From a bacterium (GTDB taxonomy: Bacteria; Armatimonadota; Fimbriimonadia; Fimbriimonadales; Fimbriimonadaceae): a stretch of DNA of 64,000 nucleotides. The stretch covers positions 372,001-436,000 of the forward strand of contig JAIXQR010000002.1 in assembly GCA_027485645.1 (NCBI GenBank), written 5' to 3'. The notes beneath the pieces are model-generated. The model was not told the origin of the DNA. It saw only the letters and a program-made list of their open reading frames with translations, and ran no database searches. How positions within the stretch are numbered: position 1 is the stretch's first letter; the number at the start of each line of letters is the position of its first letter. A program made the position numbers and the translations under genes. Shown piece by piece: positions 1 to 64,000 of this stretch.

Positions 1-942
1 TTCGGTTGCGCGGCGCGCGCCGTCTCGCAAAATGTCCTCGATCGTCGCGTCGTCAACGGCCTTTCGGCGCTCGCGCATCGGCCGAAGGTACTCGTTCACC
101 ACCTCGGTGCACTCCTTCTTGCTCTGCATGCAGCCACGAACTCCGTCGCGGTCTTCCTGCCACTGCTGCTCCCAGTTCGGCGAATACAGCTTCAAATACT
201 GACAAACTGCGCAACCCTCGGGTATGCCCGGATCGGTCTTCTTCAGCTTCGTTGGCGTCGTGTACGCCTTCTTAATCTTCTCCGCGGTTTCGTCCTCGGT
301 ATCGCTCAGATAGATGCAGTTGTCGTATGACTTGCTCATCTTCCGCATGTCGAGTCCCGGCAACTTCGCCCGGTTCTCGTCTTCCGGAATCATGTACTTG
401 TACGGCTGAAACACTTCCTTTCCGTAAAGCCGGTTAAACCGAATCGCGATATCGTTTCCAATCTCCAAGTGCGGCGCCTGATCGCGACCGACCGGGACCC
501 CGTAAGGCTTGTAGAGCAAAATGTCGACCGTCTGCAAAACCGGATAACCGAGCAGACCGTATGGTTCTCGCTCCGCCGCCCCCATGTCGTCCTTCTTTTC
601 CTTATAGGTCGGCACCCGCTCCAGCCAGCCCAGTGGCGTCATCATGCTGAACAGCAAGTGGAGCTCGGAATGCTCGCGAACGTGGGATTGAACAAAGACC
701 ACCGACTTCGATGGGTCGATCCCCGCTGCGATGTAATCCTTCGCAATCTCGCGAGCGTTGTCGCTCACTTCGCGCGAGTTCTCGTACATCGTGGTCAAGG
801 CATGCAGGTCCGCGACCATGCAGAACATATCGAATCCCTGGTTTTGTAGGTCCACCCAGTTCCGCAGCGCACCCTCGTAGTTGCCAATGTGAAGCCGAGG
901 ATTCGTCGACCGCATTCCGCTGAGAATTCGTTTATTTGTCAT
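1..942 (-). CDS. trpS: Tryptophanyl-tRNA synthetase (3' end cut by window edge)
   Basis: Charges tRNA-Trp with tryptophan in the cytoplasm. The visible 314 residues start MTNKRILSGMRSTNPRLHIG: the class I signature HIGN is at residues 18-21 and the KMSKS loop at about 201-205. Family members are about 330 residues, so only the extreme C-terminus lies outside the window. The ATG at 942 overlaps the stop of the upstream M50 protease gene by four bases (ATGA), so it is probably translationally coupled as the last visible gene of a lysA-M50-trpS operon. The HIGN form and the 'GLLGYPVLQTVDILLYKP' stretch are typical of TrpRS rather than TyrRS. Confidence 0.96.
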   Translation of the reverse strand, partial: MTNKRILSGMRSTNPRLHIGNYEGALRNWVDLQNQGFDMFCMVADLHALTTMYENSREVSDNAREIAKDYIAAGIDPSKSVVFVQSHVREHSELHLLFSMMTPLGWLERVPTYKEKKDDMGAAEREPYGLLGYPVLQTVDILLYKPYGVPVGRDQAPHLEIGNDIAIRFNRLYGKEVFQPYKYMIPEDENRAKLPGLDMRKMSKSYDNCIYLSDTEDETAEKIKKAYTTPTKLKKTDPGIPEGCAVCQYLKLYSPNWEQQWQEDRDGVRGCMQSKKECTEVVNEYLRPMRERRKAVDDATIEDILRDGARRATE

Positions 943-1592
943 CGTGGCATCGCCTTGTCGCCAAGGAGCAAGTTCGTCAAGAAGTCAGCAATTGGCCCCA
1001 TGATGAGACCGAGAATCGATCCGCCTTGGACCGGAATCAAAACTAAGGCAAGAAACACAAAGCTACCAATCCCTCGATTAAATTGGAACCACTGAGTTCT
1101 CATGGGTTCTGGCAGAAACGCACCCACGATCCAATGTCCGTCGAGCGGTCCAAGCGGGATCATGTTGAACACCGCGAGCGAAACGTTTACGATCACGCCG
1201 AGAAGAAGGAAGAGCGCGATCATGCTGCTCAACGATCCCGACATGCTCAATCCCCGGAACAACACGGCAAAAATCGCTGCCTGAAGCAAGTTACTAATCG
1301 GCCCCGCAATGGCCACCAGCAAGCTATCCCAGCGCGGGTTGTTCATCTTGTCGTGCCGAACGATGACCGGCTTTCCCCAACCAATGCCATAGCCCGACCA
1401 GGCCGTAATTGCCATAAAGATCGTTCCCATCGGATCAAGGTGAGCGAGCGGGTTTAGCGTAACTCGGCCCATCATCCTCGGCGTCGGGTCGCCCGAGAGG
1501 TCCGCAATATAGGCATGTGCGAACTCATGAACCCCGATCGCGAGGATCAAGATGATCATTGTAAACAGGAAAAAAATGATCTTGCCGTCCAT
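939..1592 (-). CDS. Site-2 protease family (peptidase M50) membrane protein
   Basis: An intramembrane zinc metalloprotease of 217 residues. The zinc motif HEFAH is at residues 22-26 in the first membrane helix, and the second conserved element NMIPLGPLDGH at about 145-155 supplies the third zinc ligand (Asp). Four to five hydrophobic segments fill the rest. It has no PDZ domain, so it belongs to the compact group of M50 proteins of unknown substrate, distinct from the RseP-like protein at 4146-5450. Its ATG overlaps the lysA stop (TAATG) and its own stop overlaps trpS. Co-transcription with lysA and trpS looks like genomic packing rather than a shared pathway. Confidence 0.9.
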   Translation of the reverse strand: MDGKIIFFLFTMIILILAIGVHEFAHAYIADLSGDPTPRMMGRVTLNPLAHLDPMGTIFMAITAWSGYGIGWGKPVIVRHDKMNNPRWDSLLVAIAGPISNLLQAAIFAVLFRGLSMSGSLSSMIALFLLLGVIVNVSLAVFNMIPLGPLDGHWIVGAFLPEPMRTQWFQFNRGIGSFVFLALVLIPVQGGSILGLIMGPIADFLTNLLLGDKAMPR

Positions 1593-2941
1593 TACAAACC
1601 CTCCGGTAACTGCTCGCGCATGAGAATCTCTTCGTACGTTTCGCGCCGTTGCACAAGCGCAAAAGTGCCATCGGTCCTAACCAGAACCGAAGCAGGACGA
1701 GGATACCGGTTGTAGTTACTCGCCATCGAAGCGTTGTAGGCCCCCGTGCAGCCGACCTGAATAAAATCGCCGACCTGAGCGTCCGCCGGAAGCTCAACGT
1801 CGGTAAACAGCCGGTCCGTTTCGCAGTGCTTCCCGCTAATCGTAACGATCTGCTCCCGAGGAATCCCAAACGCCGCACCCGGACCGTCAACCTCGTAGTC
1901 CCAGGTGCTCCGATCCTCCGCCGGAACGAGCTCTACTGGGTACTGGCTGCCGTAAAGCGCCGGTCGCGGGTTGTCGCTAAGGCCCCCATCGACGCAAACG
2001 TAGGTTCGCGGGCCATCTTTCGCCGGGACTTTCTTGATCACGCCAACTTGATACAGCGTCACCCCGCTCTCACCGACACAAGACCGACCTGGCTCTTGCG
2101 CGAGCGTCAGTTCCGGAGTGTCCAGCGCCGTGCCACGGAAGGCGTTCTCAACCGCCTCAACGATCAAGCGGCAGTAGTCCTCAACCGGCATCGGAATGTC
2201 CTTGTCCGTGTACCGAATTCCCAGCCCTCCGCCAACGTTCAGATGCGTGGCCACAAAGCCATGCCGCTCGGCCATCGCCACCGCAAACTGCGTAATCGCC
2301 TCGCCGCCTGCCCGTTGCGCTTCCGGATCAAGCAATTGAGACCCAACGTGGCAATGGAATCCAACCAGGTTCAACCCAAGGCTCATCGCCAGCTTCGTCG
2401 CGCGTTCCGCGCTTCCATCCGCAATGTTGAATCCAAACTTGGTGTCCGACTGTCCGGTCGAAATCTTTGCGTGGGTCACCGGGTCCACGCCTGGCGCAAG
2501 CCGCAGCACGCAAGGGATCGACGGGTTCAGCTCCGCCACCCGAGCCATCTCGGGCTCGTTATCCAGCACGATCATCCCGATGCCTGCCGAGATGGCAAGT
2601 TCGATTTCGGCCAGTTGCTTGTTGTTTCCGTGCAGGTGACAATGGCTCGCCGGAACTCCCGCCGCAAGTGCAGCCGCCAGCTCGCCGCCACTTGCCACAT
2701 CAATCTGGAACCCTTCCTGATACGCAATCCGAAGCACCGCAAGGGTGGAATTTGCCTTCGAGGCATAGGTGAGTTCGGTTCGCGGATACACCGCTGAAAA
2801 CGCCGCCTTGTACCGTCGCAGTCGTTCCCGTAAGTGCGCTTCGTCCAACACGTAAAGCGGGGTTCCGAACTCCGCCGCAAGCGCCCGAACCTGCGCGGGA
2901 CTGAGACGCAGTCTGGCGTCGGCCCCTGCTCCAGATTCCAT
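1592..2941 (-). CDS. lysA: Diaminopimelate decarboxylase
   Basis: Converts meso-diaminopimelate to lysine with pyridoxal phosphate, the last step of lysine synthesis. At 449 residues it is slightly longer than typical (about 415-430). The PLP lysine is K62 in YASKAN. The HCHVGSQ strand, the glycine-rich GGGLGI loop, the EPGRSCVG phosphate-binding segment and the C-terminal CTGAYN element that completes the active site of the dimer are all present. First gene of the lysA-M50-trpS operon; it diverges from dxr with about 79 bases between the starts. No lysine riboswitch is visible in that gap. Confidence 0.95.
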   Translation of the reverse strand: MESGAGADARLRLSPAQVRALAAEFGTPLYVLDEAHLRERLRRYKAAFSAVYPRTELTYASKANSTLAVLRIAYQEGFQIDVASGGELAAALAAGVPASHCHLHGNNKQLAEIELAISAGIGMIVLDNEPEMARVAELNPSIPCVLRLAPGVDPVTHAKISTGQSDTKFGFNIADGSAERATKLAMSLGLNLVGFHCHVGSQLLDPEAQRAGGEAITQFAVAMAERHGFVATHLNVGGGLGIRYTDKDIPMPVEDYCRLIVEAVENAFRGTALDTPELTLAQEPGRSCVGESGVTLYQVGVIKKVPAKDGPRTYVCVDGGLSDNPRPALYGSQYPVELVPAEDRSTWDYEVDGPGAAFGIPREQIVTISGKHCETDRLFTDVELPADAQVGDFIQVGCTGAYNASMASNYNRYPRPASVLVRTDGTFALVQRRETYEEILMREQLPEGL

Positions 2942-3020
2942 TGGGAAAGTATGGCACCGTCCCCCTGACTAGGCCTCCACCAACGCAACCACCGCGATCC
3001 GAAGTAAGATATGCCGACGT

Positions 3021-4139
3021 ATGCGGAAGCGGGTAGTCGTCCTGGGTTCTACTGGAAGTATAGGGACCCAAACCCTGGACGTCATCGATCAAAACCCTGA
3101 ATCGCTCGAAGTCGTTGGACTCGCTGCCGGATCAAACGAATCTCTCTTGCTAGAGCAAGCCGCCAGATTTGGCGTCAAAAATCTTGCTCTCCACAATCCG
3201 AGCAAAACCGGCCTGCCCAGCGGAATGGACGCCATTCTCAACCTCGTTCGGCAAGAAGCCGTCGATGTTGTCGTTGTCTCGGTTGCCGGCGTGATCGGAC
3301 TTTTACCGACCATCGCCGCCATTGAAGCTGGAAAGCACATCGCGCTGGCCAGCAAAGAAGTCCTTGTTGCCGCCGGAGAGCTCGTGATGCCGATGCTGAA
3401 ACAGCACGGCGTAACCCTCACCCCGATCGATAGCGAACACAGTGCGCTCTTCCAATGTATGCAGGGAAGTCGCCCCGATCAAGTCGATCGGCTCATCCTC
3501 ACCGCCAGTGGCGGACCCTTCCGTGGCAAAAAGCGGGCAGACCTGCTCGACATCTCCGTAGACCAAGCGCTCAACCACCCCACCTGGCGCATGGGCGGCA
3601 AAATCACCATCGATAGCGCCACCCTCATGAATAAGGGCCTCGAAGTCATCGAAGCCAAATGGCTCTTCGACATGCGGCCCGACCAGATCGAGGTCGTCGT
3701 CCATCCGCAAAGCGTCGTCCATTCGATGGTCAAGTTCCGCGACGGCAGTGTCCTCGGACAAATGGGCTGGCCCGACATGCGGATGCCAATCCTTTACGCG
3801 CTTCAGTACCCAGAGCGCGTTTCGAACAACTTGAAGCCTTGGAACCCCGTCGATACTCCGACGCTTACTTTCGAGCCCGCCGACGACGAAACGTTCAGTT
3901 CCCTCCGGCTCGCGAAGCAAGCGCTCGAGGTCGGCGGCACCATGCCCTGTGCGCTGAACGCCGCAAATGAAGAAGCCGCAAACGCATTTCTTCGCGGCGA
4001 AATCGGATTCCTCGACATTCCAGAGGTCGTAGAGCGGACGATGCTGCAACACCGGCCAGAAGTCCCAACGTTAGAAAACATAACGCGCGTAGACCAAGAA
4101 TCCCGAGAGTTTGCGCGTAAAGTACAAACGACCGTCTAA
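3021..4139 (+). CDS. dxr: 1-deoxy-D-xylulose 5-phosphate reductoisomerase
   Basis: Second enzyme of the MEP isoprenoid pathway; makes 2-C-methyl-D-erythritol 4-phosphate using NADPH and a divalent metal. 372 residues. The NADPH loop GSTGSIG is at residues 9-15, metal ligands D137 and E139 are in PIDSEHSALFQC, and the flexible loop (SGGPFRG) and the NHPTWRMGGKITIDSATLMNK motif are intact. An ATG ten bases upstream is in another frame, so 3021 is the start. It is followed six bases later by rseP, the same order (dxr then rseP) seen in many bacteria. Confidence 0.97.
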   Translation: MRKRVVVLGSTGSIGTQTLDVIDQNPESLEVVGLAAGSNESLLLEQAARFGVKNLALHNPSKTGLPSGMDAILNLVRQEAVDVVVVSVAGVIGLLPTIAAIEAGKHIALASKEVLVAAGELVMPMLKQHGVTLTPIDSEHSALFQCMQGSRPDQVDRLILTASGGPFRGKKRADLLDISVDQALNHPTWRMGGKITIDSATLMNKGLEVIEAKWLFDMRPDQIEVVVHPQSVVHSMVKFRDGSVLGQMGWPDMRMPILYALQYPERVSNNLKPWNPVDTPTLTFEPADDETFSSLRLAKQALEVGGTMPCALNAANEEAANAFLRGEIGFLDIPEVVERTMLQHRPEVPTLENITRVDQESREFARKVQTTV

Positions 4140-4145
4140 CCCCCC

Positions 4146-5450
4146 ATGCTTGCCATCCTGAATTACATCTCGTACGGCGTCGTGCTGATCATCATCCTAA
4201 TGGTGCTCGTCGCCGCTCACGAATACGGTCACTACCTCTTCGCCCGAATCTTCAACATGGGCGTCGAAGAGTTTGCGATCGGAATGGGCAAGCCAAAGGT
4301 CATCACTTATCTTCGAAAGAAGCACGAACTTCCCGTGACCGCGACCGACGAACTCCCAGAAGGAGTTCAGCCCGGCGATGAGTTCGAAATCCAATCGCAA
4401 GGAATGTCGATGGAAGGCGGAACGGAGAAGCGTTTTGCCACCCTCAAGCGCACTGACAAGGGACTCGCGCTCGAAGAAGTTACCGATTTCACTATCCGGC
4501 CTTATCCCGTAGGCGGCTTCGTGCGAATCAAGGGCATGATTCCCCAGTCCGACGGTGCCGAGACTCGAGTACCCGGCGGTTTCTACAGCAAGCCCCCGCT
4601 TCAGCGATTGATCGTGCTCTTCGCCGGACCCCTGTTCAGCATCATCACCGGCATCATTCTGCTCGTTCCGGTGTTCATGTTCGATGGAAGGGAAGAACCG
4701 CTCAACAAGCCGATTCTGGGTGCCGTCGAAGCCAAAACCCCGGCCGATGTTGCTGGCCTCAAACCTGGGGATCGCGTTACCGCCATCGATGGCGCGCCGA
4801 TTAACACCTTCTTCGAAATGATCCAAAAGGTGCGAACCAGCGCCGGAAAGGAACTCGTTTTCAGCATCGAACGCCAGGGCGTCGCACTCGACCGAAAAGT
4901 CATGCCTGCTCAAGATGCCGCGCCAAGTCCTGTCCTTGGCCCCGATCTGCGCGACTCTGGTAGCACCGCGATTCAAGGAAAAATCGGCGTCGCCTACAGC
5001 GTCGAGAAAGCCAAGTTGTCGTTCGGTGACGCCGTCGCCACCGCTGTAGACACCCCCCGCCGAGCGATCTCGGGGATGGTCGTCACCTTCAGTAGCATCG
5101 CTGGCTTCGAGCGTTCTGTCGGCGGCCCCGGAACCATGTACAAGCTCTCCGAGCAAGCGGTGAACCTCGGCTTTGCCAAGGTGATCTCGCTCGCCGCGCT
5201 GCTCAGCATCTCCGTGGGAATTTTCAACTTGCTCCCGATCTATCCGCTCGATGGCGGGCAAATGGTCGTAGCCTTTGTAGAAATGCTGCGCGGCGGCAAG
5301 CGACTCAGCATGCGCCTACAAGAGCTCATCGGCACCGTCGGCTTCGCGATGGTCCTGCTGCTCTTCGTCAGCGTGCTCATCGTCGATGTCAAACGCTGGA
5401 TGCCCAAAGGCGATCCCGGTCCCGCGCTGGTCGCACCGACAAAGAAGTAA
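4146..5450 (+). CDS. rseP: RseP-like site-2 protease with one PDZ domain
   Basis: Membrane zinc protease that cuts transmembrane anti-sigma factors or signal-peptide remnants. 434 residues. HEYGH is at 25-29 in the first helix; a PDZ domain (GAVEAKTPADVAGLKPGDRV region) is at about 195-265; NLLPIYPLDGGQ, with the third zinc ligand, is at about 361-372. Between HEYGH and the conserved RPYPVGGFVRIKGM strand there is an insertion of about 65 mostly charged residues absent from the E. coli type, and one PDZ domain rather than two. It follows dxr by six bases. The ECF sigma/anti-sigma pair at 22-23.5 kb could supply a substrate, but that is inference. Confidence 0.93.
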   Translation: MLAILNYISYGVVLIIILMVLVAAHEYGHYLFARIFNMGVEEFAIGMGKPKVITYLRKKHELPVTATDELPEGVQPGDEFEIQSQGMSMEGGTEKRFATLKRTDKGLALEEVTDFTIRPYPVGGFVRIKGMIPQSDGAETRVPGGFYSKPPLQRLIVLFAGPLFSIITGIILLVPVFMFDGREEPLNKPILGAVEAKTPADVAGLKPGDRVTAIDGAPINTFFEMIQKVRTSAGKELVFSIERQGVALDRKVMPAQDAAPSPVLGPDLRDSGSTAIQGKIGVAYSVEKAKLSFGDAVATAVDTPRRAISGMVVTFSSIAGFERSVGGPGTMYKLSEQAVNLGFAKVISLAALLSISVGIFNLLPIYPLDGGQMVVAFVEMLRGGKRLSMRLQELIGTVGFAMVLLLFVSVLIVDVKRWMPKGDPGPALVAPTKK

Positions 5451-5463
5451 TCGGAGGGGAAGT

Positions 5464-5793
5464 GTGATTTTTGAAACTCCGGCTGGATTAAGCAACTTCG
5501 GCTTGTTGATGTCACTCGCCAGCGTAATCAGCATTGCGGTTGCGGGCACCCTTTTGATCGAGTTACCCGCCAAGCGCGGCCAATTTTCTGCCCCCTCGCT
5601 AGACTATATGGTCTTTCCGGCGTGGGCATGGATTACTGTTGGTTACGGACTTTTCGAACTGCGTTACGTTCTTTTCCGCCGCAACCTGCCAATGCTCGAT
5701 TATTGGATCCTCGGAATTTATGCCGTAACGATCGCGGTGATCGCGATCTTCCGATTATTCGCTTTAAGGCGAATGTGCTTGACCGGTGGCTGA
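5464..5793 (+). CDS. Small membrane protein of unknown function
   Basis: 109 residues with three predicted membrane helices (starting near residues 10, 45 and 80) and a basic C-terminus (RLFALRRM). The GTG start at 5464 is chosen because a strong ribosome-binding site (GGAGGGG) lies just upstream; an in-frame ATG further upstream lies inside rseP and would add unlikely residues. It begins 13 bases after rseP and is probably in the dxr-rseP operon. I recognise no family. The hydrophobic periodicity and operon position are what support it as a real gene. Confidence 0.7.
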   Translation: MIFETPAGLSNFGLLMSLASVISIAVAGTLLIELPAKRGQFSAPSLDYMVFPAWAWITVGYGLFELRYVLFRRNLPMLDYWILGIYAVTIAVIAIFRLFALRRMCLTGG

Positions 5794-5831
5794 GGTCTTT
5801 TCTTAGGCTCGAATCACCGGAAGCACCACCC

Positions 5832-6131
5832 TCAAGTCGTCAGAATCAGCACCTTCGCGACCGTCGTCCCCGCGAACCGCAGCGGTGTCACCTGCCGGAC
5901 CAGCCACGACTTGCCGTCGTGAACCAAGCCCGACCCGACCGGGGTCGGGTCATCGTAGGGAACATACAGCGCCCGAATCGGGCGCAAAACCGCGTCCGCT
6001 TCGTTCGTCGTCAAAAAATCCCGGTACCGCCGAGACGTCGCGATCAACCCCATTCGGACAACCCCGGAAACCGTAAAGTTATCGCCCAGGCGCAAAATCA
6101 CCGCTCGAAAGCGTTGCTGCGCTGCCGTCAT
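5832..6131 (-). CDS. Probable phage head-closure (stopper) protein
   Basis: 99 residues, last gene of the capsid cassette. The ATG at 6131 overlaps the stop of the preceding gene (ATGA), which decides the start over an upstream in-frame ATG. Size, position after the connector gene, and the C-terminal pattern (DGKSWLVRQVTPLRFAGTTVA) resemble head-closure proteins of the HK97 gp7/SPP1 gp16 type, which seal the connector after packaging. The identification rests on order and fold-like pattern rather than clear identity. The gene stops 38 bases short of the convergent small membrane protein, and no tail gene follows. Confidence 0.55.
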   Translation of the reverse strand: MTAAQQRFRAVILRLGDNFTVSGVVRMGLIATSRRYRDFLTTNEADAVLRPIRALYVPYDDPTPVGSGLVHDGKSWLVRQVTPLRFAGTTVAKVLILTT

Positions 6132-6514
6132 GTCGACAGCACCCCGCCGCCTTGGGTAGCCGCCCCGGTACGCCAAAACGGCATCAGCCGTGCCATGCCC
6201 TGAGCCTTCAATCCGCTCGGATCAGCCAGATCCCGCACCGGCGGACGGAGTTCAAACCCGTCCACCGAAATCGTGTCCGCGGCCCCAACTTCGCGCAACC
6301 GCTCCGCCAAAGCCTCCCCGGCAATCCACTCCGTTGCCCCGAGATTGCATATCGCTAGGACCCCGGAGTTAGTTCCGCTCACCGCCGAAGGCTGCAAGCT
6401 CGCCTCCAACGCCGGAAGCACCTCGTCAATCAAGGCCCGAAGCGCGGCGTCCTGGTCAGAACCAGAAACGCCGCACTTCGCCTTGATCCGGGTTAGGCTG
6501 ACGCTAAGCGCCAC
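6128..6514 (-). CDS. Probable phage head-tail connector (HK97 gp6-like)
   Basis: 128 residues. The N-terminus (SLTRIKAKCGVSGSDQDAALRALIDEV) matches the helical pattern of gp6-like connectors, in which a short 'L..VK..L.I....D..L..LI' segment starts the helical bundle. The GTG start at 6514 has only a weak ribosome-binding site. It overlaps the short frame at 6493-6579, suggesting coupled translation from the capsid gene. The connector would sit between portal and head-closure protein, but no portal gene is present in this window. Confidence 0.55.
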   Translation of the reverse strand: MALSVSLTRIKAKCGVSGSDQDAALRALIDEVLPALEASLQPSAVSGTNSGVLAICNLGATEWIAGEALAERLREVGAADTISVDGFELRPPVRDLADPSGLKAQGMARLMPFWRTGAATQGGGVLST

Positions 6515-6579
6515 GCCCGTTTCACCCGTTTAAGTGCAAGCACCAGCCAACGTCGAAGCTGCTCCTTCCAGCGAGCCAT
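6493..6579 (-). CDS. Possible 28-residue basic peptide between capsid and connector genes
   Basis: The major capsid gene ends TGATG, so an ATG overlaps its stop. The frame that follows encodes 28 residues, amphipathic and strongly basic (WKEQLRRWLVLALKRVKRAW), before a stop at 6493. Coupled translation is plausible and small genes are common here in phage head modules. It could also be just a ribosome path to the GTG start at 6514. No family recognised. Confidence 0.3.
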   Translation of the reverse strand: MARWKEQLRRWLVLALKRVKRAWRLASA

Positions 6580-7514
6580 CAAGAGAAGCCTCCGAAGGCG
6601 GTCTGCCAAAGCCCGTAGCCAACGTTGTATCGGCCGCGAACTCCGTAATAGAACCGATCTCGCATGAAGGCGCTCTCCGCTCCTGAGCTTTGATCCAGCG
6701 CATCGAACTCGACCGGAACGTCGCTTCGCTGCTGCAAAATCATGCTCCGAATCGGCCGCGAGCTATCCAGCAAGAACCAATGGTTCGCCGATGCTCCATT
6801 AAGGAACGGCGAAACCACGACGTTCAGCCGGCCTTGCAGCATGTTCTTGTACGGCGTGCTCGCGGCAGTATCGATCGAGTTGCCCGCGTACACCACCACC
6901 GGGCTCTCGACCAACTCCATCGCCGTCCACTGTAGGGCCGGACCGACGAGCAGCGTGTCCGGCATGGTCCCGAGCGGAACGCCCGCGTCGTCGGGCACCA
7001 ACATCATCGCGCTAATGCCCGCCGTGATCGCCGCCGCACTCAGCGCATCGGCCGAGCGGTTGCTCACCGTCGCCCCGTTCACCGGGTGCGAGGTGCTAAA
7101 GAACGAAACGCCGTCGTGCCCCAGCGCTGACGCACCCGCAACGAGCCCCTGAACCACCAACTGATGCCGGTGCGCCGCCACTCGCGTCGCCAAGTCCCGA
7201 ACTCGCAGCCGGATCAGATCAAGCTGATCATCCTCAATCGCCTTTCGGTCAACCGCAATCGTCGCCTCAAAAGTCTTGTCCTCGATGCTAGATGCGTAAG
7301 CGCTCAAGCCCTGCGGCGTGCGCTCATCCAGAAACTCCCGCATCGCCGGCGGCGAACCGAGCCACGCGTACTTCTGGACGGGTTGGGTGGTGTTGATCAC
7401 CGTCGCCAATCGCTCGGCAACGCTGTTGTCCATTACGTTTTGATAAGCCGCCGCAAACTCCGCACGGAGCCCCGGAAGCAAAAGGGTAGGAATGTCAGAT
7501 CTGGTAAGTGCCAT
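6579..7514 (-). CDS. Phage major capsid protein, Mu gpT-like
   Basis: 311 residues, about the length of Mu gpT. The N-terminal third follows the gpT pattern closely: an N-terminal arm, then 'KYAWLGSPPAMREFLDERTPQGLSAYA', 'IEDKTFEATIAVDRKAIEDDQL' and an 'H..LV..LV.GA' helix, as in the Mu-like head subunit family with the HK97 fold. It lies downstream of a protease/scaffold gene and a decoration-protein gene, the usual order in head modules. The reading frame is intact with no sign of decay. Expected role: self-assembling capsid shell. Confidence 0.82.
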   Translation of the reverse strand: MALTRSDIPTLLLPGLRAEFAAAYQNVMDNSVAERLATVINTTQPVQKYAWLGSPPAMREFLDERTPQGLSAYASSIEDKTFEATIAVDRKAIEDDQLDLIRLRVRDLATRVAAHRHQLVVQGLVAGASALGHDGVSFFSTSHPVNGATVSNRSADALSAAAITAGISAMMLVPDDAGVPLGTMPDTLLVGPALQWTAMELVESPVVVYAGNSIDTAASTPYKNMLQGRLNVVVSPFLNGASANHWFLLDSSRPIRSMILQQRSDVPVEFDALDQSSGAESAFMRDRFYYGVRGRYNVGYGLWQTAFGGFS

Positions 7515-7519
7515 AGGGT

Positions 7520-7960
7520 TTAGGAAACGTGGTTGTCGATCCGGACGCGTACTCCCGCCACGCCGGTAGAAGTCGTCTCAAGGCCAACGATGCGGCCGAT
7601 CTTGTAGTTGTTGGTGAGTCCAGAAGTCGAAACCTGAACCTCCCAATCGGTGTTCGCGTACACCTCGGCGCCCAAATTGGCGAGCGTCGGCGTAAAGCCC
7701 GAAGCGGCTTTGAAAACGAACGAGCCCGATTTGGCCGCGTTCAGTTTCTTCGCCCCGGCTTCTCCGGCCGAGTTATCCGCCGATTCCGTCGCGACGCCGA
7801 TGAACTTGAGGTTCGCCGTGCCGTGGGCCATCGCCACTGCGTGGCCGTCGGAATTAAGCCCGAGCAGGGCCCCCTTATAGATCGCGGCATTGGTCACCGC
7901 ATAGCCGATGATCAGTCCCGGCTTTTCGTAAGTTTCGAATGGTTTTGCAAGTGCAGGCAT
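7520..7960 (-). CDS. Capsid decoration protein (DUF2190-like)
   Basis: 146 residues, rich in beta-type sequence. The 'A..IYKGALLGLNSDGHAVAM' and 'KFIGVATESADN..GEAG' stretches are typical of small capsid-stabilising (decoration) proteins related to DUF2190, which bind the outside of an expanded shell. It lies between the protease and major capsid genes, five bases from each, all on one strand. I infer the role from pattern and order; the family match is likely but unverified. Confidence 0.65.
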   Translation of the reverse strand: MPALAKPFETYEKPGLIIGYAVTNAAIYKGALLGLNSDGHAVAMAHGTANLKFIGVATESADNSAGEAGAKKLNAAKSGSFVFKAASGFTPTLANLGAEVYANTDWEVQVSTSGLTNNYKIGRIVGLETTSTGVAGVRVRIDNHVS

Positions 7961-7965
7961 AAGGT

Positions 7966-8736
7966 TTATCGTTGTCGAGCGATCGCGCTCAGGGAAACGT
8001 CAGGGAAGTGGCGGCGGTAAAACTCCGCTTCTTCCGGGAGCAAAAGGTGGTTCGAGAAGTCAGCTTTTTCCGGCACCAGCTGCTGGGTGATGTCCCGGCT
8101 TGGCATCTGCTGAATCAGCTCTTGCACCAGCAACCGAACCGGCACAGACCTCCCGTCAACGTCCGTCACCTCCCGGCTGCGAAACAGCGCCGTCGCCGCG
8201 GCACGCTGGCAAGGCAGCAGGCGACCCTCTTTGATAAAGCGATCCGCTTCCACCTTCGCCATCTGGTTCTCCCGCTCGTTTCGGAGCGCCTCATAAGCCA
8301 TTCGAAAATCGATCGGATCAATCGTCGTCGCCTCAAACCGGATGAGGTCGTCATGGAACAGCCGTGCCGAAGCAACGCGAGGATTCCGCACCACGGAAAC
8401 TTCCCGAATCGTGGTGAGGTCCTGCGAAATCCCGAGCGAAAGCGCCCCTGCTCCCGACTTGTCAATCAGCGCGTTGGCCTCCGGCGAAAGCGAGAGCACG
8501 CCGAAAAGCTCGTTCTCCACCGCCTCAACCTCAACGAGAAATCCGAGTTGCAGCGGAGACTCCGCGTGCTCCACCAAAACGGGAACCGGCTGGCTGAATC
8601 CGTTGGCGAGCGTCTGCAAGGTTTCGGGCGCGACCGTCACCCCTTTGTCTGGGTAGTCGCCTGCTTCAAAGAGCTTCGCCCGGCGCCGCACCCAGTCGGC
8701 CCCTGGTCCTTTGTCAAGAAATTCAATTGACTGCAT
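7966..8736 (-). CDS. Phage prohead protease with scaffold-like tail (Mu gpI-like)
   Basis: 256 residues. The N-terminal half resembles Mu-type prohead proteases: 'LFEAGDYPDKGVTVAPETLQTLANGF', a likely catalytic His in VLVEH (about residue 57), then 'GFLVEVEAVENELFGVLSLSP' and a likely catalytic Ser in GALSLGIS (about residue 100). The C-terminal half is charged and helical, fitting a scaffold region. I use the ATG at 8736; a TTG two codons earlier is possible. The promoter at 8743-8772 would put the transcript start almost on this ATG, so the message may be leaderless. First gene of the capsid cassette. Confidence 0.65.
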   Translation of the reverse strand: MQSIEFLDKGPGADWVRRRAKLFEAGDYPDKGVTVAPETLQTLANGFSQPVPVLVEHAESPLQLGFLVEVEAVENELFGVLSLSPEANALIDKSGAGALSLGISQDLTTIREVSVVRNPRVASARLFHDDLIRFEATTIDPIDFRMAYEALRNERENQMAKVEADRFIKEGRLLPCQRAAATALFRSREVTDVDGRSVPVRLLVQELIQQMPSRDITQQLVPEKADFSNHLLLPEEAEFYRRHFPDVSLSAIARQR

Positions 8737-8742
8737 AGTCAA
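8727..8742. promoter_or_regulatory. 16-base palindrome over the protease start codon
   Basis: TTGACTGCATAGTCAA is a perfect palindrome spanning the ATG at 8736. It may be a second repressor site of the capsid cassette; the TTGACT half also recurs as the -35 box at 8767-8772. Confidence 0.35.
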
Positions 8743-8772
8743 AGAATAGTAGACAAAGTTCTACTAAGTCAA
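8743..8772 (-). promoter_or_regulatory. Promoter of the capsid cassette with operator-like inverted repeat in the spacer
   Basis: On the minus strand a -35 box TTGACT (8772-8767) and a -10 box TATTCT (8748-8743) are 18 bases apart. The spacer is almost filled by a perfect inverted repeat, TAGTAGA-CAAAGT-TCTACTA (8747-8766). A repressor bound there would block polymerase. Transcription would start near 8736, at the first codon of the protease gene. The boxes and repeat are seen directly; repression is inference. Confidence 0.55.
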
Positions 8773-8903
8773 CCATGAAAATTCGGAAAATTTTCCGACG
8801 AAGCCGCCCTCGAAGCTACGAAGCGGAAATTCTCGCGAATCGTTACCCCTGTCTTGAAAAGTCCTTTCTGTTAGGGAAGAATTCTGTATCGCCCCAAAAC
8901 GCC

Positions 8904-9260
8904 ATGAGGACGCCCGCCCGACAGCTAAGCGTATCTGCCTTCACGATGCTGTTCCTCGTGTTTGGGCTGTCCATCCGTCCAGGTCTTGAGTGGCTCTTTG
9001 TAGACCACGAATACGCCCGAACGGACGGAATGATCGGGAAGTCCAGCGCGGATGTAATCGCCGCCTTGGGAGATCCGACCGAGGTCTATAACAAAAAGCG
9101 ATTCTGGGAGCGCGACCGCTACGGAAACTTCCGCGGTTGGGACCCCGACCCGAACTATCCCATCGGCGAGCGGGCATTCTGCTACGTCATCGGCACAAAG
9201 CGAATCGTGTTCTACTTCGCCAACGACATCGTGACCGCCGTCAAGGCGTCTTATTCCTAA
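8904..9260 (+). CDS. BamE/SmpA-like small membrane-anchored protein
   Basis: 118 residues from the ATG at 8904. An in-frame ATG at 8775 would add 43 basic residues without obvious structure and would overlap the cassette promoter region, so I prefer the later start. One N-terminal membrane helix (about 10-27) is followed by 'GMIGKSSADVIAALGDPTEVYNKKRFWERDR', the 'G.s..eVi..LG.P' pattern of the BamE-like fold, then a hydrophobic strand (RIVFYFANDIVTAV). Function unknown; the fold assignment is tentative. Divergent from the capsid cassette, but no functional link is evident. Confidence 0.55.
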   Translation: MRTPARQLSVSAFTMLFLVFGLSIRPGLEWLFVDHEYARTDGMIGKSSADVIAALGDPTEVYNKKRFWERDRYGNFRGWDPDPNYPIGERAFCYVIGTKRIVFYFANDIVTAVKASYS

Positions 9261-9270
9261 CCCGCTCGGC

Positions 9271-9939
9271 TCAAAGTTCCATCGACCAGCTTTCCTGCAA
9301 GCCGTCGTAGGTCAGCGACTTCACGTGAAAGTCGCCATAAAGCGTGTTGTATCGGTAGCCCTGAATGTTGTTGAAGTAATCCCGAAGGCTATCCGTGGGC
9401 GTAATCGCCCGCGTCGATCCGTGCCAGTGCCCGGCTCCGTCAAACATCACGTTCACGTCCGAAGGCAATCGGAAATTGGTCTGGGTGAAGTACTTAAAGG
9501 CAATCTCGGTTCGGAAGAAATAGCTTGAACCGTAAACCTTCCACATGCTCGGCTCCGACCGAAACGGGGTCGGAAAGTGATTCTCGAGCACCTGAGTCCC
9601 CGAGTCGCCGGGGCAATGGAAAATGTCCTTGTTCTTGGCGTAAGGCTGAACCACCTCGTGCAGCAGCGGCATCGTGTCAATCCGGTTTCGGAACTCCGGA
9701 AAATCGTTCCAAATGTCCGGCGCAAACTTGTCGCTCGCATCCAGCGCGTGAGGGAACTGGTCCTCGTAATCCCCCATGTACAGCGCAATCGAAGCCCCGA
9801 TCTGCTTCAGGTTGCTGATGCACGCCGACTTCTTGGCCTCCGCCTTCGCCCGGGCAAAAACGGGGAAGAGAAACGCCGCCAAGATCGCGATGATCGCAAT
9901 CACAACCAGCAACTCAATAAGCGTGAAAGCGCGCCGCAT
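9271..9939 (-). CDS. Prepilin-like protein with type IV N-terminal methylation motif
   Basis: 222 residues. It starts [20 protein letters not shown]: short basic leader, prepilin peptidase site before F-T-L-I-E, then a long hydrophobic helix, followed by '[24 protein letters not shown]', characteristic of the large DUF1559-like pseudopilin families of Armatimonadota and Planctomycetes. The C-terminal domain has the H.P.D pattern ('FHCPGDSG') and a 'GAGHWHGS' segment. It probably sits in the membrane and is assembled or secreted by a type II/IV system not in this window. Convergent with the BamE-like gene. A 165-base gap separates its start from the divergent gene at 10105. Confidence 0.85.
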
Positions 9940-10104
9940 ACCGCTTCAGTTTACGACGACTTGGCCCGTAGCGTGGCAGCTTTTAGTCCTCTCCTCGCCA
10001 ACATCTGAAAGCTCGTACCGTCGGCCTAGACTTTTGCCTGCTCTATAGTCCAAAATGAGTGGTTGCGCCCCAACCTGCATCCGGGGCCAGCGTGAGGAAG
10101 CAAT

Positions 10105-11922
10105 TTGGCCAAGCAAGTCTCGTTTAAGCCCGAAGAAATTTCTGCCCGATCCTATGCGGATCGCCTGATTCTCGAGAAACTCACCGAGATGGAGGCCGCG
10201 ATCAAGCTGAGCGAACTCGCCGAAAAACTGGCGGAGAATGGCCTAGGCTTGGCAACCGTTCGATCCCTCTTGGCTTCGAACCCAGACCGATTCGCTTACC
10301 ACGAGCGACGCTGGATTCCGGCTGCCCGACTGATCACCCAGGGCCGCCCGCTTGCAGAAATCATCGCCGTCACCCTTGACCGATTCGGCGCTCCAATGCC
10401 GTTCGATCTTCTCGTGACCGAGATTTCGCGAGTCCGCAAAGAAGAAATTGAAGTCATCGAGCCTGTCGTCCTGCGACTCCTCGATCACGATTCCCGCTTT
10501 GCTTTCACCAACGAGCACGAAGTCGCCCTCACCGCTTGGAGCTTCGTCGCCATCGATGAAGAACGAGATCGTGGCCTCGCCCTCAACGGCCTCACGCCGG
10601 AAGAAGTCGAAATCATCGAAGCCCGACTCGGCAACTTCGACTGGCGAGCCGAAGACGCGGTCGCCGTTGCCATCGAAAAGCTGGCTCCGGCACGCCTAAA
10701 GGCCATCGGTGCGGCTTGCTGGAAGCAACTCAACTCCGAAGATCCAAAGTCGGTCCTCCTCTTCGATTTCCGCAAGTTCGCTGCCGACGCTTTCAGCGTT
10801 CCTGGCTTCATCTACTCGCCAGACGGCAACATCTACCCAGAAAAGGAAGCCACTAAGTGGATTTCTGGCGCGATCAAGCTGGCCGATAAGCTCGCCCCAT
10901 CCGTCGAAGTCGATGACGTCGCCCCGATGGAGATCAAGCCCGAAGACATCAGCAAGATGGTCGGCAAGATCGTTGGTGTCGATTCCAGCACCACCGCCCT
11001 CAAGCTTCTCGAAGAGAACTACGAGATCACGCCAGGCACCAAGACCTTTGTCGATGACCTTGCGAACATGATTGCCGCCCTCCAAGGCAGCTCCGATGTT
11101 GTGTGGGTCGGTGGAGACCGCTTCCGAAAGCCAGGTTCCATTCCCGATTACATCGCCGAAGTTCCCGAGCCGTTCTACTTCGTATCGTCCGACATCATGG
11201 ACGAGGAAGGCGAACTCATCGATGTCGAACTCACCGATGACGGCCTCAGCACCTCGCTGCGAAAGCTCCTTAGCCACCCGCTGGCGATGGACGTTCTCGA
11301 CGAAGACATTTCGCCAACGCCAAAGGTCATGCCAGACAGCGTTCGCTTGGTCCTCAAGTCCATCCACCGAGAACTCGGCACCTTCCCAATGTGCCAGCTG
11401 CCAACCGGATTCCTCGATGCCACTCCAAACGTTCAGGAGTTGATCATGCAGGACGCCGATGGCCGAGAACTCACGATCTGGGCCAACCACGAAGCCCGGT
11501 TGACCTACAACTGGATCGACTGGTGGTTCGAGCAGACCAACGAAAGCGGCGCCGTCTTCACCCTGACCAAGACCAACAAGCCAAACGTCTTTGACTTCGC
11601 TTGGATGGAACAGCCAGACCCCGTCGTCTACATCACCGTTCAGCGAATGGAAGAGCTCCGAAACATCGGTGTCGCTTCTGAAGGCAAGAGCATGCTTGAC
11701 GTTCTCGTCGAAGTCTTTGCCCACTGGCCAAAGGGCGCCGACTTCTTGACTCTCCTCGCGGAAGTTAACGTCGTCCGCCGAAGCAGCCGACGCCTCATCG
11801 CTTCGCTCCTCAGCAGCTACCAGTGCTTCTACCAGCGATCCGGAAGCCCGGTCTGGCACTTCGACGCCAAGAAGATCGATCTCGGCTTCGACAAGACGAA
11901 GCGAAAGTTCGTTCGAAAGTAA
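10105..11922 (+). CDS. Large protein of unknown function with winged-helix-like N-terminus
   Basis: 605 residues. The TTG start at 10105 follows a GAGGAAG ribosome-binding site at the right distance. I do not recognise a family. Residues about 20-75 (LILEKLTEMEAAIKLSELAEKLAENGLGLATVRSLLASNPDRFAYHERRWI) look like a winged-helix/HARE-HTH unit, and a second similar unit follows at about 85-145 ('LDRFGAPMPFDLLVTEISRV ... LLDHDSRFAFT'). The middle has further helical, acidic segments, and the C-terminus ends in a possible third wing ('VVRRSSRRLIASLLSSYQCFYQRSGSPVWHFD'). No signal peptide or membrane helix, so cytoplasmic. A regulator or nucleic-acid-binding role is inference only. Confidence 0.6.
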   Translation: MAKQVSFKPEEISARSYADRLILEKLTEMEAAIKLSELAEKLAENGLGLATVRSLLASNPDRFAYHERRWIPAARLITQGRPLAEIIAVTLDRFGAPMPFDLLVTEISRVRKEEIEVIEPVVLRLLDHDSRFAFTNEHEVALTAWSFVAIDEERDRGLALNGLTPEEVEIIEARLGNFDWRAEDAVAVAIEKLAPARLKAIGAACWKQLNSEDPKSVLLFDFRKFAADAFSVPGFIYSPDGNIYPEKEATKWISGAIKLADKLAPSVEVDDVAPMEIKPEDISKMVGKIVGVDSSTTALKLLEENYEITPGTKTFVDDLANMIAALQGSSDVVWVGGDRFRKPGSIPDYIAEVPEPFYFVSSDIMDEEGELIDVELTDDGLSTSLRKLLSHPLAMDVLDEDISPTPKVMPDSVRLVLKSIHRELGTFPMCQLPTGFLDATPNVQELIMQDADGRELTIWANHEARLTYNWIDWWFEQTNESGAVFTLTKTNKPNVFDFAWMEQPDPVVYITVQRMEELRNIGVASEGKSMLDVLVEVFAHWPKGADFLTLLAEVNVVRRSSRRLIASLLSSYQCFYQRSGSPVWHFDAKKIDLGFDKTKRKFVRK

Positions 11923-11941
11923 AGAACGAATCCCATCACGG

Positions 11942-11971
11942 TGGAAGGTGCCACAAATTAGGTACCTTCCA
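11942..11971 (+). promoter_or_regulatory. Hairpin between the 605-residue gene and the DHFR-like gene
   Basis: Arms TGGAAGGTGCC (11942-11952) and GGTACCTTCCA (11961-11971) pair over 11 bases with one mismatch and an 8-base loop. It lies 19 bases after the upstream stop and ends three bases before the GTG at 11975. There is no T-run after it. It could be a weak terminator of the upstream gene or a translation control of the downstream one. Confidence 0.45.
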
Positions 11972-11974
11972 AGC

Positions 11975-12487
11975 GTGACGATCACCCTCTTCATCGCAAC
12001 CAGCCTCGACGGATACATCGCGGGGCCGGACGACGATCTTTCGTGGTTGTTTACCGACGCCGACTACGGATTTTCTGAATTCTACGAGACCGTTGATGGT
12101 CTCATCATGGGACGCGGCACCTACGACGTTGTCCGAAAGATGGGCAAGTGGCCCTACCCCGGAAAGCCAACCTACGTTGTCTCCAAAAACGCCGATTTCA
12201 CGGTCGATACGCCCGATACGAAAGCTGCTACTGGCGAACTCGAAGACCTTGAAGTCGAACTCGTCGACCTCGGCCTGAAGAACGTTTGGCTCGTTGGTGG
12301 CGGCGAACTCGTCCGCTCGTTCCTCGATCAGCAACGTATCGATCGCATCGTCATCAGCATGCATCCTGTCCTTCTCGGACGCGGCGTTGCCCTCTTCGCT
12401 GGCGGATTCCCCGGCATGCGACTTAAGCTTGAGCACGCCGAAAGCTTCGATTCCGGCCTCGTTCAGCTGACCTATTTGACCGATTAA
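11975..12487 (+). CDS. Dihydrofolate-reductase-family protein (RibD/YyaP-like)
   Basis: 170 residues. It begins TITLFIATSLDGYIAG, the classic start of the RibD C-terminal/dihydrofolate-reductase-like domain, continues with 'LIMGRGTYDVV' and ends with the NADPH-binding 'NVWLVGGGELVRSFLDQQRIDRIVISMHPVLLGRG'. Members are NADPH-dependent reductases, mostly of unknown substrate; this is not the housekeeping FolA. I start at GTG 11975 so the protein begins one residue before the first strand; an in-frame GTG at 11948 lies inside the hairpin. Followed 57 bases later by thrS. Confidence 0.85.
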   Translation: MTITLFIATSLDGYIAGPDDDLSWLFTDADYGFSEFYETVDGLIMGRGTYDVVRKMGKWPYPGKPTYVVSKNADFTVDTPDTKAATGELEDLEVELVDLGLKNVWLVGGGELVRSFLDQQRIDRIVISMHPVLLGRGVALFAGGFPGMRLKLEHAESFDSGLVQLTYLTD

Positions 12488-12544
12488 CGCAGGTATCCTG
12501 CAGACGTTCACAACTCAATCCCGCTGTAAGGGAAGGACCATCTC

Positions 12545-14350
12545 ATGCGCTACGAAGAAACAAATCTCTATCGTCTCCGGCACTCTGCCGCCCACCTTCT
12601 GGCGCAAGCCGTTACCGAACTCTATCCCGGTGCGAAGCTCGCCATCGGCCCACCCGTAGAGAACGGCTTCTACTACGACATCGACTTCCCAACGCCATTG
12701 CGTGAGGAAGATCTGCCGAAGCTCGAGCAGAAGATGAAAGAGCTGGCCAAGCTCGATCAGCGCATTGAGCGCACCGAAGTCAGCCGAGAAGAAGCCCGCG
12801 CGCTCATCCTCGATGCCAGCATCCCCAGCATGGGCCCTGACGTCGCCGAGTACAAGCTCCAACTCCTCGACGCCATTCCAGAAGGCGAAACGATCAGCTT
12901 CTACAACCAGCAGCGGACCGACCGCGAAGGCGTCCTGCACCGCTTCTTAGACCTCTGCCGCGGACCGCACGTCGACACGACGAAGGAAATCAAGGCCTTC
13001 AAGCTCATGTCCATCGCGGGTGCCTACTGGCGCGGCGACGTCAAAAACAAGCAGCTCACGCGAATCTACGGCACGGCCTTCGAAACCAAAGAGGAACTCG
13101 AGCAGCACCTCTTCATGCTCGAAGAAGCCAAGAAGCGCGACCACCGCATCCTCGGCAAAGAGCTCGGCCTCTTCATGTTCTCGCCTCGCGTCGGAACCGG
13201 CCTCCCACTCTGGTTGCCCAAAGGCGCGACTCTGCGCCAGGTGATGATAGACTTCCTCCAAAAGGAGCAGGTCAAGCGCGGCTACGATCCCGTTGTGACC
13301 CCCCACATCGCCAGCATCAAGCTGTACGAAAAGTCCGGGCACATCATCAACTACCGCGACAAGATGTTCCCGTTCATGGAGGACCACACCGAGGGTAGCG
13401 AAAAGGACACCTACATCCTAAAGCCGATGAACTGTCCGTTCCACATCGAAATCTACGCGTCGCAGATGCGCAGCTATCGAGACCTCCCGGTGCGGTACGC
13501 CGAGTTCGGCACCGTCCACCGCTATGAGCAAAGCGGGGAAGTCACCGGCATCCTCCGCGCCCGAGGCTTCACGCAGGACGACGCCCACCTGTTCGTCCGC
13601 CCCGACCAACTTCTCGAAGAGTTCATCGGCGTGGTGGACCTCATGAAGACCGTTCTCAACAAGCTCGGCCTGACCTCCTACCGTGCGCGACTCGGAACGA
13701 AGGATCCGAACGACTCGAAGTACGTCGGCCATGACGATAACTGGAAGCTCGCTACCGCCGCCATCGAAGAAGCCTGCCAAAAGATGGGCCTCGAGTACGA
13801 AGTCTCCCCCGGAGACGCCGCCTTCTATGGTCCCAAGCTCGACTTGATCATCAAGGACGCCCTCGGCCGAGACTGGCAGATGGGCACCGTCCAGGTCGAC
13901 TACAACTTGCCGGAGCGATTCGAACTCGAGTACATCGGTGAGGACAGCAAGCCCCACCGCCCGGTCATGATCCACCGCGCCCCGTTCGGCTCGCTCGAGC
14001 GAATGATCGGCCTCATCACCGAGCAATACGCCGGCGCCTTCCCGCTCTGGCTCGCCCCGGTCCAGATCAGCGTCCTCGCGATCGCCGACCGCCATAACGA
14101 GCGAACGCTCGAAGTGGCCAACGAACTCCGCGAGACCATCTTTGACACGCGAAATCTTCGGGTGTCGATCGATGACCGCCGCGAAACCCTCGGTAAAAAG
14201 ATCCGCGATGCCCAGCTCGCCAAAGTGCCGTACATGCTCATCATCGGCGACAAGGACCTCGAAAACGGCACCGTCGGTGTCCGCTCGCGAGAAGAAGGCG
14301 ACCTCGGACCAATGACCCTAGAAGCGTTCTTGGCCCACATCAATAAGTAG
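12545..14350 (+). CDS. thrS: Threonyl-tRNA synthetase lacking the N-terminal TGS domain
   Basis: Charges tRNA-Thr. 601 residues against about 640 in the usual bacterial enzyme. The missing part is the whole N-terminal TGS domain: the editing-domain motif RHSAAHLLAQAV begins at residue 12, where E. coli has it near 70, and an in-frame TAA lies 18 bases upstream of the ATG, so no extension exists. The editing (SAD) domain, the class II catalytic core with MNCPFHIEIY zinc/substrate residues and the HRYEQSGEV motif 2, and the C-terminal anticodon-binding domain ('LAPVQISVLAIADRHNE') are all present. Ribosome-binding site AAGGGAAGG. No T-box leader seen. Confidence 0.95.
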   Translation: MRYEETNLYRLRHSAAHLLAQAVTELYPGAKLAIGPPVENGFYYDIDFPTPLREEDLPKLEQKMKELAKLDQRIERTEVSREEARALILDASIPSMGPDVAEYKLQLLDAIPEGETISFYNQQRTDREGVLHRFLDLCRGPHVDTTKEIKAFKLMSIAGAYWRGDVKNKQLTRIYGTAFETKEELEQHLFMLEEAKKRDHRILGKELGLFMFSPRVGTGLPLWLPKGATLRQVMIDFLQKEQVKRGYDPVVTPHIASIKLYEKSGHIINYRDKMFPFMEDHTEGSEKDTYILKPMNCPFHIEIYASQMRSYRDLPVRYAEFGTVHRYEQSGEVTGILRARGFTQDDAHLFVRPDQLLEEFIGVVDLMKTVLNKLGLTSYRARLGTKDPNDSKYVGHDDNWKLATAAIEEACQKMGLEYEVSPGDAAFYGPKLDLIIKDALGRDWQMGTVQVDYNLPERFELEYIGEDSKPHRPVMIHRAPFGSLERMIGLITEQYAGAFPLWLAPVQISVLAIADRHNERTLEVANELRETIFDTRNLRVSIDDRRETLGKKIRDAQLAKVPYMLIIGDKDLENGTVGVRSREEGDLGPMTLEAFLAHINK

Positions 14351-14359
14351 AATCCGCAT

Positions 14360-15097
14360 ATGCGGTTGAATCAACGAGGGAGCCTTTCAACCAGGCTCCC
14401 TTCTGCTACGTGGCGCAAGAGATTTCGCCATCGCAAGTCGACCTATTTGATCCTATTCGCGCTGACTTTGGTAGCGGGGATCATCTTGTTGACTCGCGAA
14501 TACGCATTATTCAAACTTGGCGCAGGCCCATGTGTGGCTGCAATCTACTTTCTAGTCGCGCTCTCTTGGCTCGCCGCAGGGACGCTGCACCGCAAGACAA
14601 ATGCCGTCCAAGTTGCCATCTTCATGATGAATTTTGGGTTTGTTTGCTTCGCTCTGGGTAGGGATTGGCGATCTACTGAGGCAGATAAAATGGGCAAAAT
14701 TCAAACTCAAAGGCTCAAATCACTCGCGCGAGCCACCGAACTCTATGCCGAAGACCATTCGGAGAAGCTGCCGCTCGCTAACGTGTGGATGGACTCAATT
14801 TCCGACCGGGTCAAAGAAGCAGATTTCAACCTCGGAACAACTTTGGTGCCGCCCATTCCGGGCTACCACGTTGCGATGAACTCAGATCTAAGCGGCAAAA
14901 GCCTTGCCGGGCTTGAATCGAAAAACAGATTCTGCCTATTCTTCATCTCCCATAAGTCCGAACGAAACGCCAACGACGCGCTCCACTCAATCACCGAAGA
15001 CCGCCTAGGCGTTAGCATCTCCGGCTTCGTGCGACCCTTTTCCGAAGCCGTTTCTCCCAACGAACCGAGAAGCCTTCCCAGCTCGATCAGTAAGTAG
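14360..15097 (+). CDS. Membrane protein with pilin-like globular domain, copy 1
   Basis: 245 residues. A basic N-terminus is followed by three hydrophobic helices (about 28-47, 52-72, 80-98) and then a soluble domain: 'RLKSLARATELYAEDHSEKLPLANVWMDSI' and 'GYHVAMNSDLSGKSLAGLES'. The soluble part resembles the C-terminal domain of DUF1559-like pseudopilins (the Y..D....LP.A..W pattern), but the prepilin leader is replaced by membrane helices. Starts nine bases after thrS. Paralogue of the next gene; function unknown. Confidence 0.65.
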   Translation: MRLNQRGSLSTRLPSATWRKRFRHRKSTYLILFALTLVAGIILLTREYALFKLGAGPCVAAIYFLVALSWLAAGTLHRKTNAVQVAIFMMNFGFVCFALGRDWRSTEADKMGKIQTQRLKSLARATELYAEDHSEKLPLANVWMDSISDRVKEADFNLGTTLVPPIPGYHVAMNSDLSGKSLAGLESKNRFCLFFISHKSERNANDALHSITEDRLGVSISGFVRPFSEAVSPNEPRSLPSSISK

Positions 15098-15106
15098 AAT
15101 CCACCT

Positions 15107-15811
15107 ATGCGGCTGAATGAGCGTGGAAGCCTTTTCACCGGCCTTCTCGGCAGCAAATCTGGGCGGGAGCGCATTCGACGCGCGACCTTTTACGTTTTAT
15201 ACATGCTCAGCACCTGCGCCGGGATGATCATGATCACGCGCGATTATGCCTCCCTTCGTGTCGGAGTCGAAGTTCACGCCGCTTCGATCCTTTTTCTAGC
15301 CATCCTGCCATGGCTGGTTGTCGGCGCGTCTTGGCGTGTTACGAAAGGACTGCACGGACCATTCCTTGCGACTCTAATTGGATTTGGTTGCCTGATTGTC
15401 GGCAGGGTTTTCCTATCGGCAAACGCGGCAAAGAATGCGGGTGCTCAATACAAAAAGCTCAAATCACTCTCCGAAGCCTCAGTACTTTACGCGGGCGATC
15501 ACTCGGAAGCGTTGCCACCCGCGAATGTCTGGATGGATTCGATCTCGAACCGCGTAACCGAGGAGGATTTATCCCTCGGTAAGAATCTGATGCCAGCACA
15601 AGATGGCTACCACGTCGCGATGAACTCGGACTTGAGCCAAAAGTCTCTCGAAAAGCTTGAGTCACCGGACGACAGCATCCTGTACTTCCTCTCGTTCAAG
15701 TCCGAGCGAAATGCCAACGACGCATTTCATTCAATCACGGAAATGCGTCGCGGCGTGAATCTTCTTGGAAGTGTCAGGCGAGTTCCGGAACTTACTTCTT
15801 CGCAACCTTAG
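15107..15811 (+). CDS. Membrane protein with pilin-like globular domain, copy 2
   Basis: 234 residues, same layout as copy 1: MRLNERGSL start, three hydrophobic helices, then 'KLKSLSEASVLYAGDHSEALPPANVWMDSI', 'GYHVAMNSDLSQKSLEKLES' and 'SERNANDAFHSITE'. The two proteins are far closer in the soluble domain than in the helices, so selection is probably on the soluble part. Its last 20 bases overlap the convergent gene at 15792-16208. Confidence 0.65.
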   Translation: MRLNERGSLFTGLLGSKSGRERIRRATFYVLYMLSTCAGMIMITRDYASLRVGVEVHAASILFLAILPWLVVGASWRVTKGLHGPFLATLIGFGCLIVGRVFLSANAAKNAGAQYKKLKSLSEASVLYAGDHSEALPPANVWMDSISNRVTEEDLSLGKNLMPAQDGYHVAMNSDLSQKSLEKLESPDDSILYFLSFKSERNANDAFHSITEMRRGVNLLGSVRRVPELTSSQP

Positions 15812-16208
15812 GTAGCTTCGGCGCCTTTGGCGCCCGGCTCGCTTGGAAAGCCTTAAACACCTTCAGAGCGACCATCGCGATGTTAATGCCTGGAACAATC
15901 TTGCTCAAAATTGGGGCGGCTGCCATCGAGGCATTCTCAAAAACGCCCGCCGCATTCGATGCCTTGGTGCCAACCGATCGAGTCGTCTCTCGAACCGAAC
16001 TTGCGACATCGTCCACCTTCACGGCCGTGGATTGAACCGTGTCCACCAGCTTGTTCACCTTCACGTTCAGTTCGGCGAGCTGTGGCTTGCTCTCTTCCAG
16101 CATCTTCACCACGCGCAAGCCAATGACTGCCAGAACAACCAGGACCACCAGGTTCACGACAAAAAACAGGGCCGAGACCACTAACCACCAAATCGGAATT
16201 TCTGTCAT
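15792..16208 (-). CDS. DUF948-like membrane-anchored coiled-coil protein
   Basis: 138 residues: an N-terminal membrane helix (about 6-31), then a heptad-like helix ('LEESKPQLAELNVKVNKLVDTVQSTAVKVDDVASSVRETT') and an Ala/Lys/Pro-rich tail (SRAPKAPKLPKVAKK). This is the plan of DUF948/YtxH-type general stress proteins, which are membrane-tethered coiled coils of unclear role. Overlaps the 3' end of the convergent gene by 20 bases, which is unusual in this otherwise non-overlapping convergent arrangement. Confidence 0.6.
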   Translation of the reverse strand: MTEIPIWWLVVSALFFVVNLVVLVVLAVIGLRVVKMLEESKPQLAELNVKVNKLVDTVQSTAVKVDDVASSVRETTRSVGTKASNAAGVFENASMAAAPILSKIVPGINIAMVALKVFKAFQASRAPKAPKLPKVAKK

Positions 16209-16258
16209 ATCACTTAGCCTCGTTCAAGGGTACTAGGTTCAACCGCCTTTGCGCCCAT

Positions 16259-18820
16259 TTATGGGACTACTTCCACCTCAACCGTCACCGTCCCATTTTT
16301 CGGCAGATTGATCGTCAACTCAAGTTCGCCGTTGACCGCCTCAATAATCTGCTCGCCAAACTTGAACCGGCGTCCCCACAGACCGCTAATGCGCAAAGTC
16401 GTCGACATGCTGATCTTTGCCGGGTTCTGAATCCGAACCCCCGCCTTCCGCTTTCTTGCGCCAAACCGCAGATCCAAGATTCGACCGAAGGTGATCCGTG
16501 CTTCGAGACCAATGTGTCGAACCACGATCCGCCGCCCGATTCCATCCCAAGGGCGAATCGTGTAAACGAACTCGTTCATCACTTGCTCGACCTCGAAGTG
16601 GCAGCCAAAGGTCTGCATGCCCTCCTCCACCGTCGGTAGCACGTAACTCGCCACGCTCCGCATGTATTGGTAAAGCGGAATTCCAAGCTCGCCGGTCGAT
16701 CGGTTCATGCCGTAATGCGCACTCGCCATATCCGGCGTAAACCCGAGCGAGCCTGCACCGTCTGCCCGAACCAATGCCCAAGGCGCCAGCAGCCCACCAA
16801 ACGCCGCCCGCATGTAAGCCTCGGGCAGCGCGCTCGCATCGTGCTCCAAAAGCGCCAACGCAATCTGGCTATTCGCCACGCTGCTCAAGCCATGACAAAT
16901 TTCGCCCTTGTCGGCAACCGTCGGATGACCATACAGGTCCTCCAACCAGCGCTTGTCCGAGCCGTACCACCACCAACTCGGGCTAAGCGACCGCGACGCA
17001 AACGCAAGCCTGGAAGCCCGCTCCGCGAGCTCATCGTTCCCACGTCGGCGCGCAACGTCGTAAACCTCCGAGAATCCGTCTCCGTTCCAAAGCGTTTCGC
17101 CCGCGAACGGATACTGCTTGCCCATGAACTCATCCGACCGACGATTGAGCAACTGCCCCAGAATCTGGGTCTCCTCGTGCATCTCGAACCGCCAAAGCGT
17201 GGTCAGCAGGTTCATCATCTCGTCCATCAGCGGCAAGCCGACGCCGGTCGTGACACCCGGATTCGCGTTTCGGAACATCGCAAAGGCAATCTTCGCCGAC
17301 TGCTCCAAGTACTCCTGCGGACTCTTCTCCGTGACGGGCACGAGCTCGGCCAACCTCGCCATCGCCAGGTACAGCGTCACCGCCATCGGATACGTCTGCG
17401 GCCGACCAAACACCGCCGAGATCCCGTTGAGCGAAGGAATGATCGATCCCACGCTGCCATCGCCGGGGTTCACCACGAACTCTTCCACAAAGTGCTTCAG
17501 GTGCCGATCGAGCGCCTTAATCTCCGCCGATTCCGGAATGTGCCGATTCTTCTCCGCCAGGAAAATCGCATCCGCAAAGCTGCTCTCAATGCCGAAGGCG
17601 GAAACAAACGTCTCCAGGTCCGTCATCGGCAGGCCAGTCAAGTTGTCCGCCGGCAAAATCGCGTGCTTCAGCGGCCCCGTCTTGGCGATCTGCTTCGTGA
17701 GAATGTAGTTCGCCCGCTTGGTCATCAGGTCGGTGATCGGCTCGGTAAAGAGCAGATGCATCTTGCTCATCCGCCCCTGCGTGTCCTCGAAGGACAGCAT
17801 CACCGGACCTGGCCGGGTTGGGCGAACAAAGCAGAATCCGCCTGCCTCATCGGCATCGGTCTCCGTCTCGGCTTCTACGTCGGTATCAAACTGCGTCGGC
17901 GTCGCTCCGACAATCTCAACCGCGATCCCGACGTCCATCGGCGCGACCGCCGCCGGCAGCAACCGAATCGCCGGCTGGCCGAACATCGCTAGCGCCGAAC
18001 TCACGTGGTCGTTCTTGTCGCGCTCCGCGACCAAGAACTTAAGCTGCACGTTTGCCGTCTCGCCGGGCTCAAGAATCCGATTACTGTGCCCGTTGAACCA
18101 CTGCGTCCACTCCTCACGCTCAATCGTCGCAAGACTGTGGACGTAAACGATCGGAATCCCATCCCATCGGTAAGGCGTGGCCAAGCTTGCCGGAACGTTG
18201 TTCGTGAACTCCCAACTTGTGTTCTCACCGGGAACTACTAGCAAGCCCGGCGGTCGGGCATTCATCCGTTGGGCAAACAAGTAGCTCGCCGCGCCGCCAA
18301 TAAACTTGTGAACATGCACCCGGTCTTGGTACATCTCGTGCAAACTCTGGTCGGTTCGCAAATACCCTTCCAGAACGTTGTTAAACGCCATCGGGAAGCC
18401 AAGCTCACCAATCTCAATGCTCCGACGGCTGCGGTTGCGTAACTCAACGTCCCAAACCAAGTGCGGAACCGGACTCGCCACTTCGTTAAATCGCCCGCGC
18501 GCGACCAGCTCCTCCATAAACGGAAATTCGTACTCCCAAGTGAATCCGTTTTGGTCATCCAGCAATTCCGCATGCTGGTTTCGACTTGAAACCCAAGGCT
18601 CATCTGGGTCCGTTCGCGCAGCTAAAAGGATCGTGCCGGGGAAGTAATCCTCCGTAACTTCATCGCCCATCGTGATCGGCGGGGCGACAAATTGAAACTC
18701 CTCGGCGTCGGCGTGGTTCGGGTCGCCAAGCCACAATTGCTGGATGCGTCCGCCCGTTCCAAACTCAACGCTGAACAACGCACCATTCAGTTCGGGTCGG
18801 TCAATGGAGTAATCATCCAT
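16259..18820 (-). CDS. Large DUF5695-like protein, probable carbohydrate-active enzyme
   Basis: 853 residues without a clear signal peptide. The N-terminal 300 residues are beta-rich ('LFSVEFGTGGRIQQLWLGDP', 'HLVWDVELRNRSRRSIEIGELGFPMAFN', a late-strand 'ILEPGETANVQLKFLVAERD'). The middle is helical and reads like an (alpha/alpha)6 barrel ('YPMAVTLYLAMARLAEL', 'GLPLMDEMMNLLTTLWRFEM', 'SWWWYGSDKRWLEDL'), and the end is a beta-sandwich. This matches my memory of DUF5695, a glycoside-hydrolase-like family with no established reaction. The divergent Rossmann protein at 18912 could act with it. Function not proven. Confidence 0.5.
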   Translation of the reverse strand: MDDYSIDRPELNGALFSVEFGTGGRIQQLWLGDPNHADAEEFQFVAPPITMGDEVTEDYFPGTILLAARTDPDEPWVSSRNQHAELLDDQNGFTWEYEFPFMEELVARGRFNEVASPVPHLVWDVELRNRSRRSIEIGELGFPMAFNNVLEGYLRTDQSLHEMYQDRVHVHKFIGGAASYLFAQRMNARPPGLLVVPGENTSWEFTNNVPASLATPYRWDGIPIVYVHSLATIEREEWTQWFNGHSNRILEPGETANVQLKFLVAERDKNDHVSSALAMFGQPAIRLLPAAVAPMDVGIAVEIVGATPTQFDTDVEAETETDADEAGGFCFVRPTRPGPVMLSFEDTQGRMSKMHLLFTEPITDLMTKRANYILTKQIAKTGPLKHAILPADNLTGLPMTDLETFVSAFGIESSFADAIFLAEKNRHIPESAEIKALDRHLKHFVEEFVVNPGDGSVGSIIPSLNGISAVFGRPQTYPMAVTLYLAMARLAELVPVTEKSPQEYLEQSAKIAFAMFRNANPGVTTGVGLPLMDEMMNLLTTLWRFEMHEETQILGQLLNRRSDEFMGKQYPFAGETLWNGDGFSEVYDVARRRGNDELAERASRLAFASRSLSPSWWWYGSDKRWLEDLYGHPTVADKGEICHGLSSVANSQIALALLEHDASALPEAYMRAAFGGLLAPWALVRADGAGSLGFTPDMASAHYGMNRSTGELGIPLYQYMRSVASYVLPTVEEGMQTFGCHFEVEQVMNEFVYTIRPWDGIGRRIVVRHIGLEARITFGRILDLRFGARKRKAGVRIQNPAKISMSTTLRISGLWGRRFKFGEQIIEAVNGELELTINLPKNGTVTVEVEVVP

Positions 18821-18911
18821 GGACGTTCGTTTTACCGAATCTTAACTCAACCCATTTGGGCAACCCATAAGGTGACGAACGGATTGGGCGCGCGTAAACA
18901 TCTATTGAGAA

Positions 18912-19478
18912 ATGGCAGATCGGCGACGCGTGGCAATTATTGGTGTCGGAAACCTTCCCGTCCTCGCTCCCGTGCTAGCGAGCCTCGCACAGTACTTCGG
19001 AGAACGAACCCTAGAAGTGCGCCTCTGGGACCCAAGCAGCGAGCGCGTTGACGTCGCCCAATGCCTCGCCTTCCGCCTTTTCCGTGCCGCCGGAGCCATG
19101 CATAAGGTGTACGGCGACACCGACATTGCCGATGCCCTCGTCGGTGCAAGCGACATCGTATCAATCCTCGATCAGGAAATGCTGCTGCGATTTTCGAAGG
19201 TTGAACTTGCGCTAGACCAGTTCCGCGCCCGGATCTCTGTGCTGCTGAATGAAGATGCGAGGATCCTCTCGGTAGCTGGCCTCCCTGGTCCAGTACCCTC
19301 GACCTACGTCACCTCGTGGCCTGCCGTGCCAGAAGGGAATGAACTACGCCTGTTCCCCCACCAGGTTCTCCGCTGGATTCGAGAAGACGATCACCCCTAC
19401 GAAGTCCTTGCCGCCAACGAAAAAACGTCGCTCAGCGATTGGCTCGACGGCCACTTAGATGATCGCGTTGCAATTTAG
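18912..19478 (+). CDS. Rossmann-fold protein resembling GH4/lactate-malate dehydrogenase N-domain
   Basis: 188 residues. It starts with a dinucleotide-binding strand-turn-helix (RRVAIIGVGNLPVLAPVLASLAQYFG), then 'LEVRLWDPSSERVDVAQCLAF', 'VYGDTDIADALVGASDIVSILD'. This is the N-domain of NAD-dependent family 4 glycosidases and malate/lactate dehydrogenases. A full GH4 protein has about 430 residues, so the catalytic half is absent. Either it is a reduced regulatory or sensor protein or an old truncation. Starts 91 bases from the divergent DUF5695-like gene, suggesting shared control. Confidence 0.55.
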   Translation: MADRRRVAIIGVGNLPVLAPVLASLAQYFGERTLEVRLWDPSSERVDVAQCLAFRLFRAAGAMHKVYGDTDIADALVGASDIVSILDQEMLLRFSKVELALDQFRARISVLLNEDARILSVAGLPGPVPSTYVTSWPAVPEGNELRLFPHQVLRWIREDDHPYEVLAANEKTSLSDWLDGHLDDRVAI

Positions 19479-19534
19479 GGGGTTCTGATTCGAAGGGGCT
19501 GTATTATTTTCGGTTCGCGTGATAACCTTCGCTC

Positions 19535-20119
19535 ATGCGACCGCTCCTGGTTCTTGCCGCTGTCTCCGCTTCCGTCGTAGCTTCCGCCGCCCAGATCACC
19601 CAAATTGTCGACTACACGGTTCCGTACACGACCGATCTGGGGCAGCTCATCACGCGCGAAGACATCACCATCCAAGGCTTCAACCCTGCACTGGGGACCC
19701 TGAAATCGGTCACGATCACGGCCTACGCCAAGGCCTACGGCAGCTCAACGGTCACAAACACGTTCAACCCGAACCCTGCAAGCGGGACCTATTCCTTGCT
19801 TCACAACATGAGCGTCGGCTTCTGGGATGCGCTTAATTTCCAGCAAATCGAAGCCTGCTACGCCGCCGGCGTGACGACCCACAACTACGCCGCCCCCGCC
19901 TTCGGCACCGCGACCAACAACTTCTACCAAGAGGTTTACAACGTCCAACAGAACAAGAGCACACCGTTCAACAGCGCGCTCCTAGACCGCTTCAAAGTCG
20001 CCGGCCCCATCACGATGCGCGTCATCAACCAGACCCGCGAGTACCCCTTCAACTCCGGCACCCTCATCCAATCCGGCACCGTCAAGTGCCGCGTTAAGGT
20101 TATTTACACGTACTATTGA
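19535..20119 (+). CDS. Secreted protein, choice-of-anchor E-like
   Basis: 194 residues with a Sec signal peptide (MRPLLVLAAVSASVVASAAQ, cut after ASA). The mature part is beta-rich: 'DYTVPYTTDLGQLITREDITIQGFNPALGTLKSVTITAYAKAYG', where 'F.P.LGTL.SV' is the hallmark of choice-of-anchor E domains, usually found in proteins with a C-terminal sorting tag. Here there is no C-terminal anchor; the protein ends KVIYTYY. Followed by the terminator at 20129-20159. Confidence 0.6.
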   Translation: MRPLLVLAAVSASVVASAAQITQIVDYTVPYTTDLGQLITREDITIQGFNPALGTLKSVTITAYAKAYGSSTVTNTFNPNPASGTYSLLHNMSVGFWDALNFQQIEACYAAGVTTHNYAAPAFGTATNNFYQEVYNVQQNKSTPFNSALLDRFKVAGPITMRVINQTREYPFNSGTLIQSGTVKCRVKVIYTYY

Positions 20120-20128
20120 TAAGTCAAA

Positions 20129-20159
20129 AACCCTCTCGGTCATTGCGATCGAGAGGGTT
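20129..20159 (-). terminator. Terminator between mrp and the choice-of-anchor gene
   Basis: Arms AACCCTCTCG (20129-20138) and CGAGAGGGTT (20150-20159) form a perfect 10-base stem. Read on the minus strand it is followed by TTTTTGACTT, fitting an intrinsic terminator for mrp. On the plus strand a T-run is absent, so it may serve the convergent gene less well. Confidence 0.85.
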
Positions 20160-20189
20160 ACGGCTTCAAGGTTATTACTCAGCGAAGCT

Positions 20190-21278
20190 TTACGCCTTCG
20201 GGGGCGCTTCGCTCAGCCGTGTCAGATCCCGTCGCGTCATCGCGATGATCGAACTCTGTTGAGCTACCTGACCCGCGATATGCCGGAATCCTTCCGCTTG
20301 CTCGGTGTGCGGATGGGTAATCATGCTCGGAACCCCCGCATCCCCGGCTTTGCTGATCCGCGGGTCAAACGGAATCCGGCCCAAGAAGGGAACCTTCAAA
20401 ACCTTCGCCAGCTCATCGCCGTCCGTGCCGTGGAACATCCGGACTTCCTTGCCCGTGTCCTCGTCAATGTAAGGCCCCATGTTCTCGACCACGCCCAAAA
20501 TCGGCGAGTTCAAGCGCTGGAACAGCTGAACCGCCTTTCCGGCAATGTTCGCCGCCACGTTGTGAGGGGTCGAAACGATCAAAACTCCGGTCAAAGGCAC
20601 AAGCTGGGCCAGCGACATCGGCGCGTCACCCGTTCCCGGAGGCAAGTCGACCAAAAGGTAATCCAAAGTCCCCCAGTCAACGTCGGCCAGAAGCTGCTTC
20701 ACCGTGCCCGCGACCATCGGCCCGCGCCAAAGCACCGCCTGACCTTCCTCCAACAGGAACCCGAGCGACATTAACTGAACGCCAAACCGCTGAATCGGAA
20801 TGATCTTGTTGCCCTTGGTGTACGGCCGCTCGTCCTGCGCCCCCATCATCAGCGGGATACATGGACCGTAAACGTCGGCATCCATAAGGCCGACTCGCGC
20901 ACCCGTCTCGGCGAGCGCAATCGCCAAATTGACGGTGACTGTGCTCTTGCCAACGCCGCCTTTGCCCGACGCCACCGCAATGATGTGCTTAACGTCTGGC
21001 ACCAGATCGCCTTCTTGAATCTGCCGAGCGCGTACTCGCGCCGTCATCGTCACGTTGACCTCGGTCACCCCCGGCAAAGCCGATACGGCCGCCTCGCACT
21101 GTGCCTGCAATTCCTCTTTCACCGGACACGCCGGCGTGGTCAACTCAACGGTAAAAGAAACGCTCGAATCCGTGATGACAACGTCTTTCACGAATCCGAG
21201 CGTTACGATATCTCGCCGTAGGTCGGGATCCTGAACCGTCTTGAGCGCGTTCAGAATCTCGGCTTCGGTAATGGGCAT
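20190..21278 (-). CDS. mrp: Mrp/NBP35-family iron-sulfur carrier ATPase
   Basis: P-loop ATPase that carries Fe-S clusters to apoproteins in the cytoplasm. 362 residues: an N-terminal MIP18/DUF59 domain (1-80, with TPACP at 48-52), then the deviant Walker A SGKGGVGKS (104-112), the DADVYGPCIP switch and LLVDLPPGTGDAP. The family's C-terminal CxxC, which bridges a cluster between subunits (normally 'ENM..F.CP.C'), is missing; here the stretch reads ENMGPYIDEDTGKEVRMF. The start codon lies inside the hairpin at 21276-21333. Downstream of the sigma factor gene by 72 bases on the same strand. Confidence 0.92.
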   Translation of the reverse strand: MPITEAEILNALKTVQDPDLRRDIVTLGFVKDVVITDSSVSFTVELTTPACPVKEELQAQCEAAVSALPGVTEVNVTMTARVRARQIQEGDLVPDVKHIIAVASGKGGVGKSTVTVNLAIALAETGARVGLMDADVYGPCIPLMMGAQDERPYTKGNKIIPIQRFGVQLMSLGFLLEEGQAVLWRGPMVAGTVKQLLADVDWGTLDYLLVDLPPGTGDAPMSLAQLVPLTGVLIVSTPHNVAANIAGKAVQLFQRLNSPILGVVENMGPYIDEDTGKEVRMFHGTDGDELAKVLKVPFLGRIPFDPRISKAGDAGVPSMITHPHTEQAEGFRHIAGQVAQQSSIIAMTRRDLTRLSEAPPKA

Positions 21279-21333
21279 GATAGGATGGTACCTACGCCAA
21301 TCGGGGACGGGTCGTCGGCGTAGGCCCTATCAT
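21276..21333 (-). promoter_or_regulatory. Two-stem hairpin enclosing the mrp start codon
   Basis: In the mRNA sense an outer stem ATGATAGG/CCTATCAT and an inner stem CCTACGCC/GGCGTAGG are separated by a 1/6-base internal loop and capped by an 18-base loop. The last two bases of the outer stem are the A and T of the mrp ATG. Both 8-base stems are perfect. No T-run follows, so translation control is at least as likely as termination. Confidence 0.6.
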
Positions 21334-21350
21334 TCGAACCAACCAAGAAC

Positions 21351-21911
21351 TTAGCCAAGCGCTGGGGTCAGCTCTTTCTTGAGCATCGCCCGGGCTCGGA
21401 AGAGCCAACTCTTTACGGTTCCTTCTGGCTTATCCAGCCGGTCCGCAATTTCGTTGACCTCCATGTGGCTAAAGTGCCTCATCTTAATGATCTGCCGGTA
21501 ATGCTCCGGCAACTTCTCAATCGCGTCCGTTACCTGTTCGTGCTGAACGGCTTCGGTAGCCGCCCCGTCAACGTCCAAGCGATGGTCCGTGAGCAAGTGC
21601 TCAAACATCTCCAAAGGTTCGCCCTCGCGACGTCGGCTTCGAATGCTGTCAATGCAGCAGTTGCTGCATATTCGGCAGAGCCACGGTCGCAGTGGGCGGT
21701 TTGGATCAAAATCCTTGATCGCTCGGAAAGCCTTCACGAAGGTTTCCTGAACGACGTCATGCGCATCGTCCGTATTCCGGAGTTGTCGCATGGCGAGTGA
21801 GTTCAAAGATGGACGGTGTAAGTCCATCAGTAGCTCGAAGGCAACTGTATCTCCCTCAGTTGCGCGTAATGTTAAATGCTGTTCCCACGTCAGTACGCGG
21901 TTTGTATTCAT
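21351..21911 (-). CDS. ECF-type RNA polymerase sigma factor
   Basis: 186 residues. Region 2 is at about 20-90 (FELLMDLHRPSLNSLAMRQLRNTDDAHDVVQETFVKAFRAIKDFDP...RPWLCRICSNCCIDSIRSRRR) and region 4 at about 125-180 (AIEKLPEHYRQIIKMRHFSHMEVNEIADRLDKPEGTVKSWLFRARAMLKKEL). It has no regions 1 or 3. Two adjacent cysteines (about 82-83) in region 2 are unusual. No anti-sigma gene is directly attached; it follows the terminator of the sigma/anti-sigma operon at 22-24 kb. A short inverted repeat upstream may serve its control. Confidence 0.92.
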   Translation of the reverse strand: MNTNRVLTWEQHLTLRATEGDTVAFELLMDLHRPSLNSLAMRQLRNTDDAHDVVQETFVKAFRAIKDFDPNRPLRPWLCRICSNCCIDSIRSRRREGEPLEMFEHLLTDHRLDVDGAATEAVQHEQVTDAIEKLPEHYRQIIKMRHFSHMEVNEIADRLDKPEGTVKSWLFRARAMLKKELTPALG

Positions 21912-21935
21912 CTGTGTTTGGGTTGTTTCCTCGTC

Positions 21936-21957
21936 CCCTACAAGAAATAGTGTAGGG
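21936..21957. promoter_or_regulatory. Inverted repeat upstream of the sigma factor gene
   Basis: CCCTACA-AGAAATAG-TGTAGGG, perfect 7-base arms with an 8-base spacer, 25 bases upstream of the ATG at 21911. Operator-like; no T-run follows. Confidence 0.4.
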
Positions 21958-21981
21958 CATAGCCGACCCCCAAAACATGAA

Positions 21982-22009
21982 ACCGGGACGATATGACTAT
22001 CGCCCCGGT
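21982..22009 (-). terminator. Probable terminator of the sigma/anti-sigma operon
   Basis: ACCGGGACGAT and ATCGCCCCGGT pair over 11 bases with one mismatch around a 6-base loop, 28 bases after the anti-sigma stop. The minus-strand tail (TTTCATGTTTT) is only moderately T-rich. Confidence 0.5.
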
Positions 22010-22037
22010 CCGTCGCGCTTTAGCGCAGAATTTTGCC

Positions 22038-22874
22038 TTATCTTCCGGTAATGCAGATGAAGTTGCCGTCTCGCAGGTCAACCGAAACCGGCTGCGACTT
22101 CAAAGCCGCCGTTGCGCACTGGTAAGCATCCGCATCGGACAGGTTCCAATTGATCGGCAGTTCCACGCTCGGTGCAGTCACACGAACCGGCACGCGGTAG
22201 TGATCGGCAAGCGCTTTCGCGAAATCGGCAAGATTGCCGGTTCCTTCACTCGCCTCTCGAGTCGTTGATCCTGGAATGTAAACCCGCTCTGGGACTTCGG
22301 AGCCTTCGACCTGAATCACAAACTCGGCGGCGAACGCGTTGCTATTGCTCAGCGGCGAAATCACCGATCCGTTCTCCGGGGTGATCCGTCGCTTGTCAAC
22401 CATAAGCGCCCGATTATCCGAGGTGTTGTAAGTCACCACGACTTTGTCGTTGGTGTAAGCGAAAGTCAGTTCGTTTCTAGGCTTCACTGGCTTCGCGCCG
22501 AAGTTGAACAAATCACCCGTCGCGACCGATCCGCCCTTCGAGAGCAAGCCTGCAGCCGCTCCAAACAGAACTGCGCCCGCAACGCCAGCCAAGGCAAGAT
22601 TTCTAAACCAGCCGAACCAGGCCGGAACGGAGGCCGTTCGCTTTTCTTGGGCTGCTTCCAGTCGCGTTGCAATGCGGTCACTCAAATAGATCGGAATGTC
22701 GATCTCTTCGTTCGGCAACTCAGCAAGCGTATTCATCATCAGGGCGAACTCTTCGTATTCCGCCTGAATCTGTGGATTGGACTTCAGCGCCTGCTCAAAG
22801 CTCTGTCGAAGGCCCGCATCAAGCTTGCCCTCAAAGTAGTCGCTGAAAAAATCTCTCGCTTTCGAAACGTTCAT
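22038..22874 (-). CDS. Membrane anti-sigma factor with STN-like C-terminal domain
   Basis: 278 residues. The N-terminal 70 residues (SKARDFFSDYFEGKLDAGLRQSFEQAL...EYEEFALMMNTL) are a helical anti-sigma domain without zinc ligands. One membrane helix is at about 92-112 (LALAGVAGAVLFGAAAGLL). The C-terminal stretch (NLADFAKALADHYRVPVRVTAPSVELPINWNLSDADAYQCATAAL) resembles the short STN domain of secretins and TonB receptors, an unusual sensor part for this family. It follows the ECF sigma gene at 22910 by 35 bases, so it probably sequesters that sigma factor and releases it on an extracytoplasmic signal. Confidence 0.75.
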   Translation of the reverse strand: MNVSKARDFFSDYFEGKLDAGLRQSFEQALKSNPQIQAEYEEFALMMNTLAELPNEEIDIPIYLSDRIATRLEAAQEKRTASVPAWFGWFRNLALAGVAGAVLFGAAAGLLSKGGSVATGDLFNFGAKPVKPRNELTFAYTNDKVVVTYNTSDNRALMVDKRRITPENGSVISPLSNSNAFAAEFVIQVEGSEVPERVYIPGSTTREASEGTGNLADFAKALADHYRVPVRVTAPSVELPINWNLSDADAYQCATAALKSQPVSVDLRDGNFICITGR

Positions 22875-22909
22875 AGCATCAAATGGAAAATTACGCTTTT
22901 TCTGACTCG

Positions 22910-23503
22910 CTATATCCGGAAAAGTTCCTCGTCTCTCGCCAACAACTCGCGCAAGCTCACTCGAGCACGGTTCAAACGACTCTTTACCGTCCCAATCGGT
23001 AGGTCTAAAGCCTCGGAAATCTCTTCGTAGCTCAGCTGCTCCGCGTGATACATCATGATCATCGCCTGCTGATACTCGGGCAGTTTCTTAAGCGCCTGCT
23101 CAATGCGCTGTCCGCGTTCGTTGCGCTCGAGGCTGTCGTGCGGCGTCCCTTTCGGGTCCTCATATTGCCGCTCCATCTCGCCTTCATCGGTCTGCACACC
23201 CGCGTCGATCGGCAACGTCTGCCGTCGCGATTCGCGCTTGCGCAAATCCAAGAAGCAGTTCGTGAGAATTCGGTACAGCCAAGTCGTGAACTGACTGTTT
23301 CCCTTGAAGTTCGGCAGAGCATTGAAGACCCGCACGAACGCCTCTGCCACCACATCCGATGCTTCTTCTGGGTTGCGGGTCAGTCGGAAAGCAAACTGGT
23401 AAGCCCGAACCTCATACTTGCGCACCAGTTCGTTGAGCGCGCTCTTGTCGCCGTGCTGCGCTCGCTCAATGAGCATCAGATCTTCGGAGGTTCGTTCACT
23501 CAT
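22910..23503 (-). CDS. ECF sigma factor, RpoE-like
   Basis: 197 residues. Region 2 (ALNELVRKYEVRAYQFAFRLTRNPEEASDVVAEAFVRVFNALPNFKGNSQFTTWLYRILTNCFLDLRKRE) and region 4 (QALKKLPEYQQAMIMMYHAEQLSYEEISEALDLPIGTVKSRLNRARVSLREL) match the RpoE class well. Paired with the anti-sigma gene just downstream and preceded 7 bases upstream by the DUF4446 gene, all on one strand. Likely function: envelope-stress or surface-signal response, with the RseP-like protease at 4.1 kb a candidate for releasing it (inference). Confidence 0.93.
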   Translation of the reverse strand: MSERTSEDLMLIERAQHGDKSALNELVRKYEVRAYQFAFRLTRNPEEASDVVAEAFVRVFNALPNFKGNSQFTTWLYRILTNCFLDLRKRESRRQTLPIDAGVQTDEGEMERQYEDPKGTPHDSLERNERGQRIEQALKKLPEYQQAMIMMYHAEQLSYEEISEALDLPIGTVKSRLNRARVSLRELLARDEELFRI

Positions 23504-23510
23504 GATGAAA

Positions 23511-24029
23511 TTAGGAAAGGATCGTTTTCGGCGCTTCGCTCGTGGCTTCCCGAATCGCGCGCTCTTCCTCTTGCGACAAGGAGCGCTCAGAGCTTAGCTT
23601 CAAGAGAGGCTTTGCGTAAACGCGGCAATCCACTCGGCCAACAATCGATGTCACCAGGGCACCATTACCCAGGTCATCGTAAAGCGCCATCGCGAAGCTC
23701 TGACTTCCGCCGACGTCTTCGAACGCATCATATTTCACGAGGCCCAAATGACGCTTGGAAGTTCGCATCTTCGCTTCCAAGTCCACGATCCGAAGCTCAA
23801 GACCCCGAACGTGTTCTTGCAGATCTCGGCGTTCTTCCATGTGCTCGGTGAGGAGCTCTTCGAGGTTCACCCCGCTCGGCGCCTTCAGCAGTTCGCGAAA
23901 CTTTTTCGACATCGAGCCAATTCGAACTGCCGCCGTAATTCCAATAATCGTTCCGATTACGGCCAGGAGGATCGCCGCGCCTGCCACTTGTCCGGCGGGT
24001 TGCGATAGAATCTCATTCAGATCAAGCAT
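23511..24029 (-). CDS. DUF4446 family membrane protein
   Basis: 172 residues: an N-terminal membrane helix (about 13-36), a coiled-coil stretch ('EELLTEHMEERRDLQEHVRGLELRIVDLEAKM'), then the conserved 'HLGLVKYDAFEDVGGSQSFAMALYDDLGNGALVTSIVGR' core that defines DUF4446. Function unknown. In many bacteria DUF4446 genes lie near chromosome-maintenance genes, but here it leads the sigma/anti-sigma operon and stops 7 bases before the sigma start. Confidence 0.88.
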   Translation of the reverse strand: MLDLNEILSQPAGQVAGAAILLAVIGTIIGITAAVRIGSMSKKFRELLKAPSGVNLEELLTEHMEERRDLQEHVRGLELRIVDLEAKMRTSKRHLGLVKYDAFEDVGGSQSFAMALYDDLGNGALVTSIVGRVDCRVYAKPLLKLSSERSLSQEEERAIREATSEAPKTILS

Positions 24030-24149
24030 GGATGATGCGCCAGCGACCGGCGAACGTTCAGTATATCGGACGACTCAGATTAGAGGGAAAATCCACATCT
24101 TTCCCTTCGGAAGCAAGCAAAAGTTGTCGTAGCATCAAGGAACAAACTC

Positions 24150-24596
24150 ATGGAAAAGCCGAAGAAACGCGCAATCACCGGTTTTGGGGTCTTCCTCATT
24201 TTCATGCTCGTCATTGTGCTTTGGCTCTACGGCAACGTGAAAACCGTCGTGATTCAGGGCACCAGCATGGTTCCGACCTTCCAGCCCGGCCGAAAGCTCG
24301 TCGTCACCGACGCATACTGGCTGTTCGGAAAAATCCAGCCCGATGACATTGTCGTCGTGAAAGAGTTCATCAAAAAAGAAGGCGGCTACTTCATCAAGCG
24401 CGTTAAGTTTGTCGAGGGCGAAAAGGTCGAGCGCGCCTACTGGCCCAGGGCCTATCCGATCAAAAGCGCCGACTACACCGTGCCGGGAGACATGTACTTC
24501 CTCCTCGGCGACAACCGTGACTACAGCGAAGACAGCCGATCTTTTGGACCCATCAAGAAAGATCTCGTGATCGGCAAGGTGCTCGTTTGGCGATAA
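24150..24596 (+). CDS. lepB: Signal peptidase I
   Basis: Removes Sec/Tat signal peptides at the outer face of the cytoplasmic membrane. 148 residues, short for the family. One membrane helix (about 9-28) is followed by the catalytic Ser S39 in QGTSMVPTF and the general base Lys K83 in GGYFIKRVK. The GDNRDYSEDSRSFGPI box E is intact near the C-terminus. The single helix and small size resemble Gram-positive-type (SipS) enzymes. Its stop overlaps the Nudix gene start by ten bases. Confidence 0.93.
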   Translation: MEKPKKRAITGFGVFLIFMLVIVLWLYGNVKTVVIQGTSMVPTFQPGRKLVVTDAYWLFGKIQPDDIVVVKEFIKKEGGYFIKRVKFVEGEKVERAYWPRAYPIKSADYTVPGDMYFLLGDNRDYSEDSRSFGPIKKDLVIGKVLVWR

Positions 24597-25069
24597 AGCG
24601 CTTTCCGTGCGGACAATACGGAAGACAAAAGCTCCAGTTCTTTGCCGCCCCCTACCGCCCCCCAATCCGCGCCTTTGCTGCCCTCGTCTTTCCTTGGCAA
24701 GATGGAAAAGTCCTGGTCTGCGATATCGCCGATCGTGGCTGGAGCATTCCGTCCGGCCGAGTTGAGCCGTTCGAATCGGCCATTGATGCGGCAAGAAGGG
24801 AGGCCGTGGAAGAGGCCGGAGCGATGCTCGCCGACCTTCAGTACATCGGTTGCTATCACATCAGCGAGCGCCAAGAAGTCCGCTGGGCCGAGTGTTTCGT
24901 GGCCCGCGTCGATGGCCTCGTGGACATCGTGATGCAACAGGAGTCACTCGGTCGCCGACTGTGCACGCTAGAAGAGCTTGCCGGAATCTATCACCTCTGG
25001 AACGACCTCACCGAGCAGGTCTTCATCCACTCCCGTGAAATTCTCGAACGCCGAAATCGCTGCGGCTAG
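24587..25069 (+). CDS. Nudix hydrolase
   Basis: 160 residues. The Nudix box GX5EX7REUXEEXGU is complete at residues 57-79 (GRVEPFESAIDAARREAVEEAGA), giving a Mg-dependent pyrophosphohydrolase acting on a nucleoside-diphosphate-linked substrate that cannot be named from sequence. The TTG start at 24587 overlaps the end of lepB; a later start would cut the first strand. Convergent with the M48 protease gene, overlapping it by four bases. Confidence 0.88.
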   Translation: MAIKRFPCGQYGRQKLQFFAAPYRPPIRAFAALVFPWQDGKVLVCDIADRGWSIPSGRVEPFESAIDAARREAVEEAGAMLADLQYIGCYHISERQEVRWAECFVARVDGLVDIVMQQESLGRRLCTLEELAGIYHLWNDLTEQVFIHSREILERRNRCG

Positions 25070-25815
25070 AGATTGATCTTGGTGAGAGCCGGGAAGTCCT
25101 TAGGCGACTTCTCGATCTTCGTCTTCGTGTTCTTGATTCGGTTGCCGTCATCGGGGTGCGAACTCAAGAACTCCGGCGGCTTGCCACCCTTCGAAGTCTG
25201 CTTCAGGGTCTCGAACAGCAACACCATGCCGTCTGGGTTGTAGTTTGCCGCGACCAGCATATCGAAGCCCATGGAGTCGGCTTGGTTTTCATGCTGACGC
25301 GAGTACTTCAGCGAGTAAAACGTCGCCAGCAAGTCGGTAGCGTTCAGCACGTCACGTCGTCCACCAAACACGCTTAATCCCAAAAGAAGGATGTTGGCTT
25401 TGTTGGCGTCGCGTTGAGAATAGGCCCAGTGCTCACGCCGGACATGCGTGATTTCGTGCGCCATAACCGCCGCGAGCTCATCTTCGTACTTAAACTTCTC
25501 AAGGAGGCCGGTGGAGAAGAAAACCGGTCCGCCCGGGAGGGCAAAGGCATTAATCTCCTTCGACTCAATCACGTCGAAGCTGTACTCCCAAGGCTGTTCC
25601 TTCTCGCTGAACGTACTCAAAATCCGTCTGCCGACCCGCTTCACTAACTGAACGCGTGGATCCGAATCCGGAAGCACCTTCTCCTTCTTCCGAATTTCGG
25701 CGGCCGCCTGTTTTCCAAGCTTCATCTGCTCGGCCTTAGATGGCTTGAACATATCCGCCGATGCGCTCGCCGACATGACGGCGCTTAAGATAACAGCGGA
25801 CATTACCGAGTTCAT
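25066..25815 (-). CDS. Secreted M48 family metalloprotease
   Basis: 249 residues from the ATG at 25815, chosen because it gives a clean signal peptide (MNSVMSAVILSAVMSASASA); an in-frame start at 25902 would bury it. Zinc motif HEITH at residues 120-124 and the third ligand Glu in ENQADSMGFD. The layout matches the BepA/LoiP-type periplasmic M48 proteases that degrade misfolded outer-membrane proteins, but without TPR repeats. Likely periplasmic quality control. Confidence 0.9.
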   Translation of the reverse strand: MNSVMSAVILSAVMSASASADMFKPSKAEQMKLGKQAAAEIRKKEKVLPDSDPRVQLVKRVGRRILSTFSEKEQPWEYSFDVIESKEINAFALPGGPVFFSTGLLEKFKYEDELAAVMAHEITHVRREHWAYSQRDANKANILLLGLSVFGGRRDVLNATDLLATFYSLKYSRQHENQADSMGFDMLVAANYNPDGMVLLFETLKQTSKGGKPPEFLSSHPDDGNRIKNTKTKIEKSPKDFPALTKINL

Positions 25816-25920
25816 GATTCTATAGACGCTTATTTCCGGAAACCGGTTGCTACGAACAGGCACTAGGTCTTGTTTGAGATTCCCAGAAAGGTCGGCTAAC
25901 ATACTCCGAGCTCAGCCCTC

Positions 25921-27042
25921 ATGTCGGAATCCAATCCCTCTACAACTTCAAGAACAGAGTTTTTGGACCGCATTCGGGCGTTCCTCACCATCCTCGTCGT
26001 CCTTCATCACTCCGTCATCATGTTCGGCGGTCCCGGTGGCTGGTACCTCCGCTACGAAACGCCAGACGGGTTCGAGGAAATCCTCTTCGCCAGCATTTGC
26101 TCAATAAACCAAGCCTTCTTCATGGGCTTCTTCTTCCTCTTGGCGGGTTACTTCACGCCGAGGTCCCTCGAGCGAAAGGGAATCCCCGCTTTTCTCGGCG
26201 ATCGCTTCCTCCGGCTCGGCATTCCAATCCTCATTTATGGGTTCGTGCTCGGCCCGGCCACGATTGCTTTGGCCGGGACTGCGGATGGCGTCGACTTCAG
26301 TAGCAACTTCACCGCCCGCTTGGCACGCGCAAACTTCAGCATCGGCCCGCTATGGTTCGCTGAAGCCCTTCTGATCTTTTCGTTCCTGCTGATCGGGCTT
26401 CATTTGCTCGGTCTCCGCGCCAAGCCCGACGCCGCTGTGCCCAATGACAAATCGCTTTGGATCTCTGCGATCCTCACCGGCGTAGCTGCCTTTGCACTAA
26501 GGCTCCTCGTGCCGACCGGGAGCGAGGTCTGGAACCTGCAAATCGGCTACTTCGCGTCCTATGTCGTGTTGTTCTTCGGCGGCTGTTACCTCGCAAAGAC
26601 GAAGTTTCTAGAACAAGTCCCGGTGGCGTTGGCCAAAAGGTGGGGCTGGATATCCCTCGCCATCACCCCGACCTTCTTCATCTACGCCCTCGTCGCTGGG
26701 GCGACCTCGGGCAAGGAATTCAACACGACGGGAGGCTGGAACGGCCCGTCGATTGCCTACGCGCTTTGGGAACCCTTCGTCGCCTGGGGACTCATTCTCT
26801 GGCTCTTGGTCCGATTCCGGGAAAGCAAAAAGCCCTCAAAGCTCCTGAGCAATCTTGCTCCATACGCCTACGGAATCTTCATCCTTCACCCGCCAGCCGT
26901 CGTCGGAATTGGTCTCCTAGTCCACTCGCTAAAGCTCCCCGTAAGCGTCAGCGCCTTCGCCGTAACCGCCCTGAGCGTAGCGGTCTGCTACGCCGTAACT
27001 GCGGGCCTACTGAAGATTCCCGGCGTGAAGCGTGTGCTGTGA
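25921..27042 (+). CDS. Acyltransferase family 3 membrane protein
   Basis: 373 residues with about ten membrane helices. The start 'FLDRIRAFLTILVVLHHSVIMFG' carries the LD..R....  ..V...H pattern of acyltransferase-3 (OafA/OpgC) proteins, which move acyl groups onto exported sugars or lipids. 'FFMGFFFLLAGYFTPRSLERKGIPAFLGDRFLRLGIPILIYGFVLGP' supports it. The acceptor is unknown. No glycan gene cluster is nearby. Confidence 0.88.
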   Translation: MSESNPSTTSRTEFLDRIRAFLTILVVLHHSVIMFGGPGGWYLRYETPDGFEEILFASICSINQAFFMGFFFLLAGYFTPRSLERKGIPAFLGDRFLRLGIPILIYGFVLGPATIALAGTADGVDFSSNFTARLARANFSIGPLWFAEALLIFSFLLIGLHLLGLRAKPDAAVPNDKSLWISAILTGVAAFALRLLVPTGSEVWNLQIGYFASYVVLFFGGCYLAKTKFLEQVPVALAKRWGWISLAITPTFFIYALVAGATSGKEFNTTGGWNGPSIAYALWEPFVAWGLILWLLVRFRESKKPSKLLSNLAPYAYGIFILHPPAVVGIGLLVHSLKLPVSVSAFAVTALSVAVCYAVTAGLLKIPGVKRVL

Positions 27043-27056
27043 AGGAAATACTCTGC

Positions 27057-27521
27057 TTACAAGACCACGCTGATGCCCTTTGAACGCAGAAGCGACAAGA
27101 GCTTCAGAGCAGATCCGGTTGGCTTCTTTTCTTCGCGCTCCCACTGTCCAACGGTGCTCGTCGTAACATTCAGAATCCGGGCCAGAACAGCTTGGCTCAC
27201 GCCGTTTGACTCACGCAAACCTTTGATATCTTGCCCAGAAAACTCCTCGATCGGAGTCAGGCAGAGTTCATCAAATTTCCGCATCGTTGCCTTGTCAAAG
27301 ACTCCGGCGCCGAAGAGTCCAGCAGCGATCTGATGCACCGTTAAAAGCGTGTTACCACCGTTCATTGCTTCCGCATCAAGTTCTGCTTTCTGTAGCAATC
27401 CAGTCTCGGAGTTTTCATTCTTGGGGCTGAGGCGCTCCACCGCAACGGGGACCACTCTTCCAGGCATTCCTCCCTCAGCCGGTCGTCCTAGACGATGACG
27501 TTTAATCCTAACGGTCTTCAT
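27057..27521 (-). CDS. HigA-like antitoxin with XRE helix-turn-helix
   Basis: 154 residues. The C-terminal half (about 95-154) is an XRE-type helix-turn-helix: 'DIKGLRESNGVSQAVLARILNVTTSTVGQWEREEKKPTGSALKLLSLL', the form found in antitoxins partnered with RelE-like toxins. The first 65 residues are polar and probably disordered or toxin-binding. Its start overlaps the toxin stop by 14 bases. It should neutralise the toxin and repress the operon. Confidence 0.82.
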   Translation of the reverse strand: MKTVRIKRHRLGRPAEGGMPGRVVPVAVERLSPKNENSETGLLQKAELDAEAMNGGNTLLTVHQIAAGLFGAGVFDKATMRKFDELCLTPIEEFSGQDIKGLRESNGVSQAVLARILNVTTSTVGQWEREEKKPTGSALKLLSLLRSKGISVVL

Positions 27522-27900
27522 CAGTTCTCACAATTTCTCGGATCTGTTTTGCTCGAATTGCTTCTCGTATCTGAGTTTCCGAGAGCGAAAGAAGCTCCTC
27601 TGCAAGCACGCGAAGAACTCGAACTTCGACTGGTGTATGAGTGGCCTTCACGTTTTTGGCGAATGCCTCAAGCAAAAAGGCTCGATCACCGACTCGACAA
27701 ACGAGCACAATTCGGAACCCACCTGAGCTTCCCGCGCCTTCCCGGGCAACGCGCCGTTTGAACAAGTTCGATCCCAAAACGCCATCGTTCAGGCCACTCT
27801 CTACATCGTCAACAACTTTGACGAGCCGCTCATCGGACCATCGTTGCCTCTTCGCGAAGTCGTCAAATGCGGGGAAGGAGAATATTCTTGCCTTTCCCAC
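27508..27900 (-). CDS. RelE/HigB-family toxin
   Basis: 130 residues, the upstream gene of the pair. 'LFKRRVAREGAGSSGGFRIVLVCRVGDRAFLLEAFAKNVKA' matches the COG4737 RelE-like signature ('yK.RiA..G.GksGGfR....y....rafflyGFaKne.'). These toxins cut mRNA on ribosomes. The N-terminus carries an aromatic-rich strand (ARIFSFPAFDDFAKRQRW). The toxin-first order is the HigBA pattern. Confidence 0.85.
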   Translation of the reverse strand: MGKARIFSFPAFDDFAKRQRWSDERLVKVVDDVESGLNDGVLGSNLFKRRVAREGAGSSGGFRIVLVCRVGDRAFLLEAFAKNVKATHTPVEVRVLRVLAEELLSLSETQIREAIRAKQIREIVRTDEDR

Positions 27901-27960
27901 GCATTAATAATATCACACTCAGAGAGGTACTTTCCAAAATTCGTGTCTTCGACTTGAGCG

Positions 27961-28533
27961 TTAGAAAATCCGACGATAGAGCTTGATCGAGTACAGCGCG
28001 CCTGGCGGCAGGGAAGTCTTGAACGCCGCCTCCGACTCCCACGCCGCGAGACCAATCACCTCGTCGGGCAGCGTATCGTTTCGCCCAACCTCGGCGGCAA
28101 GGTAGCCCGGAAGAAGCGCCAGCTCATCAAAAATCCGGTCAAGTTCGTCCACCAACTCATCGCCGTACCCTGGCCCAGAGTGTCGAACGCTCTTAGACAA
28201 GAACTGCCCAACCTTGGCCGACAGGATTCCGGAACGCTTCTTGTGAACAACCGAGACTCGCGTCACATCTGCTGGCCCGCTCACCACAACCGTCGCTTCG
28301 GTCAGCAGCCGTTTCGAAGCCACAACTTCCAAACCTTCCTCGGCCGCCGCCAAGTTGGCGTAGGCATAGGTCACCAAGTGCTGCGTTGGCTCGTCCATAT
28401 CTCTCCAGAGACCAACCCCCAAAAATCCCGAGACCTTCTGCAAGGTCGGTTCAATGGTTTGGTAGTATCGGAGAGCCGAGCTCCAATCTTTTTCTACCAG
28501 GGGCATCTCAGCGAGCACAAGGACTGGGTTCAC
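27961..28533 (-). CDS. Protein with two ferredoxin-like (ABM-type) domains
   Basis: 190 residues from a GTG start. Two halves each read like a dimeric alpha/beta-barrel (antibiotic-biosynthesis-monooxygenase-like) unit: 'SALRYYQTIEPTLQKVSGFLGVGLWRDMDEPTQHLVTYAYANLAAAEEGLEV' and 'ELDRIFDELALLPGYLAAEVGRNDTLPDEVIGLAAWESEAAFKTSLPP'. The conserved 'pGfl...v.r......  v....W.s..af' pattern supports it. No catalytic residues are assignable, so function is unknown. Confidence 0.55.
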   Translation of the reverse strand: MNPVLVLAEMPLVEKDWSSALRYYQTIEPTLQKVSGFLGVGLWRDMDEPTQHLVTYAYANLAAAEEGLEVVASKRLLTEATVVVSGPADVTRVSVVHKKRSGILSAKVGQFLSKSVRHSGPGYGDELVDELDRIFDELALLPGYLAAEVGRNDTLPDEVIGLAAWESEAAFKTSLPPGALYSIKLYRRIF

Positions 28534-28624
28534 GACTAGATTCTGACGGAAATACCCTTTTCTTGGTAGTCCGACTTACCCAAATTGAAAATCTAATCCT
28601 GAAGTTCCCCGTAACATCTGCATC

Positions 28625-29320
28625 GTGGATCCATTCATAACTGCACTCCGGCTGTTTTCTCGAGATAAGAAGCTACGACAACTCTGCACCGTGCCGCTAT
28701 TGATTGGCATCGTTCTCTTCAGTTTCGTCTCGTATTCCAGCTTCAATTTCTTCGTGCCAAAAGTCGCTGGACTGGGGCTACCGAGCTGGTTGGCAACCGT
28801 CGCCTACTTGATCGTCTGGTGGACAATTGCCGGTGCGATCTTCAGCACGATTCTGCTCAGCGTGGCCGGTTGGGCGTTTGATGCCATCGCGCGGCGCACC
28901 GATGAACTTCTCGGCGTCACTCCGCGCTCTCCAGGATTCACGGCTGGCGAAGGTTTCCGAGATGGTTTGAAGCGATTCGCCTTCGGAATGATGCTGAGTT
29001 TCGTCGGCCTCATCGCGGGAATCTTCCTTCCCGTCATCGGAAGCGTTGCCGTTTTCGGCTTACTCAGCTTGCTCGACACAACCGCCCCGGCCATGCAACG
29101 CCGCGGCATCGGGCTGAAATCGAGCTTCAAAATCGCCCCCAAGCTGCCGAACGCGATCACGTACGCTGCTCCCATTGGCATGCTGGCAACGCTTCCGGTA
29201 GTCAGCGCCTTGCTGATGCCAATCCTTGTGATTGCCGGATCCGTTTTGGTGGCTCGCACAAACCCCACTCCCCAAGATGCTCTGCCGAACGGAACCTCAA
29301 ACGACTTGCGTAGAATCTAA
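28625..29320 (+). CDS. EI24/CysZ-like membrane protein
   Basis: 231 residues from a GTG start, with about six membrane helices. The opening 'GLRLF' type segment followed by '[23 protein letters not shown]' and the internal '[60 protein letters not shown]' fit the EI24 domain, which includes the sulfate transporter CysZ. Ends two bases before trpB starts, so the two are co-transcribed; no functional link to tryptophan synthesis is known. Confidence 0.8.
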
Positions 29321-29322
29321 AT

Positions 29323-30504
29323 GTGCAAACCCGACCAGACGTTCGCGGCCGCTTTGGTGCGTTCGGCGGACGATACGTTCCCGAAACTCTCGTACCTGCG
29401 CTTGATCAGCTAGAAGCAGAGTTCGAAAAGGCTTGGTCGGATGCTGCCTTCCGCGCAGAGTTTCAGCGCTACCTGCACGAGTACGTCGGCCGTCCCACCC
29501 CGATAACCGAAGCTCGTCGCCTGAGCGACGAGCTAAACCTTCATGTCGTCGTGAAGCGGGAGGATCTGAACCACACCGGCGCGCACAAGATCAATAACGC
29601 CCTCGGCCAAGCGTTGCTCGCCATTCGCATGGGCAAAAAGCGAATCATCGCCGAAACCGGCGCGGGGCAGCACGGCGTTGCCACCGCAACCGTCTGCGCT
29701 CTCTTTGGCCTTGAATGTGAGGTCTACATGGGCGTCGAAGATACGGTCCGACAAGAACTGAATGTCTTCCGCATGAAGCTCCTCGGCGCAAAGGTCAATC
29801 CCGTCGATAGCGGAACCAAGACCCTTAAAGACGCCCTCAACGAAGCTATGCGCGACTGGGTGACTAACGTCAACGACACCCACTACATCATCGGCACGGC
29901 CGCCGGTCCCCACCCGTACCCCTACATGGTGCGCGAATTCCAGCGGGTCATCGGCGACGAATCGCGTGAGCAGTATCTCGACCGCTACGGTCGACTTCCT
30001 GAACTTGCGATCGCATGCGTGGGTGGCGGTTCAAACGCGATCGGTTTCTTCAGCGGATTTATCAACGATCCGGAGGTCAAGCTTCTCGGAGTTGAAGCTG
30101 GCGGACTTGGGCTCAATTCCGGTCAGCATGCCGCGCCGCTTTCTGCCGGCTCTCCGGGCGTTTTGCATGGCAGTTACAGCTACCTAATGCAAGACGATGA
30201 TGGCCAAGTCATCGGAACCCACTCCGTATCCGCGGGTCTCGACTACCCGGGCGTCGGTGCCGAGCATTCGTTCCTGAAGGACACGGGCCGGGCCGAGTAC
30301 ATCGCGATCTCCGACGAGGACGCGCTCGAAGCGCTGCAACAAGTTTCCCGAAAGGAAGGCCTCATCCCGGCCTTTGAAACCGCGCACGCGTTTGCGCCAC
30401 TCTGGAATCCAGAAATCGTTCCACCCGGAACGCGAGTGCTTGTGAACATGTCTGGCCGCGGCGATAAAGACATGGGCACCGCGGCCAAAATCCTGAAGCT
30501 TTAG
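29323..30504 (+). CDS. trpB: Tryptophan synthase beta chain
   Basis: Joins indole and serine to make tryptophan using pyridoxal phosphate. 393 residues, normal length. '[23 protein letters not shown]' opens the protein; the PLP lysine is in '[19 protein letters not shown]', and '[22 protein letters not shown]' and '[12 protein letters not shown]' complete the cofactor site. GTG start at 29323. The alpha chain (trpA), usually next, is not in the window. The 3' end overlaps the convergent gene by four bases. Confidence 0.97.
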
Positions 30505-31004
30505 TTCGTGGTTGGCATGTAAGTCCAGTCGCCTGGTTGGGCGGCTGGCGCAATATTCACTAACTGCGGCTCGGCTAGGCACGCGCCATAAATCGTTCGA
30601 ATGGCGAGCGATTTAACCCCAGTGACGTCAATTACAAATCGAGTGACCGCTGGTCCATAAAGTGGTTTATCGATCGCAATAACGCCATCGACCTTGATCA
30701 CGAGCCGGTTATACATCCCGTTTTCGGATAGGGTCTTAACGTCCCGAATCCCGGCATAGCCAACAAGGTACTTGTGCTTACGATTGAGGTCAAACACCAC
30801 CTTGCAGTCCTCTTCATCCGTGATATTTACGTTTGGGTGGTTCTGATCAAGCTCCAGCCCCCAGCCGAACAGCCGATCACCCATCGCAAACTTGCCGTTC
30901 AGTTTTCGGAAATTCTTGACCTCAACCGGCGCCATCGAAGTCAACGGCTTACCCTGGGCAGCAACGGGAGCGAGAATAGCAACGGCGCAGAGAGCGGTCA
31001 GCAT
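30501..31004 (-). CDS. Secreted NPCBM-like protein
   Basis: 167 residues with a signal peptide ([18 protein letters not shown]). The mature part has the pattern of NPCBM (putative carbohydrate-binding) domains: '[20 protein letters not shown]', '[38 protein letters not shown]'. It would bind a surface or environmental sugar outside the membrane, but that is family inference. Convergent with trpB. Confidence 0.65.
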
Positions 31005-31042
31005 CAATTAAATTATGGCTTGAGCTAGTCCTGACAAAAGAA

Positions 31043-31076
31043 AAATGTGCGGCTCAGAAATCTGAGCCGCACATTT
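31043..31076 (-). terminator. Intrinsic terminator after the prepilin-lipoprotein pair
   Basis: AAATGTGCGGCTCAGA (31043-31058) and its exact complement (31061-31076) form a long perfect stem; on the minus strand it is followed by TTTTTCTTTT. It ends transcription of the lipoprotein/prepilin operon and may also stop leftward readthrough into the NPCBM gene. Confidence 0.9.
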
Positions 31077-31086
31077 CGTTGTTAAC

Positions 31087-31269
31087 TTATCGGTCGAGGT
31101 CGAACGACGGAACCATTTTTCCTCTGGTTGCACCGCTGGCCTTGTCCGCTTTTTGCTTCTCTTCGGTCTTCTTGGCTGCTTCTTGAGCTGCAGCCGTGTC
31201 AACCGAATCGCATCCAGCGATAACCGAACCTACAAGCACTAGCGCTAAGAAAATGGCCTTCTTAGACAT
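31087..31269 (-). CDS. Small lipoprotein
   Basis: 60 residues. The lipobox LVGSVIAGC (Cys at about 19) marks a lipid-anchored protein; the mature part is short, Lys/Ala/Glu-rich (TAAAQEAAKKTEEKQKADK) and ends SFDLDR. Its ATG overlaps the stop of the prepilin-like gene (TAATG), so the two are translated together. Function unknown; a small accessory lipoprotein for the prepilin-like protein is plausible. Confidence 0.75.
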   Translation of the reverse strand: MSKKAIFLALVLVGSVIAGCDSVDTAAAQEAAKKTEEKQKADKASGATRGKMVPSFDLDR

Positions 31270-32147
31270 TAGCCGCCGTAGTAGTTCGAGTCGAGGTTCC
31301 AGAGGTACCGCGACTTGTCCGTGATGACTGCGCCCTCTGCTGCGTTCGTCTTAGCGGCAGAACCGTAGTCGGTTCCAGCGGCAAGAGCGCCATCCTTGAG
31401 GTACTTCGCCGATCCGTCGAGCCAGCCAACGTTGGTTCCTTCGCTGGTCAGGTAGGTGCTCGAAGTGATCTTTCGTGGTGCAGTCGCGTTGTTGCCGGAC
31501 CAGTTACCCGATCCTACGCTGCCATCGTAAATGATGCAGTAGGTTGGGTGTGGAGCGATGACTGGCCACATTCCAGGAGCGTTGATCATGACGTAGCCAC
31601 GGGTAGTTTCCTGGGTGAAGAGCTGAGACTGCGTGAACATAACCGTTCCGCTTGGCTCTTCTGCCTGGGTGAACGACTTGGATTCGCTGATGTTGCAGTC
31701 TGGCCAAGGCGAGAGGAAGAGGTAGTTGAAGCCGAACATTGGGAATCGGTTTCGGTTTCGGTGGGAGGTGATGCCCGTGGTCGAGGACGAGCCGTTGAAG
31801 ATGCCAAGCGCATCGCCTCGGGTTGGGTCCGCCAGCAACTGCCAGTTCTTCAGGTATGGCTGAAGGTTTTCCGTCCAAGTCGTGGTTCGGTTTGGTCCGT
31901 TGCCGTTAGCCGCGCTGAGTCCGTCCCAGGTTCCGTTGAGAAGAACAGGGATGTTGTCATCGTAGTCCGCACCGTACATGATGGCGCCGAGGCTGATTTG
32001 CTTTTGGTTGCTGAGCGATGCCGTTTTCTTTGCTGCGGCTTTAGCCTGAGCGAAGACCGGGAAGAGGATGGCGGCAAGAATCGCAATGATTGCGATTACG
32101 ACGAGCAATTCAATAAGGGTAAACGCGCGTTTAAGCATGATATTCAT
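31269..32147 (-). CDS. Prepilin-like protein (DUF1559-like)
   Basis: 292 residues from the ATG at 32147, chosen so the leader is short ([15 protein letters not shown]); an ATG at 32138 is as good, while a start at 32222 would put 28 residues before the motif. The long hydrophobic N-helix and 'FPVFAQAKAAAKKTASLSNQKQISLGAIMYGADYDD' are typical of Armatimonadota pseudopilins. The C-terminal domain has 'TYCIIYDGSVGSGNW' and 'TSEGTNVGWLDGSAKYLKDG', the 'H/GWLDGSA' motif of this family. Coupled to the lipoprotein gene. Confidence 0.88.
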   Translation of the reverse strand: MNIMLKRAFTLIELLVVIAIIAILAAILFPVFAQAKAAAKKTASLSNQKQISLGAIMYGADYDDNIPVLLNGTWDGLSAANGNGPNRTTTWTENLQPYLKNWQLLADPTRGDALGIFNGSSSTTGITSHRNRNRFPMFGFNYLFLSPWPDCNISESKSFTQAEEPSGTVMFTQSQLFTQETTRGYVMINAPGMWPVIAPHPTYCIIYDGSVGSGNWSGNNATAPRKITSSTYLTSEGTNVGWLDGSAKYLKDGALAAGTDYGSAAKTNAAEGAVITDKSRYLWNLDSNYYGG

Positions 32148-32301
32148 GGGGGCCAAAAAGTCTTGGCCAATCCAGAGTGGATAGGAACATACAACGGTTC
32201 CTGCAGATTTCCAAGTCTCCAAAAGCCCCAGAGGCGAAGTTGCTGAAATTAACGCATCAATGGACCTATAGGACTTGACATTTACACAAATTTAACCGTC
32301 G

Positions 32302-33504
32302 TCACTCCGCTCGAATCGCCGCGACCGGATCCATGCGCGAAGCCTTGACCGCCGGAATCAACCCGAAAATCGCCCCAACTCCGACGCAAACCCCGATCGC
32401 CAGGCCAATAATCTCGGGGGTAATCATCGGTTTCACCGGCGTGTACTGGGCCAGCAGGCCACAAACAAACCAGCTAAACACGATTCCAACCGCGCCACCC
32501 ACGACCGAGATCACCACCGCCTCGGCAAGAAACTGAACGAAAATGTCCCGCTTCGTGGCACCCGTTGTCTTACGAATGCCGATTTCCTTGGTCCGCTCGT
32601 TCACGCTCATCAGCATCACCGCCATGATTCCCACCCCCGCCACAAACAGCGCAATCGAAGTGAGGCCGGTCAGGAGCCACGTCAGGATGCTCATCAGCTT
32701 GTAGACCAGGCCAAGAATCTGTTCCTGCGTCAAAACGCTGTATTGCTCCTGCGAAAGCCGCTCCCCCAACTTGCCTTCAAGGCTCTTGATCAGTGCCTTC
32801 GGCTCGGTCTCCGGCTCAATCTGAATCATGATTCGGTCGGTCTGCAGGTTCGGCGTAATCGACTGAATGAACGGATAGGGAAGGTACACGAGGTTCTCAA
32901 ACCCGCCCATCGAGAACAAGCTCTCTTCAGCCTTCTTGTCCTGAGTTACCCCGACCACACGGTAGGTTTTCCCGTTCACCACCACCGGCTGCCCAATCGC
33001 GGAGGCGTCGCCAAACAACTCTCGCTTCGCGATCGAACCAATGACGCAAACCGGCTTGGAAAGCTCCTCCGCTTCAAAACCTCGACCCTCAATGAAGGTG
33101 GTTTTGCGCATGTTGAACCAGCTAGGCTCTGTCGCCACCAACAGAGGATTCGCGCGCTTCTTGCCAGATCGAATCCCGCCGCCGACAAAGGTGAACGGAA
33201 TCGCATCCACAACGCCCGAAACCGTCTCAAGTCGCTCGGTGTCCGTCGGCTTGAGGTAACTCATGCCGCCAAGGTTCGGGTTGAAGTTTCCGAAATCAAT
33301 GCGCCCCGGAATCACCACCAAGACGTTCACGCCCAGCCCTTCAACCTGGCCCTTCACGTCGGCTTGGACCCCGGTGGCAATGCTCACCAAAAGCACAATT
33401 GCGCTGCAGCCGACCATGATGCCAACCGCACTCAAGATCGCGCGCTGCCACTGCTCCCGAAGACTTCTCAGAGCAGATAGAACGTTTGCACTTACGATGG
33501 ACAC
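32302..33504 (-). CDS. MacB/FtsX-type ABC transporter permease
   Basis: 400 residues: one N-terminal membrane helix (about 18-42), a large periplasmic domain (about 45-270, MacB-PCD type), then three C-terminal helices with the FtsX signature ('AGVGIMAVMLMSVNERTKEIGIRKTTGATKRDIFVQFLAEAVVISVVGG'). It has no ATPase domain, and no MacB-type ATPase or MFP partner is adjacent. The partner may be elsewhere. These transporters move substrates or drive shape changes across the envelope rather than importing. Confidence 0.9.
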   Translation of the reverse strand: MSIVSANVLSALRSLREQWQRAILSAVGIMVGCSAIVLLVSIATGVQADVKGQVEGLGVNVLVVIPGRIDFGNFNPNLGGMSYLKPTDTERLETVSGVVDAIPFTFVGGGIRSGKKRANPLLVATEPSWFNMRKTTFIEGRGFEAEELSKPVCVIGSIAKRELFGDASAIGQPVVVNGKTYRVVGVTQDKKAEESLFSMGGFENLVYLPYPFIQSITPNLQTDRIMIQIEPETEPKALIKSLEGKLGERLSQEQYSVLTQEQILGLVYKLMSILTWLLTGLTSIALFVAGVGIMAVMLMSVNERTKEIGIRKTTGATKRDIFVQFLAEAVVISVVGGAVGIVFSWFVCGLLAQYTPVKPMITPEIIGLAIGVCVGVGAIFGLIPAVKASRMDPVAAIRAE

Positions 33505-33552
33505 AAGGGGATTCTACGTACCTTGCTCAGAAATCGACGGGCGATTGCGTAA

Positions 33553-34848
33553 TTAGGCTAGGACCGCTTCGCGCCCGACCATGCTTCGCCCGTGAGCGAT
33601 GTAGTAGTCGAACTCTTCTCGGAACACCTTAACCATGCCCTTCACTGGCCACGCCGCGGCGTCCCCAAGCGGGCAAAAGCTGCGTCCGTCAATCTGGTCG
33701 GCGACTTGCACCAGCAAGTCCACATCGCCTTCCCGGCCCTGACCGTTCACGATTCGCTCAAGAATCTGAACCATCCAGCGCGTACCTTCGCGGCACGGCG
33801 TGCACTTACCGCAAGACTCGTTCATGTAGAACACCGCCGTGCGCCAGCAGAACTTCACAATATCCGTCGTGTCGTTCAGCACCATGCAACCGCCCGAGCC
33901 CACCATCGAGCCAGAAGCCATCATTTCTTCGTAGCCGATGATCGCCTCGTGAGTCTTCTCCACGTTCAAAATGGGCATCGAAGATCCGCCCGGAATGCAG
34001 GCCTTCATTGTTCCGCGAACTCCACCGGCAAGCTCGATGAGCTCCATCAGCGGCGTACCGAACTCAACTTCGTAGTTGCCCGGCTTATTGACGTGGCCGC
34101 TCACCGAGAAAATCTTTGTCCCGCGCGAGTTCTTGGTCGAAGCTCCCAACGAAGCCCACCACTCCGCACCGCGGTCGATGATATACGGCACGTTCGAGTA
34201 GCTCTCAACGTTGTGAATCAGCGTCGGCTTATCCCAAACGCCCTTAATAACCGGGAACGGAGCGTGCGGGAACTTGAGTCGAGGCATTCCGCGCTCGCCC
34301 ATCAAACTGCTCATCAAGGCCGTTTCTTCACCGCACTCATAGCTACCAGCGCCCAAGTGAATGTACAGGTCGAAGTTAAAACCTTCGATGCCCATGATGT
34401 TCTTGCCCAGCAGGTTGGCTTTGTAAGCTTCGTCAATCGCTTCGCGAAGGCTCTTCGCCGCGTCCATGAACTCGCCGCGGATGTAAACGTAACCCGCATC
34501 GCCCTGCACGGCGTAGCCCGCAATCGTCATTCCTTCAACAAGCTCAAACGGACACGTTTCCAGAAGCTGCTTGTCCTTAAAGGTTCCGGGCTCGCCCTCG
34601 TCCGCGTTGCAGATCAGGTAGTGCTCGGTCTTCTTTTCCTTCGGCATGCCGCCCCACTTCAGGGCTGCCGGCGCGCCTGCGCCACCGCGGCCGCGGAGTC
34701 CGGAAGTCTTAATCGAATCGACAATCGCCGATCGCTCCATTGCAACTGCCTTTTCGAGCCCTTTGTAGCCACCTTTAGCTTTATAGCCCTCAAGGGTGCG
34801 GAACGTAGGATCGTTGGTGTGCTCGAAAAGAAGTTTGTATTCAGCCAT
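33553..34848 (-). CDS. nuoF: NADH-quinone oxidoreductase subunit F
   Basis: NADH-binding subunit of complex I. 431 residues. 'SGLRGRGGAGAPAALKW' binds NADH/FMN, 'ICNADEGEPGTFKD' and 'GAGSYECGEETALMSSLMGERGMPRLK' are conserved, and the C-terminal 'ESCGKCTPCREGTRWMVQIL' with three Cys plus 'FCPLGDAAAWPVKG' ligate the N3 4Fe-4S cluster. It stands alone here: neither nuoE nor nuoG is adjacent, which is unusual since nuoEFG are normally together. Confidence 0.96.
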   Translation of the reverse strand: MAEYKLLFEHTNDPTFRTLEGYKAKGGYKGLEKAVAMERSAIVDSIKTSGLRGRGGAGAPAALKWGGMPKEKKTEHYLICNADEGEPGTFKDKQLLETCPFELVEGMTIAGYAVQGDAGYVYIRGEFMDAAKSLREAIDEAYKANLLGKNIMGIEGFNFDLYIHLGAGSYECGEETALMSSLMGERGMPRLKFPHAPFPVIKGVWDKPTLIHNVESYSNVPYIIDRGAEWWASLGASTKNSRGTKIFSVSGHVNKPGNYEVEFGTPLMELIELAGGVRGTMKACIPGGSSMPILNVEKTHEAIIGYEEMMASGSMVGSGGCMVLNDTTDIVKFCWRTAVFYMNESCGKCTPCREGTRWMVQILERIVNGQGREGDVDLLVQVADQIDGRSFCPLGDAAAWPVKGMVKVFREEFDYYIAHGRSMVGREAVLA

Positions 34849-34868
34849 GGTTGAACCCCTAGATACTA

Positions 34869-35624
34869 CTACGAATGCGCCACGGAGTTCACGTCGTCCG
34901 CTCCCGGCTTCTGCAGAATCCGATACTGAAACGGACCTTTTTCGCGGCTATACCGAACGTGCCAGCCGAAATCTGAGGTTGTAGACAGCCAAACCGTCCT
35001 CTCCGAACGGGGATGGCCCGTCGCCGCCCGATGCCGTTCTGAAAAGGTCTGCACCGCCACAATCGCCCCAGGCTCCGCCGATTCCGCCAGCCGTGCCCAA
35101 ACGCCCGCATCAAAAAAGCGAATGAACAAATACACCTTCGCCGAAGGCAGCGCAAATTCGCTCCGAACATCAGCGCAAATCCACTCGATCGGGTACAGCA
35201 CCGGCACGCTCTCCTCGAGTCCCCGACCTCGCTCAACGCAATCCGAAAGCGAATCGACCGCGGTCACCTTCCAACCCCGAGCTGCTAGGAACACCGCATC
35301 GCGACCGCCACCGCAACCGAGATCAACGGCCGGGCTGGACGGCGCATTTCGGGCGAGCATCGCCACCAGCGGGGAAGGTGCCCAGGCCCGCAAAGTCTGT
35401 CCATCGGCATCGCGGTCTGGTCCGGTGCGAACGCAATAGCCGAGCGACCGAAGTTGGGATTCCAAAGTACGCCCGAGTTCCGTTTGCAGCTCTCCAGTGG
35501 ACATCCAAATGGGTCTGGTTGGCTCTGGAAGCTGACTCTTCCATCGTCGCAAGTCACCCGGATCAACGACTGTTCCGAAGCGCGCTGGATCTGCCGTCAG
35601 CCACAACGATCGGACGAGCCCCAT
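34869..35624 (-). CDS. SAM-dependent class I methyltransferase
   Basis: 251 residues. Motif I VDLGCGGGRDAVFLAARGWKV is at about 98-118, followed by the acidic residue of motif II (VDSLS) and 'YPIEWICADVRS'. A short N-terminal extension of about 90 residues ('PIWMSTGELQTELGRTLESQLR') is not part of the fold. The TehB/UbiE-like motif I suggests a small-molecule target. It ends 21 bases before nuoF, same strand. Confidence 0.8.
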   Translation of the reverse strand: MGLVRSLWLTADPARFGTVVDPGDLRRWKSQLPEPTRPIWMSTGELQTELGRTLESQLRSLGYCVRTGPDRDADGQTLRAWAPSPLVAMLARNAPSSPAVDLGCGGGRDAVFLAARGWKVTAVDSLSDCVERGRGLEESVPVLYPIEWICADVRSEFALPSAKVYLFIRFFDAGVWARLAESAEPGAIVAVQTFSERHRAATGHPRSERTVWLSTTSDFGWHVRYSREKGPFQYRILQKPGADDVNSVAHS

Positions 35625-35627
35625 ACC

Positions 35628-36161
35628 TCACGAGTGTGAGCGAACGTGATCGGTGCTGCGGAGCCAAGAAACGTACTCGCCGGACCACATGCCGATTTCG
35701 TCTTCGCTCGCGTACCCGGCACCGTATCTCAAGAAGCTTGAATGCGGCATTTTGCAAAAAGCGGCCGTGCGCTCGAACGGCTTCAAAAACTCGGGTCCGT
35801 GATACTTGCGGCTCCCGGTCGGAGCGTATTCGTGCTCACCGGCCCCCAGCGAAACCGCCTGCAGAAACGGCTTGCCTTCCAGGGCAAAGTTCGGTCCGTA
35901 CGCCCAGCCGTGGGTAAGCACCGTATCAATCCACTTCTTCATCAAGTACGGCGCACCGTACCAGTACATCGGGTGCTGGAAAACCAAGATGTCGGCCGCT
36001 TCTGCAACCGCCTGCTCTGCAGCGATGTCGATGTTGTCGTCAGGGTAGAGATCGTACAGATCCCGAACCACCGCCCCGGCCCCACGCGCAGCATCTGCCC
36101 AAGCCCGGTTCACCCGAGACTCCAGCAGGTTCGCGTGGAAGACGTTCACGACAATTCGCAT
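35628..36161 (-). CDS. NAD(P)H dehydrogenase (quinone), flavodoxin-like fold
   Basis: 177 residues. 'RIVVNVFHANLLESRVNRAW' opens a flavodoxin-like fold; 'ADILVFQHPMYWYGAPYLMKKWIDTVLTHGWAYG' is the FMN/substrate loop of the KefF/MdaB family, and 'GKPFLQAVSLGAGEHEYAPTG' follows. Reduces quinones or related compounds with NAD(P)H. I start at the ATG (36161); a GTG precedes it by one codon. Ends four bases before the methyltransferase starts. Confidence 0.88.
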   Translation of the reverse strand: MRIVVNVFHANLLESRVNRAWADAARGAGAVVRDLYDLYPDDNIDIAAEQAVAEAADILVFQHPMYWYGAPYLMKKWIDTVLTHGWAYGPNFALEGKPFLQAVSLGAGEHEYAPTGSRKYHGPEFLKPFERTAAFCKMPHSSFLRYGAGYASEDEIGMWSGEYVSWLRSTDHVRSHS

Positions 36162-36225
36162 CACTTATATAGTTGGTTAAGGCACCCTGCCGTGATGTCA
36201 CGTAAAAATGCTAGGGAATCTCGTA

Positions 36226-37317
36226 TCACACGTTGAAGCGGAAAAGCATCACGTCGCCTTCTTGCACAACGTACTCCTTTCCTTCGCTGCGGACCAAGCC
36301 CTTTTCCTTCGCAGCGTTCATCGAACCGTGTGCGACGAGGTCGTTGTAGGCCACCGTTTCTGCCCGAATGAATCCGCGCTCGAAGTCGCTGTGGATCACG
36401 CCCGCTGCCTGAGGCGCCGTCATGCCCTTCGTGATAGTCCAGGCTCGAGTCTCTTTTGGTCCGGTGGTGAAGTAAGTCTGCAAACCAAGCAGGCTGAAGC
36501 TCGCTCGGATCAAACTTTGCAATCCGCCTTCCTTCACGCCAAGCGATTCCAAGAAGTCTTGTCGGTCTTCGTCCGACAACTCAACGAGCTCGGATTCAAC
36601 CTGCGCGGAGATCGTGATCGTTTGCGATCCTTCGGCAGCCGCGATCTTCTCAACCTGCCGAACCCAGTCGTTACCGGTCGCAAGGTCATCTTCGCTCACG
36701 TTGGCCGCATAGATGATTGGCTTCTTGCTCAGAAGCCCGAGTCCGCGAATCCCGTGTTCTTCGTCTTCGGTCAAAGGTACCAAGCGGGCCGACTTGCCAT
36801 CGTTCAGCGCCGGAATGATCTTCTCCAAAGCGTCAATTTCAAACTGCGCTTCTTTCTTTGTCTTCAGATCTTTTCTCGCCCGCTCGATTCGGCGCTCGGC
36901 TTGGAAGAGGTCAGAAAGCACGAGCTCCAGGTTGATGATCTCAATATCGCGAACCGGATCAACCGAACCTGCAACGTGAATGATGTCGTCATTTTCGAAG
37001 CATCGAACCACGTGCACAATCGCATCCACTTCGCGAATGTTCGCCAAGAACTGGTTGCCAAGTCCTTCACCGGTACTGGCACCTTTCACCAAGCCCGCGA
37101 TGTCGACGAACTCCATGCGCGCCGGCAAAATCGCCTCGGAACCAGAAATCTTCGCCAAAACCTCAAGCCGAGGATCGGGCACCGTCACCATGCCAACGTT
37201 CGGCTCGATGGTGCAAAAAGGGAAGTTGGCGGCTTGGGCTTGGGCGTTGGCTACGACCGCATTAAAGAGGGTGGACTTTCCGACGTTCGGCAGTCCGACA
37301 TTTCCGGCACGTAACAT
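36226..37317 (-). CDS. ychF: Ribosome-binding ATPase YchF
   Basis: Obg-related P-loop protein that prefers ATP and binds ribosomes. 363 residues, normal. G1 'GLPNVGKSTLFNAV' at about 8-21, 'PFCTIEPNVG' (switch I), 'FVDIAGLVKGASTGEGLGNQFL' (G3 region) and a C-terminal TGS-like domain ending 'VQEGDVMLFRFNV'. Start is the ATG at 37317; a perfect hairpin lies 12 bases upstream. Confidence 0.96.
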   Translation of the reverse strand: MLRAGNVGLPNVGKSTLFNAVVANAQAQAANFPFCTIEPNVGMVTVPDPRLEVLAKISGSEAILPARMEFVDIAGLVKGASTGEGLGNQFLANIREVDAIVHVVRCFENDDIIHVAGSVDPVRDIEIINLELVLSDLFQAERRIERARKDLKTKKEAQFEIDALEKIIPALNDGKSARLVPLTEDEEHGIRGLGLLSKKPIIYAANVSEDDLATGNDWVRQVEKIAAAEGSQTITISAQVESELVELSDEDRQDFLESLGVKEGGLQSLIRASFSLLGLQTYFTTGPKETRAWTITKGMTAPQAAGVIHSDFERGFIRAETVAYNDLVAHGSMNAAKEKGLVRSEGKEYVVQEGDVMLFRFNV

Positions 37318-37329
37318 AAGGCAAGTGGA

Positions 37330-37354
37330 GTGTACCGGGACACGCCCGGTACAC
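37330..37354 (-). terminator. Hairpin between the lipoprotein gene and ychF
   Basis: GTGTACCGGG (37330-37339) and CCCGGTACAC (37345-37354) form a perfect 10-base stem with a 5-base loop, six bases after the lipoprotein stop and 12 bases before the ychF ATG. No T-run follows on the minus strand, so termination is uncertain. Confidence 0.5.
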
Positions 37355-37359
37355 CGGCC

Positions 37360-38232
37360 TCAAATGCCGTTGTCGCCGAGAATCCGCAAGATCTCTCCGT
37401 CGCTCGCCGCCGCAACGTTCATGCCCTTTGGCACCTTCGGCCGTCGGAAATGAACGTAGTCAAACTTCGCAATCAGGTCCGGATTGCCGGTTTTGATGAC
37501 CGATCCGTTGTGCTGCTGCGCCGACAGCTTGCTCGCGCTGGGATAGTCCGTATAGACCGTCATCCCAACCTGCAAATTGTCGGGCATGTCGGGGCGCTGG
37601 TACCGCTTGTGGACCATCCACTCGCCGTGCTGCTTATGCAAACAAACAATGTTCGGCCCGATCTTGGCGATCTGCAAATACGCCTCGCCTCCGGCGGCCG
37701 GAATCTTTTCCAAATCCGATTGCCCGCCCGAGGTGGTCTTGACTTCGAATTGGTAGTTCCCCGATTGGTCGGCGCAGCCCAGACTCAAGAAGACGTAATT
37801 CTCTCGCCCACCCTGCCAAGTTTTGGCGTTGTCCGATCGAGGCGATCGAATCATCAAGCCCCCAAGCGAGAACAGGCTGTGCGGAGCATCGGTCCCGGCA
37901 CGGTTCGTTGTCTGTAACTTCGTTGTGACAATGAAATCTCCACTGACTTCTTTGTAAACGAGCGGCCCGCGGTAGTCCATGTACCAGGTGCTGGTGTAGG
38001 GCATCATCGTCAGCCAACCGCCATCTGCCTTGAAGGTCTCTAGCTGGTTCGCATTCCAGCCTTCGGTCGCGTGAATGTGCTTCCACTCGCCGAGCCGAGT
38101 AGAAGCATCAAAGTCATCCGAAAGCCCGCCAAGCTCTGGCGCAGGGCCTTGGACCGTTGCGGAAGTTGCTACTTCGGACTGACAGCCCACCAGCAAAATT
38201 CCCGCAAGACAGAGATAAGCGATGTTCTTCAT
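37360..38232 (-). CDS. Lipoprotein with concanavalin-like (DUF1349-type) domain
   Basis: 290 residues. The lipobox ILLVGC (Cys at about 17) gives a lipid-anchored, exported protein. The mature part is beta-rich ('LSDDFDASTRLGEWKHIHATEGW', 'ADGGWLTMMPYTSTWYMDYRGPLVYKEVSGDFIVTTKLQT', 'SLGGLMIRSPRS'), the pattern of DUF1349 and related laminin-G/concanavalin folds that often bind or act on sugars. I use the ATG at 38232; a GTG three codons earlier is in frame. Confidence 0.75.
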   Translation of the reverse strand: MKNIAYLCLAGILLVGCQSEVATSATVQGPAPELGGLSDDFDASTRLGEWKHIHATEGWNANQLETFKADGGWLTMMPYTSTWYMDYRGPLVYKEVSGDFIVTTKLQTTNRAGTDAPHSLFSLGGLMIRSPRSDNAKTWQGGRENYVFLSLGCADQSGNYQFEVKTTSGGQSDLEKIPAAGGEAYLQIAKIGPNIVCLHKQHGEWMVHKRYQRPDMPDNLQVGMTVYTDYPSASKLSAQQHNGSVIKTGNPDLIAKFDYVHFRRPKVPKGMNVAAASDGEILRILGDNGI

Positions 38233-38287
38233 TGAATTCACCGTGTCAAGTCGCGGACCGACGGCGACTTAATCATAACACTCAGAA

Positions 38288-39739
38288 CTATCCGACGTTA
38301 ATCGAAGTTTGCACGATAGCTCCGCCACCCGTGGCCTTCACCCGGACGACGCCCACGTGTGGGTTCACTGTGCCCTGAACTTCGGCAAACATTGCCCCTG
38401 GAGCGACCGTCACGCTTGATGGCAGCGTGATCCCCGGCGAATTCTCAAGTTGCAATTGCATGCCACCTGGTCCCGCGCCAAACTGTAAGTCCACCCGGAA
38501 AGTAACCGTCTGCCCGTTCACTGCCGTGCTCGAATCTGGGGTGATCGAATACAGGTTGGAAACGCCGACAAGACGAGGCCGACTGGCGGATACCGTCGTC
38601 GCAACCAGATTGTTGTAACGGTCGAACGCGTAGTATCCAAGCTGTCCAACCCCGGTCAAAGAGAAGTTTGTCGACCCAGACGGTAGCGCCATCGAAAAAG
38701 TGAAGTCGGTGCCGTTCACCTGCTCCGCAATGCGACCGTTTTGGTCCCAAGTCACTGCCACCGGCGGATACTCGTCGGCAATCGTAAAGTCAGGATTCAC
38801 TAAGAACCGGCGATTATCTATGCCGACAATCGCCTGGATGAAATACTGACCATTTGGGAGTCTCGTCGCATTTCTAACTGCTCCGGCAAACGGAATCGCT
38901 GGCCCCAGCCCGTTGACCGTGTCGGCTCGTCGAACAAAGCCGCCGCCAAAGATCAGAACGTCCTCAAGCGTCGGCGCAACCCTCGCCGTCGGCACGGACA
39001 AAATGAAATCGACCAGGTACGGAAGTTCGTACTTTTGCCGAAGAAGTCCCGCCCGGTTAAAGCGCATCAAGTAGTTGCTTGTGTCATCCGCCTGTACCGG
39101 TCGACCGGAAAGCGCGGTCCAAAGATTCCCCTGAGCATCAACATTGCCCGCCGTAAACCGGTCGCCCTCAAACGGTCGGAAGTTCCATTCGACACCCGTC
39201 GTAGACCGGAACCAAACGTTTGGATAGTCCTCGCTGTCAAAGCTAGTGCTGTTATAGGACACACCGCCGCCCGCAAAATACGTCACGCCGCCCGTGTTCT
39301 GAACGTCCCAGAACGAAAAATCAGCCCGCGGTGTAGCGGCGTACTGGACAACAGTGCCGTCATTTTGAACCTGAATCAACCGGTTTCCAACCGTCGGGTT
39401 GTCGCCGTCGTAGTCCTGATGGACCATGGCAACCGTGGTCAAGTTGTTCAGGCTCCTCGCACCCGTCACGCCGTCCCGAAACAGGTTCGAATCCTTGTTG
39501 GCCCGAATCAACCGGCCCGTGGTCGTGTCAAAGGTCGCCAAGTGGAACTTGTTAGCGAAGTTCGATTTGTAGGTGTAAACCGTTGCCCGCTGACCACTGA
39601 CGCTCAGGCTCCCCAAGGACGAGGCAATTCCATCGTGCAGTGGCACGTTGTAGCTTGGAGTCAGTACGACTTGACCAAAGCTAACAGACGAGATTCCTAA
39701 AGCAACTGCCAGATTGACGAACTTCGAACTTAATTTCAT
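38288..39739 (-). CDS. Secreted beta-propeller-like protein of unknown function
   Basis: 483 residues with a signal peptide (MKLSSKFVNLAVALGISSVSFGQ). The body has repeated strand-turn units such as 'FHLATFDTTTGRLIRANKDSN', 'NRLIQVQNDGTVVQYAATPR' and 'NGRIAEQVNGTDFTF' that suggest a propeller. The end (PDSSTAVNGQTVTFRVDLQFGAG...VEVQGTVNPHVGVVRVKATGGGAIVQTSI) is an Ig-like domain. No anchor seen. Function unknown. Confidence 0.7.
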   Translation of the reverse strand: MKLSSKFVNLAVALGISSVSFGQVVLTPSYNVPLHDGIASSLGSLSVSGQRATVYTYKSNFANKFHLATFDTTTGRLIRANKDSNLFRDGVTGARSLNNLTTVAMVHQDYDGDNPTVGNRLIQVQNDGTVVQYAATPRADFSFWDVQNTGGVTYFAGGGVSYNSTSFDSEDYPNVWFRSTTGVEWNFRPFEGDRFTAGNVDAQGNLWTALSGRPVQADDTSNYLMRFNRAGLLRQKYELPYLVDFILSVPTARVAPTLEDVLIFGGGFVRRADTVNGLGPAIPFAGAVRNATRLPNGQYFIQAIVGIDNRRFLVNPDFTIADEYPPVAVTWDQNGRIAEQVNGTDFTFSMALPSGSTNFSLTGVGQLGYYAFDRYNNLVATTVSASRPRLVGVSNLYSITPDSSTAVNGQTVTFRVDLQFGAGPGGMQLQLENSPGITLPSSVTVAPGAMFAEVQGTVNPHVGVVRVKATGGGAIVQTSINVG

Positions 39740-39866
39740 AGGCACCTAGTTCCAAGAACAGTATCTACTTCTTAGGCAAAACGCACAAGCTGTTGGGTGC
39801 CTATTCGAACTCATCCCTTCAAATAACATCGGTGCCAAGGCGTCCTGGCTTGACGTTCCGACGACA

Positions 39867-40553
39867 TTGTTGGTAAGACGAACTGTGCTTGCCTCTCTCT
39901 CGGCTCTCCTTGTCCTCCAAACCGGCCCCAAACCGATGCCTCTTTTCAACGGAAAAGACCTCTCCGGCTGGACCATGGACGTTCCTGAGCTAGACAAAAA
40001 CTCAGAGGGCCCCAAGCCATTCATCGTTCGAAACGGCCTTCTGGTCAGCCTAGGCACCCCAGGCGGACACCTTATTACCCGCCAAACCTTCGCAAACTAC
40101 CGCCTGGGCATTGAGTATCGCTTCGCTGGCCGACCGGGCAACTGCGGCGTTCTGGTTCACGCCAGCAAGCTCCGCCGCCTCTACGGCATGTTCCCTCAGA
40201 GCGTGGAAGTCCAGATGCAAAGCGGTGACGCTGGCGACTTCTGGTGCATTGGCGAAGACATCACCGTGCCCGATATGGAAGCACGACGCGGGCCGAAGGA
40301 CAACTGGGGCGTCGATGGAGACAAAGCACGGCGCATCAAAAACCTTACTGACGGCACAGAAAAACCCCTGGGCGAGTGGAACACGATGATGGTCGAATGT
40401 ATCGGCGATCGCGTGACCGTCTGGGTCAATGACGTGAAAGTAAACGAAGGCACCCAGTGCACCGCCAAGGCAGGGCGCATCGCGATTCAAGCCGAAGGGA
40501 GCGAAGTTGAATTTCGAAAAGTAGAACTTCAACAGCTCCGAATCTCTCGCTAG
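39867..40553 (+). CDS. Exported DUF1080 protein (3-keto-disaccharide hydrolase family)
   Basis: 228 residues. After a short hydrophobic N-terminus comes 'LFNGKDLSGWTMDVPEL', the unmistakable start of DUF1080, then 'YRLGIEYRFAGRPGNCGVLVHAS' and 'VEVQMQSGDAGDFW'. DUF1080 enzymes from Bacteroides and others split 3-keto-glycosides; concanavalin fold. Start uncertain: TTG at 39867, or GTG at 39885. Divergent from the gene at 38288-39739 and convergent with the methyltransferase, overlapping it by four bases. Confidence 0.9.
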   Translation: MLVRRTVLASLSALLVLQTGPKPMPLFNGKDLSGWTMDVPELDKNSEGPKPFIVRNGLLVSLGTPGGHLITRQTFANYRLGIEYRFAGRPGNCGVLVHASKLRRLYGMFPQSVEVQMQSGDAGDFWCIGEDITVPDMEARRGPKDNWGVDGDKARRIKNLTDGTEKPLGEWNTMMVECIGDRVTVWVNDVKVNEGTQCTAKAGRIAIQAEGSEVEFRKVELQQLRISR

Positions 40554-41233
40554 CGCTTCTCAAAGATCAAAAGGTGTTGCCAAGGCAGCATCGTCTTGTT
40601 CTCGACAAACTTCAGCGGAAACGGGCTCATCTCTTTCTTGACTTGAGCTTCCGTCATCTTGTGAAGCTCCTTGATCGGAACGTTCTCATCCTCGCCCCGG
40701 TATTCGACGAGCACCAGCTTGCCGCCCCGCTTCAGGCCCTTCACCATGTTCGTCACCATCTCATACGGATGGTCAAACTCATGATAAACGTCCACCAGCA
40801 ACATTAAATCGGCACTGCTTGGCGCGATCTTCGGGTCCTTGATCGTGCCAAGAACCCCGATCACGTTGGTTACCTTTGCCTTACGGGCTTTGGTCGCGAT
40901 GATGTCGAGCATTTCCTGCTGAATCTCGACCGCCAAAACCTTGCCCTTCGGCCCGACAATCTTGGCCATGGGGAAGCTGATCGTCCCGCTCCCGGCCCCA
41001 ATATCGGCCACCGTCATGCCTGGCTTTAGCCCGAGATTCTTGATCATCACGCTGACGGCCTCTTCCTTCTCGCGCTCCGGCCGGTCCAACCACCCCGCCG
41101 CCTGATGCCCCATCACCTGAGCAATCTCCCGCCCGCAGTAAAACTTCCCGATCCCGTCGAAACTAGCCGGCGCCGTCGTATATCCCGGCCGGCCCTGCAA
41201 AACCAACCCCGCCAACAAGATCGTAAGTGACAT
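40550..41233 (-). CDS. Methyltransferase with export-signal-like N-terminus
   Basis: 227 residues from the ATG at 41233. The N-terminus MSLTILLAGLVLQG looks like a signal peptide or anchor; then 'GREIAQVMGHQAAGWLDRPEREKEE' and a class I SAM fold ('LGLKPGMTVADIGAGSGTISFPMAKIVGPKGKVLAVEIQQEMLDII', 'LLVDVYHEFDHPYEMVTNMVKGLKRGGKLVLVEY'). Exported SAM enzymes make little sense without SAM outside, so a membrane-anchored cytoplasmic domain is likelier, yet homologues with the same opening occur in environmental bacteria. Confidence 0.8.
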   Translation of the reverse strand: MSLTILLAGLVLQGRPGYTTAPASFDGIGKFYCGREIAQVMGHQAAGWLDRPEREKEEAVSVMIKNLGLKPGMTVADIGAGSGTISFPMAKIVGPKGKVLAVEIQQEMLDIIATKARKAKVTNVIGVLGTIKDPKIAPSSADLMLLVDVYHEFDHPYEMVTNMVKGLKRGGKLVLVEYRGEDENVPIKELHKMTEAQVKKEMSPFPLKFVENKTMLPWQHLLIFEKR

Positions 41234-41280
41234 GACTACCAAAGTCTACGACGATCGGGTTTAAGTTGCGCTCTATGAAA

Positions 41281-41320
41281 GCAATGCAGAGCCGCTCAAG
41301 GCAATGCAAGGCCATTCAAA
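41281..41320. repeat. Two 20-base tandem repeats upstream of tRNA-Gln
   Basis: GCAATGCAGAGCCGCTCAAG is followed directly by GCAATGCAAGGCCATTCAAA. GCAATGCAGA recurs at 41405-41414, on the other side of the tRNA. Too short to call an attachment site. Confidence 0.5.
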
Positions 41321-41333
41321 GCGTTCAAAGGAG

Positions 41334-41407
41334 TGGCTGCCCGACATGGATTCGAACCACGATTAACTGAGTCAGAGTCAGTCGTCCTACCATTAGACGA
41401 TCGGGCA
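41334..41407 (-). tRNA. tRNA-Gln (anticodon CUG)
   Basis: 74 bases with an encoded CCA. The 7-base acceptor stem TGCCCGA/TCGGGCA, discriminator G, D arm GTCTAATGGTAGGAC, anticodon stem ACTGA/TCAGT with loop CTCTGAC (anticodon CTG), and T arm CGTGG-TTCGAAT-CCATG all pair. Reads CAG codons. Confidence 0.97.
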
Positions 41408-41436
41408 ATGCAGAACCTAGAAGATACCACACCTCA

Positions 41437-43017
41437 TCATTTCGACTTCAACTTGATCGGTCCGAGCGCCGGATCTTTTGTCCCTTTCTTTTGCGTCAAC
41501 CGGTCCTTCGAGGCGTTCGGAGGGAAGCCATTGAACTGCCGCCAAAGCTCGAAGCCGAGCGGAACCGTGTCCAGCATGATCCAACCGTAGCTTTCGGCCC
41601 CGGGTCGCAGAAGTTCGCTCGATGGCCAGGGCGCATCTTTGCGGCCGGTCGGCAGGGTGTGCTGCTCGGGGGTGATGACCACGCGGTACTTGGCCGTGCC
41701 GTCATCCACCGGATCGATCACGGAGATCTTTCCTCCGAAGGTACCCATCGCCGCGCCTGGCATCCCGGTGAGCTGTACCGCTGGCCAGCCCGCAAACTGG
41801 AGCCGAACCGGACGGCCGACCTGAACCCACGGCACATCGTTATCGGTGACGAACAGCTCGACCGCGCGCTCTGCCGTTGTCGGAACAATCGTCGCGAGCA
41901 CATCGCCGGACTTGACAATCGTTCCCGCACCCACCGTCGTCAGCCGAGCGATTCGCCCTGCCGCCGGCGCGCGAACCACCTGCTGATCAGTTCGGAGTCG
42001 CAAGTTCGCCAGATCGTTTTCCACCTTCTGGATTTCGCCGCCGTTCTTCGCCAAGCTTTCCCGCGCCGACTGGATGTCCGCACCCACTCGGCTAATCGCC
42101 GCTGCGGTGTCATTCGTAATCCGACTCAGGTTCAAAGAAGCATTCGTAACGTCGCGCTCGGCAACCGCCAGGTTCGCCTTCGCTTGATCCACGTTCGCCA
42201 AAGCTCGCTCGACTTCCAGCTCTGCCTGCGTCTCGCCAAGTCCACCAAGTTTCAAGTCGCGTCGTGCGATTTCCAACGACTTTTCGGCCCGCACGACCTC
42301 GGTCTCCGACTTCACCAATTCGTTCTGGACAAGTTCAAGGTCCTGCTTCGACCGCAAGCCCTTTGCTTCCAAATCGCGAATTCGCTCGAACCGCATTCGC
42401 ACCGTGTCGCGTTGCTGCTTCGCGGCCTGAACCGCTTGCTCGCCCTGCACCACTCGGTCGGCTTGGATCCGCGCTCGTTCCGATGCACTTTGTCGCGCCA
42501 CTTGGGAAGCAATCTCCAACGACTTTTCGGATTGCCGAACGAGTTGCTTTGCCGCTTCAACGCGAGATCGCGACTGCGAAACCGCCTGTCGAGCCGCGTT
42601 GATTGCATCTTGGCGGCTCTGCCGCAGTTCCTCTCGCTGCTGGTTGAGCTCGTTCACCCGGGTGTTCGTTTCAACCTGCGCCAATTCGGTCAGGTCGCGT
42701 TGCTCCGTCAACCTCGCCGTCAGCCCTCGATCGAGGAACTTGCTATCGACATCCTCTAGCACGGCGAGCACATCGCCCTTCCTCACGATCTGACCTTCCT
42801 GAACTCGCCACTCCTTCAAACGGGCAGGAATCGGTGCCTCCACGGACTGCGGCCGATCCATCGCGTTAAACACGATGACCTGCCCGGTGGCTTCCACCGT
42901 CTGCTGCCATGGAATAAACGCCAGGGCCGCCACCAGGGCCACAAACCCAAGCAGGATTCCGACAATCCGTCGGCCCACCTTTCGGCGCTTCACTAACTCA
43001 AGCGATCGTAGTGCCAT
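41437..43017 (-). CDS. HlyD-type membrane fusion protein of an ABC export system
   Basis: Periplasmic adaptor linking an inner-membrane ABC exporter to TolC. 526 residues: one membrane helix (about 16-36), a first barrel/lipoyl half ('VQEGQIVRKGDVLAVLEDVDSK'), a very long coiled-coil hairpin (about 95-345, with many Glu/Arg/Gln heptads), the second lipoyl half ('QQVVRAPAAGRIARLTTVGAGTIVKSGDVLATIVP') and the barrel ('VRLQFAGWPAVQLTG'). Last gene of the tolC-ABC-HlyD operon; its ATG overlaps the exporter stop. The operon is preceded by the manganese riboswitch at 46185-46275. Confidence 0.92.
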   Translation of the reverse strand: MALRSLELVKRRKVGRRIVGILLGFVALVAALAFIPWQQTVEATGQVIVFNAMDRPQSVEAPIPARLKEWRVQEGQIVRKGDVLAVLEDVDSKFLDRGLTARLTEQRDLTELAQVETNTRVNELNQQREELRQSRQDAINAARQAVSQSRSRVEAAKQLVRQSEKSLEIASQVARQSASERARIQADRVVQGEQAVQAAKQQRDTVRMRFERIRDLEAKGLRSKQDLELVQNELVKSETEVVRAEKSLEIARRDLKLGGLGETQAELEVERALANVDQAKANLAVAERDVTNASLNLSRITNDTAAAISRVGADIQSARESLAKNGGEIQKVENDLANLRLRTDQQVVRAPAAGRIARLTTVGAGTIVKSGDVLATIVPTTAERAVELFVTDNDVPWVQVGRPVRLQFAGWPAVQLTGMPGAAMGTFGGKISVIDPVDDGTAKYRVVITPEQHTLPTGRKDAPWPSSELLRPGAESYGWIMLDTVPLGFELWRQFNGFPPNASKDRLTQKKGTKDPALGPIKLKSK

Positions 43018-44774
43018 TACTTACCGCCTCCAACCCGTGCCGTTCCCGCGCGCAGGTTTGCCGAAAGGAACGGGAACAGCTGAGAAAAGACCGACTTGGC
43101 ACTTTGCGCCAACTGCGTCGGCGAACCCGACTCCACAATCCGTCCCTCCGCCAAAACATGCACCTTGTCTGTCCGCAAAATCACGTCCGGCTGGTGAGAG
43201 ATGTCGATGATGGTCCAAGGGTTCTTCTCGTCAAAAATGTTGTCAAGAATCCGCTGCGAAATCCGCTCATCAATCCCGGTCAGCGCCTCATCCAAAATCA
43301 GCAACCGTGGCCGCCCCAGAATCGCCCTGGCAATCAGCAAACGCTGTAATTGCCCCCGCGAGATGTTCTGACCACCGCTAACCAGATCTGCCTGAAGCCC
43401 GCCCGGAATCGCGGCCAAATCGTCATCGAGCTCCGCCGTAGCAACCGCCCACCGCAAATCGGCGCTTGATATTTCGTCTCGGCCTACGCGGATGTTCTCC
43501 TCAATCGTGCCGTGGAACACATCGGGCTCATAGCCGGCAAGCGAGACCTGTGCGCGCAGTTGATCCAACGCAACTTCGCGTAAATCGACCTCATCAAAAA
43601 TCGCCTCGCCAAGGGAAGGCGTCTGGAATCCGCACAAGATCGCCGCCAAGGTTGATTTGCCCGCGCCGCTTGCTCCGACCAAACTCACCCGATCTCCCGG
43701 CTGGATGCAAAGGTTCAATCCGTTCAGAACCTTGTGCCCGTTGTCGTACTCAAAGTGCAGGTTCTTGAGATCAATCTGCGCGCCCGCCTGGTGGATCGGC
43801 TGCAGCTCCTTGCCGCTCTCCCGTTCAACCTCAAGCTCCGAGATAACGGCGACCTTGTCGAGTCCGGCCAGAAGGTCGAAGTATTTTTCCGACTGCCTAA
43901 TGAGTTTCTCCAAGGATGCCAAGGACGTGGTAACGATGATCTGCGCTGCAACAAGCTGACCTACCGTCAGCGAGCCCGAGAGAACCAACCAGCCACCCGT
44001 ACCAAGAACGCCTGCCGAAGCGAGTGCCGCGAAAGCAAAAAACCCGCCCAACTGCCGGCGGTTGACTCGGAAGTGCGATTGCCGCGCCAAGATGTAGCTG
44101 GTCACGAACTCATCCGTCTTCGCCGCCAGCGACTCTCTGTTGGCATACAACTTGAGCGACAAGTGGCACCGGGCAATGTCCTGAAGCCATTCGGCGACAA
44201 CGTATTTCTGCTTACTTTCGTACAAGCTGCTCTTCACGCCGCCGTAGCCGAGAAGGATGGTCGCGGCGAAGAAGAGAACCAGAACCGTCACCGCCGAGAG
44301 CAACAGTCCCGGGTTATAAATGCCGAGCACCAGCACCGTTACGATGGTCTGGATAAAGGCAGTAAATCCGTCCAGCAGCAACTTGCTCAGAGCTTTCTGA
44401 ATCGTGATGACATCGAAGAATCGGTTAACAAGCTCCGGCGCGTAGTGCGTCCGCATGGCCGCTGCCCGGACATTGAGCATCCGATCAGCCAGCGCCAATG
44501 CCGTGTGGGCAAAGACTCGCTGTTGTACGGTCTCAACGACGCCGTACTGCAAAATTTGTACCATCCCCGCCACGCTCAGGCCGCCAAGAACGACCAGCGA
44601 TAGGATGACAACCGGCTGGGCAAACAATCCGGCCGCGATCGTGTTCACCAATGACTGCGTTGCCATCGGCACCGCCAGGGTCATCACAATCACCACCAAC
44701 GTGTAGGTTGCCAACAGGAACAAGTCGGCCCGCTCTCGCGACACCAATCGTAGGAATCGGGTTACTGGTTTCAA
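43017..44774 (-). CDS. ABC exporter, fused membrane and ATPase domains
   Basis: 585 residues: six membrane helices (about 1-300), then the ATPase with Walker A GASGAGKS (K373), Q-loop region, signature 'LVSGGQNISRGQLQRLLIARAIL' (the ISRGQ variant of LSGGQ), Walker B RLLILDEAL and the H-loop (ISHQ). It has no C39 peptidase domain, so it is not a bacteriocin-processing exporter, and no CLD domain. Homodimeric half-transporter, HlyB/LapB-like. Overlaps tolC by four bases (ATGA) upstream and hlyD downstream. Cargo cannot be read from sequence; the riboswitch leader hints at manganese. Confidence 0.93.
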   Translation of the reverse strand: MKPVTRFLRLVSRERADLFLLATYTLVVIVMTLAVPMATQSLVNTIAAGLFAQPVVILSLVVLGGLSVAGMVQILQYGVVETVQQRVFAHTALALADRMLNVRAAAMRTHYAPELVNRFFDVITIQKALSKLLLDGFTAFIQTIVTVLVLGIYNPGLLLSAVTVLVLFFAATILLGYGGVKSSLYESKQKYVVAEWLQDIARCHLSLKLYANRESLAAKTDEFVTSYILARQSHFRVNRRQLGGFFAFAALASAGVLGTGGWLVLSGSLTVGQLVAAQIIVTTSLASLEKLIRQSEKYFDLLAGLDKVAVISELEVERESGKELQPIHQAGAQIDLKNLHFEYDNGHKVLNGLNLCIQPGDRVSLVGASGAGKSTLAAILCGFQTPSLGEAIFDEVDLREVALDQLRAQVSLAGYEPDVFHGTIEENIRVGRDEISSADLRWAVATAELDDDLAAIPGGLQADLVSGGQNISRGQLQRLLIARAILGRPRLLILDEALTGIDERISQRILDNIFDEKNPWTIIDISHQPDVILRTDKVHVLAEGRIVESGSPTQLAQSAKSVFSQLFPFLSANLRAGTARVGGGK

Positions 44775-46123
44775 TTCAAACCTCCTTCTGCCGCGCGTAG
44801 CGCAGCGGTAGCAATGTGGAACTCGGCGATCACATCAACAAGCCGTGCGGCGGTCTCTGCCGTTCCACGCTCGCGCTGGTTCAGCAAGAACAACGTCCCA
44901 TCCCCTTCCTGAAATCGGATGAGTTCACCAAGCTCCAACTGCTGAGCCAGTTCCAGCTCGGCCATGTTTGCCTGCACACGCTCATAGGCCCGTCGAAGTG
45001 CCGAAGCGGCATCCTGGACCTCGGTTTCGATCTCTCGTTTCAACAGCGCCTCGTCTTCTTTGATCTTCTCGAGCTTCTGCTGTGCCTGCTCGATCTGCCC
45101 GTCGACCGTTTGCTGTCGAAGAGGGACCGAGTAGAAGATGCCCGCTTTTACCGTTGCGCCGACCGAGTTTCGGCCGGTGTCAATTCCCGGCGAAACCACG
45201 ACGTCGAGGCTCGGGCGGCGCTCGTTCCTTGCCAACGCCAGGCTTTGCTCGATCACTTTCGTCTCGGCCGTGATGATGCGTACTTCCGGTCGCTGGGTCA
45301 TCGCCCGAACCAGCGCAGCATCGACTTCTTCTTTAGAAGGCAAATTCGGCTTTGGCAGGCTCCCGGGAGTCCCGACCGTCGCATTCCAAAGAAACACGTT
45401 CAGCTTCAATTGAGCCTTTTCGATGTCGCGTTCCGCTTTCACCAAGCCGCCTTCGCGCCGCCGGACTTCCGTCTCGGCTTCAACAGTATCAATCTTCGGC
45501 AAGTCCCCTCGCTCGTACCGCTCGCGAATACCGTCGGCGCGAACCTTTGCGATCGTGAGCAGTCGCGCGGCGATCTCCTTTCGTTCGCGCGCCGCGACCC
45601 ATTCCCAGTAAGCCTCGCTCGCCTTTAGCCGTACGTTCAGGCGAATTAGGCGCGCTTCTTCGGTCGCTTGGCCGAGCTCTAAATTCGCGACCGCCTCGGC
45701 GATCGACTTTTGGTTCAATCCGAATCCTCGAAGCAGCGGAAGCTTGACGCCGACAAAGTACTCGCCAAGCTCACCGGTCGAGCTCCCAGGCGATTTCACC
45801 GAGCCAAAGTTCAGGCGTGATCCGGCAAAGACCTTTGCACCGGACCGCGTTGTTTGCTCAACCGTCGTCTCCAGCATCTGCGTCGAGAGTGCCTTACCAC
45901 GAGTGCTTGAGCTGTTGTATCGAAGCGCCGAAGTGTCGACGGTCAAAACCGGGTCAAACGCACCGCGCTTCTCCTTCGTCTTGGCTGCCGCAACTTCAAC
46001 CGCATCCTGGGCAGCGCGCAACTTAGGGAAGCCTTGCTCAACCTTCTCTAAAAATTGCTCCAATGTGAAGCTTTGAGAAGGGAACAGACTATGAATGATG
46101 AAGAGAAAAGATTGAACTCTCAA
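44771..46123 (-). CDS. TolC-family outer membrane channel protein
   Basis: 450 residues. The TTG start at 46123 is chosen because a strong Shine-Dalgarno sequence (GGAGG, 46138-46134) sits ten bases upstream and it gives a signal peptide (RVQSFLFIIHSLFPSQS); an earlier in-frame TTG at 46168 lies inside a leader hairpin. Two repeats of the outer membrane efflux domain follow, with long alpha-helical stretches ('FTLEQFLEKVEQGFPKLRAAQDAVEVAAAKTKEKRGAFDPVL', 'LLRGFGLNQKSIAEAVANLELGQA'). First gene of the export operon and directly controlled by the riboswitch and its anti-Shine-Dalgarno platform. Confidence 0.9.
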   Translation of the reverse strand: MRVQSFLFIIHSLFPSQSFTLEQFLEKVEQGFPKLRAAQDAVEVAAAKTKEKRGAFDPVLTVDTSALRYNSSSTRGKALSTQMLETTVEQTTRSGAKVFAGSRLNFGSVKSPGSSTGELGEYFVGVKLPLLRGFGLNQKSIAEAVANLELGQATEEARLIRLNVRLKASEAYWEWVAARERKEIAARLLTIAKVRADGIRERYERGDLPKIDTVEAETEVRRREGGLVKAERDIEKAQLKLNVFLWNATVGTPGSLPKPNLPSKEEVDAALVRAMTQRPEVRIITAETKVIEQSLALARNERRPSLDVVVSPGIDTGRNSVGATVKAGIFYSVPLRQQTVDGQIEQAQQKLEKIKEDEALLKREIETEVQDAASALRRAYERVQANMAELELAQQLELGELIRFQEGDGTLFLLNQRERGTAETAARLVDVIAEFHIATAALRAAEGGLN

Positions 46124-46153
46124 AGATGAAGGACCTCCAATGCTCACGCATAA

Positions 46154-46180
46154 AGAGCGGCCGAACAAGCCGGTCGCTCT
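46154..46180 (-). promoter_or_regulatory. Leader hairpin between riboswitch and tolC start
   Basis: AGAGCGACCG and CGGCCGCTCT (mRNA sense) pair over ten bases with one mismatch and a 7-base loop. Next comes a small ATGC-GTGA-GCAT hairpin, then the Shine-Dalgarno sequence. It probably spaces the riboswitch 3' strand from the ribosome-binding site in the expression platform. Confidence 0.6.
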
Positions 46181-46184
46181 AAAT

Positions 46185-46275
46185 TGGAAGGTCTCGCACT
46201 CAGATGCGGCGCCGGGGTTTCCCCGTGTTGACGACGACGCAGATTTCCTCGGTGAAACCGGCTACTCCCCTTCTA
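46185..46275 (-). promoter_or_regulatory. yybP-ykoY manganese riboswitch
   Basis: The minus strand carries the class signature in order: GAAGGGGAGTAGC (46273-46261), a short stem CGG..CCG, then CGTCAACA in the second metal-binding loop, a CGGGG-AAA-CCCCG hairpin, and the closing GCGAGACCTTCC (46197-46186). P1 pairs GAAGG with CCTTC. Known examples bind Mn2+ where loops L1 and L3 meet. Switch: the 3' P1 strand GACCTTCCAA can instead pair with TTGGAGGTC, the tolC ribosome-binding site. Metal binding would keep P1 closed and free the site, turning translation on. Sequence match seen; mechanism inferred. Confidence 0.88.
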
Positions 46276-46327
46276 ATTCAAGACAAACGATTCGTGAATT
46301 GAAAGAGTTCCATGAAAATGGACTTTT

Positions 46328-47620
46328 TTAGCCAGTTTCGCGCAGCTGAAGCTCCGTAAGATAAATCGGCTTCGCATTCCCCTCAAGAATCCCTTTAGGA
46401 ACGATGATTCTTTGTACCTCTGGAAGGCTCGGAACTTCAAACATCGCTTCCTGCAGAATCTCCTCCAAGAGGGCTCGCAAGGCGCGTGCACCGGTTTTTC
46501 TTCGAATCGCCTCACGGGCAATCTCCCGCAGGGCCGCTGTCTCGACAACTAACTCTACGTCCTCAATCTCAAACAAGTGCTTGTACTGCTTGATCAGCGC
46601 GTTCTTGGGTTCGGTTAGAACCCTCACCAAATCGTCTTCCGTCAGCGGATTCAATGCCGTGATCACTGGGAGCCGCCCAATGAACTCGGGCAGGAACCCG
46701 TACTTCACCAGGTCTTCTGGAACGACGTCCGTCGGAACAACTTCCGGCGCATTGACCGGTGCGTTTCGGAATCCCATTACGCTGCCGTGTTGCCGACGGC
46801 GAACAATTTCTTCGATTCCCTCAAAAGATCCCGCGCAGATAAACAGAATGCCGGTGGTATCGATCTGGATGAATTCCTGGTGGGGATGCTTCCGACCGCC
46901 GTTCTGAGGCACGTTGGCGATCGTTCCCTCGAGGATCTTCAGGAGCCCTTGCTGAACCCCCTCGCCGCTGACATCGCGCGTGATCGAAGTGCCGCCTTGT
47001 GACTTCCGCGCGACCTTATCGATCTCGTCGATGTACACAATCCCGCGCTCAGCCAACTTCTTCGGGTCGGTTCCGCTAATGCTCTCGGCCTCACGGTAAA
47101 GCCGGACCAAAACGTTCTCAACATCCTCGCCCACGTAACCCGCTTCGGTAAGAGACGTGGCATCGGCAATCGCAAACGGAACGTGCATCATCCGCGCCAA
47201 CGTTTGGGCGAGCAGAGTTTTGCCCGTCCCGGTCGGGCCCATCAAAAGGATGTTGCTCTTAGAAACCTCCGTCTGCCCCGGGGTGGAATCGAGGGTGCGC
47301 TTGTAGTGGTTGTAAACCCCAACCGCCAAGGCCCGCTTCGCCGCATCTTGCCCGACCACGTAGCTACTCAAAAACTCGACGATGCTTCGCGGTTTTGGCA
47401 GCCGGGCTTTGGTGAATTCCGGATCGATCGCGGGGCCAGCGGGCAAGGGATGCCCCGCGCCGTTTCGCGCTCGCGTGCCCTCCTGATCGACAATTTCCGT
47501 GCAGAGCTGCACGCAATCGGAGCAAATTGCTCCGTACAGCCCGGTGATCAGCCGCGACACAGAGTCCTTTGATCTTCCACAAAGGGCGCAAAGGTCGCGG
47601 CGATCCGGTGCCTGCATCAT
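46328..47620 (-). CDS. clpX: ATP-dependent protease ATP-binding subunit ClpX
   Basis: Unfolds substrates and feeds them to ClpP. 430 residues. N-terminal zinc domain with four cysteines C11, C14, C33, C36; Walker A '[21 protein letters not shown]'; pore loop '[11 protein letters not shown]'; Walker B '[11 protein letters not shown]'; RKH-type loop; C-terminal small domain. Starts ten bases after the clpP stop, so clpP-clpX form one operon, as in most bacteria. The tolC leader follows it by about 50 bases. Confidence 0.97.
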
Positions 47621-47630
47621 CTTGCCTACA

Positions 47631-48215
47631 TTATCGGCTGGTCGGTCGAATTACGTTATCAACGATGCCGTAATCCTTCGCTTCGTCCGAAGACATCCAT
47701 CGGTCACGGTCGCAGTCCAGTCGAACCTGCTCGGGGTCCTTCTTGGTGTGCTCGCCCAAAATGACCATCAGCTTGTCCATCAGGGTGTTTGTTTCCTTGA
47801 CCTGCACGTTTATGTCTGCCATGGTTCCTCGGAACCCGGACGAAACCTGGTGAATCATCACGCGGGCGTTTGGCAGTGCGCTTCGCTTACCATCGGCTCC
47901 GGCCGCCAAAAGAACGGCGCCCATGCTGGCGGCGATTCCGACACAAGTCGTGGCGATCGCGGGCTTTACCAACTGCATCGCGTCATAAATCGCAAGCCCG
48001 GCATAAACCGAGCCGCCCGGCGAGTTGATGTAAAAGTCTATGTCCTTGTCTGGGTCTTCCTTTTCCAGGAACAAAAACTGGGCGACGATTAGGTTCGCGA
48101 CATAGTCGTCCACTTCCGTGCCCAAGAAGACAATTCGATCCTTGAGGAGCCTCGACCAAAGGTCGTAGCTTCGCTCACCGTTCTGCGTTTTTTCGATAAC
48201 GTACGGAATTCCCAT
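47631..48215 (-). CDS. clpP: ATP-dependent Clp protease proteolytic subunit
   Basis: 194 residues. Catalytic triad S97 (GIAASMGA), H122 (VMIHQ) and D171 (CDRDRW). '[20 protein letters not shown]' and '[12 protein letters not shown]' are conserved. Upstream of clpX in the same operon. The trigger factor gene, often joined to clpPX, is about 4 kb away instead. A 6-base inverted repeat (TGACGC/GCGTCA, 48226-48248) lies just upstream. Confidence 0.97.
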
Positions 48216-48315
48216 TTTGATTACCTGACGCCAGATTACTCCGCGTCATCTCAATCTATGGGTCTACGGAACCCCACCGCGTTACTGCAGCGACGGTGGC
48301 CCTACGTGCAAGTGC

Positions 48316-48894
48316 TCAACACTCTTCGACAAACCGCTCAATCCGCGGGTCGGGGATCAGCCACATTGCAGCGATTGCGGCGTAAATGATCATCGAAATT
48401 CGCGAGTCGATTGGCGAGATGCCCACGCCGGCCAGGTACCCCACGACCGAACCGCGACCCTTGAGATCCTTTCCGATCGCTCGCGCCAAAAGCGAGTCCG
48501 GTCCCTGGGATTTTATGATCACCGTTTGCAATATCCAGTACGCAACCCCGCACATCCCAAGCGAGATTCCGTACACCTGGGTCGGAACCGAAGCAAAGTT
48601 GGATCGCCCCAGCCAGCTGGTAGTGAACGGCACCAAGGTCAACCAGAAGAGCAGATGCATGTTTGCCCAAAGAATGTTGCCATTGATTTTTGTCGAGAGC
48701 TTCATCATGTGGTGGTGGTTATTCCAATAGATCCCAACATGGATGAAACTGAGCACGAAAGACAGAAAAACTGGCCAAACCGATCGTAAAGCGTCCCAGG
48801 TCGTCAGCTCCGGTGCCTTAATCTCGAACACCATGATGGTGATAATGATCGCCAGCACGCCGTCACTAAACGCCTCAAGTCGACCGTTATTCAT
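48316..48894 (-). CDS. TMEM175-like (DUF1211) membrane protein, probable K+ channel
   Basis: 192 residues, about six membrane helices. The signature RLEAFSDGVLAIIITIMV at 5-22 includes the FSD motif of TMEM175 channels, which are leak-type potassium channels in bacteria and lysosomes. 'GIYWNNHHHMMKLSTKINGNILWANMHLLFWLTLVPFTTSWLGR' is the second helix pair. Channel function is known for the family, inferred here. Confidence 0.9.
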   Translation of the reverse strand: MNNGRLEAFSDGVLAIIITIMVFEIKAPELTTWDALRSVWPVFLSFVLSFIHVGIYWNNHHHMMKLSTKINGNILWANMHLLFWLTLVPFTTSWLGRSNFASVPTQVYGISLGMCGVAYWILQTVIIKSQGPDSLLARAIGKDLKGRGSVVGYLAGVGISPIDSRISMIIYAAIAAMWLIPDPRIERFVEEC

Positions 48895-48987
48895 GTGTGT
48901 TCAGGAGATCCCTTCATCTCTCGCCTCGCCGTATGGCTGGCGCAATTATGTACAAGTTTCCTGACTTCGCGACGACCGCACCCAACC

Positions 48988-49084
48988 CTGGAGTGCGGCA
49001 GTTCTACTGCCGCTTTTTGCAACCCGCAGCCTCACCAAGAGTCGTAGCGCGGTGGCTCTGCCGCCGCAAAAGGCTCGGCTGTAG
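48988..49084. repeat. Dispersed palindromic repeat, copy A
   Basis: 97 bases starting CTGGAGTGCGGCAGTTCTAC and ending CTCGGCTGTAG. Contains two internal palindromes, GCGGCAG-TTCTA-CTGCCGC and GCGGTGGCTCTGCCGCCGC, the second imperfect. Copies B and C follow within 2 kb, all in gaps between genes. Confidence 0.85.
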
Positions 49085-49118
49085 ACATCCCGCCGCACAT
49101 CACGCTCATCGAGAGCTC

Positions 49119-49490
49119 TCAGCGGGACCCAATGTTGCAATCCTCTCCCGCACACTCAACCCGATTGGTACGCGAAAGGAAGGGAAGCAGCTTATCCTGA
49201 GCAGATATGACCGCCACGTTATCGCCCTGTCTGTCAATTGAAATCTCGAACCTCTCCCGTCTCTCCGGCCGTTCAAAAACTTCGCGGGTCTGGTCCGGCA
49301 TTGAACCGAGCACTTCCGAATAGCTCTCCGGCAACCGTCGATGCTGCTTCCAGTGCCTCTCTGAATGGATCGCCAAAAGCGAGAAGCGATGGTTCACAAA
49401 AGACTGCCACCGGAAGTACCGCTCAAACCCGAAACCCCCTAAAGTCAGGACCGCGAACAGGATTAGCCCGATTCGTAGTTTCAAGTTCAT
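49119..49490 (-). CDS. Small membrane-anchored protein of unknown function
   Basis: 123 residues from the ATG at 49490, preceded by AGAGGA; an in-frame start at 49538 would run into repeat B and adds repeat-derived residues. One membrane helix (about 4-22, LRIGLILFAVLTLGGFGF) and a basic, polar soluble part ('RHWKQHRRLPESYSEVLG', ending 'ECAGEDCNIGSR'). No family recognised. One of three neighbouring small membrane proteins separated by repeat copies. Confidence 0.5.
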   Translation of the reverse strand: MNLKLRIGLILFAVLTLGGFGFERYFRWQSFVNHRFSLLAIHSERHWKQHRRLPESYSEVLGSMPDQTREVFERPERRERFEISIDRQGDNVAVISAQDKLLPFLSRTNRVECAGEDCNIGSR

Positions 49491-49503
49491 CCTATGTTCC
49501 TCT

Positions 49504-49600
49504 CTGGAGTGCGGCAGTTCTACTGCCGCTTTTTGCAACCCGCGAACTGCCCCAAAGTCGTAGCGCAGCAGCTCTGCTGCAGCACTAGACTCAGCTGTAG
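49504..49600. repeat. Dispersed palindromic repeat, copy B
   Basis: 97 bases, very close to copy A through the first 40 bases (CTGGAGTGCGGCAGTTCTAC onward), ending CTCAGCTGTAG. Its second palindrome is GCAGCAGCTCTGCTGC, a compensated change relative to copy A, so the stem is preserved though the bases differ. Confidence 0.85.
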
Positions 49601-49611
49601 TCAGCGTTTGA

Positions 49612-50106
49612 TTACTTCAGCTTCCGGTACGCCTTCACGACCGAATCATCATCGACCGCATTCTCCAACAATTCTCCAAGCATTTCTTTGTAGTCAGACG
49701 ACACAACGAGCACGCGGCCTCGATACCGAAAGAACTGGTAGTAGCGACCGTCGACTTCAATTAAATTTGAACTCAAAGTGGTAATTCGTCCGTTGTAGCG
49801 ATTGGCGCGGACGATGCGCTCGAGCAACGGCTGAACATCGTCTTCACCAAGAAAGGCAACAATCCCGGGGCGGTCACCGTCGATGTCAACCACGGACGTC
49901 ACCGAGACCGGCAGCCGCAGTTCCTCAGTTAACTGCTTCTCAAACCGTAGGCGGTGCTTTTCGGTCGGATTCGGAAACTTCGCCTCATGAGCGATCGGCA
50001 CAGCCCAAATGAGCATTCCCACGCCAATGGCAATCATCACTCCAAAGTCCGTCCAAGGTAGTCCAAAAAACGAGGACTTCTTTTTCAAGGTGTTCGTACT
50101 TGCCAT
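49612..50106 (-). CDS. Small membrane-anchored protein of unknown function
   Basis: 164 residues from the ATG at 50106. After a Lys-rich start (STNTLKKKSSFFGLPW) a membrane helix at about 20-40 is followed by a soluble domain: 'KQLTEELRLPVSVTSVVDIDGDRPGIVAFLGEDDVQPLLERIV', 'RYYQFFRYRGRVLVVSS'. No family recognised. A six-codon longer frame exists upstream. Confidence 0.55.
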   Translation of the reverse strand: MASTNTLKKKSSFFGLPWTDFGVMIAIGVGMLIWAVPIAHEAKFPNPTEKHRLRFEKQLTEELRLPVSVTSVVDIDGDRPGIVAFLGEDDVQPLLERIVRANRYNGRITTLSSNLIEVDGRYYQFFRYRGRVLVVSSDYKEMLGELLENAVDDDSVVKAYRKLK

Positions 50107-50178
50107 CCTACTTCTCAAAGTCACTATAAAAATGGGTCGTTTCAGCTACCAGCACGTTCACCGAATCATTGATCATGA

Positions 50179-50739
50179 TCAGTCACTCATCCGAAAGTTC
50201 TGAGACTCGACCAGCTTGCCGTCCACAAAGATCCTTTCGCAGAAAAGCGGTCCGGAAGCGAACATCACGCTCCAATAACTATGGCCCTCAATCAATGTCA
50301 CTTCGCCGCTAAACGATTTTGTTACCTCAACCCGCCTAGTCTTAAAATGCTCTTTCCTCCGGAAACAACGCCAATCTTCCTTGCGTAGTTTGTTCTCCGG
50401 ATCGGCGAGCATGCCTTCCCATTCATCTGCCCGAGCGCGGAAAACTTCAGTCCCTGTTGCATCCTCGCGTATACAAATTAGGGCTCCGTTTTCGCCTTTG
50501 CGGTTTAGAGGTTCATCTTTTCGAATCTCAACCAACGGATTGATCGTTATGTTGATCGGGTCTGTTTCCTTCAGATCAAGCCGGCCGGTCCTGTCGAATT
50601 GTTCGACATACCCCTGCATCGACAGCGGGATAGGGGGCCAAAGAACAAATACGGAAAGGGCAACGCAACCAGCGGCTCCAACGGCCATGACTCCGCAGCA
50701 TCCGAGTGCCACCTTCCTGTTCTTTCCCTTTCGCTCCAT
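50179..50739 (-). CDS. Small membrane-anchored protein of unknown function
   Basis: 186 residues from the ATG at 50739 (after GAGAGC); the frame is open further upstream, but only through repeat copy C, so the longer start is rejected. MERKGKNRKVALGCCGVMAVGAAGCVALSVFVLWP gives a membrane helix at about 9-32 with three cysteines; the soluble part is mixed alpha/beta ('GALICIREDATGTEVFRARADEWEGMLA', 'SGEVTLIEGHSYWSVMFASG'). Unknown function. Confidence 0.55.
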   Translation of the reverse strand: MERKGKNRKVALGCCGVMAVGAAGCVALSVFVLWPPIPLSMQGYVEQFDRTGRLDLKETDPINITINPLVEIRKDEPLNRKGENGALICIREDATGTEVFRARADEWEGMLADPENKLRKEDWRCFRRKEHFKTRRVEVTKSFSGEVTLIEGHSYWSVMFASGPLFCERIFVDGKLVESQNFRMSD

Positions 50740-50796
50740 TTTGCTCTCCGTGTATGAGCAACACCCTCCGAAGCGCCAAAGTGCCGCGATCGGACC

Positions 50797-50914
50797 CTGG
50801 AGTGCGGCAGTTCTACTGCTGCTTATTGCCGCCCGCAAATACACCGCAGGTCGGATCAACTCGGCTCTGCCGCCGCAACGCACCCGTTCGGAGCGAACTA
50901 CGGTCTCGCTGTAG
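50797..50914. repeat. Dispersed palindromic repeat, copy C
   Basis: 118 bases, starting as copies A and B (CTGGAGTGCGGCAGTTCTAC) and ending CTCGCTGTAG; it carries about 20 extra bases near the end. The first palindrome is slightly decayed (CTGCTGC for CTGCCGC). Lies between the membrane protein at 50179 and pfkA. Confidence 0.8.
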
Positions 50915-50952
50915 CCTCCAGACCCCGTTTGCCGGTAACCTTCCGGCCACAG

Positions 50953-52032
50953 ATGGCAAAGGGAAGAGTTGGGATTCTAACGAGCGGCGGCGATTGTAGT
51001 GGGTTGAATGCAGTCATTGCCTCCGTCGTCAAAGTAGGCATCCCGATGGGATACGAGTTCGTCGGCTTCGAGCGCGGGTGGGAAGGAGTGCTTTCCCCCA
51101 TCACCTGCCGACCTTTAGGACTCAACGACGTTCGAGGCATCAGCTTCATCGGCGGCACCATCCTAAAGACCACAAACCGCGGACGCTTCGGCGGAAAGGT
51201 CGGCGCCGGCGGAGTTCGCCGAATCCCCGATGACATCCTTGAGATGGCCAAAGCCAACCTCCAAGAGGTCGGCATCGACGCGCTGGTCGTCATCGGCGGA
51301 GACGGCACCCTTAACGCCGCTCTCCAGCTTGAAGAATTCGGCGTAAAGATCATCGGCGTGCCAAAGACCATCGACAATGACCTGATGGCCACCGACCGAA
51401 CGTTCGGTTTCTCAACCGCCGTCCAGGTCGTCACCGATGCCCTCGACCGAATTCACACCACCGCATCTAGCCACAGCCGCATACTCTTCCTCGAGACCAT
51501 GGGCCGCCACGCGGGCTGGATCGCCCTCCGCGCTGGTCTCGCCGGTGGAGCCGATGCCATCTTGCTTCCAGAATTCCCGTTCAAGGTCCATGACCTCATG
51601 GAGTTCCTCCGCTACCGACAGGAGCAGTACGGCTCCTCCATCGTCGTCGTAGCCGAAGGCGCCATGATCGACGACCGACAGGTCATCCAGGCTGGCGGAA
51701 AGTCCAGCGAAGTGCTGTTGGGCGGCGTTTCCACCGAAGTCATGCGCACCCTGGAAGAAATGGCACCGGGCGAATTTGAAATGCGCGGCACCGTCCTTGG
51801 CCACGTCCAGCGCGGCGGAACGCCAAACCCGGCCGACCGAATCCTCGCAAAAGCGTACGGCGTCGAGGCCATCAAGGCCGTCGACCGCGGCGAAAGTGGC
51901 GTCATGGTCGCCTACCAAAACCAGGAGATGTGCACGGTGCCTATCGCCGATGCCTGCGGTCAGCTCAAGACCGTGCGCAACGACACGATGGAGTACGTTA
52001 CCGCCCGAGACCTCGGCGTCTTCATCCACTAA
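50953..52032 (+). CDS. pfkA: 6-phosphofructokinase
   Basis: Phosphorylates fructose 6-phosphate in glycolysis. 359 residues from the ATG at 50953. 'GILTSGGDCSGLNAVI' begins the fold; 'VVIGGDGTLNAAL' has Gly where PPi-dependent enzymes have Asp, and 'GVPKTIDNDLMATDRTFGFSTAV' has Lys at the position that is Gly in classic ATP enzymes. The G/K combination marks the group III ATP-dependent type known from actinobacteria. 'METMGRHAGWIALRAGLAGGAD' type segment and 'GHVQRGGTPNPADRI' are conserved. Ends at the bidirectional terminator before tig. Confidence 0.95.
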   Translation: MAKGRVGILTSGGDCSGLNAVIASVVKVGIPMGYEFVGFERGWEGVLSPITCRPLGLNDVRGISFIGGTILKTTNRGRFGGKVGAGGVRRIPDDILEMAKANLQEVGIDALVVIGGDGTLNAALQLEEFGVKIIGVPKTIDNDLMATDRTFGFSTAVQVVTDALDRIHTTASSHSRILFLETMGRHAGWIALRAGLAGGADAILLPEFPFKVHDLMEFLRYRQEQYGSSIVVVAEGAMIDDRQVIQAGGKSSEVLLGGVSTEVMRTLEEMAPGEFEMRGTVLGHVQRGGTPNPADRILAKAYGVEAIKAVDRGESGVMVAYQNQEMCTVPIADACGQLKTVRNDTMEYVTARDLGVFIH

Positions 52033-52043
52033 GACGAATAAAG

Positions 52044-52081
52044 AAAACGGCCCGGCGGATCTCATCCGCCGGGCCGTTTTT
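52044..52081. terminator. Bidirectional terminator between pfkA and tig
   Basis: AAAACGGCCCGGCGGAT-CTC-ATCCGCCGGGCCGTTTTT: a perfect 13-base GC stem flanked by A-run and T-run, so it works in both directions for the convergent pfkA and tig genes. Confidence 0.97.
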
Positions 52082-52096
52082 CTATTTGGAAGCAGC

Positions 52097-53509
52097 TTAT
52101 TCAGCAGCTTCGGCTTCAGCTTCGGTCGTCGTTTCGGTTTCAGCTTCTGCTGGAACCACTTCAACGGCTTCCTCGGCCTTCTTCTTGGTCGACTTCTTCT
52201 TGGGTGCTGGAGTCGCTTCTTCTGCCGGAGCTTCCGACTCGCGAACGTCCGCCTTGCTCAGAAGGAACTGTCGAACCTTTCGCTGAATCGCGCGGAACTG
52301 GAGTTCCTGGAAGTCGCCGTTGCGCTCAAGGGCTCGGTAAAGCTCTTCTGGCGAAACGTTGTTCTCCCCGGCCATTCGGGCGAGCTCTTGCTGAACGTCA
52401 CCGTTCGTCAGACTCAGCTTTTCCTTGGCGTAAACGTTCTGAATCACGAAAGCGCGGAGGATCTCCGTCTTCGCTCGCACGCGCCAGGCTTCGACGAACT
52501 CTTCGATCGTCATGCCCTGCTCGCGGGTGTACTGCTCAAGGCTAATGCCGTTCTTGGCCTGCTCCTGAGCGGTTTCCGAGATGCGTCGATCGGCCAAGTT
52601 TTCCCACATGTTGTCGGAAACTTCGATCGTGCTCTTAGCCACCATCGTGTCTAGCAACTGGTCAGTTGCCATCTCGAAGGCCGCTTCTTCCTTAACGATC
52701 TGCAGGCCCGAGGTCACGCGCTCTCGCAAGTCTTCGAGGTTCTCCGTCTGAAGCGAAGCCGCAAACGCATCATCAAGGTCGGGCAACTTAACTTCGGTGA
52801 GCGAAGAAACCGCAACCGTTCCGGTCACCGTCGTGCCTGCCCATTCCTTGTCCGAGAATTCGGCGGGGAAGGTGAGTTCGGCATGCTTAATCTCTTCCAC
52901 CTTCATTCCGAGAATCAACTCGTCAAGCTGCGGGAAGCTCTTGCCAACGATAACCATGAAGGTCTTGCCTTCAACCGCGCCATCTGGCTTGATGTTCAAA
53001 ACGGCAATGTCGGTCGCCTGAACTTCTCGCGAGGTGACGGTCTCGCGGACCGATCGTCGGCGTCGCATCTCTTCGATCTGAAGGTCAACCTCTTCTGGAG
53101 TGACTTCCGAAGGTGCGTGAACCACGCTAAGGCCGGCATAGTCGCCAAGCTCCACGCGTGGAGGCAATGGAATCTTTGCCGAGTATTCCGCCGTCAGGGT
53201 GTCCTGATCGATCGACTTCACGTCAACCGACGGCTGAGTGTTCGGGTCTGGCGTCAGCGATTCCTGCTTGATCGCCGCGTTCAGCGTGCTCATCACGAGC
53301 GCGCGAGCGGCTTCTTCGTACAAATCCTCTTTGTTGACAAGCGGCTCGAGCATGGCTCGTGGCGCTTTGCCAGGGCGAAAGCCCGGAAGCTTCACCTTTT
53401 TGGTCAGGTCGCGGAATGCGCGGTCAAAACTGTGCTTAACCTGCTCGCTCGCCGGAACGATAGTAAGGCGAACGGTGCAAGGGTTTAGATCCTCTCTGGT
53501 AACGGTCAT
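52097..53509 (-). CDS. tig: Trigger factor
   Basis: Ribosome-bound chaperone and prolyl isomerase. 470 residues from the ATG at 53509 (MTVTREDLNPCTVRLTIVPAS). The ribosome-binding 'FRDLTKKVKLPGFRPGKAPRAMLE' contains the GFRPGKAP signature; an FKBP-type domain follows, then the helical C-terminus ('IEEFVEAWRVRAKTEILRAFVIQNVYAKEKLSL'). A long acidic/Lys-rich tail (KKKSTKKKAEEAVEVVPAEAE...) is added at the end. An in-frame GTG at 53530 exists but lies in the hairpin. See the terminator-like structure at 53515-53539. Confidence 0.96.
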   Translation of the reverse strand: MTVTREDLNPCTVRLTIVPASEQVKHSFDRAFRDLTKKVKLPGFRPGKAPRAMLEPLVNKEDLYEEAARALVMSTLNAAIKQESLTPDPNTQPSVDVKSIDQDTLTAEYSAKIPLPPRVELGDYAGLSVVHAPSEVTPEEVDLQIEEMRRRRSVRETVTSREVQATDIAVLNIKPDGAVEGKTFMVIVGKSFPQLDELILGMKVEEIKHAELTFPAEFSDKEWAGTTVTGTVAVSSLTEVKLPDLDDAFAASLQTENLEDLRERVTSGLQIVKEEAAFEMATDQLLDTMVAKSTIEVSDNMWENLADRRISETAQEQAKNGISLEQYTREQGMTIEEFVEAWRVRAKTEILRAFVIQNVYAKEKLSLTNGDVQQELARMAGENNVSPEELYRALERNGDFQELQFRAIQRKVRQFLLSKADVRESEAPAEEATPAPKKKSTKKKAEEAVEVVPAEAETETTTEAEAEAAE

Positions 53510-53514
53510 AGCGC

Positions 53515-53539
53515 AAAAAAGGCGGCGCACAGCGCCGCC
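53515..53539 (-). terminator. Terminator-like hairpin immediately before the tig start codon
   Basis: GGCGGCGC-TGT-GCGCCGCC (53539-53521, perfect 8-base stem) followed by TTTTTT (53520-53515), five bases before the tig ATG. It fits an intrinsic terminator of the TM2 gene, but leaves no room for a tig promoter between it and tig, so it would be transcribed as the tig leader. Confidence 0.75.
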
Positions 53540-53575
53540 AGCGGAGCGGGTTAAGCTGAGAGTGTACCTACAGCT

Positions 53576-53857
53576 TCAGAACCATTCTTTCTTGTTGTAA
53601 ACGTAAGTTGCGGCAAAATCTTCATCCGTCTTCGTGAGATAGATGATTCCCTCAACTAGCCCGATGATCGAGCCAACGCCGCACAAGCCGAGGAGCAACT
53701 GGATGATGCCCGCGGTTGTGTAGCCCAAATAGAACTTGTGAATGCCCAAACCACCGAGGAGAATGGCAAGAATGCCGGCCGGAATCTTCTTTTCTGCGCC
53801 CATGATCAGTACAAAGACCGGCAAGGGCGGTGATGCGTTGCAAACTTTTTCAAACAT
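53576..53857 (-). CDS. TM2 domain membrane protein
   Basis: 93 residues from the ATG at 53857, which overlaps the epimerase stop by eight bases; the TM2 part proper starts at the next Met (53803, MGAEKKIPAGILAIL), which is an equally possible start giving 75 residues. 'GILAILLGGLGIHKFYLGYTTAGIIQLLLGLCGVGSIIGLVEGIIYL' is the classic two-helix TM2 domain with the GIHKFYLG motif between the helices. Function unknown in bacteria. Confidence 0.88.
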   Translation of the reverse strand: MFEKVCNASPPLPVFVLIMGAEKKIPAGILAILLGGLGIHKFYLGYTTAGIIQLLLGLCGVGSIIGLVEGIIYLTKTDEDFAATYVYNKKEWF

Positions 53858-54749
53858 GGGCCCTAATTGCTCCACCAACCTCAGAAAACTTCGGCACAAA
53901 CCCGGATTGATTCAGCTTTTCCGGCATCGCGCGAACGCTGTCTAGGACCAATTCCGGATCGGGCGCGCCAAACATTGAAGCTAACTGCAACCCAAACTTC
54001 GGAGCCGGTGGGCTCCAAGGCCGTCCAACCGCCGCCCGAAGCTCTTGCATAAACTCCGCGTTCCGCACTGGCTTTGCCGTCACCGCGTTGATGGGGCCTT
54101 CGAGCGGCTCACGCAAGGCGTGAACAAACATCCGCGCCGCATCGCTCACTTCAACCCAAGAGAACCACTGCTGCCCATCGCCCTGAGCGCCTCCTAAAAA
54201 GCTTCGCGTCAACTTAGCCAAAGTGGGGAAGGCCCCGCCATCTTTGCCAATCACCACGCCAAGCCGCAGCGCGGCGCGGCGAACGATTGGCAAAGGCGCG
54301 GAGAACATCGCCGCTTCCCACAGAGAGACCACTTCGGCCAAGAACCCTTTGCCCGGTTCCGCATCTTCGGTGAGCATCTCGTCCCCTCGGTCGCCATAAA
54401 CGCCAACCCCGGAGGCATTGAGCCAAACCGGAGGTACGTTCTCTAACTGAGCAAGCGCCGATCCGAGCACCGACGTGCTGTCCACTCGGGAATCCAGAAT
54501 GCGTTTTCGGTTTTCTGGGGTCCAAGGAAGCGAAATACTCTCGCCGACTAAATTGATCAACGCTGCTGACCCCTCAAGCCCAGCTACCCATGGACCCAGA
54601 TTCTTGGCGTCCCACTTGAGATCAGAACTTGCGGATCGCCCCAGCGTCACCGGCGCATATCCTGCCGCTCGGAGTTCGGCCGAAATGGCCTTGCCCAAAA
54701 ATCCGGTGCCGCCGGCAATGACGACTTTTGAACCGATTTCTGGAGGCAT
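53850..54749 (-). CDS. TIGR01777 family NAD(P)-dependent epimerase-like protein
   Basis: 299 residues. 'SKVVIAGGTGFLGKAISAELRAAGYAPVTLGRS' is the NAD-binding start; 'ALINLVGESISLPWTPENRKRILDSRVDST' and 'NASGVGVYGDRGDEMLTEDAEPGKGFLAEVVSLWEAA' are the family signature; the C-terminal DUF1731 segment 'PAPKFGLQLASMFGAPDPELVLDSVRAMPEKLNQSGF' closes it. Members are sugar-nucleotide epimerase-like with no settled substrate; SulA/YfcH. Coupled to the TM2 gene. Confidence 0.92.
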   Translation of the reverse strand: MPPEIGSKVVIAGGTGFLGKAISAELRAAGYAPVTLGRSASSDLKWDAKNLGPWVAGLEGSAALINLVGESISLPWTPENRKRILDSRVDSTSVLGSALAQLENVPPVWLNASGVGVYGDRGDEMLTEDAEPGKGFLAEVVSLWEAAMFSAPLPIVRRAALRLGVVIGKDGGAFPTLAKLTRSFLGGAQGDGQQWFSWVEVSDAARMFVHALREPLEGPINAVTAKPVRNAEFMQELRAAVGRPWSPPAPKFGLQLASMFGAPDPELVLDSVRAMPEKLNQSGFVPKFSEVGGAIRAHV

Positions 54750-54787
54750 AGGCGATTCTACGAAAGAACCGCCCGATAATGATCGAC

Positions 54788-55693
54788 TTATAAAGTCACG
54801 ATGCTGGTGCGGCCCGAAGTTGGGTCCGTCAAACGCAGTCGCTTGGGGACTACGCCTTTAGGAAGGACAAACGGCATTCGAATCGTCGCCTTTGCCTTCG
54901 AGCGCATCGGGATGGAAACGATCTCCCCGCCACGCTCCGCTAGCACGTACTGGTTCCAGCTGTGCTCTTTGCCCTTGTCGTCGATGACTGCCGCGCTCAG
55001 AACGCCGCTGTCGATCGTCTGCTCCTCGTTCAGAGCATTTCGGAATTTGACCGTAGCGATAAAGAACTGCTCGCCCAGCGCAACCGCCATGTAAAGGTTT
55101 GGTGACTGAGTCGTAACCGCAGTTTCTTCAACCGAAACGTCCCAACCTCCAACTGGCAGCAGCTGCTTTCGAGCTCCCGAAATCGTGTCGAACGCCTTCT
55201 TTCCGTCGTCCTGCAGATACGGACCCTCTGCTTTTTGCAGGTAAGGCGTCAGGTCTACTGTTGACCGCTTTCCATTCACCAGCATCGACAGCTTGGGAGA
55301 AGTGAGGTCGTTCGGGACTTCTAACACCACCGAGTCCGCGAGTGCCTTTCCGGGAAGCAAATCGTCAGCGTAGTTGTCTAGGAATCTCGCGGCCGATTCG
55401 CCCACAACCACCGACTGGTTCGCGTTCGTGACCGAGAAAGTAACGCTATCCCGACCGTACTGCACGGGCTCTCCGCCAGAGTTGCGGACCGTATAGTTCA
55501 CGACGAGGAACTTTTCCCCTTTAGGCGCCATTGCCCAACCATCTTTCAGAATCCGCCGAACGGCGAACTGAGAAGAAGTGATCTGGATGTCGAGCGACCT
55601 TGCCCGGCGATCAAACGACGAGGTGAACGTTGCATCGGCTCCCTTAAACCCGATGACTAGGAGCATCATTGCTCCGAGTGATGTTAATTGCAT
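54788..55693 (-). CDS. Secreted protein with two DUF4352-like domains
   Basis: 301 residues from the ATG at 55693, giving a signal peptide (MQLTSLGAMMLLVIGFKGADA). Two similar beta domains: 'KFLVVNYTVRNSGGEPVQYGRDSVTFSVTNANQ' and 'FFIATVKFRNALNEEQTIDSGVLSAAVIDDKG', each the DUF4352 pattern of an Ig-like fold ('f..v...v.N.....  ....f.l.d..g'). It diverges from gyrA with 142 bases between. Function unknown; such proteins often sit at the cell surface. Confidence 0.65.
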   Translation of the reverse strand: MQLTSLGAMMLLVIGFKGADATFTSSFDRRARSLDIQITSSQFAVRRILKDGWAMAPKGEKFLVVNYTVRNSGGEPVQYGRDSVTFSVTNANQSVVVGESAARFLDNYADDLLPGKALADSVVLEVPNDLTSPKLSMLVNGKRSTVDLTPYLQKAEGPYLQDDGKKAFDTISGARKQLLPVGGWDVSVEETAVTTQSPNLYMAVALGEQFFIATVKFRNALNEEQTIDSGVLSAAVIDDKGKEHSWNQYVLAERGGEIVSIPMRSKAKATIRMPFVLPKGVVPKRLRLTDPTSGRTSIVTL

Positions 55694-55835
55694 TCGTAAT
55701 AAATCCCCAAAACTAAGCAACCAAAACAAATAATGCAAAGTTAAGTCCCCCTTAACAACGGGTTATCTATTATTGACGAAACAAGCGCAAGAAGTGTTCC
55801 CGTTTCACTCTCACGGTATTCTCTGACAGCGCGGG

Positions 55836-58361
55836 ATGCAACTTGCTCTCGGCGTAGCGACATCTACCGTGGCAGAGAATCCGAATTACACCATCGTCAA
55901 CGTTGATGAAGAGCTAGGCCGCTCTTACGTGAACTATGCGATGTCCGTCATCATCGCGCGCGCCCTCCCCGACGTTCGTGACGGCCTGAAGCCCGTTCAG
56001 CGACGAATCCTCTACGCGATGAGGGACCTCAACTTGACCCCAGATCGTGGGCACGTCAAGTGCGCCAAAATCTGCGGCACCACCAGCGGCGACTACCACC
56101 CTCACGGCGAAGCGGTCATCTACCCGACCCTCGTCCGCATGGCCCAGCCATGGTCGCTCCGCTACCCCCTCATCGATGGACAAGGCAACTTCGGCAGCAT
56201 CGACGGCGACTCTCCCGCTGCCATGCGATACACCGAAGCGCGCCTCATGCCGCTCGCCGTCGAGATGATGGAAGACCTCGACCGCGAAACCGTCGAGTGG
56301 ATCAGCAACTATTCCCAGTCCACTCTCGAACCCACCGTTTTCCCTGGCAAGTTCCCGAACCTGCTTTGTAACGGCTCCCAAGGAATCGCCGTCGGCATGG
56401 CGACCAACATGCCGCCGCACAACCTCACTGAGGTCTGCAACGCCATCCTGCTCCGGATCGATGACCCCGCCTGCACCCTCGACCAGGTGATGGAAGTCCT
56501 TCCCGGACCCGACTTCCCAACCTACGGCATCATCATGGGCTCGAAGGGCATTCGAAGCGCCTACGAAACGGGCCGCGGCTCGGTCGTGATGCAAGCCAAA
56601 ACGATGATCGAGCTCGGAGATTCCGGCAAGTCCGTCATCGTTGTCACCGAAATTCCGTACCAAGTCAACAAAGAGTCGCTCATCAAGAACATCGCCGGTC
56701 TCATCAAAGACCGCAAGTTCGATGGCCTGCTCTCGGTTCAGGACTATTCTGACAAGCGCGGAATGCGCATCGAAGTCGAAGTCCGACGCGATGTCAACCC
56801 GAACCAGGCGCTCAACTACCTGCTGAAGCACACCAGCCTTCGCACCACCTTCGGCGCGAACATGCTTTCCTTGGTAGACCTCGCCCCGCGAACCAGCCCG
56901 CTGTTGGTCTTGCTGGATCAGTACATCCTGCACCGCCGAAACGTCATCGTCCGGCGAACCCGCTACGAGCTGTACCGAGCGTTCGAAGAACTCCACCTGA
57001 ACGAGGGCTACCAAATCGCCCGCCGCTTCATGGACGACATCGTCCGCGTCATTCGCGCCAGCCGCGATGCCGCGAGCGCGCTGGTTGAACTCGTTACAAC
57101 CTTTAACTTCAGCCCGTTCCAAGCCACCGCCATCCTGAACATGCCGCTTCGGCGACTCACCCAGCTGGACCAGGCGAACCTTGAGAACGACTTCAAAGCT
57201 GCTGCCCGACGCGTTCAGAACCTTCTCGACATCCTCGAAGACCCCGAGCGACTGAAGAAAGTCCTCCGTGACGAAGTTCTTTACATCCGCGACAAGTACG
57301 GCGACGAGCGACGAACCAAGATTCAGCCGCGCGAAGCCGGCGATTTCTCGGAAGAAGATCTGATTCCAGACGAGGAAGCAATCATCTCCATCAGCCGAGA
57401 CGGCTACATCAAGCGTGTCTCCATCGATGCCTATCGCCAGCAAAAGCGCGGCGGAAAGGGCGTGAACAACACGATGAAGGCCGATGATGAACCGGCGCAC
57501 CTCTTCCAGGTCAGCACCCACCACACCATCCTCTTCTTCACCGATCGCGGCCGCGTCTATCGGCTGAAGGCATACGAAATCCCCGAATCCGGTCGGTACG
57601 CCCGAGGCATGCCCATCATCAACTACATCCAGATCGTCGGCGGAGAGCGTGTCACCGCGACCATCTCCATCAAGGATCTGAACGTAGAGGGCTACCTTGC
57701 CATGATCACCCGTGGCATCGGCCAGCGCCATGAATCCGAAGTCAAGCGAACCCCGTTGCGAGACTTCGCGAACATCCGCAGCAACGGCATCAAAGCCTTC
57801 GACATCGACGAAGGCGACGAGCTCGGTTGGGTGCTTCGAACCAGCGGCAACGACGACATCATCCTCATCACCCACAACGGCCAATCCATTCGCTTCAACG
57901 AAACCGGTGCAACTGCCCGGTCGCGTGCGGCTGGTGGCGTCAAGGCCATGGTCTTTAAGGCTGGCGATGCCGATGAGCAGGTTGTCACCGCTGCTGTAGT
58001 AGATGAGTCGCTCACCCTCCTTGTGGTCAGCGAAAACGGCTACGGAAAGCGCACCCCGCTGAGCGATTACCGACCGCAAACTCGCGGCGGCACCGGAATC
58101 CTCACCATGAACTGCACCGATAAGACCGGAAAGGTCGTGGGTGCAGAGGTCGTGGAGGACCAGGACAAGCTCTTGGTGATGACCATGAACGGAAAGGGCA
58201 TCCGCGTCCGCGTGAAGGAAATCCGCGAAACCGGCCGCGTCGCTCAGGGCGTCAAGCTCATCGACCTCGCTGCCGGAGACCAGGTCCGCAGCATCGCCCG
58301 CATCGTGCAAGAAGCCGATGATGGCGAAGGCGACGAAGTCGAAACTCCTGCGGGAGAGTGA
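55836..58361 (+). CDS. gyrA: DNA gyrase subunit A
   Basis: Introduces negative supercoils with GyrB. 841 residues. The catalytic tyrosine is Y132 in AMRYTEARL; '[20 protein letters not shown]' and the quinolone-region GDYHPHG are conserved. The GyrA box, QQKRGGKG at about 530, separates true gyrase from topoisomerase IV. C-terminal six-blade wrapping domain, then an acidic tail. Start ATG 55836; a GTG at 55869 is possible. gyrB is not in the window. Its stop overlaps dus (TGATG). Confidence 0.97.
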
Positions 58362-59404
58362 TGTTTAAAGTAGGTGCGGTTGAAATCCCGAATCGGCTCG
58401 TGCTCGCGCCGATGGAGGATGTCACCGCCCTCCCCATGCGCCTCATCGCCAAGCGCATCGCGAACCCCGGACTGATGTTTACCGAGTTCGTCAGCGCGAT
58501 GGCGAACCACTACAACCCCTCCCGGGCGCGCAAAAAGATGCGCATCCACCCGGAAGAGCGCCCCCTAACCATCCAGATTTTCGGCGGCGAACCGGAAACC
58601 ATGGCCGAAGTCGCCCGCACCGCCGAAGAGATGGGCGCGGACATCGTGGACATCAACATGGGCTGCTGGGTGCCGAAAGTCTGCCGAACCGGTGCCGGCG
58701 CCGCCCTCCTGAAAGACCCCGTTCTCGCCGAGCAGATTGTCTCGTCGGTGGTCCGCGCCGTCAAAGTCCCGGTGACGGTAAAGGTCCGCGCCGGGTGGGA
58801 CTACAGCCTCTTCGCCGCCCCCGACCTCGTTCGCCGCTTCCAAGACGCCGGCGCGCAAATGATCACCCTCCACGCCCGCTTCGCCAAACAAGGCTTCGAA
58901 GGCCAAGCCGACTGGGACCTCATCAAGTCGCTCCGTGAGCTCGTCACCGTCCCGCTCGTCGGCAACGGCGACGTCAAAACCCCCGCCGACGCCATCCGCA
59001 TGCTGCTAGAAACCGGCTGCGACGGCGTCATGGTAGGCCGCGCCGCCATCTCCAACCCCTGGCGCCTCCGCGATATCCGCGTGGCCATGGATCTGTTCGA
59101 ACGCGGGGAAGACTGGACCATCCCGCTGCCCGCGCCAAGCTTGGAAGAACGAATCCAAACCGCCCTCCACCACCTCCGCCTCTCCATCGCCCACGAAGCC
59201 GACTGCGACACGTTTGAAGAAGCTTTGTTGTCGCCGAACTACGCGAGAGCCGAACTAACCGCCAGCCGAGCCATCCGCGGCCAAATGCCGCTGTATATCA
59301 AGGGAGCGGTTGGAGCGTCGGTGGTGCGGGATCGGCTGACGAAATGCTCGAGCGTGGCGGAGTACGAGGATGTGCTGGGCGGGTTTGGCAACCATCCACA
59401 CTAA
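58361..59404 (+). CDS. dus: tRNA-dihydrouridine synthase
   Basis: FMN enzyme that reduces uridines in tRNA. 347 residues. 'NRLVLAPMEDVTALPMRLIAKRI' binds FMN; 'DINMGCWVPKVCRTGAGAALL' holds the catalytic Cys, though the usual Pro after it is Trp here; 'VTVKVRAGWD', 'LHARFAKQGFEGQADW' and 'LVGNGDVKTPADAIRMLLETGCDGVMVGRAAISNPW' follow. DusB-like. ATG overlaps the gyrA stop by one base, so translation is coupled. The stop lies in the inverted repeat at 59393-59442. Confidence 0.95.
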   Translation: MFKVGAVEIPNRLVLAPMEDVTALPMRLIAKRIANPGLMFTEFVSAMANHYNPSRARKKMRIHPEERPLTIQIFGGEPETMAEVARTAEEMGADIVDINMGCWVPKVCRTGAGAALLKDPVLAEQIVSSVVRAVKVPVTVKVRAGWDYSLFAAPDLVRRFQDAGAQMITLHARFAKQGFEGQADWDLIKSLRELVTVPLVGNGDVKTPADAIRMLLETGCDGVMVGRAAISNPWRLRDIRVAMDLFERGEDWTIPLPAPSLEERIQTALHHLRLSIAHEADCDTFEEALLSPNYARAELTASRAIRGQMPLYIKGAVGASVVRDRLTKCSSVAEYEDVLGGFGNHPH

Positions 59405-59442
59405 AACTGAACAACAGCCAATCCAGAATCTTAGTGTGGATG
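59393..59442. repeat. Perfect 12-base inverted repeat across the dus stop
   Basis: CATCCACACTAA (59393-59404) and TTAGTGTGGATG (59431-59442) are exact complements, 26 bases apart. The left arm includes the dus stop codon. No T-run follows. It could be a protective 3' structure or a weak terminator. Confidence 0.7.
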
Positions 59443-59548
59443 AGAGAAGCTAAACGGCCTTGAGGTTAGTCTCATAACTAACCCCGAGATCAAATGCTAG
59501 ATCACGCTAAACTGGCCAACAACTGGGGACTGGCCACCTTTAGAGCAT

Positions 59549-60556
59549 CTAGTCTGATACCGGACTTTTCTTTAGCACGAACGAACGAATTGAGACTTTC
59601 TTCGCACCCGTCGAAAGCAGGAAAACCGGTAGTTTGATGGAGCTGTTTGCTTCCTTCAAACTGACGTTGAAGACAAAGCGCTTCCATTCCTGATTCAAGT
59701 CAATACGCTCTGCGAACCCCAGATTGGTATAGGGAGCGGCTTCGAGATCTGCCGCGACGCTCACCGTAGTGGGATCCGAAGCCCGGGCTTCAAAGGTCAG
59801 AGTGTAAGTGTTTGAAGATGCTTTGGCAGGCATTGACCAAAAAAGCTGGACCGAATAGGGGTTTGGGCCTTGCTTTGCTATTTCCACCTCGATATTTCTT
59901 CGATCGCCACTGAGAAAAGCTGTCGCGCCCTCGATCGCTAACAGAGTTGGAAGCCCAAGTTCGACGCTGTCGGTTTGCAGAGGTGCCGAGTCCTCAGAAA
60001 CCTTTGAGCCCGGCTTCACTTTACGTAGTTGCACAGTGGTGAAATCAATTTGCGGGTCTTGGACTACATAGACATAAAGAGAGCCATCCAAGCCGGGAAC
60101 CTGCTGGGCACTTTTGCCAACTACTCCTTTTACCCATTGACCATCTTTCAGAACGGAGCCAAATTCGTCTGTCCACTTCTGGTCTTTAGGAATGCCCAAC
60201 TTTTGACTGATACTCGCGACTGTCGTTCGTCCCGGCCAAACGACACCTACGCTCCATCCACTGGAGTAACTCATCTCAATGGCATATTCACCTAGGTCTA
60301 TCCAGAAGCCGTCCGTTTTGTCGTCGCTGGTCCGGCGATATGTTTTGCCTCGAAACTTGATCAATTTCGCTTTTGGACTGACCTGACGAAGCGCCGCTAA
60401 CTCAGCCAACTTCAATGTCTTAGCTTGGTGAAACGGCTCTGCAGCGTTGTACGCATTCCAAGGTAAGTCACTCGCCCCAGCCGTCAAGTCCAACCGGCTA
60501 CCTAGCGGATCGGTGGCAAACATGAGGGCTAGTTGTAATACGAAAACCATATACAT
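59549..60556 (-). CDS. Secreted protein with C-terminal carbohydrate-module-like domain
   Basis: 335 residues with a short signal peptide (MYMVFVLQLALMFA). The middle is of unknown fold ('KLIKFRGKTYRRTSDDKTDGFWIDLGEYAIEM'). The C-terminal 150 residues form a beta-sandwich like CBM4/9 modules ('NPYSVQLFWSMPAKASSNTYTLTFEARAS', 'DLNQEWKRFVFNVSL', 'LPVFLLSTGAKKVSIRSFVLKK') and are clearly related to the end of the next gene upstream. Between the two genes, 60557-60824 shows nothing coding that I trust. Confidence 0.65.
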   Translation of the reverse strand: MYMVFVLQLALMFATDPLGSRLDLTAGASDLPWNAYNAAEPFHQAKTLKLAELAALRQVSPKAKLIKFRGKTYRRTSDDKTDGFWIDLGEYAIEMSYSSGWSVGVVWPGRTTVASISQKLGIPKDQKWTDEFGSVLKDGQWVKGVVGKSAQQVPGLDGSLYVYVVQDPQIDFTTVQLRKVKPGSKVSEDSAPLQTDSVELGLPTLLAIEGATAFLSGDRRNIEVEIAKQGPNPYSVQLFWSMPAKASSNTYTLTFEARASDPTTVSVAADLEAAPYTNLGFAERIDLNQEWKRFVFNVSLKEANSSIKLPVFLLSTGAKKVSIRSFVLKKSPVSD

Positions 60557-60824
60557 AGATTACCCGTTGTTCCCGGCGGGTGCATCCAACCGATTGACAG
60601 CCAACTCTATATGATAGATTCTGATTTATGAATCGTCAAAGCTTCAAGAGCAACCGAGGCGGGAACAAAAACTCTCTACGCTGGATAAGAAATGACAACC
60701 GGCCACATCCAATTTCGCGTTCACTGGTCCTTGAAATGTGTGTCTGACTCTTCAACCCAATTCGATTCAGGCCGAACCCAGACAGCTACTGCGATCCCTT
60801 GGGTCGCTTGTAATGCTGCGCAAT

Positions 60825-62390
60825 CTATTCACTACTCCTATTTAGTTCATTTAAACTGAGATCCTTCACTTCCAGAAATCCTAAAGCCTTGCCGACATAG
60901 AAACAGGGAAGTCTGTACGTACCTGGCGTGCCGCTGGACTTGGTAGTGAAACGCAAGGTTTTCCTGGTCCAACTCGGCTTGCTATCCATCGTGTGATACT
61001 CCATTGCAATCTTATCAAAAGGCGGCTCCAATCTGACTGAATGAATGCCAAATGTTTTGTTGCGATCAGATTTTACTAAAAAAGACAATTCATAACATTG
61101 ATTTGGCTTTAACTGTGCTTTGTCAACTAACAGAGAAAATTGACTACTCCATGGATTGGCACCAACTTTATAGGTATCAAACCTCACAGTGCCGTCAAGG
61201 CCTTCTGTAAATTTGCCTTGAGAACCCTCCATTGAAAACGCATTCCAAGACGATTCTGCTAGAATATTTGCACTAGATTTTACTAGTTCAGGTGTGTACG
61301 CACCATTCACACCCTCATCAAAAGAAATATTACTAGTGGTTAAAATCACTGTTCCTGTGTCCTTAATGACAGTGCGATTATTGTCTGCAACCCAGAAATC
61401 ATAGAAGTACCCTCTGATCATGGGCTTTATAAGTGGTACCGACAGAGTTTTTGTGCCTCGGTCAGTAATTAGGTAGCCGCCAATGCCCACACCCATTATG
61501 CTGCTGTAATCCTTGCCAACAATATCGGATAACGGTCCGCGATGACTTAAAACACGTGCTCCGTTGAATGGAAACCATCCCTTCTCGGGTGAAAACACCT
61601 CTAAATCTGTATGATAACCAGAAAGCAAGCCTGTATCGCTAAAGATCAGTCCACTGTTTAGCTTCGCAGGTATACCAGAAGAACGTATACAGGTCGCAGC
61701 AAAAACGGCTGCCTCTTGACACTGCATGAACTTAGCATTAAAAATGGCAGGAGACTTTTGCTGTTCTTTCGAGATATCACATTCTCCGTACTCAAATCGC
61801 CTGTTCATGTACTCAGCAAGCCTCACGCAATAATCATAACGAGTTTCTCCTTGCTTTAATCCTAATCCTTCTGACCTGATCTTGGCAACCATCTCAGCAT
61901 CGCCAGAGATAACTCTTGTCTCTGGTGAGGTATATCGTTTAAACTCATCTCCAGAAAGGAAAACAGATTGCGATAGCCTACTGCTAGAATGAATGTTTCT
62001 TAAAAATATGACTCCATCGAGTTGCACTTTTGCTATGCCGCTTTTAGAAGTAGCTTCGGTATACCAAGTTGAGCGTTCTGAATCTCCGGCATTCGCCACA
62101 CTTAAAGGTTTACCATCTAGAGTTGCGCTACCCTTGATTTTTAAGTACTGGTTCTGTTCAGGAATTGGAAAACCAAACATAGCTCTGTTTGACCCCGTTT
62201 TTCTAACTAATGCGCCTGCATCGACTTCAATAGTTGCAGAAAAACCAATTGCCCTGGATACAAGCTCGCGCGATGGTTCCTCTAAGTTTCGCGCTCGGCT
62301 AGTTGCAGGCAGAGAGCTTTGTACTGCAAGTACCGACAACACGGCCGAAGCTAATGTTGTCCACACTCCATTCTTACTGATGCCCTCCAT
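60825..62390 (-). CDS. Secreted transglutaminase-like protein
   Basis: 521 residues from the ATG at 62390, which gives a signal peptide (MEGISKNGVWTTLASAVLSVLAVQSSL); earlier in-frame starts add a basic lead. The transglutaminase-like core is at about 185-310: 'YCVRLAEYMNRRFEYG', Cys in 'KFMQCQEAAVFAATCIRSSGIPAKLNSGL', His in 'GYHTDLEVFSPEKGWFPFNGA', where the expected Asp of the triad appears as Asn. If so it may be inactive or use another acid. The C-terminal 130 residues match the end of the neighbour. The gene is visibly richer in A and T than the rest of the window, suggesting transfer. Confidence 0.75.
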   Translation of the reverse strand: MEGISKNGVWTTLASAVLSVLAVQSSLPATSRARNLEEPSRELVSRAIGFSATIEVDAGALVRKTGSNRAMFGFPIPEQNQYLKIKGSATLDGKPLSVANAGDSERSTWYTEATSKSGIAKVQLDGVIFLRNIHSSSRLSQSVFLSGDEFKRYTSPETRVISGDAEMVAKIRSEGLGLKQGETRYDYCVRLAEYMNRRFEYGECDISKEQQKSPAIFNAKFMQCQEAAVFAATCIRSSGIPAKLNSGLIFSDTGLLSGYHTDLEVFSPEKGWFPFNGARVLSHRGPLSDIVGKDYSSIMGVGIGGYLITDRGTKTLSVPLIKPMIRGYFYDFWVADNNRTVIKDTGTVILTTSNISFDEGVNGAYTPELVKSSANILAESSWNAFSMEGSQGKFTEGLDGTVRFDTYKVGANPWSSQFSLLVDKAQLKPNQCYELSFLVKSDRNKTFGIHSVRLEPPFDKIAMEYHTMDSKPSWTRKTLRFTTKSSGTPGTYRLPCFYVGKALGFLEVKDLSLNELNRSSE

Positions 62391-63047
62391 GTGCCTGAAT
62401 TCTATCATGAGCCTGCGTCTCAATCTCGACTTCCAACGTTGTACCGCACCGTCTAAGGACACCGGGGAAGATGCCCGACGAAATCCTCGGATTCAACTTG
62501 AATTGCAGTTCTGTGTATTGACGTGTTCGGTCGTCTGGACACGGGGTTCGTGAACCCAATCCGATTCGTCTCATCCAATGGAGTTACTGGCGGAAGACAG
62601 TATTGATCGAACCCATCTCTAGTTCGACGTGAACTATTTCTACCTGAGCGAGTTGGCAATGCGATCCGCGAGATATTTTGCGAGATTCACAACGACATTT
62701 TGAGCTCGACTGTCACGATGTCGTGACAGTTATCAACCGTGCACTCAAAATGGGTCGTACGAAACCAGAATCGAGGGGCCGAATTGTTTGCTCACGAGCA
62801 AGCACGCGCTCGATGATGCGCGATTCTTAATGCCGTGGCTCCAGGCCAAGCTCTCAGGAATCACGCCAAAACGTACCGCAGCCCTGTTCCACGATCTTCA
62901 CCGGGCAGTGCTCGACATGATGGAGGGTCCAAAGTGTTGTACTTTCCGCCTCATCCGGTCGACCCGCCTTGACTGAAACCCATGAACCAAAGACTCGCTC
63001 AATGGTCCGATCGCACCGCCAACGATGCGATCGGACGAGTCGCGATT
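62391..63047. other. Gene-poor stretch
   Basis: No convincing gene on either strand. A 62-codon frame at 62788-62976 on the plus strand has no ribosome-binding site or recognisable relative. The only structure I see is the palindrome at 62709-62730. It may be the eroded edge of an acquired segment. Confidence 0.5.
62709..62730. repeat. Perfect 10-base-arm palindrome
   Basis: ACTGTCACGA-TG-TCGTGACAGT: exact 10-base arms with a 2-base centre. No T-run, so not a terminator; operator-like or a chance relic. Confidence 0.6.
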
Positions 63048-63764
63048 CTACTGAGTAGCTTCTACGAATTGACCGTTCGCATCCAATCGATAAAAGGTAT
63101 CAGCAACAAGCCCGAACTGGACGCCATGGGCAAGCAGAAGCGCTTCGATTTTCGGGGTCAGCCCTTCGGGTTTCGAGCCGATGATCCCAACGACGGGACG
63201 TCGCTTGGTGTGGAGTGAAATTCCCTCGAACTCGCGATAAGCGATCACGACCCCGAAGTGTCCTGCTGCAACTTTCCCCGCCATCACATTCGTGATCATC
63301 ATGTCGTTGCGAATCGAGAAATTCTGGGCGCACGCGATTCCTGCAATCCCGGCCTTCGCTGATCCTTCCAGTAGACACATTGCCACACCGTTGACGTTGA
63401 CGGTTGCGGAACCTTTTCTGGCGTACGCCACACCGTTAGCGTGTGTAATTGCCGTTCCCGTTGTTGCAAATGCGCATCCGCCATCCCCGGCAGTTGAAGT
63501 ACCACCGGCCTGACTCACCGCCGCACCGATCGCACCTGCGTTTGCGGTTCCTCCGTTCGGAGCGTAAGCCACTCCATACCTTATGGAGTGAGCTAACTTG
63601 CCGTGAATTGTCGTCACTGCGATGCTGTGAGAATCAGTGTCCTTGTTATTCCCGAAAGCATCCCCTGCCGCATTGGGCAAGATGATTCTGACCTGCTCGG
63701 CCGCCCGTGGTTCCAATTCCTCATCTTCTCTGCAAAACTCTAAATTTGTTTTATCCTGGCTCAT
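63048..63764 (-). CDS. Repeat protein, probable beta-solenoid
   Basis: 238 residues, no signal peptide. The centre holds about five repeats of 15-16 residues with the pattern G-[ST]-A-x5-G-[VI]-A-x-A, for example GTAITHANGVAYARK, GSATVNVNGVAMCLLE and GSAKAGIAGIACAQN. Such Gly/Ala-rich short repeats fold as a flat beta-solenoid. The end ('VVGIIGSKPEGLTPKIEALLL ... VADTFYRLDANGQFVEA') resembles the tail of similar repeat proteins seen in phages and bacteria with unknown function. Starts at the ATG at 63764. Confidence 0.65.
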   Translation of the reverse strand: MSQDKTNLEFCREDEELEPRAAEQVRIILPNAAGDAFGNNKDTDSHSIAVTTIHGKLAHSIRYGVAYAPNGGTANAGAIGAAVSQAGGTSTAGDGGCAFATTGTAITHANGVAYARKGSATVNVNGVAMCLLEGSAKAGIAGIACAQNFSIRNDMMITNVMAGKVAAGHFGVVIAYREFEGISLHTKRRPVVGIIGSKPEGLTPKIEALLLAHGVQFGLVADTFYRLDANGQFVEATQ

Positions 63765-64000
63765 GACTTATTCTCACTTATCATACGTGCCCGTTGGAGG
63801 TCAGACTGTTAGCTCGAAAAGGAAAAACAACGGATATGCAAAATCCCAGCAAGGTCGCTAGCTATTCTCAGAGTGCGATGATCCGATCTTTCTCCGACGA
63901 TTTAAGAGTTGGAGAAAAATCATAAGTTGACTTTTCGCCTCCTCGCTGCAGTAGGGATGTGCCCTCAAAGATTCCCGAAGTGCAGAAATTTACACTCGCC
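63765..64000. other. Intergenic end of window
   Basis: 236 bases upstream of the solenoid gene with no coding frame I would support. Probably holds that gene's promoter, but no clear -35/-10 pair stands out. Confidence 0.4.

Follow-up and report, generated by a model that had tools for sequence, protein, structure and literature searches.

A phage capsid gene cassette in an armatimonadotal chromosome is probably half of a domesticated, apparently tail-less DNA-packaging head

We analyzed a 64-kb stretch of DNA (the window) and found that its cassette of phage capsid genes is probably half of a phage head that has been domesticated, is inherited vertically, and packages DNA: a viriform resembling a gene transfer agent (GTA), apparently without a tail and perhaps under SOS control. 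The original prediction described five intact, coupled genes in normal order set among housekeeping genes with no packaging or tail genes beside them, and both observations were confirmed at window positions 5832 to 8736. Its description of the cassette as capsid-only is correct for this site but not for the genome, which encodes a terminase and a portal 25 kb away, outside the window. Since these two genes have been retained together with the capsid genes, "head-only" fits the genome and "capsid-only" does not. Among the explanations first offered, a split transfer-agent system is the best supported, a remnant is argued against, and a bare shell is unlikely.

All five cassette open reading frames (ORFs) are on the minus strand and intact, in the order protease/scaffold, decoration protein, major capsid protein (MCP), adaptor, and stopper (Table 1). 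Gaps of 5 bp separate neighbors among the protease, decoration, and MCP genes, and the adaptor and stopper genes overlap in an ATGA. The MCP also matches phrog_371 (E=1.8e-61), and its profile matches the capsid chain of phage JBD30 (8rkx, E=3e-63). The capsid structure prediction called for at the outset gave a model with a pLDDT of 82 and HK97-fold matches at Z scores of 14 to 17, the best being to encapsulins (17.1), with the capsid of the cf-PICI EcCI2 at 15.8. We assign the window protease to the Mu gpI-like prohead proteases through the profile matches of its relatives, of which 8 of 28 match PF10123 Mu-like_Pro (best, 3.7e-6) and one matches phrog_976 (7.8e-17). The presumed active-site residues H56 and S99 are invariant across 28 alignment rows, and the protease profile had no match among PDB sequences. 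The adaptor matches PF05135 weakly (E=0.014 for the protein itself, below the curated cutoff, and 0.0032 for the best relative). The stopper model has a pLDDT of 91, and its best Foldseek matches include phage stoppers (lambda neck 8k37, R4C 8gtf, T1, and SPP1 7z4w), at E values of only 0.002 to 0.2; its relatives match PF05354 Phage_attach (1.5e-4).

Housekeeping genes flank the cassette (M50 peptidase, lysA, dxr, and rseP, with thrS farther out), and none of the flanking ORFs was a terminase, portal, or tail gene. Most relatives encode small transmembrane or coiled-coil proteins inside the cassette, which the genome of the window lacks.

The large terminase (TerL) and portal genes form a second intact, two-gene operon. 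TerL carries an ATPase domain (PF03237) and a nuclease domain (PF17289), and its GRRWGKT, DE, and DD motifs are conserved in at least 95% of 34 genomes. The ORFs around both loci appear to encode housekeeping, secreted, or unknown proteins, with no surrounding prophage, and on reading them we recognized no integrase, primase, or PICI regulator at either locus. We also considered a normal prophage elsewhere in the genome and rejected it, as the genome gave one portal and one terminase match and no sheath or tape measure; of the genes named at the outset as a refuting sign, portal and terminase do exist elsewhere, but not as parts of a prophage. The structural and packaging genes of tailed-phage origin identified are those for TerL, portal, protease, capsid, adaptor, and stopper.

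Table 1. Features of the two head-gene loci and their putative control elements. Plain positions are in the window; C4 positions are on the same contig, outside the window.
Feature	Position	Strand	Basis
Prohead protease, Mu gpI-like, 256 aa, probable start ATG at 8736	7966..8736	-	ORF; profile matches in relatives
Decoration/virion structural protein, 146 aa	7520..7960	-	phrog_1731 E=1.9e-20
Major capsid protein, Mu gpT family, HK97 fold, 311 aa	6579..7514	-	PF10124 E=1.2e-55
Head-tail adaptor, gp6-like connector, 128 aa	6128..6514	-	Weak PF05135; conserved position, colinearity
Stopper/head-closure protein, 99 aa	5832..6131	-	AlphaFold model, Foldseek
Palindromic putative operator, 20 bp, TAGTAGA-N5-GTCTACTA, within capsid-operon promoter	8747..8766	-	Shuffles; recurrence
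TTGACT -35-like element (GGTTGAC), common to TerL promoter	8767..8772	-	Positional count
Portal, Mu-type	C4:351487-352584	-	Single genome match, E=2.5e-61
TerL (terminase)	C4:352553-353828	-	Single genome match, E=4.5e-13
Second copy of 20-bp box	C4:331953-331972		
Sigma-like (sigma-region-4-like) regulator	C4:331985-332401	+	

We searched relatives for the cassette, and the five-gene order recurs: 22 of 24 loci are colinear, and in 17 of 19, the TerL and portal genes are neighbors. Both operons occur across the bacterial family in the same gene order, separated by 2.6 kb to 1 Mb. Among 85 genomes of the family, 43 have both MCP and TerL, 34 have neither, and only one of the two is present in the rest, in groups of 3 and 5 genomes (Fisher P=6e-15). 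The capsid protein occurs in 123 of 291 Armatimonadota genomes, mostly as a single copy, almost all of about 40 genomes have intact reading frames, and in several genomes the same housekeeping neighbors lie beside the loci. The system is dispensable, since about half of the family lacks it, among them most members of the window's genus that have large genomes. No close viral relatives were found in IMG/VR, and the closest capsids among phage records share about 34% identity with the window MCP.

The selection analysis that had been proposed showed strong purifying selection on all seven genes (the five cassette genes, TerL, and portal). The dN/dS values of the head genes were about 0.025 to 0.11 at a dS of 0.4 to 0.8, similar to those of the neighboring housekeeping genes (0.016 to 0.056). 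Absence from relatives together with relaxed selection had been named as the contrary outcome; what we found was recurrence of both operons in the family under strong constraint. The trees of the two loci share 10 of 26 splits (maximum of 3 in shuffles), and their distances are correlated (r=0.79); by these measures, the two loci co-evolve. Compared with the ThrS tree, each locus tree has 8 or 9 of 26 splits in common and does not strongly conflict, and the TerL-portal distances correlate weakly with those of ThrS (r=0.24). This partial agreement with the host tree, free of strong conflict, points to vertical inheritance.

The promoters of the two operons suggest how they might be controlled. 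The 20-bp box had no match at ≤2 mismatches in 100 shuffles of the window, and it recurs in the capsid promoters of relatives and before the regulator gene. This gene and its upstream box are 46 kb from the capsid cassette, and a homologue of the regulator abuts the head-gene cluster in a distant family. In 26 of 34 genomes, GTTGAC is found at positions -34 to -36 relative to the TerL start (27 at -33 to -36), compared with 25 of 647 control genes at -33 to -37. All 13 lexA promoters examined contain GTAGACA or GTAGACG and so share the GTAGAC half-site with the box, but their half-site spacing is unlike that of the box. The GTAGA-N5-GTCTAC core is not enriched genome-wide, its count equaling that of the reversed control. 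An occurrence near dinB, within the first codons, may be a coding coincidence, and we set it aside as evidence. We put the chance that the candidate box places the head genes under SOS control at about even. For a phylum that has received little study, the analysis offers candidates for an SOS box and for an activator.

Distant Armatimonadota families have a single cluster of TerS-TerL-portal-protease-decoration-capsid-adaptor-stopper, followed by holin-like and endolysin genes. The lysis genes directly follow the stopper, the position expected for tail genes, and no tail genes were found beside these clusters. In relatives, the genes next to the cluster include peptidoglycan hydrolases from five families; the family to which the window belongs showed no recognizable lysis gene beside either operon. 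The holin-like, XhlA-like, and variable proteins had no convincing match in PHROG and Pfam, and we use the names holin-like and XhlA-like only on the basis of where the genes lie, how large the proteins are, and which hydrophobic or coiled-coil stretches can be seen in them.

Adaptor and stopper genes ordinarily function in attaching a tail. Our searches for a tail covered two families, tape measure and sheath, and detected neither in the window's genome. The tape measure was absent from 18 of 20 near-complete genomes, the window's included, and was detected in the GTA-bearing Caulobacter control; the sheath was absent from 17 of 20 genomes, again including the window's, and was present in G061, G062, and G241. 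From these gene inventories, we lean slightly toward a head system without a dedicated tail. The retained adaptor and stopper and the three sheath-bearing genomes would also suit a conventional tailed GTA split over at least three loci, with tail genes elsewhere that are too divergent for the searches made, and there is precedent in RcGTA, whose genes are spread over five loci (PMC10883770). We regard this as unlikely, given the missing tape measure and sheath and the distant families in which lysis genes, not a tail block, follow the stopper.

A satellite-like element that packages its own heads and borrows tails from infecting phages would resemble cf-PICIs in its parts list (packaging and capsid genes, no tail) and in the match to the EcCI2 capsid. 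We consider this improbable, as neither locus has a recognized integrase, primase, or PICI regulator, and the head genes form no island but are scattered over at least two unlinked operons, which can lie as much as 1 Mb from each other. The phylum-wide, largely host-like inheritance, the shared housekeeping neighbors, and the lysis genes of several families also stand against tail theft. We likewise give little credence to the idea that the phage head serves as a compartment for DNA or protein that stays inside the cell. Encapsulins have the HK97 fold and the best structural Z, the small transmembrane or coiled-coil proteins of most relatives could tether heads to the membrane, and the window's own family has no recognized lysis gene beside the operons; against this, encapsulins have none of the DNA-packaging parts seen here (TerL, portal, protease, and stopper), and the five hydrolase families sit next to the cluster in relatives. 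An encapsulin-like bare shell was rejected because a complete TerL, bearing Walker and nuclease motifs, and a Mu-type portal are conserved and co-occur with the capsid across genomes. Decaying prophage remnants, which would account for the missing tail and replication genes nearby and for the half of the family without the system, are hardly credible in view of the intact frames, colinear cassettes, low dN/dS, phylum-wide occurrence, and co-retention of two unlinked loci.

Returning to the domesticated head, we are confident that its genes are domesticated and functional, and the conserved packaging genes make it very likely that the head packages DNA. We propose that upon DNA damage, a LexA-type repressor would leave the palindromic box, allowing expression of the capsid operon and of the sigma-region-4-like activator, which would help transcribe TerL-portal from the GGTTGAC promoter. 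The portal would seed assembly of gpT subunits into a shell matured by the protease, and TerL would then pack DNA, most plausibly the host's, as no phage genome is present. Adaptor and stopper would plug the portal and hold the DNA without a tail, and cell lysis would release tail-less, DNA-filled heads as GTA-like particles. Judged from gene content, release of a particle carrying host DNA could go either way. The broadest version, an ancient, phylum-wide, tail-less gene transfer agent with an HK97-lineage packaging head, regulated by SOS and released by lysis, is put forward tentatively.

We found no published description of a head-only Armatimonadota system in the open-access papers searched, and a phage head apparently kept for so long across a phylum without a tail suggests an undescribed kind of cell-made, DNA-carrying particle. 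Such a system would raise a testable question of whether a portal-plugged, tail-less HK97 head can move DNA between bacteria or has another selected role. Like Mu-like siphophages such as Pseudomonas phage JBD30, the system has a gpT-family capsid (35% identity to 8rkx over 216 aligned residues), a Mu-type portal, and a gpI-type protease, but those phages carry tail, transposition, and replication genes, and unlike in a prophage, the head genes here are not contiguous with tail, integration, and replication functions. It shares a domesticated HK97-fold shell with encapsulins, which have no terminase, portal, protease, or stopper, whereas its sequence places the capsid in the gpT family. cf-PICIs carry packaging and capsid genes and no tail (Alqurainy 2023, as cited in PMC11389934), and we likewise found no tail genes; those mobile, tail-stealing islands differ from these scattered, phylum-wide chromosomal operons, whose relatives have lysis genes.

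The closest parallel is with RcGTA and CcGTA (Rhodogtaviriformidae), which also consist of domesticated chromosomal phage head genes at several loci, inherited vertically under purifying selection. GTAs of this kind are linked to LexA/SOS (PMC6473078, PMC9638019), and their host-integrated regulator GafA has a sigma-like domain (PMC9638019); the counterparts here are candidates, and the regulator does not appear recognizably homologous to GafA. The differences are a gpT capsid and Mu-type portal that indicate another phage ancestor, a different phylum, the lack of a recognizable tail, and the placement of capsid and terminase in separate operons. Three GTA families have been proposed, two in Alphaproteobacteria and one in spirochaetes, and their origins traced to no fewer than three independent phage ancestors (PMC9953437, 2023). 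If our reading is true, retention of a head-only system throughout another phylum would add to these a very old case of phage domestication.

The original prediction of five intact open reading frames (ORFs) proved accurate in position; they form a single compact minus-strand block and encode protease, decoration protein, capsid, adaptor and stopper. We confirmed the major capsid protein as Mu gpT-like (PF10124, 1.2e-55; phrog_371, 1.8e-61), and its profile matched the solved JBD30 capsid 8rkx in a PDB profile search. The structure prediction proposed as a check gave a model (pLDDT 82) with a predicted HK97 fold. The decoration protein matched phrog_1731 (1.9e-20), the protease was identified through relatives (PF10123 match in 8 of 28) and has invariant H56 and S99, and the adaptor has a weak sequence assignment to PF05135 (0.014 for this genome's protein, 0.0032 for one relative). 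The AlphaFold model of the putative stopper (pLDDT 91) had the lambda, R4C, T1 and SPP1 neck stoppers among its best Foldseek matches, at modest E-values of 0.002 to 0.2. The capsid-adaptor gap contains only a 28-codon basic ORF in this genome (MARWKEQLRRWLVLALKRVKRAWRLASA); most relatives have one or two small membrane or coiled-coil proteins there (cluster TM7).

The cassette had been described as lacking portal and terminase genes, which holds for its surroundings but not for the genome. The window covers C4:372001-436000 of the 3.19-Mb genome, and profile searches of this genome recovered a single Portal_Mu gene (2.5e-61) and a single Terminase_6 gene (TerL; 4.5e-13), adjoining each other and flanked by unrelated chromosomal genes. 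TerL has an ATPase domain as well as an RNase H-like nuclease domain. Of 34 genomes, at least 95% retain the TerL motifs Walker A (GRRWGKT), Walker B (DE) and DD.

Features and their coordinates (C4, contig JAIXQR010000002.1; L-numbers, loci from related genomes)
Feature	Location	Remarks
Capsid cassette	window 5832-8736	minus strand
Capsid-adaptor gap	window 6492-6578
Capsid promoter palindrome	window 8747-8766
TerL and portal	C4:351487-353995	25 kb from cassette, outside window
138-aa protein	C4:331985-332401	weak sigma-70 region 4 similarity
Variable protein	L160 (G229) 5914-8931
Variable protein	L163 (G183) 4564-5622
Variable protein	L151 (G217) 10583-11098
f11 version	L161 (G110) 1307-15989
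g32 head set	L100 (G077) 2465-8986 and 13740-15996
g32 head set	L120 (G081) 7678-12025

Among 85 genomes of the family Fimbriimonadaceae, the capsid gene was matched in 47 (one match weak) and TerL in 57, distant prophage-type matches counted. With orthologues only, both genes occurred in 43 genomes, capsid alone in 3, TerL alone in 5 and neither in 34 (Fisher p=6e-15), and the distance between the operons ranged from ~2.6 kb (G044) to ~1 Mb (closed genomes G061 and G062). In the suggested search of relatives for the five genes at the same site, all were colinear within 6 kb in 22 of 24 capsid loci; the window's housekeeping neighbours recurred in a minority. TerL preceded the portal gene in 17/19 loci. 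When all flanking ORFs were clustered in ~20 genomes, the only other neighbour of the two operons to recur widely was one small membrane/coiled-coil family, located within the capsid cassette. One 99%-complete genome, G033 (L091), has TerL and portal and was negative in the capsid gene search, a possible partial loss. Across the phylum Armatimonadota, the mostly single-copy capsid gene occurs in 123 of 291 genomes and 67 of 156 genera. Contigs matching it are Armatimonadetes by name, the nearest phage capsids have ~34% identity, and a scan of viral contigs for the capsid found none.

The suggested dN/dS analysis gave 0.025 to 0.11 for all seven head genes at dS 0.4 to 0.8 (against G009), similar to adjacent housekeeping genes (0.016 to 0.056). 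The TerL+portal and protease+decoration+capsid trees had 10 of 26 splits in common (label-shuffle control, n=1000: mean 0.23, maximum 3), and their distances correlated (r=0.79). Each locus tree shared 8 to 9 splits with the ThrS tree, with zero conflict at 95 support; the two loci disagreed with strong support in one case, which involved three species of one genus. TerL+portal distances correlated weakly with those of ThrS (r=0.24), so occasional transfer may have occurred. We consider the head genes very probably working, domesticated parts. Together they would build a capsid with a portal, load it with DNA and then plug it; because a phage genome is absent around the genes, the packaged DNA would come from the cell itself.

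Other families of the phylum have the same head genes in one cluster, an ancestral-looking arrangement: HTH protein (where a small terminase would sit), TerL, portal, protease, decoration, capsid, variable protein, adaptor, stopper, coiled-coil protein with a membrane segment, holin-like protein and peptidoglycan hydrolase. The hydrolase varies by lineage (M15 peptidase, Amidase_3, M23, Amidase_2 or GH25), and the holin and XhlA-like labels come from gene position and from hydrophobic or coiled-coil stretches visible in the sequence, with no supporting library match. In tailed phages the whole tail block sits between the stopper and lysis genes; zero tail genes were seen in this interval of the single clusters. 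The variable protein (113 to 1005 aa) had no Pfam and no convincing PHROG match, and we guess that it is a candidate head-borne adhesin. Family f13 (L152 of G129, L162 of G135) combines the same capsid and decoration genes with an S49-type protease, and G135 additionally has a terminase from a different family. Next come a TM/coiled-coil protein, a holin-like protein and a GH25 lysozyme, tail genes again being absent. This amounts to a variant head in which packaging parts have been swapped. In the family f11 version both the terminase and the portal (phrog_3753) are different, the protease is S49-type, and there are several large unknown proteins of structural appearance; it could be either a genuine phage or a form of the system equipped for delivery.

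Stoppers retain packaged DNA, so the conserved neck proteins are explicable without a tail; they are also the strongest hint of a possible tail somewhere. The tape-measure family PF10145 had zero matches over cut-off in this genome and was absent in 18 of 20 near-complete genomes, and the sheath family in 17 of 20, an absence as strong as these two family models only. The genome of Caulobacter, which carries a gene transfer agent (GTA) (PMC9632790), was positive as a control in the tape-measure search, and therefore the search would probably have detected a GTA of this type. From relatives' lysis genes and by analogy with GTAs, we infer that the particle may leave the cell and deliver DNA.

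In 26 of 34 genomes (27 including -33), GTTGAC lies 34 to 36 nt upstream of the start codon of TerL; among control genes, 25 of 647 have the motif at -33 to -37 relative to a start anywhere within their first 60 codons. In the capsid promoter, GGTTGAC is overlapped by the palindrome TAGTAGA-N5-GTCTACTA, which had zero matches in 100 shuffles of the window; about half of the relatives' capsid promoters (15/32, strict pattern) have related boxes. The same box, with 1 mismatch, directly precedes the sigma-like gene for the 138-aa protein, and it also stands in front of homologues in four relatives (G008, G039, G010, G026). The homologue lies 3 to 4 kb from TerL or capsid in G010 and G026, and directly beside the head cluster in the distant G217 (5e-18). 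Since the half-site GTAGAC is present in 13/13 lexA promoters examined, at a spacing that differs from that of the box, LexA control of the candidate box is our simplest guess from the sequence.

Genus g32 lacks the gpT system and has another phage-derived head set amid housekeeping genes: small HTH protein, divergent TerL, HK97-type portal, protease, HK97-like capsid, neck-like genes and CHAP-like endolysin. Its sigma-like gene has a promoter region with a related TAGTA...GTCTACTA box, in L100 divergent from an S24-type repressor. The g32 set may be another, independent system that shares this control.

We rejected an encapsulin identity. Identity with cf-PICIs was likewise rejected, because here the operons are scattered, there is no island and no integrase was recognised. 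A literature search of open-access papers found no description of this system. GTAs are usually described as particles resembling small tailed phages (PMC9953437). The present system would work like a GTA head and is a candidate for full membership; the two family models showed no tail in this genome, and transfer is a prediction. RcGTA involves LexA and the activator GafA, which has a sigma-like domain (PMC9638019), and the arrangement of box and sigma-like regulator described here resembles that of RcGTA.
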